41,728 bases of DNA from Prochlorococcus sp. AG-412-J13. Its GTDB lineage: Bacteria > Cyanobacteriota > Cyanobacteriia > PCC-6307 > Cyanobiaceae. Every line of letters starts with the position of its first letter. Positions within the stretch are counted from its first letter, which is position 1. Location of the stretch: contig QCLE01000016.1 in assembly GCA_003214815.1 (NCBI GenBank), positions 1-41,728 on the forward strand, read 5' to 3'. The notes beneath the pieces are model-generated. The model made no database searches, had not been told where the DNA came from, and saw only the letters and a program-made list of their open reading frames with translations. The translations under genes were made by a program, and so were the position numbers. Of the stretch, positions 1-41,728 are shown in pieces.

Positions 1-146
1 ATTCAAGTAGAATAGCAATAATGATAAATAATTAGATAACTAATACCAAAAACTTAGTTAACCATGAATCTTAAGATTTGGGATAGAAAAATCTATCGGA
101 CATCTTCAAACTAAAGTCACAATTTTTTTAATATTTAAGAAATGAA

Positions 147-1169
147 TTAATATTTTTTAAAATTTGCCTTTTGCTCAATTAATGAACATACTTTATCGAA
201 ATACCTGCTATTTTCTTTTTTTAAAAATAGATTTATGCCCTCAATACGTAATTTAGTATTGATAATGGGCAAACTTGTTAAAAGACTGTATTTACTTTTA
301 ATGGTTTCATTTGGCATCGTTTCGTCCATAAATAACTTTTCCTCATGAGAACAGCAAGGGCATTTATAGAAAGACATATTTTCAACCAATCCATAAATTG
401 GCATTCCAAAATTTTCATACATAGACGTTGTTCTAATTAAATCAGAATAAGATGATGAACCTGGCAAAGTAACTAAAATCACCCCAACTATTGGACTATC
501 TTGAAGAAGAGTTATCTGAGTATCGCCTGTACCTGGAGGAAGATCGATAAGCAAGAAATCTAATTCCCCCCAATCAACTTGATACAAAAACTGATTTAGT
601 AATCTTGTTAATATCGGACCTCTCCATGCAAGTGATTGATTTGATTTTGCAAGCATTGCAACAGACATTATTTTTAAGTCTTCATGATCTAATGCAATAA
701 ATTTAACTTTTCCATTTTCATCCTTAGTCAATACGTCTTGTTTACTCAATCCAACAATATTAGGGATATTAGGCCCATAAACATCGGCATCTAAAATTCC
801 TACTTTAAAACCTCTTTTTTTTAAATTTAATGCAAGGCCAACAGTTAAAGACGATTTACCTACTCCACCTTTTCCACTGCCAATAGCAATTGTCCTTTTA
901 ACTCCTTTAATAAATTTGAGATCTAAATATACTTTTTTAGCCCATGAAAAAATTTTTAGTTTATTCTCAATTATTTCTTTTAATTTAATTTGATCTGATC
1001 CAAGAAATAACTTCAAATATAAATAATCTCCAACAACTCTTATATTCCTTACAATGCAAGATGAGATAAGATCACCATAAATTTCTCTAAATTCTAGAGT
1101 TTTTAAATATTCTTTTACTTGATTCTGTCTAGCCTCATTTTCTTTATTATCCTCATTTGAATTAATCAT
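147..1169 (-). CDS. Mrp/ApbC-type P-loop ATPase, probable Fe-S cluster carrier
   Basis: This is a 340-residue Mrp/NBP35-family protein, a family that binds and transfers Fe-S clusters in the cytoplasm. The deviant Walker A loop GSGKGGVGKSS lies near residues 97-107, the switch region DADVYGPNIP follows, and a CPCC pair in the ENMSFYKCPCC segment matches the cluster-bridging cysteines of the family. The N-terminal 90 residues are a degenerate version of the MIP18-like domain usually found there. It is last in a four-gene leftward operon and overlaps the HEAT gene by 4 bp (ATGA). The divergent sequence and this context suggest it is a second, dedicated Mrp serving the upstream Fe-S/flavin enzyme rather than the housekeeping copy; that is inference. 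Confidence 0.85.
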   Translation of the reverse strand: MINSNEDNKENEARQNQVKEYLKTLEFREIYGDLISSCIVRNIRVVGDYLYLKLFLGSDQIKLKEIIENKLKIFSWAKKVYLDLKFIKGVKRTIAIGSGKGGVGKSSLTVGLALNLKKRGFKVGILDADVYGPNIPNIVGLSKQDVLTKDENGKVKFIALDHEDLKIMSVAMLAKSNQSLAWRGPILTRLLNQFLYQVDWGELDFLLIDLPPGTGDTQITLLQDSPIVGVILVTLPGSSSYSDLIRTTSMYENFGMPIYGLVENMSFYKCPCCSHEEKLFMDETMPNETIKSKYSLLTSLPIINTKLRIEGINLFLKKENSRYFDKVCSLIEQKANFKKY

Positions 1170-2146
1170 ACATTCAATTTTTCTAAAGCTTTTTGAGATT
1201 GAATTCTCACTTCAATATCAGCATCATCTAATGATTGTTTTAGAGATGGTATTGCCTTTTTAGATCCTAATAAACCCAAAGCAATAGCAGCTTCTTTTCT
1301 CACATCTGAATAATCGTCACAAAGTAATTTCACTATTTCCCCTAAATATTCCTCTGATAATACTTTTGTAAGAGCTCTCATTGAAAACTTCCTTACCTGC
1401 CAATGCAAGTCTGAAATAGCAGAAGAAAGAGATTTAGCAGAAGAATTATCCCCATGCATTTCTAATGCAATGGCTGCATTTCGTCTTACTTCCCAAGACT
1501 CATCATTTTCTAGGGAATTACACAATATTGGAACAATACAATCTTCTCTAAAATTCCCAAGAGTTAACATTGTTTCCTTTCTTACTTCTTGATCGGGGTC
1601 ATCAGCAAGGGTATTAGCTGGGGTAAAATGGGTTAATTGATTAAGATATCTAAGCGTAATAACAGCCTCTTTTCGTATATTTTTATTCTCTGATGACAAA
1701 TAAGGGCTAATTGATGGTAATGCCTGAACATCATGAATTTTTCTCAATAAAATTAAAACATAATTTATCTGCAAATCATCTTCACTCTCCAAATAGTCTA
1801 ACAACTTTAGCAAATGATCTTGATTTATTAATTCTTTAAGAGCACTACATGCTTCATCACTTACTTTTTTATCTCTTTTACTGTTTATACACTCCAGCAA
1901 TGGTAAAACAGCTTTAGCATTAGCCATTTCCCAAAGTGTTGTGACAGCAATAAGTTGAACTGAAGATGAAGAGTCTTCGAGAGCGTGAATCAAAAAAGGG
2001 ATCGTATCTTCATCGCATTCCTGTTGTAAATTTACTGCAGCAACAAGTCTATCTCCTTCGTCATCAGAGGAAAGCATTTCAACCATTTCTTGAACTTCTT
2101 CATCTAAAAGGTCAATTTCAGATTGGAGAGATTGGTTAAATTTCAC
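1166..2146 (-). CDS. HEAT-repeat protein
   Basis: This 326-residue soluble protein is made almost entirely of roughly 31-residue alpha-alpha repeats of the HEAT/PBS-lyase type, recognisable by recurring patterns such as D-x-EVR-x-A-A-x-ALG and IPxLxxSL-DxD. About seven or eight repeats fit between residues 25 and 325. There is no signal peptide and no catalytic motif, so it is most likely a protein-interaction scaffold. It starts 2 bp after the ferredoxin stop and overlaps mrp by 4 bp, so the genes are translationally coupled. Some cyanobacterial HEAT proteins are bilin lyases, but the neighbours here favour assembly or tethering of the adjacent oxidoreductase (inference). Confidence 0.85.
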   Translation of the reverse strand: MKFNQSLQSEIDLLDEEVQEMVEMLSSDDEGDRLVAAVNLQQECDEDTIPFLIHALEDSSSSVQLIAVTTLWEMANAKAVLPLLECINSKRDKKVSDEACSALKELINQDHLLKLLDYLESEDDLQINYVLILLRKIHDVQALPSISPYLSSENKNIRKEAVITLRYLNQLTHFTPANTLADDPDQEVRKETMLTLGNFREDCIVPILCNSLENDESWEVRRNAAIALEMHGDNSSAKSLSSAISDLHWQVRKFSMRALTKVLSEEYLGEIVKLLCDDYSDVRKEAAIALGLLGSKKAIPSLKQSLDDADIEVRIQSQKALEKLNV

Positions 2147-2148
2147 AA

Positions 2149-2376
2149 TTATCTAAGAAGAAATGGAATTTGAACAGTTATTGCTCCCACCGGACATTCC
2201 TTTTCGCAGGGCAAGCAAAACCAACATTCATCATACTTCATATATGCTTTTCCTGTATCTGGATTTTTTGCAAGTACATCTAAAGGACATACTTCTATAC
2301 AGGCTTTACATTTGTCGAGACATTTACTTTCATCGACTATTACTGGGACGTCTACTCGGTTGCTAGTTAAGGCCAT
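2149..2376 (-). CDS. AprB-like 2[4Fe-4S] ferredoxin
   Basis: This 75-residue ferredoxin has two complete cluster motifs: C19-x3-C23-x2-C26-x3-C30-P and C51-x2-C54-x2-C57-x3-C61-P. The spacing and the tryptophan after C51 resemble the beta subunit of adenylylsulfate reductase (AprB), without AprB's C-terminal extension. It lies 42 bp downstream of the AprA-like flavoprotein and 2 bp upstream of the HEAT gene. It is therefore probably the electron-transfer subunit of that enzyme, in the cytoplasm. The Fe-S assignment is certain from the cysteines; the pairing is inferred from gene order. Confidence 0.9.
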   Translation of the reverse strand: MALTSNRVDVPVIVDESKCLDKCKACIEVCPLDVLAKNPDTGKAYMKYDECWFCLPCEKECPVGAITVQIPFLLR

Positions 2377-2418
2377 AATTAGTTATTAAAAGAAATTTTT
2401 TATTTTTGAAGAAATGAT

Positions 2419-4125
2419 TTAAGCGACAGAAACATCATATTTTTCTTCATTTAAATTGACATCAAATAAATAGGGTTTTAAATCTTCTTTGAAGATGGTC
2501 ATTTCATTATTGTCAAGACTTTTTTTGATAATAGTGTTGCACATCCACTCTTCATCATTTCTGTTTGGAAAATCTAATCGATAATGATAAAGCCCCCATC
2601 GACTTTCAGTCCTATAGAGCGATGCTTTGGCAGCCATCTCAGCACAATCTCTTATAAAATGAATCTCTATACATCTCATCAATTCATGAGGATCTCTTGC
2701 TCCTAATTCATCTAGAACATTTTTATAGTCAATGAATTTTTCCAAACCAATTTTCATATTTTTTGGAGACTTTGGAGGCTGTAAATAATCATTAACAAAT
2801 CTTCTGAGTTTATATTCAACCTGTGTATGAGGAATTCCATTGGGATTATTTAAAGGAGCTAACAATCTCTCTCTCTCAGTATTAATAAAGTCTGAATCAA
2901 CATCACCATGATCAATATCTTTTATGTAATCCATAGCATGTTCTGCAGCAACTCTTCCAGAAACAAAAGCTCCAATCATATAGTTGTGAGGAACATTTGC
3001 CATATCACCTGCTGCATAGAGTCCAGGGATGCTCGTTCTCATAAATTCATCAACTTGAACACCTGATGCAGAATGTCCACTACATAAACCTATTTCTGAG
3101 ATATTCATCTCAACTCCATCTCTCCTATAGTTTTCTCCTCTACCAGCGTGAAATCTCTCTCTACTTGGTCTCTCATTATCAAATAATATTGTTTCAATTT
3201 CTGATATTGTCGATTCATCGAGATGATACATTTTTAAATGCACTGGTCCCTGTCCGGAATTCAACTCTCTCCAGACTTCTAACATCATTTGTCCACTCCA
3301 ATAATCACAACTAATAAATCTGTTCCCAGATGCATTAGCTGTATATGCTCCGAAGGGGCTTGCTACATAAGCACATGCAGGGCCGTTATAATCCTTAATA
3401 AGAGGATTTATCTGAAAACATTCTATATTAGATAATTTTGCGCCAGCTTGATAAGCCATAGAATATCCATCCCCTGCGTTTGTAGGATTTTCATAAGTAC
3501 CATACAAATATCCTGAAGCAGGTAAACCTAATCTTCCGCAAGCCCCAGTACATAATAAAATTGCTTTTGATTTTATGACATACATGTCACCACTTCTCAC
3601 ATCTAATCCAGTAATGCCTATGGCTCTACCATTCTGAGTTAAAACACTTGTTGCCATAACTCTATTAATAACTTTTATTTTATTCCGTTTAACTTGTCGA
3701 GATAATATTTTTTTCAAATCCTTCCCTTCTGGCATGGGTAAAACATACTTCCCAACTCTATGAACTTGTTTTAAATCATATTTACCCTCATTATCTTTTT
3801 GAAATTTTACTCCCCATTCTTCAAGTTCTTGGATAACATCAAAACCTAAAAGTCCAGTTTTGTGAACTGCTGACTGATCTAAAATTCCATCGTTAGCTAT
3901 TGTTATTTCTCTGACATATTGTTCGGGGGTAGAATTTCCAGGAATAACAGCAGTATTAACACCATCCATTCCCATAGCAATTGCCCCACTTCTTCTGATA
4001 TTCGCTTTCTCTAAAACAAGGATAGAAGAATCTGGTGATTTTTGCTTAGCCTTGACAGCAGCCATACATCCTGCAGTACCTCCTCCAACTACCAAGAAAT
4101 CAACTTCTAGATTAATAATTTCCAT
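2419..4125 (-). CDS. AprA-like FAD-dependent oxidoreductase (fumarate reductase/SDH flavoprotein superfamily)
   Basis: This 568-residue flavoprotein has an N-terminal Rossmann FAD motif (GGGTAG, residues 14-19), a RRSGAIAMGMDGVNT segment resembling AprA, and the late FAD-binding block PGLYAAGDMANVPHN. Lack of a signal peptide suggests a cytoplasmic location. The family includes fumarate reductase, succinate dehydrogenase, L-aspartate oxidase and adenylylsulfate reductase. The adjacent two-cluster ferredoxin and the AprA-like segments point to an AprAB-like heterodimer rather than a respiratory enzyme. True sulfate reduction or sulfide oxidation by APS reductase is unlikely, because neither sat nor qmo genes are visible here. 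It is the first gene of the operon, divergent from the LysR-SBP regulator. Its substrate is unknown; it may act on the compound imported by the nearby transporters. Confidence 0.85.
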   Translation of the reverse strand: MEIINLEVDFLVVGGGTAGCMAAVKAKQKSPDSSILVLEKANIRRSGAIAMGMDGVNTAVIPGNSTPEQYVREITIANDGILDQSAVHKTGLLGFDVIQELEEWGVKFQKDNEGKYDLKQVHRVGKYVLPMPEGKDLKKILSRQVKRNKIKVINRVMATSVLTQNGRAIGITGLDVRSGDMYVIKSKAILLCTGACGRLGLPASGYLYGTYENPTNAGDGYSMAYQAGAKLSNIECFQINPLIKDYNGPACAYVASPFGAYTANASGNRFISCDYWSGQMMLEVWRELNSGQGPVHLKMYHLDESTISEIETILFDNERPSRERFHAGRGENYRRDGVEMNISEIGLCSGHSASGVQVDEFMRTSIPGLYAAGDMANVPHNYMIGAFVSGRVAAEHAMDYIKDIDHGDVDSDFINTERERLLAPLNNPNGIPHTQVEYKLRRFVNDYLQPPKSPKNMKIGLEKFIDYKNVLDELGARDPHELMRCIEIHFIRDCAEMAAKASLYRTESRWGLYHYRLDFPNRNDEEWMCNTIIKKSLDNNEMTIFKEDLKPYLFDVNLNEEKYDVSVA

Positions 4126-4152
4126 GGGAAAGTTTGTTATTTTATATCTTAA

Positions 4153-4189
4153 ATTATATCTGAAATAGTTTGATATATCTCGGTTTCAG
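4153..4189 (-). promoter_or_regulatory. Candidate promoter and LysR operator for the flavoprotein operon
   Basis: On the minus strand a TATAAT -10 element lies at 4158-4153, about 28 bp before the ATG at 4125. Just upstream is an inverted repeat, CTGAAA (4160-4165) and TTTCAG (4184-4189), separated by 18 bp and covering the -10/-35 spacer. A dyad overlapping the promoter of the gene divergent from a LysR-type regulator is the usual place for such an operator. No good -35 is visible, which fits an activator-dependent promoter. Assignment to this regulator is inference. Confidence 0.45.
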
Positions 4190-4302
4190 CTATTTATAGA
4201 TACTATTGCGCTATTAAATAATTTTATAGGTTAATTTAAATTCAAACTCAATTAAAAAACTCCAGAATGATTAATAATCTCTAAATTAAGTTTGAAAAAT
4301 TT

Positions 4303-4341
4303 GTGTAATTAGATACATAACAACCTCTTATTTAATATCAT
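4303..4341 (+). promoter_or_regulatory. Weak NtcA-like box upstream of the LysR-SBP gene
   Basis: GTG-N8-TAC at 4303-4316 differs from the NtcA consensus GTA-N8-TAC by one base. A TATCAT (TAN3T) -10 candidate starts 19 bp downstream, slightly closer than the usual 20-24. The regulator's ATG is at 4365. Such half-matches are common in AT-rich DNA, so this is only suggestive and is listed mainly because better boxes occur elsewhere in the cluster. Confidence 0.25.
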
Positions 4342-4364
4342 CATATATGTAATAAAATAGGTAG

Positions 4365-6341
4365 ATGGAGTTATCTCAACTAAAAGTATTTTTTGAAGTT
4401 TCAGAACATCTAAACTTTTCAAAAGCTGCTAAAAAACTACATCTTAGTCAACCGGCAGTTTCTATAAGAATTAAATCTCTTGAAAAATCACTAAAAGTTG
4501 AATTATTCAAAAGATCTCAAAACAAGTTGGAATTAACCAAAGCAGGATTAGAAACGAAAAAAACATGCATGAAAATATTTGAAGAAATATCATTATTGCA
4601 AGAAAAATTAAATGAAGAAAAACACCAGCAAGAAAAATTAAATTTATTCTTCAACGTCAATACACAAGAAAATCTCATAAGCAAATTAATTTTAATTTTC
4701 GAAGATTCGTTGAGAGAATTAATTAAGATTAATTATTTTTCATGCTTTTCTGAAAAAGAGATATTTGAAAAAGTCAATAACATTAATAATTCCTTCGGAA
4801 TAGTTTCTTCAGAATCTTCCGGCTTTAATACAAATTCTATTCCATGCTTCCCAAACGAAATAGTTCTCCTAAAGAAAAATTCAACCAATGAATCATTACA
4901 TTTCTCAAATTTAGAAAGTATAAAGAATGAAAAAATATTATTTCCTGAAGAAAGTTCAGATGAATACTCAATTATTGAAAATAGGCTAGGGATAGCAGGT
5001 TATAAATTTGAAGATTTCGATAACAAAAAATTTGTAAGCCCTGCCCTGATTAATTCATTAACTAAAAATAGCAATTGGTTAGCTATTACTACTTTAAATA
5101 TATTCGAGAGGGAAAATCTAGAGGGTATTGAGATTATAAAGTTAGATGAACTTTTTATACCTTATACAAAGTATCTTATTTTCAATAAAGGTAATGAAAA
5201 TAATAATCTAAAAAACTTTAATAAGTTACTTGAACTATTAATAGAATTATCTTCAAAATCTGTAGATGAAGTTCAGGAATCTATATTGAGGAAAGATATT
5301 CATCACAACAATAATCTGACCTATAAGGATAATTTTTTGCCATTTCAGAAAATTTATTTAAATAATATAGATAGAAATAATAAAACCAATCTTGATGTAA
5401 AAATAGGAGTTCAACACGACACTATTCAAACATCACTAGCTTCAATAATTCCAGAAAAACTTTGTTTTTTTGATTTATTCCTTAATGAATGTGATAGAAA
5501 AGAGAACATTACCCCTAAATGGATAAATCATAATTCTGCCTACCCAATAATCTCAAAACTAAAAACTGAAGAACTTGATTTTGGTATTGTAGGTGATTAT
5601 GCAATTTCTCATCTAGCAAATCAGGAAACTAATTCTGCCGAAGATATTGTTTTGGTTAGTTTTGTGAGCATAAATCCTGAGGGAGGTGGTTCGAATTTAA
5701 TATTACCTAGGGATTCTAACGTCAAATCTTTAGATGAGTTTTCTAAAGGTTCAACCATTGCAGTTCCCTTTTTATCTACAGCTTATGGATCTTTACTTTA
5801 TAACCTTAAGTCTCAAAATTTGAGAAGAGAAGTAACCTTGAAAGACTACAGCATTAATAACATAAATTCAATTAAAGAAACGAATGTTGATGCATTTGCG
5901 TTCTTTACTCCATTTGATTATTTATTAGAATCAACAAAAGATTTTGAAATTTTAAATGAAAGTATTAGCGCACCAATTTCGTATTATGGTGTTTTGGTGA
6001 GAAAAGCGTTTTTGCAGAAGAATGAAGATATTGTTAAAGCATTTATAAAGTCACTTATAAGTGCAAAATATTGGTTTTATTCAGCTTCCTCAACAATACA
6101 AAAAATTAGTAAATGGACTGGAGTAAGCGAAAAAATTGTAAATTCAATTTTAGGAAATAGAATTGGCAAAGATTGTCATTACATACCTGATATGAAAATC
6201 AGGAAAGATTGGATTGATACCTATACGAATGAAATATATTTTGAACCTGGCACTGTAGATTTTAATCAAACTACAAAGAAAAATCCAATTATTTTTGAGG
6301 ATTTACTAAATGATGCCTATAAAGAATTAAATCTTAAATGA
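4365..6341 (+). CDS. LysR-type regulator fused to an ABC solute-binding-protein-like domain
   Basis: This 658-residue protein is more than twice the usual LysR length of about 300. Residues 1-60 are a typical LysR winged helix (FSKAAKKLHLSQPAVS), and roughly 90-300 form a diverged LysR effector domain. From about residue 345 to 630 there is a second periplasmic-binding-protein fold of the NMT1/TauA/SsuA type, starting DVKIGVQHDTIQTSL and including STIAVPFLSTAYGSLL and RKDWIDTYTNEIYFEPG. These segments parallel VSVPFGSAAHGMVL and VRDWIDDSFLEAAVSELG in the binding protein at 9085-10584. There is no signal peptide, so the domain is cytoplasmic. It is divergent from the flavoprotein operon and overlaps the YeiH gene end-to-end by 8 bp. 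It probably senses the same ligand that the neighbouring ABC system imports (inference). Confidence 0.88.
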   Translation: MELSQLKVFFEVSEHLNFSKAAKKLHLSQPAVSIRIKSLEKSLKVELFKRSQNKLELTKAGLETKKTCMKIFEEISLLQEKLNEEKHQQEKLNLFFNVNTQENLISKLILIFEDSLRELIKINYFSCFSEKEIFEKVNNINNSFGIVSSESSGFNTNSIPCFPNEIVLLKKNSTNESLHFSNLESIKNEKILFPEESSDEYSIIENRLGIAGYKFEDFDNKKFVSPALINSLTKNSNWLAITTLNIFERENLEGIEIIKLDELFIPYTKYLIFNKGNENNNLKNFNKLLELLIELSSKSVDEVQESILRKDIHHNNNLTYKDNFLPFQKIYLNNIDRNNKTNLDVKIGVQHDTIQTSLASIIPEKLCFFDLFLNECDRKENITPKWINHNSAYPIISKLKTEELDFGIVGDYAISHLANQETNSAEDIVLVSFVSINPEGGGSNLILPRDSNVKSLDEFSKGSTIAVPFLSTAYGSLLYNLKSQNLRREVTLKDYSINNINSIKETNVDAFAFFTPFDYLLESTKDFEILNESISAPISYYGVLVRKAFLQKNEDIVKAFIKSLISAKYWFYSASSTIQKISKWTGVSEKIVNSILGNRIGKDCHYIPDMKIRKDWIDTYTNEIYFEPGTVDFNQTTKKNPIIFEDLLNDAYKELNLK

Positions 6342-7347
6342 CTAAAAATTTATAACTAAGTATTAATAGAACAAAAGAACTAATTAAACTATATATCTGA
6401 AGTTTAGGAGCAAAATTTTTAATATTAAATATATTAAAATTTATACTAATTTCAAAAACAACTAAACATAATAAAAATTTAGAAATAACTTTTCCACTGC
6501 TCAATATTAGATTAAATATATATGTAATAAAAAAATTATTTTGGAAAAAATTAAAAATAAGTAAATCAAAAAGATTCGCTATTGCAATTACAATTAAAAA
6601 TTTTAATAAAAAAGAGGGAATTGCGCTTTTGCCTAAGTTAAGTTTATTCTTAGAGATATCTTCACGATAATTATAATTAAATGATAAAAGGACCAAAAAT
6701 GGCGTTAGACATAATATTCTCAAAGATTTAATAATAATTGCTGTTTCAAGAGAATTTTCGGAATATATTGCAGCACTGCTAATAACTTGCGCAGTAGATT
6801 GAATTGATGATCCAGCCCATAGTCCAAAGTCATATGGACTTATTTCGAGTAGTTTACCTATAATGGGAAGAAAAATTACAAGGATAAAACCTGAAAAAGT
6901 ATTGATCCATAATGCTGTTGAAATATCATTTTTATTTGATTTAATAACCTTTGAGGCAAATGCTATTGCAACTGGACCACATATACAATTGCCAGCTATT
7001 AGCAGAAGTGCAATAGGTTTTTTAATACCCAATATTTTTGAAAAGATAATACTTATGTAATAAGTTCCAAGGATACAAACAACAATCCAAAAGATCATCA
7101 TAGGATTAAGAAGTCGTATTTTACTTAATAGAATTTGGCTCCCCATTAAAATTATTGCAATTGACAATAATTTCTCATAAGGAATTTCTTGATAAAATAG
7201 ATTACTTTGGATTTTAATAATCCTCGCTAGCTGACCAATAAAAAAAGCAAGAACAATTGGATCTAAGAAAATTAAGGAAGAAAGTTTATCAAATTGTGTT
7301 GAGAATGTAATTATATTGACAGCTAGAATGATGAGGATACATATCAT
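6334..7347 (-). CDS. YeiH/UPF0324-family membrane protein, putative anion exporter
   Basis: This 337-residue protein has about ten hydrophobic segments and the conserved blocks of the UPF0324/YeiH family (PF03601): AGNCICGPVAIAFAS, WAGSSIQSTAQVISSAA and IIKSLRILCLTPFLVLLS. Members next to sulfonate-degradation genes in other bacteria have been proposed to export sulfate or sulfite released from the substrate (TauZ, SuyZ). It is the last gene of the first ABC operon and overlaps the ATPase by 4 bp, so export of a product of the imported compound is plausible. Transport of a different small anion cannot be excluded. The stop overlaps the convergent LysR-SBP gene by 8 bp. Confidence 0.8.
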   Translation of the reverse strand: MICILIILAVNIITFSTQFDKLSSLIFLDPIVLAFFIGQLARIIKIQSNLFYQEIPYEKLLSIAIILMGSQILLSKIRLLNPMMIFWIVVCILGTYYISIIFSKILGIKKPIALLLIAGNCICGPVAIAFASKVIKSNKNDISTALWINTFSGFILVIFLPIIGKLLEISPYDFGLWAGSSIQSTAQVISSAAIYSENSLETAIIIKSLRILCLTPFLVLLSFNYNYREDISKNKLNLGKSAIPSFLLKFLIVIAIANLFDLLIFNFFQNNFFITYIFNLILSSGKVISKFLLCLVVFEISINFNIFNIKNFAPKLQIYSLISSFVLLILSYKFLVI

Positions 7348-8153
7348 TGCATTAATTTCAATGTTTCTTCTTTAATTAAATTAAGAATTTTTATTTTTAC
7401 TTTCTGAAATTCTTCAAGAAAAGATGAATTTAAACTTCTAGGCCTAGGAATATTAATTGGGATAATTTCTCTAATGTGACCCGGGTTTACGCCCATGATT
7501 ATTACTCTATCTGCTAACAAAATTGCTTCATCAACATCATGAGTTACAAATACAACTGTTGTCTCAAACTCTCTCCAAATCTTAAGTAACATTTCTTGCA
7601 ACAAACTCCTTGTTTGAGCATCAACAGCTCCAAAAGGTTCATCCATTAAAATTATTTTTGGATTAGTTATTAATGCTCTTATGATGCTTCCCCTTTGCTG
7701 CATACCACCAGATAATTGATTAGGGTAAGCTTTTCGATATTTTTCTAAACCCACAAGTTTTAAATATTTAGTAACTTTCTCTTCAATATCTTTACTGTTA
7801 ATCTTTTGAAGTTTTAATCCATAACCTACATTTTGCTCTAAAGTTTGCCAAGGAATTAAGGAATTTTTCTGAAAAACAAACCCTCTTTCTGGACCAGGTT
7901 TTCTAACAACTTCATCACTTACATAAATCAAACCTTCATCTGGTTTTGTAAAACCAGCCAACAAGTCTAATAACGTAGATTTACCACAACCAGATGGTCC
8001 AAGAATACATGTAAACTCTCCTTTTCTGATTTGAAAGTTTACATTTGAGAGGATGATCTTTTTTTTATTGTTAGTTTTAAATGTTTTGATAACATTATCA
8101 ACCAAAACATACTTTTCTTCGACTTTTGATTTTTTAATCATATCAAATACCAT
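7344..8153 (-). CDS. ABC transporter ATPase, NitT/TauT family (system 1)
   Basis: This 269-residue ATPase has a Walker A loop GPSGCGKST at 52-60, signature LSGGMQ at about 147-152, Walker B IILMDE at 167-172 and a switch histidine in VFVTHD. The PFGAVDAQTR segment after Walker B is typical of SsuB/TauB/NrtD-type ATPases. After the signature, the usual RVGIARAL is replaced by RGSIIRAL, a mild deviation. It overlaps the permease gene by 11 bp if read from the first ATG; the second ATG (codon 5, 8141) would give no overlap. It energises import by the permease and binding protein encoded upstream. It is clearly paralogous to the ATPase at 10784-11599. Confidence 0.92.
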   Translation of the reverse strand: MVFDMIKKSKVEEKYVLVDNVIKTFKTNNKKKIILSNVNFQIRKGEFTCILGPSGCGKSTLLDLLAGFTKPDEGLIYVSDEVVRKPGPERGFVFQKNSLIPWQTLEQNVGYGLKLQKINSKDIEEKVTKYLKLVGLEKYRKAYPNQLSGGMQQRGSIIRALITNPKIILMDEPFGAVDAQTRSLLQEMLLKIWREFETTVVFVTHDVDEAILLADRVIIMGVNPGHIREIIPINIPRPRSLNSSFLEEFQKVKIKILNLIKEETLKLMQ

Positions 8154-9009
8154 CCTTTGAAATAGTTCTCCAAGGCATGAAAGAATCAGTTATTTTTAGA
8201 ACAACAAATGAAGAAAAGGCACCCATTAATCCAATAAGTACCATTCCCATAACTATTGGCGGATATTCTGAAATAACATATGATTCCCAAGTTTTGTATC
8301 CAATACCAAATCTTCCAGCAATAATTTCAGCTGTAACTAAACAAAACCATGCATTCCCCATACCAATAACCAAACCAGCACTAATACCAGGTAATGAACT
8401 TGGTAGTATTATGTCTTTAAATAATTGAAAAGAATTAGCTCCTAATGATTGCCCAACTCTAATCATCAAACGATCAGATAAAGAATTCTCTACTGCCTTT
8501 TGAGTACTTATTAGTATTGGATAAAAAGCTCCAACAAAAGTTATGTAATACATGCCTGATTCGGCATCAGGAAACATTAAGATTGCTAATGGTATCCATG
8601 CTACTGCAGGGATTGGTCTCAACAATTCTAGAGGAGTTGCTAAAAAATCTTCTAATATCTTGGATGATCCAATTAGTAATCCAACAAAAATTCCTAATAT
8701 TGAGCCAGAAATAAAGCCTCCAATAACTCTAAGAATACTTGCTTTGAAATGAACCCATGGAGAATCATTAATGAATTGAATGAAAGCATTTATAACTTCA
8801 ACAGGTGTAGGAACAAAAACAAAATTTATTATGAAGTTAAAATCGATCCAACATAAAAATTCCCATAATAAAAAAAACAGTATTATTGAAATTAATTTCC
8901 TAGTGTAGGTTTTTGAATTAATCCGAATTAATTCCCATAACATTAATCGCTCTTTTTTATATGATTTAAAATAAAAATTTGATTTTGAAGAAACGTTAGT
9001 TGAAGTCAT
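8143..9009 (-). CDS. ABC transporter permease, NitT/TauT family (system 1)
   Basis: This 288-residue inner-membrane protein has about six transmembrane segments and the ATPase-contacting loop QSLGANSFQLFKDIILPSSLPGISAGLVIGMG, the EAA-type loop of BPD permeases. PTPVEVINAF and ELLRPIPAVAWIPLAI are characteristic of the SsuC/TauC/NrtB group. It follows the binding-protein gene after a 75-bp gap holding a perfect palindrome and overlaps the ATPase gene. Family membership does not fix the substrate (nitrate, cyanate, taurine, alkanesulfonates, thiamine precursors and others are known). Confidence 0.92.
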   Translation of the reverse strand: MTSTNVSSKSNFYFKSYKKERLMLWELIRINSKTYTRKLISIILFFLLWEFLCWIDFNFIINFVFVPTPVEVINAFIQFINDSPWVHFKASILRVIGGFISGSILGIFVGLLIGSSKILEDFLATPLELLRPIPAVAWIPLAILMFPDAESGMYYITFVGAFYPILISTQKAVENSLSDRLMIRVGQSLGANSFQLFKDIILPSSLPGISAGLVIGMGNAWFCLVTAEIIAGRFGIGYKTWESYVISEYPPIVMGMVLIGLMGAFSSFVVLKITDSFMPWRTISKDGI

Positions 9010-9021
9010 CTTAATTTAAGA

Positions 9022-9047
9022 AAACATCTCCAAATTTGGAGATGTTT
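9022..9047. repeat. 26-bp perfect palindrome between binding-protein and permease genes
   Basis: Positions 9022-9034 and 9035-9047 are exact reverse complements (13 bp each; outer part AAACATCTCC, centre AAATTT). It lies downstream of the binding-protein stop and upstream of the permease start. In the leftward transcript it would form a hairpin followed by a short U-rich run. This is the usual place for a stem-loop that partly terminates transcription or protects the upstream mRNA, so that more binding protein than membrane components is made. Confidence 0.7.
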
Positions 9048-9084
9048 ATTGATTTTTTTCAGGTTTTAATAAAAGTAAATTTAA

Positions 9085-10584
9085 TTAAATATATTTTTTA
9101 GAGAGAGTTTTGAAATCTAAAACTTCAGAATTTACTGACTCTGCAAATTTGTCTGCATCTGATTTCAATAAGAAAGAACTAATCATTCCATCTTCATCAA
9201 CATAGAATGCATTTGTAGCAAATAGCTTCCATCCTTGGAATCTATCGTGAACAAAAAGGACACTTGGGGTCTTAGATTTAAATTTACCGTTCAATGCTAG
9301 TAGCATATTTTTAGTCGAGGCAAAGTTTTTAACCTTCTTTTGTCCTTCAAACCAAATTTGGGCTGCCATTTTTGGATTTTCAATTGAGGAAGAGTCATAT
9401 GCATCTTTTCCTGTAATGACGTAAGAAGCGCCTTTTTCGCTTTGCTCATCAACTGATGTACCTAACTCTGAGACTGCCGCCTCAAGGAAAGAATCATCGA
9501 TCCAATCTCTCACATCACTTGGTTGTATTGATTTATCTTGAATTTTTCCAAGATCTTTTAGTACTGCAATGCTATTTTCCAGAGCAAGCAACTGAACTTC
9601 TTTTATCTCAGGTGTAAGAGGTTGTAGTCCAGATGGTCCTAAAAACATATAAACAACTTCCTTATCTATACCTGACCACTCTTCTATACTCGCAGATAAC
9701 TTTTCTGGAGTTTTTTGGAATTTATTATTAGCTTGAATTACTGACTTCATAAAAGCGGTAACTACTTCAGGACATTGCTTTGCGAAATCTTCCCTTACAG
9801 TTATTCCATGTAAAGTAGGTACTCCTGTTTGGGCTCCATCAAAAATTTTCTTAGCAAAACCTTTAAAGGGAAATAATTCTCCAAATGGCACAAAATCAGC
9901 ATGAGCAGCAATTTGATTTTTCTGTAAAGCAGATCCTCCAACAGCAGGTGCCTGACTAATTAAAGTAACATCTTTTTTTGTATCAAGACCAGCATCACTT
10001 AACGCTTTTAATACCATTCCATGAGCTGCAGAACCAAATGGGACAGATACAATCCCACCCTTTAAATCTGTTAATTTAGTAGCAGAACTATTTATTGGAA
10101 CGACAACTGCATTTCCAGCTCCATTGGGACTGTAAGCTAACGTTCCTATGTAAACAGTCTTAGCTTTACCACTACCCTCTCTACCTTTTATTAAATTAAT
10201 AACTGCAGGGAAATCTCCCATTAAACCAATTTGTATTTGATTTGCAATCATTTTATTTGTGATTGGAGGTCCAGAGGTATAACTAGACCATTCCAAATCG
10301 TACTTTAAGCCTTTATATTCGCCGTCAGTTGGGAGATTATCCTTAAAAATTTCTAATTCTCTTACGACAGCTCCTCCCACAGCAGTATTAATTACTTGAT
10401 CTTGCGTTCCAACATGAATTTTAGAACAAACTGCTTTTCCTGATTTTTTCCCAAAAGGGAATGCATTGGCCTGCGGGGTTAAAAAGGATGTTGCGACAGA
10501 AAGTCCAAGGATTAATTTCCAAAATTTACCTCTTTTGTAATTAAATCTTTTGGATAAATTTTTGTTAGGGAGATAAGTTTTCAT
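9085..10584 (-). CDS. ABC solute-binding protein, NitT/TauT family, with C-terminal NosL-like domain
   Basis: Read from the ATG at 10584 (codon 10 of the longer frame starting at 10611) the protein has 499 residues. This start puts a basic stretch and a hydrophobic signal peptide ending TPQANA at the N terminus. The next ~350 residues are an SsuA/NMT1-type binding fold (IQIGLMGDFPAVINL, GGIVSVPFGSAAHG). The last ~110 residues resemble NosL: AAQIWFEGQKKVKNFAST, a VHD motif, TNAFYVDEDG, and SDADKFAESV followed by VLDFKTL, in NosL order. The Cys-Gly-Met copper-binding motif of NosL is not visible. NosL is normally an outer-membrane copper chaperone, so this fusion is unusual. It is the first gene of the transport operon and probably sets its specificity. 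Confidence 0.85.
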   Translation of the reverse strand: MKTYLPNKNLSKRFNYKRGKFWKLILGLSVATSFLTPQANAFPFGKKSGKAVCSKIHVGTQDQVINTAVGGAVVRELEIFKDNLPTDGEYKGLKYDLEWSSYTSGPPITNKMIANQIQIGLMGDFPAVINLIKGREGSGKAKTVYIGTLAYSPNGAGNAVVVPINSSATKLTDLKGGIVSVPFGSAAHGMVLKALSDAGLDTKKDVTLISQAPAVGGSALQKNQIAAHADFVPFGELFPFKGFAKKIFDGAQTGVPTLHGITVREDFAKQCPEVVTAFMKSVIQANNKFQKTPEKLSASIEEWSGIDKEVVYMFLGPSGLQPLTPEIKEVQLLALENSIAVLKDLGKIQDKSIQPSDVRDWIDDSFLEAAVSELGTSVDEQSEKGASYVITGKDAYDSSSIENPKMAAQIWFEGQKKVKNFASTKNMLLALNGKFKSKTPSVLFVHDRFQGWKLFATNAFYVDEDGMISSFLLKSDADKFAESVNSEVLDFKTLSKKYI

Positions 10585-10613
10585 AATAAAAACTTTGTTA
10601 AGTACATACATAT

Positions 10614-10655
10614 TGAATAATCAAATTTCTTATACGGAAAAGTTACTTATGATAC
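10614..10655 (-). promoter_or_regulatory. Candidate promoter of the system-1 ABC operon with NtcA-like box
   Basis: GTT-N8-TAC at 10642-10655 (one mismatch to GTA-N8-TAC; it fits the looser GT-N10-AC core) is followed on the minus strand, 22 bp later, by a -10-like TATTCA at 10619-10614. Transcription would begin near 10607, downstream of the first in-frame ATG (10611), which supports translation from 10584. TTATACGGAAAA at 10630-10641 resembles TTATACGAAAAA in the promoter at 16363. It is weaker than the box at 16356. Confidence 0.35.
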
Positions 10656-10783
10656 ACAGAATGCATGAACTTATAGTTCTTATTTATGAGCAAAGTCACT
10701 ATAAAAAATATTAATAGTTATTTAGAAAATATTTACCTATCAATCTCTCAGGGATCTAATTCTAAAAGTATATTTTTAAAAGT

Positions 10784-11599
10784 TTATAAGTGGTTTTGTT
10801 TTTCAAATGCTTTTATACTCTCCTCTCTAATTAAGCTATGACAAATTTGTCTTAATTCTATAAATCTTTTTGAATCTGTGGTTTCTTTATCCCTAGGTCG
10901 AGGAAGATCAATTTTTAAATCTCTTTTTATTTTCCCAGGGAGCGTACTCATTAACAAAATTCTATCAGACAAAAAAACAGCCTCATCAATATCATGAGTT
11001 ACGAAAACAACCGTTATCTTAAATTCTCTCCAAATTTTAAGAAGATTTTCCTGCATAATAATTCTTGTTTGCGAGTCAAGGGCTCCAAAAGGTTCATCCA
11101 TTAATAAAACATCTGGATAATTTGCTAATGCTCTTGCAATTCCAACTCTTTGTTGCATTCCACCAGATAATTCATTTGGATAATGATTTGCATATTTTGA
11201 AAGGCCAATCATATCTAAAAACTTTAAAGCTATTTCTTCTGGAGACTCATTCCCCTTTTTATTGATACTAGGGCCAAATGAAATATTCTCTTTTACAGTT
11301 TTCCAAGGATACAGAGAATATTGTTGAAACACCATCCCCATTTCTGGACTAGGTTTATTTATTTCTTTATTATCAAGAGAAATTTTTCCATTAGATGGAT
11401 TTACGAATCCTGCGATACCATTCAAAAGTGAAGACTTTCCGCATCCAGAGGGTCCCAATATACATACAAATTCCCCGGGATTAATTGTTGCAGAGATATC
11501 TTTTAAGGCATAAATTTGCTCATTACGAGAAGAATAGCTTATTGAGATATTATCAATTACTACTTTCCCTTTTGTTTTTGAAAGAATGTTTTGATTCAT
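10784..11599 (-). CDS. ABC transporter ATPase, NitT/TauT family (system 2)
   Basis: This 271-residue ATPase has Walker A GPSGCGKSS at 49-57, the Q-loop in MVFQQYSLYPW, signature LSGGMQQRVGIARAL, Walker B VLLMDEPFGALD and VFVTHDIDEA. It has all the features of TauB/SsuB/NrtD-type ATPases. It is the last gene of the second operon, 23 bp after the amidase gene. A 172-bp gap with its own promoter separates it from the system-1 binding-protein gene. Close similarity to the system-1 ATPase suggests both transporters derive from related NitT/TauT systems. Confidence 0.92.
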   Translation of the reverse strand: MNQNILSKTKGKVVIDNISISYSSRNEQIYALKDISATINPGEFVCILGPSGCGKSSLLNGIAGFVNPSNGKISLDNKEINKPSPEMGMVFQQYSLYPWKTVKENISFGPSINKKGNESPEEIALKFLDMIGLSKYANHYPNELSGGMQQRVGIARALANYPDVLLMDEPFGALDSQTRIIMQENLLKIWREFKITVVFVTHDIDEAVFLSDRILLMSTLPGKIKRDLKIDLPRPRDKETTDSKRFIELRQICHSLIREESIKAFEKQNHL

Positions 11600-11622
11600 T
11601 GTAAATAATTAAGTTTAAGAAT

Positions 11623-12987
11623 CTATTCCTGATGAATAGGAAAATTTTTTAAAAGAGTTTCAGCAACAAAACCAACTTTTGAATCTTCAAAAGCCTTACC
11701 AAAAATAGTCACTCCAAATGGCATACCATTTTCATAGAAAGCAGCTGGTATTGAAATTCCACTTAAATCTAAAATATTTGCAAAATACGAATAGTATCCT
11801 AAGTTGCTATTTGAACCAATAGGATCTCTTTTAAGATCAGAAATTTTACACAAAAAACCCACTGTAGGTGTCATTAGAAATTCATTACAACCTATTTCTG
11901 ATTCTAAAAAATATTGTATTTCTTTAACTCTCTCTTGAGCTTCAAAAACATCTTTACCACTCCACTTTTGACCATTTTCTAGGATCTTTAAGGTTGTATC
12001 TAAAACAGCACTTTTATTTTTTGCAAGAAATTTATACAGAGAGGAGTATCTTTCAGCTACCCAAGGGCCATCGAATAGCATTTTTCCTGCTTCCAAAAAC
12101 ATCGAGAAATCTATCGTAATAATCTCAATACCATCATCTTGAAGTTTCTCTAATAAATTTTCATATAATCTTTTTGCCTCTTTATTGCCAAAGAAATTTC
12201 TTTGTTTCTCTTCAGGAACTCTTATCCTAATTCTTTCCTTAATTTTCTGAATTTGAAAATTTCCTCTTTGGAAGTCATATCTTAAAGTTTTATCTTTTTT
12301 TGAATCAGAAAAAGCAATATGAGCTATTTCTAGAGCATCTTTTACAGACGAAGCAAATACCGATGGGCAATCAAGACTGGGACAACAAGGAACGAAACCT
12401 TTAGTACTTAAAGTTCCTCTAGTAGGCTTTAGCCCAATAATATTATTCATAGCAGCGGGAATTCGTCCTGATCCACCTGTATCAGTTCCAATAGAGAAAC
12501 AAACTTGTTTTGTAGCTACTGACAGAGCAGAACCTGAACTAGAACCACCCGATATATATTCATCATTAAAAACGGAGGTACACAATCCATAAGGCGATCG
12601 AGTCCCATTTAATCCAGTTGCAAACTGATCGAGATTTGTTTTACCAAGGCAAATTGCCCCGGCATTTTCCAAAGCTTGTACTACTGGAGAAGATTTTTCT
12701 GGAAAGTATGAATATTTTGGACATGCTGCTGTAGTGGCTAGACCCTCAACATCAATATTATCTTTTACAGAAAAAGGAATGCCCCATAATGGTTTATTCT
12801 TTCGTGATGATGTGTAGACTAATTCTGCAATTTTGATAGCCTCTGATCTTTTCCTAAGAGAAATCCATATTTTATCCTTGGAGTCTTTCTCAATTCTTTC
12901 ATAACAGTCATTTATAAGCTCAGGAGGGCTCAAACTTGAATCATCATATAATTCTCTGATTGAGTTTAAATTAAATTTATTTTTCAA
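11623..12987 (-). CDS. Amidase-signature enzyme, allophanate-hydrolase (AtzF) type
   Basis: This 454-residue enzyme has the Ser-cisSer-Lys triad of the amidase signature family: K75 in SVKDN, S149 in GGSSSGSA and nucleophile S173 in TDTGGSGR. The spacing 74/24 equals that recalled for AtzF allophanate hydrolase (K91, S165, S189). GLKPTRGTLSTKGFVPCCPSLDC is also close to allophanate hydrolase rather than GatA. The C-terminal decarboxylating-type domain of full-length AtzF (about 600 residues) is absent. No urea carboxylase is nearby, so the substrate may be a ureido or amide compound brought in by the adjacent transporter, releasing ammonia. It lies between the TauA-like binding-protein gene and the ATPase gene. 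Cytoplasmic; no signal peptide. Confidence 0.85.
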   Translation of the reverse strand: MKNKFNLNSIRELYDDSSLSPPELINDCYERIEKDSKDKIWISLRKRSEAIKIAELVYTSSRKNKPLWGIPFSVKDNIDVEGLATTAACPKYSYFPEKSSPVVQALENAGAICLGKTNLDQFATGLNGTRSPYGLCTSVFNDEYISGGSSSGSALSVATKQVCFSIGTDTGGSGRIPAAMNNIIGLKPTRGTLSTKGFVPCCPSLDCPSVFASSVKDALEIAHIAFSDSKKDKTLRYDFQRGNFQIQKIKERIRIRVPEEKQRNFFGNKEAKRLYENLLEKLQDDGIEIITIDFSMFLEAGKMLFDGPWVAERYSSLYKFLAKNKSAVLDTTLKILENGQKWSGKDVFEAQERVKEIQYFLESEIGCNEFLMTPTVGFLCKISDLKRDPIGSNSNLGYYSYFANILDLSGISIPAAFYENGMPFGVTIFGKAFEDSKVGFVAETLLKNFPIHQE

Positions 12988-13022
12988 AATAATTGAATTT
13001 ACTAATGTGAATAAGGGGTATT

Positions 13023-13053
13023 AAAAAAAGAGGGTTTTACCCCCCCCTTTTTT
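13023..13053. terminator. Hairpin between binding-protein and amidase genes
   Basis: An A-run plus GAGGG, a short loop, then eight Cs and a T-run (13023-13053) form a G:C-stemmed hairpin with A/T flanks, the form of a leaky intrinsic terminator on either strand. It lies after the TauA-like gene stop and before the amidase start, so it could reduce downstream expression. The C8 run is conspicuous in this AT-rich sequence. Confidence 0.6.
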
Positions 13054-13064
13054 ATGAATTAAAT

Positions 13065-14096
13065 TTAATCCACAACTTTTTCTAAATAAGATGGATCAAG
13101 GAATTTTTCGTAATCCTTCCTTTTAAGTTGTTTTGGTAAACGTTTCTGGGAGACAAGAAACTTAGATGTTTTAACAAGTGTGTCTGCAAAACCTCCGATA
13201 TCATCAGATGTACCCATATATTGAGAAGTTAGTTGTTTTTTGCAAGGAACCATTTCTGTACCTTTCATCATTCGAGTTGCATCCTCCAAATCCAAAGATA
13301 ATTCTTCAGCAATTATTTTTGCCGTTTTTGCAGGATTATTGATCCAGAAATCGATACCTGCACATTCAGCTTTTACAAACTTTTCAACATATTCTGGATA
13401 TTTTTTAGCGAATGACTTCATTACAACTCCAACATCCCAAGTAGGATAACCTCTTTTTTCCATAATTCCAGAAGTCATAAAAATATTACCTCCTCTTTTT
13501 ACAGCTTTATCTAAGTTAGGCTCCCAAAACCAAGCTGCATCAAGATCACCTCTCGCCCAAGCTGCTGCAATATCATTTGGTCTTAAATCTAGAATTGTCA
13601 TCGATGATGGATCAATTCCTTCATCAGCAAGAGCTTGCAGTAAAAGGTAATGAGTTGTGGAACCGAAAGGAGCAGCAACAGTTTTCCCTTTTAAATCCTT
13701 GAAAGATTTAATATTTGCATCAGTTCTGACAACCATTGCTTCTACAAAATCAAGCATATTAAGAACCATGATTCCATCAATTGGTAGTTTTCTTGTAACC
13801 CCAATTGCAGTAGGAGGATTACCTAAACCCCCAAAATCTACTTGTTTTGCGGCGATAGCTCTTAACATGTCTCCTCCACCACCAACTTTGATATGCTCAA
13901 CTTCTACACCAGGCATTTCTTTTTGAATAAGACCTAAATTCTTAGTAACTAACTGAGCATTTACTAAGTTTAAATAACCCACTGTAATTTTTTTTGGTTT
14001 TGCAAATGCTTCAATGGGAAAAGTCATCATTAGAAGTGTCATTGCAGAAAGTGATCCAAAAAGAGTTTTGGATACTTTATTCAAAATGTTTTTCAT
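13065..14096 (-). CDS. TauA-like ABC solute-binding protein (system 2)
   Basis: This 343-residue exported protein has a signal peptide ending near PIEAFA. The mature protein starts KPKKITVGYLN, followed by typical TauA-family blocks: QVDFGGLGNPPTAIGVTRK, a DFVEAMVVR strand, GKTVAAPFGSTTHYLL, AAWFWEPNLDKAVKRGG and GYPTWDVGVVM. The family binds taurine, alkanesulfonates or related small organic N/S compounds in the periplasm. Hairpins flank the gene on both sides, which would allow higher expression than its operon partners. Taurine itself is possible, but no taurine dioxygenase or transaminase is present. The M20 and amidase genes point to an amide- or ureido-containing ligand instead (inference). 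Confidence 0.9.
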   Translation of the reverse strand: MKNILNKVSKTLFGSLSAMTLLMMTFPIEAFAKPKKITVGYLNLVNAQLVTKNLGLIQKEMPGVEVEHIKVGGGGDMLRAIAAKQVDFGGLGNPPTAIGVTRKLPIDGIMVLNMLDFVEAMVVRTDANIKSFKDLKGKTVAAPFGSTTHYLLLQALADEGIDPSSMTILDLRPNDIAAAWARGDLDAAWFWEPNLDKAVKRGGNIFMTSGIMEKRGYPTWDVGVVMKSFAKKYPEYVEKFVKAECAGIDFWINNPAKTAKIIAEELSLDLEDATRMMKGTEMVPCKKQLTSQYMGTSDDIGGFADTLVKTSKFLVSQKRLPKQLKRKDYEKFLDPSYLEKVVD

Positions 14097-14164
14097 TTTT
14101 TTTTTGATAAAATCTTTAAGGATAAAGGTTGTTTTTGTCCGATAAATGGACTTTGGCTTGATAA

Positions 14165-14204
14165 TTGATGCCTAGGGCCCGAGATATCGGGTCCAAGGCA
14201 TCAA
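14165..14204. repeat. 40-bp inverted repeat overlapping the end of the permease gene
   Basis: Two 18-base arms (TTGATGCCTAGGGCCCGA and its near-complement, 16 of 18 pairs) are separated by four bases. The repeat encodes the last ten residues and stop of the system-2 permease and extends to just before the binding-protein gene. It is unusually G+C-rich for this genome. In the leftward mRNA it forms a strong stem-loop upstream of the binding-protein message, where it could block 5'-to-3' or 3'-to-5' decay and stabilise either product. Confidence 0.75.
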
Positions 14205-15002
14205 TATTCTTCCTATAAATCGCATAAATATATCAAGACCAATACCTGTTAGGCCTAAAACTATTAATCCCATAATCACAACATCAGATAACAAAAACTT
14301 TGCCGCATCCCAAATCATCCAACCAATCCCTGCAGATGCCGCAACAATTTCAGCAGCTACTAAGACTGTATAAGTAAAGCCCAGTGATATTCTCATTCCT
14401 GCAAGTATTGTGGGACCAGCTGCTGGAAGATAAACATTGAAAAGGATTGTTTTTTTTGATGCACCTAAACCTTTGGCGACTCTTAGGTAAACAGGATCAA
14501 TATTTTGAACTGCTTGTATGGTGGCTATTATCAGTCCTGGCAATGCAGCTAAAAATAGAAGCGCAAGTTTTGATTCTTCTCCAATACCTAGCCACATTAC
14601 CAAAAGTGTATATAAACCCAGAGGAGGCAATGGTCTATAGAATTCTATTAAAGGATTTAATAGAGCTCTAGCTATTTTTGATGCCCCCATTAAAACGCCC
14701 ATTGGAATACCTATAAAGCAAGCCATAATGAATGCAGCTAATATCCTATTTACGCTTGTGAATACATGAACAAATAATGTATTTCCTTGGTAACCTTCAG
14801 TTGAAACTTCTATAAAAGATTGCCAAATTTTTAAAGGGCCTGGAAGAAAAAGTTCATCAGCCAAGCCTGTTTCAGTTACTACTACCCACGTAATAAATAA
14901 AATATTTACAGTTAACATCGAATACGCAAAAGTTTTTTTACGCATGAAAGGAGGAATAAATCTTTTGATGTTTCTTTTATTTTTTATTTGATTATTACTC
15001 AT
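14172..15002 (-). CDS. ABC transporter permease, NitT/TauT family (system 2)
   Basis: This 276-residue TauC/SsuC-type inner-membrane protein has about six transmembrane segments, LPGPLKIWQSF near the N terminus, EFYRPLPPLGLYTLLVMWLG, and the ATPase-contacting loop KGLGASKKTILFNVYLPAAG. It starts 5 bp after the M20 gene's stop, so the two are co-transcribed. The 3' end is embedded in a 40-bp inverted repeat. It forms the membrane channel for the TauA-like binding protein and the ATPase of the same operon. Confidence 0.92.
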   Translation of the reverse strand: MSNNQIKNKRNIKRFIPPFMRKKTFAYSMLTVNILFITWVVVTETGLADELFLPGPLKIWQSFIEVSTEGYQGNTLFVHVFTSVNRILAAFIMACFIGIPMGVLMGASKIARALLNPLIEFYRPLPPLGLYTLLVMWLGIGEESKLALLFLAALPGLIIATIQAVQNIDPVYLRVAKGLGASKKTILFNVYLPAAGPTILAGMRISLGFTYTVLVAAEIVAASAGIGWMIWDAAKFLLSDVVIMGLIVLGLTGIGLDIFMRFIGRILMPWTRYLGP

Positions 15003-15007
15003 TATTT

Positions 15008-16306
15008 TTATGAACCTTCTTCAATTCCTAAAATTTCAATAATCGTCAAAGCATACATTTTTGCTGCAATAACAGCTTTAGTTATAGAGATACTCTCATT
15101 ATCTGGAGCCCAACCATCCTCTCCAGGACCAAAAGTAACTGCATTTATTCCAACTTCTCTAAATCTAATTGTGTCATTAAAAGCATTTTTTCTATTTGGT
15201 ATTGCTTCTTCACCCATAAATTTCGAATAAACCTTATTGATTGATAAACAAGGTTCTTCATTTAAAGGAACTGGATCAGTTGCAGGAACAAATAGTGAAT
15301 CTTTTACTTGATTTATTTTATAAGTGATATCTTTTCTATCTCCCATAAAAGATTTAACTTCATTTTCGATATCGAGGATTATGCTTTCAAGATTCATGCC
15401 AGGTACAATTCCCACAACAGCCAGAGTTATTGTGCAGGCATCAGGAGAGAATTGCATCTCCCCAGGTAAGCCACCTCTTATACGAACAATTGTTGTACAA
15501 GGTGGGGTGTGGCCCATGAAATCAGTTATTTCATGAGTGAAAGGCATTTTTTCTAAATAGGAAATTAACCTAGCTGCTTCAACAATTGCATTATTACTTG
15601 TGTCAGGACGCCAAATATGGGCTTTGTCACCTTCTATTGTTACCTCGATAAGACAATGTCCTCCATTGGCTATAGACAAATTCATACCCCAATCGCCCTT
15701 AGTAGCATCACCGCCATATGCAGTTGGTTCTGCAGTAATTGAATAATCAGCTTTAATTCCTATCTCTTTAGTTAGATATATTGATCCATGAGTTCCATCT
15801 CTCTCTTCATCTACGCAAAAGCAATACATTAGATCGCCTTTTAACTTAATCCCATTTTCAACTAATGCTTGAGCAGCAAGAATGGTACAGGCTAAGTTCC
15901 CCCGTGTATCAGATGATCCCCTAGCATATAAAAGGTCTCCATCTCTTGTAGCCTCAAATGGATTGTAATTAGTTTTATTCCATTTATGAGGTTCTACAAC
16001 TGGGTATGTATCCATATGGTCATTCATCATTAAAATAGGACCATTCCCTTTACCTTTTAAAACCCCAACAACATTTGGTCGGTGGGGAACACTTTCGTAT
16101 CTTTTAACATCCATTCCTATTGCTTCTAATTTACCTGAAATAAGCATCGCAATTGCTTCTTCTTCTCCTCCAGGTAAGTCAGGATCAAGTGGATCGCAAG
16201 CTCTTGGTTGTCCTGCTTTTATTAATTCCGCAGCTAATTTGAGCCACCTTTCTTCCGTTATGTCATTTAGAATTTTCTGCTCAAATTCTGAAAATTTTTG
16301 ATCCAT
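15008..16306 (-). CDS. M20-family metallo-amidohydrolase/deacylase (ArgE/DapE-like)
   Basis: From the ATG at 16306 the protein has 432 residues; a longer frame starts at 16327, but the predicted transcription start near 16321 favours the shorter form. In the longer numbering, metal ligands of the M20 family are visible at H104 and D106 (NDHMDTYP), D140 (ARGSSDTRG), E174-E175 (DEERDG) and E200 (TAEPT). The dimerisation-domain histidine in GDKAHIWRP is present. The final histidine ligand expected after GPG near the C terminus is absent: the segment reads GPGEDGWAPDNE and no histidine occurs in the last ~100 residues. The family cleaves N-acyl, N-carbamoyl and peptide bonds. As first gene of the operon it may process the imported compound. 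Confidence 0.85.
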   Translation of the reverse strand: MDQKFSEFEQKILNDITEERWLKLAAELIKAGQPRACDPLDPDLPGGEEEAIAMLISGKLEAIGMDVKRYESVPHRPNVVGVLKGKGNGPILMMNDHMDTYPVVEPHKWNKTNYNPFEATRDGDLLYARGSSDTRGNLACTILAAQALVENGIKLKGDLMYCFCVDEERDGTHGSIYLTKEIGIKADYSITAEPTAYGGDATKGDWGMNLSIANGGHCLIEVTIEGDKAHIWRPDTSNNAIVEAARLISYLEKMPFTHEITDFMGHTPPCTTIVRIRGGLPGEMQFSPDACTITLAVVGIVPGMNLESIILDIENEVKSFMGDRKDITYKINQVKDSLFVPATDPVPLNEEPCLSINKVYSKFMGEEAIPNRKNAFNDTIRFREVGINAVTFGPGEDGWAPDNESISITKAVIAAKMYALTIIEILGIEEGS

Positions 16307-16327
16307 TAAGTTATACGCATTGATCAC

Positions 16328-16398
16328 AAATTAAAAAGAATTAATAATTTTGACTGTATTGAGTTATACGAAAAACGAATTAAAAAATAGACTATAAT
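16328..16398. promoter_or_regulatory. Divergent NtcA-type promoter
   Basis: A perfect GTA-N8-TAC box lies at 16356-16369. On the plus strand TATAAT (16393-16398, TAN3T) follows after 23 bp. On the minus strand TAATTT (16333-16328, also TAN3T) follows after 22 bp. These match the architecture of NtcA-activated promoters in cyanobacteria (GTA-N8-TAC-N20-24-TAN3T) in both directions. The second LysR gene and the M20-permease-binding-protein-amidase-ATPase operon are thus likely induced under nitrogen limitation. AGTTATACG is also repeated at 16309-16317 and 16362-16370, possibly contacts for the LysR regulator. Confidence 0.6.
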
Positions 16399-16514
16399 GC
16401 AAAAAAATCATCACTTATCTAATATTTTGGAATCCTTTTTTCGATAAATAAAAATTTATTTTTGAAAAATAATTCAAAAGATGAGTTAAAAACTTAAAGT
16501 TTTCTCATTAAAAA

Positions 16515-17411
16515 ATGAAAAATCTTCAAATTTATAAATATGTCGAAGCCATAGCAAGAACTGGTTCCATCCGTAAAGCTGCAACTGAGTTTTCGATAAC
16601 TCCATCAGCATTAAATAGAAGATTATTGGCGCTTGAAGATGAGTTAAAGGTAAAGATATTTGAGAGAATCGGGAACGGCATGAGATTAAATCAGGCTGGT
16701 GAAATAATAGTCACTTTATTTAGATCTCAATTAAGTGAAATCAATAATTTAAAGTCACAATTAGCTGATTTTTCAGGTTTAAAAAGAGGTCAAATTTCAA
16801 TTATTTGCAGTCAAGCTTTGTTGCCATATTTTTTACCAACTCAAATAGACCAATTTCAGAATAAGTTGCCAGAGATCAAATTTAATATCAATGTGGGTGA
16901 TGGTGAAAAGGCGATTTCATATTTGAGAGATTTTAAAAGTGATTTAGCACTTATTTTTGAACCTGTCCGTTCAAATTACATTGAGACCATTTCAACTATT
17001 TATCAGCCAATACAAGCGGTCATGTCTCTAGAACATCCTCTTTCAAAATACAAGAGTATAAATTTGGTAGATTGCCTAAAATATCCTTTAGCTCTCCCCC
17101 CCTACCCCTATGCTGTCAGAGAAATTCTTGAAACAGCAGCAGCAGAGCAATCTTTAGATTTAGAACCAACTGTAGAGGCTGAAAGCTATATTTTTCTCCA
17201 TAATTTTGTGGCAAGAAAAACAAATGCTATTTCCTTTGAAGTAGAAATAGACGTACCAAAACAATCGATTGATAGATCAATTTCGACTGTTCCTATAAAT
17301 CTTTCAAACTCTCATCAAGGACAAATACATCTACTTAAACTTCAAGGAAGAACATTCTCAGGTGCAACAGAAAAATTTATCCAGCAACTACTTCATGTGT
17401 TTAATAAATAA
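16515..17411 (+). CDS. LysR-type transcriptional regulator
   Basis: This 298-residue protein is of normal LysR length. The N-terminal winged helix (residues 1-60) contains GSIRKAATEFSITPSALNRR, followed by a linker helix and an effector-binding domain of about 210 residues (GQISIICSQALLPYFLP onward). It is divergent from the system-2 operon with a 187- to 208-bp shared promoter, the classic arrangement for a pathway-specific LysR activator. An NtcA-type promoter probably drives it, placing it below global nitrogen control. The inducer is unknown. Confidence 0.9.
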   Translation: MKNLQIYKYVEAIARTGSIRKAATEFSITPSALNRRLLALEDELKVKIFERIGNGMRLNQAGEIIVTLFRSQLSEINNLKSQLADFSGLKRGQISIICSQALLPYFLPTQIDQFQNKLPEIKFNINVGDGEKAISYLRDFKSDLALIFEPVRSNYIETISTIYQPIQAVMSLEHPLSKYKSINLVDCLKYPLALPPYPYAVREILETAAAEQSLDLEPTVEAESYIFLHNFVARKTNAISFEVEIDVPKQSIDRSISTVPINLSNSHQGQIHLLKLQGRTFSGATEKFIQQLLHVFNK

Positions 17412-17645
17412 AAGTAAAAAACCTTTTTTTAAAGAGAATAAAATCATAAGATTATCAAAATTAAAATAGACCCAATTTTTTTGTACAATTCTTTCCCATA
17501 AGTTTGATTATTATCCTAAATAGATATTTTAAATTATAAAAATTAAAACCTAGAAATTAAAAAGTCAGAATAATTAATCAATATTTATTACTTTTTTTGT
17601 GTATCCAATGAATATGGTATAAATCAATACTTTATGGGACCATGA

Positions 17646-17891
17646 TTGAAATCAAATAATCTCTTATTAATGGTTCAAAGAATTAAGTGGTTTAGTGCTT
17701 GCACAATAATAATAGCAATGGTTTTCCATGTAATGGGATGGACCCCATGGAATAGTTTGCTTCAAATGCTTGGCGCTGCAGGATGGGTTTATTGGGGAAT
17801 TAAGTCTGGAGAAAAAGCAATAATTCTAAATTTTCTTCCACAGTTTTTCATAATTATTCCAGGTCTTATTATTCTTCACTTCACAAAATAA
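17646..17891 (+). CDS. Small membrane protein, function unknown
   Basis: Read from TTG at 17646 it has 81 residues; the ATG at 17670 would give a 73-residue protein starting MVQRIKWFSACTII, which looks equally likely. Two hydrophobic segments frame a W/G-rich middle (MGWTPWN, AAGWVYWGIKSGEKAI), and the C terminus is hydrophobic again. A TATAAA element lies near 17619. It resembles small two-helix proteins common in marine bacteria, but I do not assign a function. It stands alone, downstream of the LysR gene on the same strand. Confidence 0.65.
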   Translation: MKSNNLLLMVQRIKWFSACTIIIAMVFHVMGWTPWNSLLQMLGAAGWVYWGIKSGEKAIILNFLPQFFIIIPGLIILHFTK

Positions 17892-17970
17892 ATTTAAATC
17901 ATAATAATTAAATTTTTTACCTAAATAATTTAATTCTGAAGAAACTATTTAGTGTATATATATTGCTATC

Positions 17971-18307
17971 GTGAAAAAATTTTTTATTTCTTGGAATAAT
18001 TTTTCTTTTATCCTCGTGTAGTAATGATGGGGAATTATACATAACCAATGAAGATTCGCTTTTTCCAGTAACTTCTGAGAATGCTCAAATTAGCTGCGGC
18101 GGAAAATCTAGAATTCTGCAAAATGAGAATGAAGAAATTATTAAAATAGAAATAAAGGAATCAGATAATGGAAAGAATAAACTTGTTGAGTTTTCTACTT
18201 TAGAAACTGACAGGAAAGGAGGTAAGTATCGAATCATTAGTTGTATTCAAAAAAAAGAACCAAAAAATTCAATTATTAAAACTTTTCAACCATTAATAAA
18301 TTGCTAA
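17971..18307 (+). pseudogene. Frameshifted small lipoprotein gene
   Basis: A coding frame ending at 18307 encodes a lipobox (LLSSC) followed by about 95 polar residues (NDGELYITNEDS at the start, QPLINC at the end). It has no start codon of its own. A GTG at 17971 is in a different frame; removing one base in the A6T6 run at 17974-17985 would join them into a 111-residue lipoprotein starting MKNFLFLGIIF. Without that correction the GTG frame ends after 16 codons. Possible explanations are a true frameshift mutation, transcriptional slippage at the A/T run, or a sequencing error in the homopolymer. Function unknown. Confidence 0.6.
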
Positions 18308-18739
18308 TTTTTTATTTCAATAGTTTCTATTTAATTAAGAATTTTCGACTTAAATTTTTGTCTGAAAGATTATTGGAGTAAGCCACTTTCAGACTTAAGT
18401 AATGGAAGTATAAATAAGCGTTTTATATTTTTTATTGTTTTTTTAAAATTTATAGATTGATCAATTTTTTAAAATGATTATTTATGCAAAAATCATCATT
18501 TTATCTGTAATGATATTGAGGCACTCTTAATGTTCTGAGTCAAAGCAGCGGTCTGTTGAATGCCTAAAATGTTTTATAGATGATTGATATTTTTTGCATT
18601 GTAAAGCGTTGCAAAATTACACATATTATTTCAAATAATTTTTAAACCAATCTCTTTTAAATAATTTCAAGCAAGATCATAATGCCTAAAATCTCCTGAA
18701 ATAACAAAATTATCTCCTAGCTTATCGTTGAGAAATTTA
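18308..18739. other. Long gene-poor stretch with hairpins
   Basis: No convincing intact gene is seen. The stretch holds a two-part inverted repeat at 18348-18400, short dyads at 18495-18514 and 18592-18616, and a 12-bp direct repeat AATGCCTAAAAT at 18559-18570 and 18681-18692. A minus-strand 34-codon frame (18667-18771, starting MLTAKELLIFNKF) overlaps the end of the next gene and then hits a stop; after the stop the frame continues NYLKEIGLKII. It may be a decayed gene end. I see no tRNA fold. Confidence 0.5.
18348..18400. repeat. Extended stem-loop, candidate structured RNA or repeat
   Basis: GTCTGAAAG (18360-18368) pairs perfectly with CTTTCAGAC (18386-18394) around a 17-base loop. Outer arms ACTTAA (18348-18353) and TTAAGT (18395-18400) extend the stem after a six-base bulge. 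There is no T-run at either end, so it is not a standard terminator. It lies 40 bp after the frameshifted lipoprotein gene. Confidence 0.45.
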
Positions 18740-19006
18740 TTAAAAATCAACAATTCTTTGGCAGTAAGCATCAACAAGTTCTACTGGGACTTTGACTTTC
18801 TTAGCGGTAATTATCTCGTTACTTTCAGCCTGCTCATCACTTCCATAAGAATAAAAAGCAAAGTATCTTGCACAAACTTCTCTGAAGTAGGCAAGTTTTG
18901 CATTTTCTTTTAGACTTTCTGCCATAGAAAACAAATTAATAGCAATAATCGCCAATAAGATGGTCATTGGGTATTTTTTAAAAAAATTGATAATTTTGTT
19001 TTTCAT
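18740..19006 (-). CDS. Small single-span membrane protein, function unknown
   Basis: This 88-residue protein has a basic start (MKNKIINFFKKYP), one hydrophobic segment at about 13-30 (MTILLAIIAINLFSMAES), and then a soluble region with two cysteines (EVCARYF and DAYCQRIVDF). It could be exported or anchored by the N-terminal helix. The downstream genes on the same strand side (19049-19937) are all broken, but this one is intact. I do not recognise a family. Confidence 0.6.
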   Translation of the reverse strand: MKNKIINFFKKYPMTILLAIIAINLFSMAESLKENAKLAYFREVCARYFAFYSYGSDEQAESNEIITAKKVKVPVELVDAYCQRIVDF

Positions 19007-19048
19007 TTATTTAAGTGAAAATGGGTGGGGGTGCAAATAGGAAGGATT

Positions 19049-19351
19049 TCATCTTCTTTCGATTTCTATTATTTTGGCTAAATCAGAACAAACATTAACG
19101 CTGAAATACTCCGTAGCTGACCAAGTATATTCTTGGTGAGTACGAGCAGCAACACTTACAAAACAATCATTTTCATACCAACTACGATAATTAGGGTTTA
19201 ATTTAGTTCCTTTTAATCTATTTTCTAATACTTTTCCATATTTCTGAATTACAAGATTAATAGCTTCGTACTAAATTTCTCTTTGTCTTTCATCTGCAAA
19301 AACTTATGGCAATATTATAAAAAATAGCAGTAAAAGTATTGATAGTTTCAT
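19049..19351 (-). pseudogene. Small secreted-protein gene with two in-frame stops
   Basis: The minus-strand frame from ATG at 19351 to TGA at 19049 is 101 codons long and starts with a good signal peptide (MKLSILLLLFFIILP). It is interrupted by TAA at codon 16, just before VFADERQREI, and by TAG soon after. The remainder is coherent: KYGKVLENRLKGTKLNP, WYENDCFVSVAARTHQ, TEYFSVNVCSDLAKIIE. Two nonsense changes in one short frame make sequencing error unlikely; this is a decaying periplasmic protein gene. Family not recognised. Confidence 0.65.
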
Positions 19352-19399
19352 TTATGCAAAGAGTTCAATCGAATATACGGTATCCTTACAATTATTTTT

Positions 19400-19615
19400 T
19401 TAATCCCATTCCTTTGCAAAAAGAGATTCCATCTCTGCACCTAATTTTTCTAAGTCAGAACAGTTCATTAATAAATGAGATTTGTGGTTATTGACTTTTA
19501 CAAACTCATAATTAGTTACAAACTTTTTGCACATTTCTTCAAGAAATAATGTCGTTACATCATTTTTAAATTATTCAAATGTAAAGCTAAAAGTTGAAAT
19601 GATGAGAGTGTTCAT
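19400..19615 (-). pseudogene. Small gene with an in-frame stop
   Basis: From ATG at 19615 to TAA at 19400 the minus strand gives 72 codons with one TAA at codon 15 (after TFSFTFE). The rest reads sensibly: FKNDVTTLFLEEMCKKF, YEFVKVNNHKSHLLMNC, SDLEKLGAEMESLFAKEWD. A restart at the internal ATG (EEM) would make only a shortened protein. Its frame is open with that of the DUF3303 relict upstream, so the original boundary between the two is unclear. Family not recognised. Confidence 0.5.
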
Positions 19616-19639
19616 AAAAAAGAGGAACATTACCCCCTT

Positions 19640-19937
19640 TATTTTATGTCGGATGTCACATTTATCATCCAAAACTTTTTCCACTAAATGTGCTGCTTCT
19701 TCATCAGTAAGAAACTGGTGTTGTCAACCAATTTAGAAGCTCTGACCATTGTGCAAATTGTTCATAAATAGCTTTTGGTTTTTTCGTCTTGATAACAATC
19801 CAAACTTTTTAAGGGTCAGGAGCATGATATTTTCCAAAAATTTCAACTCCTGGATAGTCCCCTCTTTCTGCAAGGAATTTCTCAGCACATTTTTGGTGGT
19901 AGCCAGTCTTAAATGACCAATGCTTTATGTAAAGCAT
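19640..19937 (-). pseudogene. DUF3303-family gene, broken by a stop and a frameshift
   Basis: Minus-strand translation from ATG at 19937 gives MLYIKHWSFKTGYHQ, GVEIFGKYHAPDP, then a TAA (codon 43, 19811-19809), then KVWIVIKTKKPKAIYEQF and WSELLNWLTTPV. A stop at 19706-19704 follows. A one-base frame change there restores LTDEEAAHLVEKVLDD. The order of motifs (HWSFK, GKYH-P, WSELLNW-TPV, TDEEA) is that of the DUF3303 family (PF11746), about 90 residues, common in cyanobacteria. One nonsense and one frameshift mutation mark it as a pseudogene. The 3' boundary is approximate. Confidence 0.7.
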
Positions 19938-20055
19938 CTTTTTTTATATTTTCAATTAGTAGCAAATACATGGAAAAAAAATTTATTAATTACTTTAATT
20001 AAAAATATATTTATAATTAAATTGCCTTGCCTTTAAGTTATTTAATAAAATTCAA

Positions 20056-20205
20056 TTATCCGAAATTCACATTTTCTTGAAATAAACCAAATAAGTTATT
20101 ACCAACTATCGCAGCGATTATTAATACGAAGGCAACTATCGCGAAAAGAGCACTAACATCTTTTATGTCATAAGGAGCTTTAAATAAAGGTTTCTGGTCT
20201 GCCAT
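20056..20205 (-). CDS. Small single-span membrane protein (49 aa)
   Basis: The frame runs from ATG at 20205 to TAA at 20056, starting MADQKPLFKAPYDIKD. A single hydrophobic helix (SALFAIVAFVLIIAAIVG) is followed by a short tail ending NVNFG. The composition, with a polar N terminus and one helix, is like that of small thylakoid subunits, but the sequence lacks the chlorophyll-binding motif of Hli proteins and I cannot match it to a named subunit. The terminator at 20294-20320 lies upstream and separates it from the DUF4278 gene. Confidence 0.6.
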   Translation of the reverse strand: MADQKPLFKAPYDIKDVSALFAIVAFVLIIAAIVGNNLFGLFQENVNFG

Positions 20206-20293
20206 GGTTATCAAATTTATAAATGCAATTGAATCATATTTTAATGCTTGTGAGAAGTATTAAGTTATTTTTTTTAATCTAAGATTGGACAAT

Positions 20294-20320
20294 AAAAAAG
20301 CCACTAAAAGTGGCTTTTTT
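20294..20320. terminator. Rho-independent terminator
   Basis: AAAAAAGCCACT, a four-base loop, and AGTGGCTTTTTT form a perfect hairpin with an A-run on one side and a T-run on the other, so it can work in both directions. It most probably ends the leftward DUF4278 transcript, whose stop is at 20340. Confidence 0.85.
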
Positions 20321-20339
20321 ATATTATTGGATAAATGAA

Positions 20340-20441
20340 CTAGCTTGTGTAAGCTTTTCCTCTATAAGTTAGTTCGTTGTGCTGCTTCTTAGCAATTTCT
20401 TTGTTCTGGACGTACTTTTGTCCTCTGTAAATTAGAGTCAT
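20340..20441 (-). CDS. DUF4278-family small protein (33 aa)
   Basis: From ATG at 20441 the frame encodes MTLIYRGQKYVQNK and ends LTYRGKAYTS. The paired YRG(Q/K)xY motifs are characteristic of the DUF4278 family (PF14105), short proteins abundant in marine picocyanobacteria. There is no transmembrane segment. The gene is followed after 20 bp by a strong terminator and preceded by a long leader with two hairpins, so it is a separate short transcript. Function unknown. Confidence 0.8.
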   Translation of the reverse strand: MTLIYRGQKYVQNKEIAKKQHNELTYRGKAYTS

Positions 20442-20753
20442 TTTTTAAGCTCCGGTTTCGCTTAAGTCCCCGTTCCATGGCTTAAGTCGATTTGCGGCTT
20501 GCTAAACGCAAGTTGAACGTTTTGGTAGCGGTTGCTACAAATAAATATTAACATCCAAGAAAATTATTTGTCCAGGTTTTTAATAAATAAACTTAAATAT
20601 CTTAATAATTCAAATAGGAGGATCCTAGTACAAAATATTTGCCTTTAATTCTTATGCCGTTTCTTGCAGGTTACATTTTGTTCGTTTTTAAGAAGTATTT
20701 TTTATTTAAACACTTTTTAAATGTAAAATTCTGAATATTATAAAATTTGTTTT
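20442..20753. other. Intergenic stretch with structured leader and possible micro-ORF
   Basis: Next to the DUF4278 gene, two perfect hairpins occur: CTTGC-TAAAC-GCAAG near 20500 and GTAGC-GGTT-GCTAC near 20526. GCTTAAGTC is directly repeated just before them. This looks like a structured 5' leader or small RNA on the minus strand. Further right, an AGGAGG at about 20616 precedes a plus-strand frame (TTG at 20639 or ATG at 20654, stop at 20734) for a 26- to 31-residue hydrophobic peptide containing MPFLAGYILFVFKKYF; coding is uncertain. Confidence 0.4.
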
Positions 20754-20954
20754 ATGTTTTCTCAAAGCAAAAAACCTACAAGACAAAGATCTAACTCTGC
20801 CAATACTCAATGGACTCCATTATTTGCTGAATTACTACCATTCGCAAACAGAATGAACGATAAGGTTCAATTGGTAAATGCTTTGGCTTTTACTTTTATT
20901 ATGGGATTCTCAATTTTTGGAATTGCTCTATGGAGACTCTCAGCGCTGACTTAA
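20754..20954 (+). CDS. Small single-span membrane protein, weakly Hli-like
   Basis: This 66-residue protein has a basic N terminus (SQSKKPTRQRS), a TPLFAELLPFANR stretch and one hydrophobic helix (LVNALAFTFIMGFSIFGIALW). NRMNDKVQLVNALAF lines up loosely with the ExxNGRxAMxGF motif of high-light-inducible proteins, but glutamate and glycine are missing, so chlorophyll binding is doubtful. It ends 4 bp before the convergent gene at 20959. Confidence 0.6.
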   Translation: MFSQSKKPTRQRSNSANTQWTPLFAELLPFANRMNDKVQLVNALAFTFIMGFSIFGIALWRLSALT

Positions 20955-20958
20955 TTAT

Positions 20959-21216
20959 TTAATTTTGCAAAGCATTAATTTTTGATTCTTTGTTTTTAAT
21001 TATTGTTATTAACCATCTAGAGGCAACTCCTCTAGATATAGATCTATTTTTTAGAAATCTACATATATAGATGTGTAGATTTTTTTCGTTTTTAGAGTTA
21101 AATTTTTCTTCAAAGTCTAAAATATCCTTTTCTGACGTTCTCTTTCTTAGCTCATCCACTAAGGCATTGCTGGAGGAATCATTAAATAAGTTCCCAATAT
21201 TTAAGCTTATTGTCAT
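20959..21216 (-). CDS. Conserved-looking small soluble protein, function unknown
   Basis: This 85-residue protein is charged and helical, with no signal peptide or membrane segment (SSNALVDELRKRTSEKDILDFEEKF, then RFLKNRSISRGVASRWLITII). It is convergent with the 66-residue gene and 88 bp downstream of the nrdJ stop on the same strand. I recognise no domain. Confidence 0.55.
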   Translation of the reverse strand: MTISLNIGNLFNDSSSNALVDELRKRTSEKDILDFEEKFNSKNEKNLHIYICRFLKNRSISRGVASRWLITIIKNKESKINALQN

Positions 21217-21304
21217 AAATAATTTATGTCCCTATTAAAGAGGTAGCCATAAATTAAATTTTAAAAAACTAATTTATAGTTTTTATTTACAAATAATTTA
21301 ATAT

Positions 21305-23638
21305 TTAATCTTTTGGTTTAGTCAGAGGAAGTAGGCACTTATCTGAATCACATCCTGCGGGTCCTGCTTCAGATAGTTCTCCAACATCATATTTATTGAG
21401 AGCGTCAAAGAAATCGTTATTAACTTTCCTTTCTATTACGTTATTTTGCAATGATATATATTCCTCTTTACTTATTGGTTCAAAAGGTAATCTCGGGAAA
21501 GTAGCGTTGGCACTAAATCGAGCTAGTAATGCCGCTGAAATATATCCCTCGTTATTTTCTATTGAATTATGAATAGCCTTAGCTAAATCTTCGATTTCAT
21601 TTTCTCTAAATTCTACGGTTGCAGAGGTATTATGCTCAGTGTAAAATTTCTGCACTTGCATGTAAAAATCAAATTGTGCTAATGCTGAAAAATTATTTAT
21701 ATCTATCTGGTCTGCACCATCTATATTTGCCCAGCTAACTTCTGTAGGGATTTCAACTAACCATTCTGTGCATCTTGGATCAAATGGATTATCAAGCAAG
21801 CAGCCATTTTCATCTTTATCAGATTGTGATGGAACAACTGAGTAACCATAATCCATGCAAGCTAAGGCTATTGGATCATTTTTTCTGAAAGTTATTCTTC
21901 TTATAAATCTTTGAGCTTTTGGAGGATGCCATCCTGGAGCTGCCCCAGTAAGAAGACTTTTAGTCCCAGCTGGTTGAACTGTTGTGCATCGATTTGGTCT
22001 TCTTAGATTATGTTTATCACAATATTCCCAGACAGTTTCTTTTACTATTTTTCTCCAAGAATCTAGGAATTTAGCTTCCTTCTCCTTGAAAGACTTTCCT
22101 TCCTCGCTATTTGGCCTTCCTGCTTCCCACCACTTCAACCATTGCGTCCCAAAGGCATGTACACAAAAATCAAATAATCCAGTGAAACTTACTCCTACAA
22201 TAGGGTCGTATTCTCTACTTTTTCTATAACGCTCAACTTCAAATTCATGATTAAGTAAGCATGCTACAGAAAGAGCTGCTGCCTTAAAAGCTTTTTTTTG
22301 CTCTTCTAGATTTTCGGGATCAATCTGATTTAAATGAACTTCCGCCAAGTTGCAGTGGAAATCATTTCCCAAGATCTCCCCACAAGGGTTAAGTCCATAT
22401 CTGCTCATCCTGTGGTCTAGCTCTTCTTCAGAAAATGGGCCATAACTAATATTTATCCAATTTCTCGCTTCATCCTTACCTTGTTCTGAGTAGATTTCAA
22501 TAAATTCCTTTCTTAATTCATCGTCTTTGAGAATATCTGCATTTGATCTTGCGATTGCTTCTGGAGCAAATTGAATAGCTCCCTCACCTGAATGGAATTG
22601 TTTTGTTACGGCATCCAAAACAGTTTGGTATGTAGGTTTTGTATGGTAAACCCTAGTATGATTAGCCATCCTGAGGGCATCTTTTTCAGGATCTATTCTC
22701 CAATTACCATTTGCATCTTGACTCCATAGATTTTCTTTTGCAGATGCAGCCTCCTTATCATCTGAGGCAAATTGTCTCATTCCAGCACTTCTTCTTATAT
22801 TCCCAGCAACTATAGTTACTGCAGCTTCATCAATTAATAAACAACACTCTACTGTACTTAATTTCCTGCCTATTGCCTTTGCAAGAAGTGATGCGACTCT
22901 GGAGTAGAGATCTTTCAATTTAATAGGATTTGCCATCCCACCAAAACCTTTTAATGATTCTCCAGCAGGTCTAATATCTTCCAAATTTATATAAACATCA
23001 ATTTCTCTTTCAAGATTTTCATTACTTGATGCTTCAAGAAGATATTTGTAGCTATCTACCCAGCCTCTTCTGCTATCTCCAACTTTAATGTGAAGATCTT
23101 TTCCTTTAATTTCTAATGATGACTTTTCTTCTCTTTGATCTTTAGGAGTTATTCCAACTTCACTGACTGATTTAATATTTATTTTGTTTAAAACCGTAGG
23201 TAGTTTGTTTATAAAATGAGGTTCAATTATTGCACCTGTTCCACATCCCATCATTGCTAAGTCCATCATTAATGCGAAGGCTTCCCAATCAATTAAGTTT
23301 GTTGAGGTACAGTTGTATGCTCCTGAGAAATTTTGGTTCTTATTAATCCAAGGGGTTCCGCCTATCCATAACCATCTCCCTGAAGGTTGGGCTTTTTGGT
23401 TACTTTGCATTTCTCTCATTAGGATCAATTCTTCCTCGGAAAGTTTTCCTAGTTCTTTTAACCCCGATAAATTCCTTTCGCCAACTTCGCTCCAGTTTTC
23501 CCTTTTGCCAGATGAAGTTTTTCTACTGTAAGATCTGAAAAAAACAGGATAAGCTGCTGGCGCAGTCTTTGGAAAATCATCTTTTTTAAGATTATTGGAA
23601 TTGCTCTCCGAAGAAGCTTTATTTGGTGCAAGAGTCAC
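21305..23638 (-). CDS. nrdJ: Class II (B12-dependent) ribonucleoside-triphosphate reductase
   Basis: This makes deoxynucleotides from ribonucleotides, using adenosylcobalamin and no oxygen. The GTG at 23638 is preferred as start (777 residues, VTLAPNKASS), because the upstream part of the frame (TTG at 23701) encodes an uncharacteristic hydrophobic stretch. Family features are the early cysteine in SGAYNCTSTNL, the active-site NPCGEI, TTVQPAGTKSLLTGAAPGWHPP for substrate binding, and the redox pair CDSDKC close to the C terminus. Length fits the monomeric Lactobacillus-type RTPR (about 740). It is a core gene in Prochlorococcus and creates a B12 requirement. No cobalamin riboswitch is visible in the short leader. 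Confidence 0.95.
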   Translation of the reverse strand: MTLAPNKASSESNSNNLKKDDFPKTAPAAYPVFFRSYSRKTSSGKRENWSEVGERNLSGLKELGKLSEEELILMREMQSNQKAQPSGRWLWIGGTPWINKNQNFSGAYNCTSTNLIDWEAFALMMDLAMMGCGTGAIIEPHFINKLPTVLNKINIKSVSEVGITPKDQREEKSSLEIKGKDLHIKVGDSRRGWVDSYKYLLEASSNENLEREIDVYINLEDIRPAGESLKGFGGMANPIKLKDLYSRVASLLAKAIGRKLSTVECCLLIDEAAVTIVAGNIRRSAGMRQFASDDKEAASAKENLWSQDANGNWRIDPEKDALRMANHTRVYHTKPTYQTVLDAVTKQFHSGEGAIQFAPEAIARSNADILKDDELRKEFIEIYSEQGKDEARNWINISYGPFSEEELDHRMSRYGLNPCGEILGNDFHCNLAEVHLNQIDPENLEEQKKAFKAAALSVACLLNHEFEVERYRKSREYDPIVGVSFTGLFDFCVHAFGTQWLKWWEAGRPNSEEGKSFKEKEAKFLDSWRKIVKETVWEYCDKHNLRRPNRCTTVQPAGTKSLLTGAAPGWHPPKAQRFIRRITFRKNDPIALACMDYGYSVVPSQSDKDENGCLLDNPFDPRCTEWLVEIPTEVSWANIDGADQIDINNFSALAQFDFYMQVQKFYTEHNTSATVEFRENEIEDLAKAIHNSIENNEGYISAALLARFSANATFPRLPFEPISKEEYISLQNNVIERKVNNDFFDALNKYDVGELSEAGPAGCDSDKCLLPLTKPKD

Positions 23639-23771
23639 GATAAAAAAAACGTATTTAAATAACCCGTACTGGAAGAATAACTCTACCTGTGGCGTCTGCA
23701 ACCATTCTTACCACTATTTAAAGGTTTGTGTAAAATTATGTTTAATATGAAATCTTTGTTAAAGAAAGGAT

Positions 23772-24467
23772 ATGGAAAGAATCCCTGAACCTGAATTAAT
23801 GGTAGAAAAAGAGCAGGTCATTTCTTATGACGAAGCTGATTTTTCAGAAGGTGAAGTTAATCTTATTAATCAAATAAATTATTATCTTTTGAGAAAAAAT
23901 ATTTCTTTAGGTGAAAAAGATTTAATAGTTGATTTAGGATGCGGCCCAGGAAATATTTCTGAGAAGTTAGCAATAAAATGGCCTAATACTGAAATAGTTG
24001 GAATAGATGGCTCTACAGAGATGATTTTGAGAGCAGAATATAATAAAAGTATTTCTACTAATCAAAAAAAATTAAAAAATTTACGCTACATTTGTTCTGA
24101 CATCAAAGACATTAAATCAAATAATTTTTTGTTTAAAAAAAGAATTAGTTTACTTGTAAGCAACAGTTTGATTCATCACATTACCAATCTTGAAGATTTC
24201 TTCAACACCATAAGAAGTTTGTCTAGTAATAACACTGTTAATTTTCACAAGGACTTAAAAAGGCCATTAGATGAACAGTCTGCTTTAGAACTCAAAGCAC
24301 AATGTTCAACTAAATATAATGAGATTCTAACTAATGATTATTTTGCATCTTTAAGAGCTTCTTATACTTTCAAAGAGTTAAAAAATTTCACTTTAGAGAA
24401 TGATTTATCCTCTTTAGATGTGTTTGAAGACGGTGATAATTATTTAATAGTCTATGGTAATGTTTAA
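23772..24467 (+). CDS. Class I SAM-dependent methyltransferase
   Basis: This 231-residue protein has SAM-binding motif I LIVDLGCGPGNIS at about 53-65, an acidic motif II end in EIVGIDGSTEMI, motif III around RYICSDIKDI, and SNSLIHHITNLEDF in the motif IV region. It belongs to the Methyltransf_11/25-type fold. The substrate is not apparent. It is divergent from nrdJ and 31 bp upstream of prfC, with which it may be co-transcribed. Confidence 0.85.
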   Translation: MERIPEPELMVEKEQVISYDEADFSEGEVNLINQINYYLLRKNISLGEKDLIVDLGCGPGNISEKLAIKWPNTEIVGIDGSTEMILRAEYNKSISTNQKKLKNLRYICSDIKDIKSNNFLFKKRISLLVSNSLIHHITNLEDFFNTIRSLSSNNTVNFHKDLKRPLDEQSALELKAQCSTKYNEILTNDYFASLRASYTFKELKNFTLENDLSSLDVFEDGDNYLIVYGNV

Positions 24468-24498
24468 GAACTAAGTAAGAGGCCCTTATATTATATAA

Positions 24499-26136
24499 AT
24501 GATCTTAGGTACTAAAATTCTAAATAATAAAGACATACTGGATGCTGTAAATAAAAGAAGAAATTTTGCTATTATTTCACATCCAGATGCTGGGAAAACG
24601 ACTCTTACTGAGAAGCTTCTTTTGTATGGAGGTGCCATTCAACAAGCAGGAGCAGTAAAAGCTAGGGGTAATCAGAGAAAAGCAACCTCAGACTGGATGG
24701 AACTTGAGAAACAAAGAGGTATTTCTATTACATCAACAGTATTGCAATTTGAATATGAAAGATCAGTAATCAATCTATTAGATACACCAGGACACCAAGA
24801 TTTCTCCGAAGATACTTATAGAACATTAGCTGCTGCTGATAATGCAGTTATGTTGGAAGATGCTGCTAAAGGACTAGAACCTCAAACTAGAAAATTGTTT
24901 GAAGTTTGCAAGATGCGAAAAATACCAATATTTACTTTCATAAATAAAATGGATCGACCAGGAAGAGAGCCATTTTCTTTACTTGATGAAATCGAATCAG
25001 AACTTGGATTAAATACTTTACCTATTAACTGGCCAATTGGAAGTGGCGAGGAATTTAGAGGGGTTATTGATAGATTTTCGAGAGAGGTGATTTTATTTGA
25101 TAAAGCCCTGAGAGGGAAACAATCGAATGAGAAAAGATTAAGTCTTGAAGATAAAGAACTATCAAAATATGTAGAGAGAGATTTACTTGAAAACTCACTT
25201 GAAGAATTGGAGGTTCTTGATGAAGCAGGCTCGAAATTTGAAAAAGAAAAAGTTTTTAATGGCTCTTTAACCCCAGTTTTCTTTGGATCTGCCATGACTA
25301 ATTTTGGTGTAAGACCATTTTTAGATAGTTTTTTAAAAATGGCTCAAAAGCCAACTTCAAGAAATAGTAATAAAGGGGATATTGAACCTGCAAGCGATGA
25401 ATTTAGTGGGTTTGTTTTTAAGCTTCAGGCAAATATGGATCCAAAGCACAGAGATAGGGTTGCTTTTATAAGAGTTTGTAGTGGAAAATTTGAAAAGGAT
25501 ATGTCAGTTAAACATTCCAGAACTGGTAAAACAATCAGATTATCAAGACCACAAAAAATATTTGGGCAAGATAGAGAAGTCGTCGATGATGCCTATCCTG
25601 GAGATGTTATTGGCTTGAATAATCCAGGTATGTTTTCTATTGGAGATACTCTTTATACTGGTACTCATCTGGAATACGAAGGTATACCATCCTTTAGTCC
25701 TGAAATATTCAGCTGGCTAAGAAATCCAAATCCCTCAGCATTTAAAAACTTTAGAAAGGGTGTTAATGAACTTCGTGAAGAAGGTGCTGTTCAGATTCTT
25801 TATGACTTTGATGAGAGCAAAAGAGACCCTATACTAGCAGCTGTTGGTCAATTGCAGTTGGAGGTAGTAACTCATAGGTTAAAAAGTGAATATGGTGTAG
25901 ATGCAAATCTTGAATCAATGCCATATCAATTAGCTAGATGGGTTTTTGATGGATGGCCAGCCATTGAAAAACTAGGAAGAATATTCAATTGTAAAATAGT
26001 TAAAGATTGTTGGAATAGGCCAGTTATTCTTTTTAAAAATGAGTGGAATCTAAATCAATTTGTTGAAGACAATAATCAATTAACTTTAAACAAAGTTGCG
26101 CCAGTTGTTAGTGGAGTCGAACCAATTGTTTTATAA
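24499..26136 (+). CDS. prfC: Peptide chain release factor 3
   Basis: This 545-residue translational GTPase recycles RF1/RF2 from ribosomes after termination. The G1 loop is [17 protein letters not shown]2 lies in the RGISITSTV segment, G3 is [12 protein letters not shown] and G4 is NKMDR, followed by the domain II and III regions. [25 protein letters not shown] is characteristic of RF3 rather than EF-G. Length and start agree with the family. Confidence 0.96.
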
Positions 26137-26156
26137 AGCCTTAAAGGATTATAAAA

Positions 26157-26864
26157 TTGGTTAATCTGTTAGTATTGAAAAAAAAAATTTTGGACTCAAA
26201 CAGCAATAAAAACAATAGTGAAAACTCACCTTATGAAATATTAGGTGTAAATGAAGGCGCTGCTTTTGAGGATATTCAGAAGGCTAGAGATCTTAAAGTT
26301 AAAGAGGCGGGTGAAGATTTGATTTTGAAAGCGAAAATAGAATCCTCCTTCGATCAATTACTGATGGTTAGTTTGAAAGCCAGGCAATCAGGAAATGTAA
26401 GCTATGAAGCTGTTAGTGCTTCAAAAAAAGAAAAACAAATTAATCAATTTACCAATAATAATTTCCCACTACTTTCTAAGATAAAAAATTTAAATAACAA
26501 TTCTAAGAACTCAAGTCAGTATGGTCTGCCAAAAATAACGCCCCCCTCATTTGACAATCTTTCAATAAAAATATCAGTTGGACTATTATTTATAATTTTG
26601 TTATTTATCAGTCCAGACTCAAATAATAGACTTTTGCTTTCTATCTCAACACTAATACTTACCTATACTCAAATTAAATCGGGTAAAAGATTTATAGGTT
26701 CTCTAGGATGGAGTGTTACCTTTCTTTCGATAGGATTAATATTCGGGGGATTACTTGAAACTAATTCTTTCATTCAGGAAGTATCAAACAATTCTTTATC
26801 TATCCAGAAAATTCAATCTATTCCAGCCATGGTTATTTTATGGCTAGGCGTAATTTTTTTATGA
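26157..26864 (+). CDS. CPP1-like (DUF3353) J-like domain membrane protein
   Basis: Starting from TTG at 26157 (235 residues), the N-terminal domain [22 protein letters not shown] resembles a J-domain without the HPD motif, as in the CPP1-like family (PF11833). In plants CPP1 stabilises light-dependent protochlorophyllide oxidoreductase in plastid membranes. Three or four hydrophobic segments occupy the C-terminal half (from [13 protein letters not shown]). It lies 20 bp after prfC and overlaps the convergent hslO by 6 bp. Confidence 0.85.
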
Positions 26865-27767
26865 TTGATTTTCTATCATAGATTTAATTTCTTCATAATT
26901 TATAAGATATTTATTCTTACAAAATTCACAAACCAATTCTGCTTTGCCATCTTTCTTGAGGATATCCTCTAACTCGCTCTTATCAAGCATTTGCATTGCA
27001 TTTAAACTTCTTTGTTTAGAACACTTGCATTTAAAACTAACTTCTTGGGAACGAGCTTTTTCAGATATTGATTTATCGTCAATATCGGGGAAAATATTTT
27101 TTATTAACGAAAGAAGATTATCTTTTGACTGAAATAGGTCTTCGCTGAAAGAATTAATTTCTTTACATCTTTCTTCAAGTAATGAGACCAGTAATGGGTC
27201 AGTGTCTTTTTTAGGTAAAACTTGAGCTAATAAGCCACCACTACAAATGACACCTTTATTTTGGATTTTTTCTCCTATAAATACAGCAGAAGGAGTTTGT
27301 TCTGAATGATATAAATATGAAGCTAAGTCTTCTGCCATATGCCCATTTACTAATTCAACTGTACTTGTAAAGGGCTCTCCAATTCCGCTGTCTCTAATAA
27401 CATTTAAATATCCTGTACCTAATGCTTTTGTGAAGTCAAAAGAATATTTATTACGATCTATTTTGACAAGGTCTAATTCTAAATTGGGATTTCCTACATA
27501 ACCTCTCACTTTGCCGTCTCTGCCTGCATCAACTAGCAATCCCTTCAAAGGTCCGTCAGACCTAACTCTTAAAGTTACCCTCCCATGCATTATCTTCATT
27601 GAGCTTGCTAAAAGAAGCGAAGCACTAAATGCTCTACCTAAGATACAGGTGGTTAAATAAGAAAGACCGTGTCTTTTTTTAGCTTCTAGAGAAGATTCTG
27701 TTGTTAAGACAGCAACTAATCTTATTCCTCCATTTGCTGCAGTAGCGCGCACTATCCTATCCTTCAT
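26859..27767 (-). CDS. hslO: Redox-regulated chaperone Hsp33
   Basis: This 302-residue protein holds unfolding proteins when activated by oxidation. The C-terminal zinc switch is complete: C-x-C in SFKCKCSK and C-x-x-C in VCEFCKN. N-terminal blocks such as [15 protein letters not shown] and [17 protein letters not shown], and a GYVGNP turn, are typical. Its start overlaps the upstream ABC ATPase gene by 11 bp, so the two are co-transcribed. Confidence 0.96.
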
Positions 27768-28404
27768 GATTTTCTTTCATATGATTTTTGATTTTCCCTT
27801 TTTCCAGGGTTAACATCCTAGACGGAATGCCTTCAAATAACGCAGGTTCATGAGTAACAATAATAATTGTATTTTTATTTTTTAGATCAAGAATTAAATT
27901 CTTCACATCATTTCTCATTGAATAGTCTAATCCAGCAGTTGGTTCATCAAGTAGAAGAATTGAGGGGTTTCTAAGTAGCTGAACAGCTACAGCTAACCTT
28001 CTTTGTTGTCCTCCACTTAGTTGTTCTGGTGGTTGGGCTAGATTAATTTTTTTCAAACCAACCTTATTTAAAACTATGTTTATATTTTCATCTCTTAAAG
28101 ATTTATGGCCTATTTTTAATTCTTTTCCAATGGTTGTACCTATAAAGTATCTTTCAGGAAATTGGAATACTACTCCACAAAACCATCTTCTTTGCCTAGA
28201 AGATAAAATTTTATTCTTCCAAGTAATTTTTCCTTTTTGTGGATTTGTTAATCCGCTTATTATTTCGAGCAGTGTTGTTTTCCCAGAACCACTATTACCG
28301 CAAATTAAAATGATTTCATTTTCATGAACTTTTAAATTTAGATTGTCTATTATTTTTCTTTCACCAGTTTGAGGTTGATAAGATATTTCTTTTAAATCAA
28401 GCAT
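27757..28404 (-). CDS. ABC ATPase, small single-domain
   Basis: This 215-residue ATPase has Walker [13 protein letters not shown], signature [17 protein letters not shown], Walker [13 protein letters not shown] and IIIVTHEP. The [12 protein letters not shown] signature is close to those of the cobalt/ECF-type and LolD-like ATPases. No permease gene is adjacent, so the membrane partner and substrate are unknown. It is first in an operon with hslO and divergent from the DUF3531 gene. Confidence 0.88.
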
Positions 28405-28487
28405 TATTAATTAAGTTATAGCTATGAATTTTAATATAGTAATTACTTACTTATAATAGCTATAGATCTAAAAAGCTATTAGTCAAT

Positions 28488-28931
28488 ATGAATATTATTT
28501 TTAGAGAAGTTGATCCTTTTAATTGTTGGATATGGATAAGATTTTCAGAATCACCAACTCAAGATGAAAAAAATTATTTAGATGGAGTTTTTGATAGTTG
28601 GTACGTGTTAGGAAGGTTAGGGGGATTTAATTCTGAAAATTTGCAAACTCATGAAGAGGGTTCTGATTTAAGTTGGATGTCCTACGATAATGACCAAAAA
28701 AATGTATCTCTTCCTGCCTTAATGCATAATTTAGGAATTATGGAATATCAAAACCTCTGGGGAAGATGTTGGGTTGATTTTGGAACTTCAGACTCCATTT
28801 CAATAGATATATTAATTAATTCTTTGAATGAGATATCAAATAATTATGTAAAAATTGAAGAGTTAATTATTGGTGGTGAAAATAATGATTGGGCAATTGA
28901 AGAGCATGAAGATTTGGTCTTCAAAGATTAA
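28488..28931 (+). CDS. DUF3531 family protein
   Basis: This 147-residue soluble protein matches the cyanobacterial and plastid DUF3531 family (PF12049): MNIIFREVDPFNCWIWIRF, YLDGVFDSWYVLGRLGGFN, MHNLGIMEYQNLWGRCWVDFGTSD. Function is unknown. It lies 8 bp upstream of rsmE on the same strand, suggesting co-expression. Confidence 0.88.
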   Translation: MNIIFREVDPFNCWIWIRFSESPTQDEKNYLDGVFDSWYVLGRLGGFNSENLQTHEEGSDLSWMSYDNDQKNVSLPALMHNLGIMEYQNLWGRCWVDFGTSDSISIDILINSLNEISNNYVKIEELIIGGENNDWAIEEHEDLVFKD

Positions 28932-28939
28932 GTGTTTAG

Positions 28940-29713
28940 ATGGAAGACTTAACAAGATTAATTATTTCGCATGAAAGAATTGAAAATATAAAGAACAATA
29001 ATATAGAACTTACTAATGAAGAGGCTCATTATATAAACAAAGTAATGAGGATAAAAAATGGTAAAGAAATATTTATAGCTAACGGAGAAGGTTCATTATG
29101 GAAAGCTATAAAAGTTAAAAATGATTTTTTAGAAATAATTCAATTAAAAAAACCTTACTTTTTTCAAGAACAAGAAATATACTTATTAGGAATAGCTGTT
29201 GTTATACCAAAAAGTGGTTTTGAAGATATTTTAAAAATGTGTACTGAAATAGGAATTGATTTTATACAGCCATTATTTTCAGAAAGACAGGTAAATAAAA
29301 ATTTAAATTTTTCGAGAAAACTTTTGAGATGGAATTCAATTATCAAAGAATCAGTTGAGCAAAGTGAGAGATTATGGAAACCATCTATCTTAAATGGTAT
29401 GGATATTATTGAATGGCTAAAAAGTAGAAATAATCAAGAAAGAGTTTCAATTTCTATAACTAGAGAAGAAACACGATATGACTTAAATCAATGGTTAAGA
29501 AAACAGCAAGAATTTGTAAATAAAAAAGGAGTTATTTTTTGGAATGTAATTGGCCCTGAAGGAGGTTGGTCCTCTAAAGAAATTGATTTCTTTAATAAAA
29601 ATAATATTACCTTTGTTAAACTTTCTGACACTATCTTAAGAACTTCAACGGCTAGTATTAATGCATCATCAATTCTAAATCAATGGAGAATTGATTTTAA
29701 ATTAATTAACTAG
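28940..29713 (+). CDS. rsmE: 16S rRNA m3U1498 methyltransferase
   Basis: This 257-residue SPOUT-class methyltransferase methylates U1498 of 16S rRNA. Family motifs include LGIAVVIPKSGFEDILKMCTEIG, PLFSERQ, NVIGPEGGWSSKEIDFF and the knot segment LSDTILRTSTASINASSIL. An N-terminal PUA-like domain covers about residues 1-75. It is followed after 6 bp by the DUF92 gene. Confidence 0.93.
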   Translation: MEDLTRLIISHERIENIKNNNIELTNEEAHYINKVMRIKNGKEIFIANGEGSLWKAIKVKNDFLEIIQLKKPYFFQEQEIYLLGIAVVIPKSGFEDILKMCTEIGIDFIQPLFSERQVNKNLNFSRKLLRWNSIIKESVEQSERLWKPSILNGMDIIEWLKSRNNQERVSISITREETRYDLNQWLRKQQEFVNKKGVIFWNVIGPEGGWSSKEIDFFNKNNITFVKLSDTILRTSTASINASSILNQWRIDFKLIN

Positions 29714-29719
29714 ATAAAA

Positions 29720-30463
29720 ATGAGTTTGATTATAAATCAATTTGTTATAGGTTTTTGCATTAATTTTATTTTGATTTATATTTTCTGCAAGATTCCTTTG
29801 ATGACAAAAGGTGGTTGGATAAGTGCAGGTATTTTAGGGACAATTTTGTGGGGATGTTTGTCCTGGCAGGGTTGGATGTCAGTTGTGTTTTATTTATTAT
29901 TTGGATCTCTCGTAACCAAAATAGGTTATAAATTTAAAAAAGAACAAGGAATAGCTGAAAAAAGAGGTGGGAGAAGAGGTTCTGAAAATGTATGGGGCTC
30001 TGCAGCTACAGGATTAGTTCTTGCCATGATGACTAAATTTAATCCTTCTAACGAGATTTTGTTTAAAGTAGGTTTTGCTGCAAGTTTTTCAGCAAAGTTG
30101 GCGGATACTTTTGGTAGTGAAATTGGAAAAAGATTTGGGAAAGACACCTATTTAATTACTTCATTTAAAAAGGTTGAGAGAGGAACTGAAGGAGGAATAA
30201 GTATAGAAGGAACTTTAGCTAGTATCTTTGGATCAATATTGATGGCTTATATAATGCTTCGTCTATCAATTATTTCTACAAAATATTATTTTATAGTTGT
30301 TATAGTTTCTGGATTCTTGGCAACACTTTTTGAAAGTATTATTGGTGCCAAATTTCAAAATAAATATAAATTAAGTAATGAATTGGTAAATGCTATTCAG
30401 ACAAGTATCGCTTCTATTTTTTCTATCTTTTCACTTTTCTTATCCTCATATTTTTTAAATTAA
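29720..30463 (+). CDS. DUF92/VTE6-like membrane protein (phytyl-phosphate kinase family)
   Basis: This 247-residue integral membrane protein has about six hydrophobic segments and the DUF92 (TIGR00297) signature RGGRRGSENVWGSAATG, ASFSAKLADTFGSEIGKRFG and ERGTEGGISIEGTLAS. Cyanobacterial and plant members include VTE6, which phosphorylates phytyl phosphate for tocopherol synthesis and phytol recycling. Activity here is inferred from the family. Its last codons lie in a stem-loop shared with the convergent hydrolase gene. Confidence 0.85.
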   Translation: MSLIINQFVIGFCINFILIYIFCKIPLMTKGGWISAGILGTILWGCLSWQGWMSVVFYLLFGSLVTKIGYKFKKEQGIAEKRGGRRGSENVWGSAATGLVLAMMTKFNPSNEILFKVGFAASFSAKLADTFGSEIGKRFGKDTYLITSFKKVERGTEGGISIEGTLASIFGSILMAYIMLRLSIISTKYYFIVVIVSGFLATLFESIIGAKFQNKYKLSNELVNAIQTSIASIFSIFSLFLSSYFLN

Positions 30464-30473
30464 AAATATGAGG
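30444..30473. terminator. Bidirectional terminator-like stem-loop
   Basis: CCTCATATTTTT (30444-30455) and AAAAATATGAGG (30462-30473) pair over 12 bp with a six-base loop. It straddles the stop of the DUF92 gene and the gap before the convergent hydrolase gene, where a shared terminator is expected. The weak A:T stem and absence of a following T-run make its efficiency uncertain. Confidence 0.55.
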
Positions 30474-30479
30474 AAAGAC

Positions 30480-31124
30480 TTAGGAATCCTTCCATTTTGT
30501 AAGAATTTCCCAGCTCTTCAGTCTTTGAAAAATCCAGAAATGACCTTCGGAATTGAGATGAATTCCATCATGCGTAATCCAATTTTTACTTCTTTTATCA
30601 GAATACATTTCTCTAAAAGTAGGAAGAAATGGGACATTCTGATTAAGGCATACTTCCTCCATTCTCCTTTCATAAAGATTACAAAAATCATTTGAATACC
30701 ATAGACATCCTGCGAACGGCATTTTGCTTTCGTCAACTGGTGTCAGGCCAATAACAAAGACATTTGTTTGAGAGTTCATTTCATTAATTAGTCTTTCTAA
30801 TCCATATTCAAATCCATCTATATCTAATTGATTTCTTCCGTTTTTCTGACCAATTGCGGCAGTGTCGTTAAGACCCACATTTAGCAGGATTGCTTTAGGT
30901 TTATTTCTTCTCGTTTCTCCTCTAGATGACCATTCTATTTCCCATCTAGATGAAACTTTTTCTATCCCATCTCCCCTTACGCCAAGTTGATAAATTACTG
31001 GCCCATTTTGGTTATTGCACCAATCTTTTCTAAGCCTCTCACACCATCCTCCTCCTTCATTATCTCCCCAACCATAAACTGAGCTATCTCCAATTACAAC
31101 TAGCTGTTTTGGTAAACTAATCAC
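30480..31124 (-). CDS. SGNH/GDSL-family hydrolase
   Basis: This 214-residue esterase/lipase-like protein has block I VVIGDSSVYGWGD (nucleophile Ser in GDS), block II glycine in QLGVRGDG, block III LNVGLNDTA (G-x-N-D) and block V THDGIHLNSEGH (Asp and His of the triad). All catalytic elements are present. There is no signal peptide, so it is cytoplasmic. Substrate unknown. It lies downstream of the phn genes on the same strand, with a gap of about 45 bp. Confidence 0.9.
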   Translation of the reverse strand: MISLPKQLVVIGDSSVYGWGDNEGGGWCERLRKDWCNNQNGPVIYQLGVRGDGIEKVSSRWEIEWSSRGETRRNKPKAILLNVGLNDTAAIGQKNGRNQLDIDGFEYGLERLINEMNSQTNVFVIGLTPVDESKMPFAGCLWYSNDFCNLYERRMEEVCLNQNVPFLPTFREMYSDKRSKNWITHDGIHLNSEGHFWIFQRLKSWEILTKWKDS

Positions 31125-31142
31125 TATAACCCGTAAATAATT

Positions 31143-31176
31143 ACTTGATTCAACAAATTATTCTTACTAATCAAGT
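31143..31176. repeat. Short inverted repeat at the end of phnE
   Basis: ACTTGATT (31143-31150) and AATCAAGT (31169-31176) flank an 18-base AT-rich loop at the phnE stop codon. It could mark the end of the phn transcript, but it has a large loop and no T-run, so this is uncertain. Confidence 0.3.
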
Positions 31177-32673
31177 TAAACTATTTTTGATTTTACCATT
31201 TATTAATTCGCCAATTATTGCGATGGAGCTATAAGCTATCAAAACTATGGTAACTTCTTGCCATGCGAAGGAACTTAGTGATTCTTGCAATTGCCAACCT
31301 AGACCAACACTTCCAATAACCCCAACAATTGCAGTTTCTCTAATAATGATGTCAGATCTATAAGCGCAATATGCTAAGTAACTTTTTGCTTGTTGAGAAA
31401 ATAAACCTAAAAGCCAACTAGTCTTTTTTGAGATTCCTAAAGATTTCATTGCAATATAATTTCTCCTGTCTTGGTTATCTAGATTTGTAAAAAGTAATTT
31501 GCTTGTAATGCCAGCATTGTGAAGACCTAATGTTAAAGCTGCTAAAGATAAAGAAGGATTATTAAAAGTTAATAGAGTTAGAAGTACTACAGGTGTAGGT
31601 ATTAAACGTAATAAAAGTGCAAAAATTTTTATAAAAATTTTAGAAGTATTATTATTAAAAATTCCTATTAATAATGGAGGTAAACTAATTGCGATTCCTG
31701 TTGATAAAACACTTAAAATTATTGTTTCTAATATAAGTTTGAAGAAATCAAATAATCCTAAATCTGAGCTTGATTTAAACAGAGAACTAATGGAATGAAA
31801 AGTTTCAAAATTATTCTTAAAAATAAAATAAAGAAAATATGAAAAAGAAAATAAAATTGTTATGAAAAAAACTGCAATAAAAAAAATAGATAGAATTTTA
31901 TTTTTAGTATTAAATTTTATTTTTTTGAATATTAATCCAGAAATAATTATCAAAATTGCTAAGGACCATAAATAAGTCCATAACTCTCTAAAATTCAAAG
32001 TTTGGAAAGATAAAAAAATACTGGTACCTATTCCTCCAATCCCAAAAAGTCCTAAAATCACTGTACTTCTTATTGAACACTCTAATCGATATAAACCAAA
32101 GTTTTTAAATGTATTTATTATTGGATTCCATATTAAAGTTAGTAAAGAAGAAAATTTAGGTGCATTTATTTGATTTATAGATTCAAAACTTTTGTAGTCA
32201 ATAGTTTCTAATTGTTCAGCAAAAACTTTTGAATTTACAGCAATATAAGGTATACATATAGCTATTATTCCTATCGAAAAATTTATTCCATATATTTGCA
32301 TTAATATTATTCCCCAAACTACTTCGTGTATAGATCTAATTATTGTTAGAAAAAACTTTATTATGCGGTAGAAAATATTTGGAATATTAAAGATGTTATA
32401 AAAAATATTTGAGGATATTATTCCAAAAATTGCTCCAAAAATAATACTTACTAACCAACTAAAAAAACCAATTAAGATAGTTTCATTTAATCGATTAATT
32501 ACGGTAATAATAATTTCATTATCGATCTTGGGATTAAATGCAGAAATTAAGAATTCTTGGAATAATTTTAATCCTCCAAAATGAATATTGTTTATTAATT
32601 GATACCCTAGAGGTATGCATACCAAAATTGGAAGAAAAGATAATGAGGTATAGTTTAATTTTAATTTATTCAA
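31171..32673 (-). CDS. phnE: Phosphonate/phosphite ABC transporter permease, two fused domains
   Basis: This 500-residue membrane protein is about twice the usual PhnE length because two permease domains are joined in tandem. Each carries the PhnE loop: FGLYRLECSIRSTVILGLFGIGGIG in the first half and AYRSDIIIRETAIVGVIGSVGLG in the second. It provides the channel for the PhnD/PhnC system. Order on this strand is phnD-phnC-phnE, with 4 bp between phnC and phnE. Confidence 0.9.
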   Translation of the reverse strand: MNKLKLNYTSLSFLPILVCIPLGYQLINNIHFGGLKLFQEFLISAFNPKIDNEIIITVINRLNETILIGFFSWLVSIIFGAIFGIISSNIFYNIFNIPNIFYRIIKFFLTIIRSIHEVVWGIILMQIYGINFSIGIIAICIPYIAVNSKVFAEQLETIDYKSFESINQINAPKFSSLLTLIWNPIINTFKNFGLYRLECSIRSTVILGLFGIGGIGTSIFLSFQTLNFRELWTYLWSLAILIIISGLIFKKIKFNTKNKILSIFFIAVFFITILFSFSYFLYFIFKNNFETFHSISSLFKSSSDLGLFDFFKLILETIILSVLSTGIAISLPPLLIGIFNNNTSKIFIKIFALLLRLIPTPVVLLTLLTFNNPSLSLAALTLGLHNAGITSKLLFTNLDNQDRRNYIAMKSLGISKKTSWLLGLFSQQAKSYLAYCAYRSDIIIRETAIVGVIGSVGLGWQLQESLSSFAWQEVTIVLIAYSSIAIIGELINGKIKNSLT

Positions 32674-32677
32674 CTAA

Positions 32678-33418
32678 TTAATATATTTTGTCTAAATGAA
32701 GCTTCTTTAAGTTATTTCTTTTGATATTGAAAAAAATTTTACCATCCCTTATTCCAATAACTTTATCGAAATCGTTCAGCAAATCTAATCGATGCAATGC
32801 AACTAATGCCGTCTTTGGGGATTTTTTTGTATTATTTTTATCTACATTTTCTAGCAGTAGGTTTTTAATTATTGTTATCAATTTGGGGTCTAGATTATTA
32901 AAAGGCTCATCTGCAAGTAATATATTTGATCCTTGAATTAATGATCTAGCTATAGCCACCCTTTGTTTTTGCCCCCCAGATAGTTTTCTGATTTTTTTTT
33001 CGTAAATAGAGTCATGAAGTCTACATAATTGCATATATTTATGCGCCTTCTTAAAAGAACTTATATTTAGTAAATTTTTAAAAGCGAAATAAAAATTGTT
33101 TTCTGCTAGTAGTCCACAATTAACATTTTGTTCTGCAGAGAGATCTTCTATTAATCTTAAATCTTGCCAAATAGTTGTTATCTTACTTTTCTGCTTTCTA
33201 TCTAATTCCTCGAAACTTTTATTGAATAATTTAAACTCACCTTTAGTTGGCTTAATAGTGCCATTAAGTACTGATATAAGTGTAGTTTTTCCTGAACCGC
33301 TTTTACCTAAAAGTGCAATTTTTTCCCCAGAATTTATTTTTAAATTTATTTTATTTAGAATCAGATCATTTTTGTATTTATAAGATATATTTTTTAATTC
33401 TAAGAGAATATTATTCAT
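32678..33418 (-). CDS. phnC: Phosphonate/phosphite ABC transporter ATPase
   Basis: This 246-residue ATPase has Walker [14 protein letters not shown], signature RKLSGGQKQRVAIARSL and Walker B ILLADEPFNNLDP, with a TIWQDLRLIEDLSAEQNV Q-loop segment as in PhnC. It overlaps the phnD stop by 4 bp and is followed 4 bp later by phnE. It drives import by PhnE. Confidence 0.92.
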   Translation of the reverse strand: MNNILLELKNISYKYKNDLILNKINLKINSGEKIALLGKSGSGKTTLISVLNGTIKPTKGEFKLFNKSFEELDRKQKSKITTIWQDLRLIEDLSAEQNVNCGLLAENNFYFAFKNLLNISSFKKAHKYMQLCRLHDSIYEKKIRKLSGGQKQRVAIARSLIQGSNILLADEPFNNLDPKLITIIKNLLLENVDKNNTKKSPKTALVALHRLDLLNDFDKVIGIRDGKIFFNIKRNNLKKLHLDKIY

Positions 33419-34308
33419 CTAATTTTATTTAATTTCCTCCCGATTTCCTCTATATTTTTATATTGTTTTGCTTCTGCATTTATAAATCTTTTTGCATTGA
33501 ACATATCTAATATCTGTTTATGTGATTTTTGCTTTATATCTAAATTTAGAATTAATGATTTAAGTTCGTTTGTAAACCCTTCCCCGAATCTATTTTCAAG
33601 ATCCCCTTGAGCAATCCAATGATAGTCAACATATTCTGGGGTGATCCAGAATAATTCTAAATTACTTGTTCTTTTGGGATTATTTTTAAGAGTGTTTTCC
33701 CAAACTTGTTTATTTAAAGCTCCAGCATCAAATGCCCCACTATTAACTAAAGCGATAGTGGCATCATGACTTCCACTAAAACCTACTTTTTTTCCTTTAA
33801 AGTGTTTAATTTCTACCCCTGCTCGATTTAAAAAATATTCTGGCATTAATCTTCCAGAAGTTGAGTTTTCAGAGCCAAAAGTAAATCTTAAATTTTTTAG
33901 TTTTTTAAGTCCTTTAATGTTTGAAATTGGGTTAAGTTCTAAATTCTTGTTTACTATAAAAACACTTTTAAATTCCTTATCGATATCTCTTTGAGCTATG
34001 ACAATTGAATTAGGAGTTTGTAGTCTTGCTTGAACTCCTGATAAACCGCCAAACCAAACTAAATCTAAATCTTTAGTTCTAAATCCGGTTACTGCTGCAA
34101 CATAATTAATAACAGGAATGTATTTAACTTCTAAATCAAGTTGTTTGGATAATTCTTTTGAAAATAAATTAAATCTTTTGTCCAAAACATCTTGGTTTTG
34201 ATCAGGTATTGCTCCAACTTTTAAAACTTTGGGATTTGAAAATAAAGGTAATGGAAAAATAAAAAATAATAGAGATGAACTTAGTATGAAATTTTTTAAA
34301 TTAAACAT
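33415..34308 (-). CDS. phnD: Phosphonate/phosphite-binding protein
   Basis: From the ATG at 34308 (297 residues) the signal peptide is clean (MFNLKNFILSSSLLFFIF, cleavage near LFSNP); a frame starting at 34350 would overlap the aminotransferase gene and add a non-signal stretch. The mature fold has PhnD markers: KVGAIPDQNQD, DLVWFGGLSGVQARL, SENSTSGRLMPEYFL and FSGSHDATIALVNSGAFDAGAL. Prochlorococcus PhnD homologues are known to bind phosphite and methylphosphonate. It is first of phnDCE, 13 bp after the aminotransferase gene, so an internal promoter or read-through is needed. Confidence 0.92.
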   Translation of the reverse strand: MFNLKNFILSSSLLFFIFPLPLFSNPKVLKVGAIPDQNQDVLDKRFNLFSKELSKQLDLEVKYIPVINYVAAVTGFRTKDLDLVWFGGLSGVQARLQTPNSIVIAQRDIDKEFKSVFIVNKNLELNPISNIKGLKKLKNLRFTFGSENSTSGRLMPEYFLNRAGVEIKHFKGKKVGFSGSHDATIALVNSGAFDAGALNKQVWENTLKNNPKRTSNLELFWITPEYVDYHWIAQGDLENRFGEGFTNELKSLILNLDIKQKSHKQILDMFNAKRFINAEAKQYKNIEEIGRKLNKIR

Positions 34309-34321
34309 AAATAACCTTAAA

Positions 34322-35500
34322 TCAATAATATTGAGAAATTGCTTTTTCAAGCCTTTCTAGTCCATCTTTAATTTTAACCTGTGAAGCGGCACAAGAAATC
34401 CTAATGCATTGATCAGCCCCAAATGCTTTACCAGGTACAACAACTAATCCGTAATCTTGAAGAGCTTTATTGCAGAAATCAACAGAAGTAATTGAGGAGT
34501 TAGGTAATTTTGGAAATGCGTAAAATGCTCCATTAGGTTCTTCAATATAAATCCCATTTATATTCTTAAGGCCCTCATAGAGAAGACTTCTTCTTTGATC
34601 ATAATGTCTATTTATCATTGAGAAAAATTCATTACTAATTTTTAAAGCCTCTAAAGCACCTTTTTGAACAAAAGAGCAAACATTACTTGTACTTTGACTT
34701 TGTAATGCTGAGGATGCTTTGATTGCATCTTTGGGACCTACTAAATAACCTATCCTCCAGCCAGTCATAGCCCATCCTTTCGCAAACCCATTTATGATGA
34801 AAATCCTATCTTTTAAGTCATTTGCTAGCGTAGATAAACTGTAGTGTTTAAATTCTTTTTTAAGGATTAGTTCGTAAATCTCATCAGAAAGAATATTGAT
34901 ATTTGGATTTTCTCTGGCTAAATCGGCAATTTGTAATAATTCTTCCTTTGACATAACTCTTCCAGTAGGATTATTAGGAGAATTGATAATTATAAATTTA
35001 GTTTTTGAAGAGATTTTAGACTTCAAATCTTCTATATTTATTTTAAATCCATCTTCAGCAGAAGAATTTGTAAAGATTGGCTTTCCACCCGCCAACCTAA
35101 CCATCTGGGGATAACTTAACCAGTATGGAGAGGGAATAATGACTTCGTCTCCAGTATTTAACAAAACTTGGAAAAGATTATATATTGCTTGCTTAGCACC
35201 ATTAGTGACCATTACATTTTCAAATTCATAATTTAAATTGTTGTGAATTTGAAGTTTATTTGTAATTGCTTTGCGGAGATCTAAATTGCCCGCTGCGGGC
35301 CCGTACTTTGTAAATCCATCAAATATAGCTTTACTTGTAGCCTCCATAACTTCTTTTGGGGCATTAAAGTCAGGTTCTCCTGCACTTAAATTGCAAATAT
35401 CTACTCCCTCTGCAGATAATTGATTTGCTTTAGCACTTATCTGCAATGTAAGAGAAGGCTCTATTGAAAGTGCCCGTTCAGATAAATTAACTTGGCTCAT
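34322..35500 (-). CDS. Aspartate/aromatic aminotransferase, class I PLP enzyme
   Basis: From ATG at 35500 (392 residues) it starts MSQVNLSERALSIEPS, as in class I-beta aspartate aminotransferases; six extra codons are possible. PLP-binding features include NSPNNPTGRVMS, LSDEIYELI and the Schiff-base lysine in NGFAKGWAMTGWR (K247 in the longer numbering), followed by WRIGYLVGP. It moves amino groups between glutamate and oxaloacetate or related acids. Directly upstream of phnD. Confidence 0.92.
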   Translation of the reverse strand: MSQVNLSERALSIEPSLTLQISAKANQLSAEGVDICNLSAGEPDFNAPKEVMEATSKAIFDGFTKYGPAAGNLDLRKAITNKLQIHNNLNYEFENVMVTNGAKQAIYNLFQVLLNTGDEVIIPSPYWLSYPQMVRLAGGKPIFTNSSAEDGFKINIEDLKSKISSKTKFIIINSPNNPTGRVMSKEELLQIADLARENPNINILSDEIYELILKKEFKHYSLSTLANDLKDRIFIINGFAKGWAMTGWRIGYLVGPKDAIKASSALQSQSTSNVCSFVQKGALEALKISNEFFSMINRHYDQRRSLLYEGLKNINGIYIEEPNGAFYAFPKLPNSSITSVDFCNKALQDYGLVVVPGKAFGADQCIRISCAASQVKIKDGLERLEKAISQYY

Positions 35501-35662
35501 TGACTTATAACTTTTCAAATATGACTTTTAATAATGACAAATGCATAAATTAAGAATAAATAAAACTATCACATAATAGTTTAATTTAGTTCATTTTCTT
35601 AATCTATTTTATTTTCATGTTTTGAGTTCTTAAGATAAAAAATATTTAAAGTTTTATTTTCG

Positions 35663-36166
35663 GTGAAAAGGTTAGTCATTGGGAGAGGAAGTGTATTTGC
35701 AGATTTGTTAATAATTGGTGAAGCACCTGGAGCACAGGAAGACTTAGAAGGAATACCATATGTAGGTAAATCCGGTAAGTTATTAAACGAATTATTGATA
35801 AAAGCGGGGATTGACTATAAGGAGGATGTTTATTTTTGCAATGTAATTAAATGTCGTCCACCAAATAATAGAAAACCCACTGCTAGAGAAATTAATATTC
35901 ATAAACCTTGGTTATTACAGCAAATAAAGCTAGTTGATCCAAAATTTGTATTACTTACTGGTTCTACTGCTATGAGAGCTATTTTAGAAGTTAAAGATCC
36001 TATAAGTTATGTAAGAGGTCAATGGATTAAAAAAGATGGGAGAGAAATTATGGTAATTTTTCATCCATCTTATTTGTTGAGATTTCCTTCAAAAGAAATC
36101 AATAAACCTTACCATCTAACTTTGAAAGACCTAGAGAATGTAAGTAGTAAACTATATGCCGTATAA
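35663..36166 (+). CDS. Family-4-like uracil-DNA glycosylase lacking most Fe-S cysteines
   Basis: From GTG at 35663 (167 residues) it has motif GEAPGAQEDLEG and motif HPSYLLR (H134) of family 4/5 uracil-DNA glycosylases, which remove uracil from DNA. These enzymes normally hold a [4Fe-4S] cluster through an N-terminal CxxC and two later cysteines. Here the N-terminal part with CxxC is missing, with an in-frame stop a few codons upstream. The cysteine before RPPNNR is kept (C64). The fourth is replaced by histidine (H80 in INIHKPWLLQQI). The protein is therefore shorter than usual (about 200) and may have no cluster. It lies 15 bp before ispG. Confidence 0.85.
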   Translation: MKRLVIGRGSVFADLLIIGEAPGAQEDLEGIPYVGKSGKLLNELLIKAGIDYKEDVYFCNVIKCRPPNNRKPTAREINIHKPWLLQQIKLVDPKFVLLTGSTAMRAILEVKDPISYVRGQWIKKDGREIMVIFHPSYLLRFPSKEINKPYHLTLKDLENVSSKLYAV

Positions 36167-36181
36167 TTTAGTAAATCCTTT

Positions 36182-37417
36182 TTGAATATCAAGAATTTAA
36201 TGTCATTAACTCAATCAAAAGAGGTTAATAGTCTCTCCAAAAGATATTCAACTCATATTGAGAGAAGGATAACTAGAACAGTTATGGTTGGTGATGTAGC
36301 TATTGGAAGTAATTATCCTGTAAGAGTTCAATCGATGATAAATGAAGATACTATGGATGTCGAAAATGCTTACTTAGCTATCAAAAGACTTCATGATGTA
36401 GGTTGTGAAATAGTAAGATTAACTGTCCCTTCCTTAGCACATGCAAAAGCAGTAGGAGATATAAAAGCAAAATTATTAGAAAATAATATCAACACCCCCT
36501 TGGTAGCTGATGTTCACCATAATGGTATGAAAATTGCAATGGAGGTTGCAAAACATGTTGATAAAGTAAGAATTAATCCTGGATTATTTGTGTTTGAAAA
36601 ATCAGACCCTACAAGAACTGAATATACAGATGAGGAATTTGAAACTATTAAACAAACAATACTTAAAAGATTTACCCCTTTAGTTGAAGTTTTAAAGGCT
36701 GAAAACAAAGCTCTAAGGATTGGAGTTAATCATGGTTCTCTATCTGAGAGGATGCTTTTTACTTATGGAGATACGCCATTGGGAATGACAGAATCTGCGA
36801 TGGAGTTCGTCAAAATTTGTGATGAGCTTGATTTTCATAACATAATTATTTCTATGAAAGCTTCTAGGGCTCCAGTCATGATGGCAGCTTACAGAATGAT
36901 CGCAGATAGGCTTGACTCAGAAGGATATAACTATCCCTTACATTTAGGAGTGACTGAGGCTGGAGATGGTGATTATGGAAGGATTAAAAGTACTGCTGGA
37001 ATTGGAACGCTTTTAGCAGAGGGATTAGGAGATACTATCAGGGTTTCTTTAACAGAAGCTCCAGAAAAGGAAATTCCAGTTTGCTATTCAATTTTGCAAT
37101 CTTTAGGACTAAGAAAAACGATGGTTGAATATATCAGTTGCCCTAGTTGTGGGAGAACACTTTTCAATTTAGAAGAAGTTGTAGACAAAGTTAGGAATGC
37201 TACTTCACATTTGACTGGTTTAGATATAGCAATAATGGGATGCATAGTAAATGGACCAGGAGAAATGGCAGATGCTGATTATGGTTATGTTGGGAAAGGC
37301 AAAGGAACTATTGCATTATATAGAAGGAAAGAAGAGATAAAAAGAGTACCTGAAGATGAGGGGGTTAATGCTTTAATCCAACTTATTAAGGATGATGGGA
37401 AGTGGATTGATCCTTAA
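36182..37417 (+). CDS. ispG: 4-hydroxy-3-methylbut-2-enyl diphosphate synthase
   Basis: This 411-residue enzyme (TTG start at 36182; ATG at 36200 is possible) converts methylerythritol cyclodiphosphate to HMBPP in the non-mevalonate isoprenoid pathway. It contains [34 protein letters not shown] and [10 protein letters not shown], and the [4Fe-4S] ligands in [11 protein letters not shown] and [17 protein letters not shown]. Electrons come from ferredoxin in cyanobacteria. Length fits the family. Confidence 0.96.
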
Positions 37418-37480
37418 GGATTTGTCAAATTTGCGAAATTATAAATAAATTCTATTTATAATAAAAATACATCGAATTCT

Positions 37481-38815
37481 TTGAAGATAAGAAAATTGCT
37501 TAAAAGAAAATTTATAATTCTGTTTGCGACAACCTTTTCTGGGCTATTTTTAAATAATTTTGCAGAAGCAACAGTTTTAAATAATAGTTATAAAGAAGTA
37601 ATTGATCATGTTTGGCAAATTGTATATAGAGATTTTCTTGATTCAAGCGGTAAATTTCAAAAGTCCAATTGGATTAATTTAAGAAAAGATGTTTTATCAA
37701 AAACATATTCAGATAGCAATGAAGCATATGATGCTATTAGAGATATGCTTTCTAAATTAGATGATTCTTATACAAGATTTTTAGAACCTAAGGAATTTAA
37801 TCAAATGAGAATTGATACCTCTGGTGAATTAACTGGTGTTGGTATTCAAATAGTTAAAGATAAAGAATCTGATGATTTAATAATTATTTCTCCCATAGAG
37901 GGTACCCCTGCATTTGATGCTGGCATTAAAGCTAGAGATAAAATATTATCTATAAATGAAATTTCTACTGAAGGCATGAATATTGAGGAGGCCGTGAAAT
38001 TAATAAGAGGTCAAAGAGGTACTAAAGTAAAGCTTGAAATTCTTAGAGGTTCTAAATCCTTTTTTAAGATTTTATCAAGAGAAAAAATTGAAATAAAATC
38101 TGTATCAAGTAAAGTCAATCAAACCAAAAACGGCTTATTAATTGGCTATGTAAGAATTAAACAATTTAATGCAAATGCATCACAAGAGACTAGAGATGCT
38201 ATTAAGGATTTAGAAACAAAAAAAGTCGCTGGATATGTTCTTGACTTGAGAAGTAATCCAGGAGGTTTATTAGAATCAAGCATTGATATCTCAAGGCACT
38301 TCATTAACAAAGGAGTAATAGTAAGTACAGTAAGTAAAGATGGTTTAAAAGAAACAAAAAGAGGAAACGGTCAAGCTCTAACAAAAAAGCCCTTAGTTGT
38401 CTTAGTTAATGAGGGTTCTGCTAGTGCTAGTGAAATAGTCTCTGGTGCAATAAAAGATAACAAAAGAGGAAAATTAGTTGGGAAGAAAACGTTTGGTAAA
38501 GGTCTAGTTCAATCTATGAGAACATTAGTTGATGGTTCAGGTCTAACTGTTACAGTCGCTAAGTATTTAACTCCGAACGGCACTGATATAAACAAATCTG
38601 GAATTATTCCAGACATAGAAGTAAAAATGAATATAAACCCTATTCTCCAAAAAGAAATTGGAACTAGAAAAGATAAACAATATAGAGCTGGTGAAAAAGA
38701 GCTAGTAAATATAATTAAAAGAAATTATCAGATAAGCGAATTTAATCCAAACACTACAAATCTTAATGCACTCCTAAAAATTAATAAGGAAAATAAAGTA
38801 TTTTCATTAAATTAA
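37481..38815 (+). CDS. ctpA: Carboxyl-terminal processing protease
   Basis: This 444-residue S41 peptidase starts at TTG 37481 with a signal peptide (LKRKFIILFATTFSGLFL, ending near NNFAEA), so it is exported to the lumen or periplasm. A PDZ domain spans about residues 95-190 (GIQIVKDKESDDLIIISPIEGTPA). The catalytic serine lies in NEGSASASEIVSGA (about residue 312) and the lysine in GKKTFGKGLVQS (about 338). CtpA removes the C-terminal tail of the D1 protein of photosystem II. The stop overlaps the convergent nadA by 4 bp. Confidence 0.93.
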   Translation: MKIRKLLKRKFIILFATTFSGLFLNNFAEATVLNNSYKEVIDHVWQIVYRDFLDSSGKFQKSNWINLRKDVLSKTYSDSNEAYDAIRDMLSKLDDSYTRFLEPKEFNQMRIDTSGELTGVGIQIVKDKESDDLIIISPIEGTPAFDAGIKARDKILSINEISTEGMNIEEAVKLIRGQRGTKVKLEILRGSKSFFKILSREKIEIKSVSSKVNQTKNGLLIGYVRIKQFNANASQETRDAIKDLETKKVAGYVLDLRSNPGGLLESSIDISRHFINKGVIVSTVSKDGLKETKRGNGQALTKKPLVVLVNEGSASASEIVSGAIKDNKRGKLVGKKTFGKGLVQSMRTLVDGSGLTVTVAKYLTPNGTDINKSGIIPDIEVKMNINPILQKEIGTRKDKQYRAGEKELVNIIKRNYQISEFNPNTTNLNALLKINKENKVFSLN

Positions 38816-39780
38816 TTACTCATATCCAACATTCTCTTTATTGGTACATAGGCTCTTCTTATTATTTCTGGGTCAAGTTCGATAGACGGGGAATTATTCT
38901 TCAAACAATCAAGAATTTTTTCTAAAGTATTTAATTTCATATATGGACACTCGTTACATTTACAACCTTCGATGTCGGGGACTTCGATAAAAATTTTGTT
39001 AGGTTCATTCTTCTTCATTTGGTGGATTATTCCTGGTTCAGTTAATACCAAGTAAGTTTTAGATGGATCTTTACTTACGAAATCAAGCAGTTTACTTGTT
39101 GATCCAATAAAGTCTGAAAGAATTAGTAAATTTTGACTACATTCAGGATGAGCAATGACTTTTGATCCTGGATTTTGATATTTTAATTTTAGAAGTGCTC
39201 CTTCACTAAATGATTCATGAACAATGCAGCTGCCAGGCCATAATTTAAGATCTCTTCCTGAATTTTTCTGTACCCATCTCCCAAGGTTCTGATCTGGTGC
39301 AAATATTATCTTTTTATCTTCAGGTATTTTTTTAACTAATGAGACTGCATTACTACTTGTACATATCAGATCACTTTGCGCTTTTACTTCTGCAGTACAA
39401 TTTATATAACTTACTACATAGTGATCTGGATTTTCTTCCCTAAATTTTTGAAATTTATCTGAGGGACAATCGTCTGCTAATGAGCATCCTGCGTCAATAT
39501 CTGGTAATAGGACTTGTTTATTTGGGCTAAGTATTTTTGCGGTTTCGGCCATAAAGTGTACCCCGCAAAAAATGATTATATCTGCATCATTATTTGCAGC
39601 TTTCCTAGATAGATCTAACGAATCGCCTATAAAATCTGCAATTTCCTGAATCTCTGGAGCTTGATAATAGTGCGCAAGAATAATTGCATTAGCTTTTTTG
39701 CAACGCTCCTTGATTTCAGAAATCAAAGCCTCTTCGTTTTGAACTGATTTCTGTTTTGCAGTAGAAGTTATACTGGTCAG
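38812..39780 (-). CDS. nadA: Quinolinate synthase A
   Basis: This condenses iminoaspartate with dihydroxyacetone phosphate in NAD synthesis using a [4Fe-4S] cluster. Motifs are AIILAHYYQAPEIQEIADF, FCGVHFMAETAKI, SYINCTAEVKAQSD, TSSNA, AHPECSQN and GCKCNECPYM. A TTG at 39726 gives 304 residues, but the frame continues upstream with a plausible N terminus (TSITSTAKQKS) back to a CTG at 39780, giving 322. No ATG, GTG or TTG occurs in this extension, so the start is either TTG 39726 or an unusual CTG. Confidence 0.93.
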   Translation of the reverse strand: MTSITSTAKQKSVQNEEALISEIKERCKKANAIILAHYYQAPEIQEIADFIGDSLDLSRKAANNDADIIIFCGVHFMAETAKILSPNKQVLLPDIDAGCSLADDCPSDKFQKFREENPDHYVVSYINCTAEVKAQSDLICTSSNAVSLVKKIPEDKKIIFAPDQNLGRWVQKNSGRDLKLWPGSCIVHESFSEGALLKLKYQNPGSKVIAHPECSQNLLILSDFIGSTSKLLDFVSKDPSKTYLVLTEPGIIHQMKKNEPNKIFIEVPDIEGCKCNECPYMKLNTLEKILDCLKNNSPSIELDPEIIRRAYVPIKRMLDMSN

Positions 39781-39829
39781 GATTTAGAATATCTCTAAAT
39801 AGATTATATGCTCTTAAACAGAAAAAATT

Positions 39830-40663
39830 CTGACAAATTTAAAAATTGCTATTGTTGGTGACTGTCATGGTCAATGGTCTGAATTAGACTTGAAAGTTTT
39901 ATCGATCATTAAACCAAATATTGTTTTATTTGTTGGTGATATTTCTGATGGGAGTATAAAAATAATTAAAAAAATCAATGAGATCAAGATTCCTACTTTT
40001 GTGATTTTAGGTAATCATGATAGAGGGAAAGACTCTACAGGCGAAATTCTCTCAAAGCAGATAAGAGTTCTTGGTGAAAAATATTGTGCATGGGATTTAA
40101 AAGTTTTTAATAATCAAATAAATTTACTTTCTGGGAGGCCATGTAGTTCTGGAGGTGGTTATTATCTTTCAAAAGAAGTTAAAGGCGTTTATGGACCTAT
40201 CACCGAACAAGATTCAATAAATAAAATTATCAAATGTTCAGAGGAGACTATTGAAGATATCCCTTTAATAATTATGTCTCATGCTGGCCCTTCTGGTTTA
40301 GGCTCAGAACCTAAAAACATTTGTGGGAAGGACTGGAAATCACCCTCTTTAGATTGGGGAGATAGAGATTTGTCTGTGGCTATTTCTCAAATACAAAAGA
40401 AAAGAAAAGTTGAGCTTGTAATTTTTGGTCATATGCACAATCAACTAAAAAGAAATCTTGGTTTAAGAGAGATGTTTAAAATTGATAGCAAAGGAACAAT
40501 TTATTTAAATACTGCTGTAGTGCCAAGATATAAAACTGATGATGAGGGGAAATTATTAATTAACTTTTCATGGATTGAGTTTAAAAAAAAGGAATTAATA
40601 CATGTTTCTCATCGATGGTATTCAGAGGCTGGTGAAATTTGTGAAGAAGATAAATTTCTTTAG
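39830..40663 (+). CDS. Calcineurin-like metallophosphoesterase
   Basis: The first ATG/GTG/TTG-type start (TTG at 39890) would cut off metal-binding motif I. The same frame extends upstream to encode LKIAIVGDCHGQWSEL, with no usual start codon before the stop; CTG at 39830 is the best candidate and gives 277 residues. Further motifs are FVGDISDG (GDxxDG), VILGNHDR (GNHD), MSHAGPSG and FGHMHNQLKR (GHxH). These make a complete dinuclear-metal phosphoesterase of the cyanobacterial/plastid type. Substrate unknown. Divergent from nadA with only 49 bp between the two proposed starts. Confidence 0.85.
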   Translation: MTNLKIAIVGDCHGQWSELDLKVLSIIKPNIVLFVGDISDGSIKIIKKINEIKIPTFVILGNHDRGKDSTGEILSKQIRVLGEKYCAWDLKVFNNQINLLSGRPCSSGGGYYLSKEVKGVYGPITEQDSINKIIKCSEETIEDIPLIIMSHAGPSGLGSEPKNICGKDWKSPSLDWGDRDLSVAISQIQKKRKVELVIFGHMHNQLKRNLGLREMFKIDSKGTIYLNTAVVPRYKTDDEGKLLINFSWIEFKKKELIHVSHRWYSEAGEICEEDKFL

Positions 40664-40685
40664 GATTAGGTTTTTTGATCACATT

Positions 40686-41483
40686 TTAAGTATTTTTGGG
40701 CTTTTCATATCTTGAAAACAATGTTTGAGATAGAATATAACCTGCAATTCCTGCGGCTGTAAAAGCTAAACCATTTTTAAATAAAGGTAATAAATCATTT
40801 GTTCTGGATATTATCGGAGCCAAACCAAAAATTCCAAATAACATTCCCCATAAAGGAGAAAGAAGAGCTAAAAATCCAATTGATATAACTTGACCTTCTT
40901 TTCTTGGAGCAGATGCGAAACCTGCGACTAAACCTCCAAGAATAGATGTACATAAAGTCCATATATATTGCTCTTTGGGTAGGCCAGGGACAACTTGACA
41001 CCCGCCTCTTTCAAGGCAAATCTTTACTGAGTTAATAGCATCTAATACTGCGCCATCCTCACCATGATCTTTCACATAATATTGATTACCAAATCTTGTT
41101 TGAAGTTCAACCCAAAATAACCTTGGCATAAAATTAAAATAAGCCTCTCCGACGTTAAAGTTCAGTAAATTTCCTCCTCTAGGATCTGCAACTATCAACA
41201 AACTTGTCTCATCTAAATCCCAATAGTCCTTTATTGCGCTACCTGGAGAACTCTCAAACTGGGATAAATATTTAATTTTCCACCCACTTTCAATTTCAAG
41301 ATTATTAAGATTGTCCTCTAAAGATTTTTTCTGATTAGGGCTTAATGTTTTAGCTAAATCAATTACTGGTGTTTTTTCTTCTGGTAAGAGATTTGGATTA
41401 TTTATAGCGAAAACTGGTTTATGTGAAAATAAAACTAATATAGATAGAAATATTCCCAATAAATGGTTAATCTTTGTAGGCAT
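40686..41483 (-). CDS. TPM-domain protein, Psb32-like
   Basis: This 265-residue protein has a signal peptide (LGIFLSILVLFSHKPVFA), a TPM domain at about residues 30-165 (VIDLAKTLSPNQKKSLEDNLNNLE, SLLIVADPRGGNLLNFNVG), then three hydrophobic segments from WTLCTSILGGLVAGF. This matches cyanobacterial Psb32, which protects photosystem II from photodamage and speeds its repair. It is convergent with the metallophosphoesterase gene and divergent from the methyltransferase at the window end. Confidence 0.8.
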   Translation of the reverse strand: MPTKINHLLGIFLSILVLFSHKPVFAINNPNLLPEEKTPVIDLAKTLSPNQKKSLEDNLNNLEIESGWKIKYLSQFESSPGSAIKDYWDLDETSLLIVADPRGGNLLNFNVGEAYFNFMPRLFWVELQTRFGNQYYVKDHGEDGAVLDAINSVKICLERGGCQVVPGLPKEQYIWTLCTSILGGLVAGFASAPRKEGQVISIGFLALLSPLWGMLFGIFGLAPIISRTNDLLPLFKNGLAFTAAGIAGYILSQTLFSRYEKPKNT

Positions 41484-41514
41484 AAATAAGTTTTGTCTCT
41501 TTATATTTTCGCCG

Positions 41515-41728
41515 ATGAATAGCTTACCCGCGAATAATCCAGATTGGTTAGTAAAAAAAATAATAAAAATGGGTGGAACTATTAGTTTTTATGACTTTAT
41601 GAATTTTGCTTTAAATGATCCTATTAATGGTTATTACGGTAGCGGCAAAGCTGAGTTAGGCGTTCGAGGAGATTTTGTCACATCACCCTCTTTATCTGAT
41701 GATTTTGCTTTTTTGGCGGGAAAACAAA
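41515..41728 (+). CDS. MidA/NDUFAF7-family methyltransferase, 5' part
   Basis: An open frame from ATG at 41515 runs off the window edge (71 complete codons). It begins MNSLPANNPDWLVKK and includes ISFYDFMNFALNDPINGYY and GDFVTSPSLSDDFAFL, the conserved N-terminal blocks of the DUF185/MidA family (SAM-dependent methyltransferases; the human member NDUFAF7 methylates a complex I subunit). The catalytic domain is outside the window. Confidence 0.85.
   Translation, partial: MNSLPANNPDWLVKKIIKMGGTISFYDFMNFALNDPINGYYGSGKAELGVRGDFVTSPSLSDDFAFLAGKQ

Follow-up and report, generated by a model that had tools for sequence, protein, structure and literature searches.

The substrate-binding protein (SBP) of an ABC importer in Prochlorococcus sp. 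AG-412-J13 ends in a domain that, by profile comparison and predicted structure, is a true homologue of NosL, and this domain lacks the NosL copper motif. The gene lies in the window, by which we mean the whole 41,728-nucleotide stretch analysed (contig QCLE01000016.1). In our judgement there is about an even chance that the protein is the SBP of an SsuA/TauA-type organosulfur importer, with the copperless NosL fold as a docking or closure module, and that this importer feeds a neighbouring reductase-like flavoprotein. The fusion had been noticed from the sequence in an earlier annotation of this DNA (the original prediction) and is both true and non-obvious. Going beyond that annotation, we find that it is widespread outside Prochlorococcus and part of a conserved sulfur-type gene module, for which no name was found among the literature matches. 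The features discussed are collected in Table 1.

Table 1. Positions of the discussed features in the window, with the basis of each assignment.
Feature	Position	Strand	Basis or remark
Mrp/ApbC-type iron-sulfur carrier ATPase	147..1169	-	NF041136 5e-63, NF008669 7e-60, both below cut-off
HEAT-repeat protein of reductase module	1166..2146	-	matches 607-896 of flavoprotein-HEAT fusion model NF010374, 78.3 bits
Small ferredoxin-type subunit, 75 aa	2149..2376	-	HgcB 40, aprB 36 bits, both below cut-off; conserved beside flavoprotein
APS/PAPS-reductase-like FAD flavoprotein	2419..4125	-	NF006131 946.9 bits, cut-off 587
LysR-type regulator fused to C-terminal SsuA-like domain, without NosL part	4365..6341	+	HTH_1
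YeiH-type membrane protein (PF03601), putative sulfate/sulfite exporter	6334..7347	-	148.7 bits, above cut-off
ABC ATPase, same importer as SBP	7344..8153	-	ABC_tran 114 bits; conserved
ABC permease, same importer as SBP	8143..9009	-	BPD_transp_1 56.8 bits; conserved beside SBP
SBP of ABC importer with C-terminal NosL-like domain	9085..10584	-	499 aa
NosL-like domain, residues 390-499	9088..9417	-	PF05573 26.6 bits; AF2 model with Foldseek and VIA NosL matches; hhalign 99%
K453, family-specific near-invariant	9226..9228	-	35/36 fused domains, 0/10 NosLs
W411, family-specific invariant	9352..9354	-	36/36 fused domains, 0/10 NosLs
NosL CXM copper-motif site, here D397-S398-S399	9388..9396	-	alignment columns
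SsuA/TauA/NrtA-type binding domain, residues ~53-330 (approximate bounds)	9595..10428	-	PDB matches 3e4r, 6ssy TauA, 2x26 SsuA, 3uif SsuA
N-terminal export signal, residues ~1-41	10462..10584	-	by eye: basic N-end, hydrophobic stretch, ANA before F42
Second importer set: ATPase, allophanate-hydrolase-like amidase, taurine-type SBP, permease, M20 hydrolase	10784..16327	-	

The SBP ends in a homologue of NosL

The original prediction was of an ABC binding protein that carries a NosL-like module, and both halves of that description held. The 499-aa SBP scored above cut-off against the Pfam models NMT1_2 (28.2 bits) and NMT1 (24.5 bits) and matched PF05573, the NosL family; it fell below the curated cut-offs of the SsuA family model TIGR01728 (1.4e-29, 103.2 bits against 163.5) and of the TauA family model (72.6 bits against 304.25). 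An in-frame ATG further upstream, at 10611, would provide an alternative start and a product of 508 aa. The orthologues L006 and L007 carry lipobox-like LLAC and LISC at their N-termini instead of the export signal listed in Table 1. At 1e-6 or better, the solved relatives of the binding domain were only TauA, two SsuA proteins and one 'nitrate transport protein', and the family profile matched TauA 6ssy at 3.1e-21. The sulfonate- and amine-binding residues of TauA are described in an excerpt of PMC6906117. Counting residue matches by eye, we found the sulfonate-contacting glycines G61 and G79 opposite G105 and G123 of the SBP, and the taurine-amine binders E106 and D205 replaced by V160 and H259. 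Taurine was rejected as the ligand on this sequence comparison, because the amine-binding pair is not kept.

The claim that the last ~110 residues are NosL-like had been made from a series of quoted motifs, all of which are in the translation, and it agreed with the profile and structure comparisons. Residues 390-499 alone matched PF05573 at 26.6 bits (E 8.3e-6), above the 24-bit gathering cut-off; scanned as a whole protein, the SBP matched over residues 403-498 at 20.6 bits, below it. Whole-protein scans of ten homologues gave eight matches, three of them above the cut-off (Leptolyngbya 29.2, Methylocystis 27.8 and Pseudanabaena 24.1 bits) and five below it (22.8, 20.2, 16.9, 16.1 and 13.3 bits, the last being E 0.11), while the whole proteins of L035 and L047 had no PF05573 match. 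A 15-row profile of the NosL-like domain, A3, reached the record of L047 at 4.3e-5 and the genome of L035 at 9e-45, although A3 includes L035 among its own rows. Run against all PDB sequences at E<=10, A3 retrieved three NosL sequences only (6.2e-6, 0.0086 and 0.0096), and the only match of the single window domain was NosL 7og7 at E 0.32.

Predicted structure gave the same answer. The AlphaFold2 model of the isolated domain had a pLDDT of 91.2, and among its 171 Foldseek matches at E<=10 the first six were NosL, led by 7og7 (E 4.3e-6, TM 0.70); the matches include NosDFYL complexes. VIA-align ranked NosL first (7og7, Z 14.8, rmsd 2.0 over 110 residues), followed by the organomercurial lyase MerB (Z 8.0, with 98 residues superposed at rmsd 3.1 and 7-12% identity) and, at a Z of about 4-5, by ribosomal L24e-type chains. 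MerB was not among the best 50 of the 171 Foldseek matches. That the domain model matches both NosL and MerB agrees with the common fold, derived from duplicated treble clefs, that excerpted text of PMC4999995 describes for the two proteins. Finally, hhalign aligned 36 fused domains with 10 non-fused NosLs at a probability of 99%, CXM columns included. On these profile and model comparisons, residues ~390-499 are a true NosL homologue. A search of BFVD for viral relatives of the domain returned no match at E<=0.001. The full-length AlphaFold2 model had a mean pLDDT of 69.8, was weak over much of the binding part and was too weak for reading a contact between the NosL-like domain and the SBP.

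The copper site of NosL is missing from the fused domain

According to an excerpt of PMC6530538, the CXM motif of NosL has a strictly conserved Cys and Met, to which Cu(I) binding is attributed, and a further Met is absolutely conserved. We looked for these residues in a fused set collected from loci, in which 65 ORFs gave 36 distinct domain sequences, and in the 10 non-fused NosLs, from loci L051-L054, L072-L075, L079 and L080. CXM was present in all 10 non-fused relatives and in none of the 36 fused domains; as the original prediction had noted, the CGM motif is absent from the window protein, whose CXM columns read D397-S398-S399. We assigned the second conserved Met to the sole other column with Met in 10/10 NosLs, and by this reading of ours the column is a gap in 36/36 fused domains, the loop being missing; the window's clade has a Met near it, which is unconserved. 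With no CXM and no second-Met loop in any of the 36, the fused domain is, on the evidence of the alignment, no NosL-type copper chaperone. The earlier view that the role differs from that of NosL is supported. The accompanying statement that nitrous oxide reductase is absent also stands for this organism: none was found in its own 97.4% complete genome, where the NosZ models TIGR04246 and TIGR04244 reached 34.5 and 18.7 bits against cut-offs of 625 and matched C-terminal ends only.

Cysteine content divides the fused family. No cysteine occurs in 28 of the 36 domains, the window's included, and two occur in the other eight (L035-L039, L068, L069 and L076), the first in the CXM-Cys column (Cys in 10/10 NosLs) and the second in a column with Cys in 4/10 NosLs. 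With two cysteines retained in NosL Cys columns, the fused domain looks derived from a copper- or metal-type ancestor, the copper motif having been lost afterwards, if we infer the direction correctly; the eight two-Cys lineages may use them for a metal or a disulfide.

Such residues keep alive the idea that the domain is still a metal site, for copper, zinc or another metal, built from other ligands such as H446/D447 or, in some proteobacteria, the two cysteines, with metal status gating ligand capture. The predicted fold is that of a metal chaperone, the eight two-Cys domains place their cysteines where NosL does, and D447 is Asp in 35 of 36 fused domains. The same Asp is found in 8 of 10 NosLs, however, and so looks structural, and H446 is His in just 19/36; together with the universal absence of CXM and of the second-Met loop and the 28 cysteine-free domains, this makes a remaining metal site unlikely. 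Metal-dependent ligand capture, one of two roles suggested in the original prediction, thus finds no backing for the window protein, which has neither CXM nor any cysteine in this domain. The other suggested role, docking, is the one we favour, as a proposal.

The domain is constrained and carries its own signature

Against the close orthologues L024, L026 and L027, dN/dS of the NosL-like domain was 0.02, 0.02 and 0.10, and that of the SBP part 0.007, 0.010 and 0.022; in the comparison with L028 the silent sites of the domain were saturated and give no ratio. The domain ratios of 0.02-0.10 indicate that it is constrained and kept under purifying selection. These values bear directly on whether the domain is only a passenger in evolution, stabilising the protein as a tail but serving no specific purpose. 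It does evolve faster than the SBP part, with identities of 89% against 98% to L027 and 78% against 90% to L028, and in 5 of 36 members the column of D394, in the first hairpin, is a gap. We nevertheless give the passenger idea little credence, given the low dN/dS, the presence of the domain in every row (18 of 18) of A2, the full-length alignment, and the two conserved residues, W411 and K453, that are specific to the fused family.

W411 and K453 can be read in two ways. They might line the cavity of the NosL/MerB fold, making the domain a second ligand site where the organosulfur ligand, or a co-ligand, would be bound and concentrated before it reaches the SBP cleft. Their restriction to the fused family fits this, as does the likeness to MerB, the next fold after NosL, which according to an excerpt of PMC4999995 is a NosL-fold enzyme that binds organometals at the former metal site. 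The same residues are equally possible as interface residues, and we consider the second-site proposal improbable, favouring a docking or closure role for the domain. MerB-like lyase activity was rejected for the window protein, the domain having no cysteine. MerB has catalytic cysteines, and a C160S mutant is named in the titles of the matched MerB PDB entries.

The fusion is present in three bacterial groups

Within its own genome, PF05573 has one match, the SBP-NosL gene. The full-length protein was found in 6 of the 299 genomes of the order, its own included, and five more match the binding domain only. Across the phylum PF05573 matched 10/386 genomes, six with ORFs of the fused type of ~500 aa, and A3 matched 9/321 genomes in the class around G627 (five fused) and 6/337 in the class around G628 (four fused). 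Named carriers, from 18 loci, comprise Prochlorococcus, Synechococcus, Leptolyngbya and related cyanobacteria, Azospirillum, Rhodocyclales and Aquabacterium; one of these loci, L041, was dropped as a short and weak match. A plasmid search matched 319 records, 41 of them with at least 80% query coverage, and carriers at that coverage include rhizobia, Paraburkholderia, Methylocystis, Acinetobacter baumannii, Cupriavidus, Tsukamurella and Nonomuraea. Although divergent in Tsukamurella, the domain was still detected there with A3. By these sequence matches the fusion is present in cyanobacteria, proteobacteria and actinobacteria. No title or abstract among the listed literature matches (open-licence PMC) describes a NosL-SBP fusion or the gene set, which is no proof of absence.

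A conserved gene module points to organosulfur

The whole reductase set (flavoprotein, ferredoxin, HEAT-repeat protein and Mrp) is present in the window at 147-4125. The flavoprotein scored 190 bits against the aprA model, far below the cut-off of 641.75, and its nearest solved relative is the alpha subunit of PAPS reductase 8a8o (4.1e-61, residues 2-550). Compared by eye, Trp206-Tyr207 of 8a8o correspond to Tyr211-Glu212, and two nearby Arg to Phe and Leu. Given the low aprA score and the replacement of Trp-Tyr and of both Arg, the sequence suggests that the substrate is probably not APS or PAPS. For this PAPS reductase, from Methanothermococcus, an excerpt of PMC10322725 proposes that FAD N5 attacks the PAPS sulfur.

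We then compared 37 fused loci, comprising 17 named relatives, 8 chosen plasmid matches and 12 loci from the phylum and class searches; close pairs are included, so the counts are not independent. The NF006131 flavoprotein lies nearby in 31 of them. Five of the six misses are stretches that end at a contig end (L026 and L028-L031), and the sixth, L114, is a true miss, yet its genome G1234 has the flavoprotein elsewhere. In one check set, 7/7 genomes have the flavoprotein, six of them with SBP-NosL (G1234 among them). All six fused genomes of the phylum search have it on the same contig, within 4.1-5.0 kb. The ferredoxin and the HEAT-repeat protein accompany the flavoprotein, joined in many cyanobacterial loci by the Mrp-type ATPase; in Tsukamurella, flavoprotein and HEAT form a single chain.

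The flavoprotein also occurs without the fusion. It was found in 15 of 373 cyanobacterial genomes, and a search for SBP-NosL at 1e-30 did not find it in nine of the 15; as a positive control, the same search detected 5/5 other fused genomes. Eight of the nine non-fused genomes were examined, and seven of the eight have a TauA/SsuA-like SBP of 338-366 aa beside the flavoprotein, L102 being the one without. In L101, the one such SBP scanned, SsuA scored above cut-off, as did MetY and MetX models downstream of the flavoprotein. Organosulfur uptake by the SBP-NosL importer is likely, we infer, from these SsuA-like SBPs (7/8) and the one MetX/MetY pair in versions of the locus that lack the fusion. 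Binding proteins of the sulfonate type, of several different kinds, adjoin the flavoprotein and its ferredoxin. NtaA/DmoA-type monooxygenases are encoded in L100, L044 and L049, MsnO8 in L044, and an SfnB-like protein, below cut-off, in L049. On a Sinorhizobium fredii plasmid, the stretch 12253-16396 of L044 holds SBP-NosL, MsnO8, NtaA/DmoA monooxygenases, an M20 deacylase and a GNAT protein, and looks like a sulfur-scavenging island.

Several other neighbours were characterised. The YeiH-type protein scored 100.5 bits against TIGR00698, below the cut-off of 232.6. Residues 378-586 of the LysR fusion reached 45 bits against TIGR01728 (cut-off 163.5), and its SsuA-like domain has 26% identity to residues 55-316 of SBP-NosL; the fusion may serve in the cytoplasm to sense the imported ligand. 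This LysR-SBP regulator was seen in most cyanobacterial loci, and GntR or Crp regulators instead in most proteobacterial loci. The amidase of the second importer set matched an allophanate-hydrolase-like model at 520.5 bits (cut-off 487); it would fit a nitrogen compound better than a sulfur one, which speaks against the organosulfur reading. In L109 the amidase, taurine-type SBP, permease and M20 hydrolase adjoin the SBP-NosL module, as they do in the window.

Membership of the selenocysteine-assisted organometal (SAO) system was rejected, the best NCBIfam matches of the neighbours all lying below cut-off: 286.4 and 268.2 bits for the two ATPases against SaoA (cut-off 360), 115.5 bits for the permease at 8143-9009 against SaoP (295) and 97.4 bits for the LysR protein against NF040786 (250). 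SaoX was not among the NCBIfam matches of the window's SBP-NosL, and a Cupriavidus homologue matched SaoX at 26.1 bits against a cut-off of 300.

The importer is missing from the assembly of a close relative

In G272, a close relative with an 87% complete genome, the sequence corresponding to window 6410-10688 is missing from locus L123, with no N at the site. The missing stretch holds most of the YeiH gene and all of the ATPase, permease and SBP-NosL genes. Its flanks are 94-96% identical on both sides of a junction near 10314-10317 of L123, and GAGCAAA is present at both window edges of the stretch. G272 retains the flavoprotein, ferredoxin, HEAT-repeat protein, Mrp, LysR-SBP regulator and second importer. 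The gap may be an assembly artefact; if it is a genuine deletion, the same enzyme may be supplied by the second importer (10784-15002). From this deletion and the nine of 15 flavoprotein-bearing genomes in which SBP-NosL was not found, neither the NosL-like domain nor its importer seems essential to the reductase module.

Discussion

Our preferred reading is that the periplasmic SBP-NosL would bind an organosulfur anion, probably sulfonate-like, for the ABC importer encoded beside it. The NosL-fold domain would rest against the binding lobes or the permease through W411 and K453 and, as a docking or closure module, would tune delivery of the ligand. The imported compound would then pass to the neighbouring APS/PAPS-reductase-like enzyme of flavoprotein, ferredoxin and HEAT-repeat protein. 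A bolder extension, to which we attach only a small chance, is an undescribed aerobic route in which the organosulfur anion enters through SBP-NosL and the flavoprotein releases its sulfur reductively; the NosL fold would then be a general docking module of ABC transporters, as NosL is on NosDFY, serving in this case free of metal and handing ligand to the permease.

The fusion shows the NosL fold in use beyond copper delivery, conserved within an SBP across three bacterial groups, and PF05573 annotation by itself would wrongly point to copper or denitrification. The analysis also marks out a compact set of genes, carried by few picocyanobacteria: an importer, an APS/PAPS-reductase-like enzyme, a HEAT protein, an Fe-S carrier and a LysR-SBP regulator. 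If the ligand is organosulfur, the set would open a sulfur or nitrogen source to just a small share of picocyanobacteria.

With SsuA and TauA the window protein shares the binding-domain family, and the backbone glycines of the sulfonate site align; it differs in falling below their curated cut-offs, in the replacement of TauA E106 and D205 and in its additional NosL-like domain. The flavoprotein, with its adjoining small ferredoxin, is a near full-length match to the PAPS reductase of Methanothermococcus thermolithotrophicus (8a8o) and resembles AprBA, but it lies far below the aprA cut-off and has Trp206-Tyr207 and two Arg of 8a8o replaced. Bacillus YcnK was considered as a precedent for a NosL domain on a protein outside the nos system and set aside. 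MerB shares the NosL/MerB superfold with our domain (Z 8.0, borderline alone; the shared fold is published in PMC4999995, in the excerpted text); the window domain differs in having no Cys, hence not the catalytic Cys of MerB, and in its 7-12% identity. NosL itself is the closest comparison. The window domain differs from it in being fused to an SBP, in lacking CXM and the second-Met loop and in having W411 and K453, and the protein neither stands alone nor lies in a nos cluster, no nitrous oxide reductase having been found in the genome. The two have in common a domain family and a fold, both are exported, and NosL too works with an ABC transporter, as an excerpt of PMC7558416 describes.
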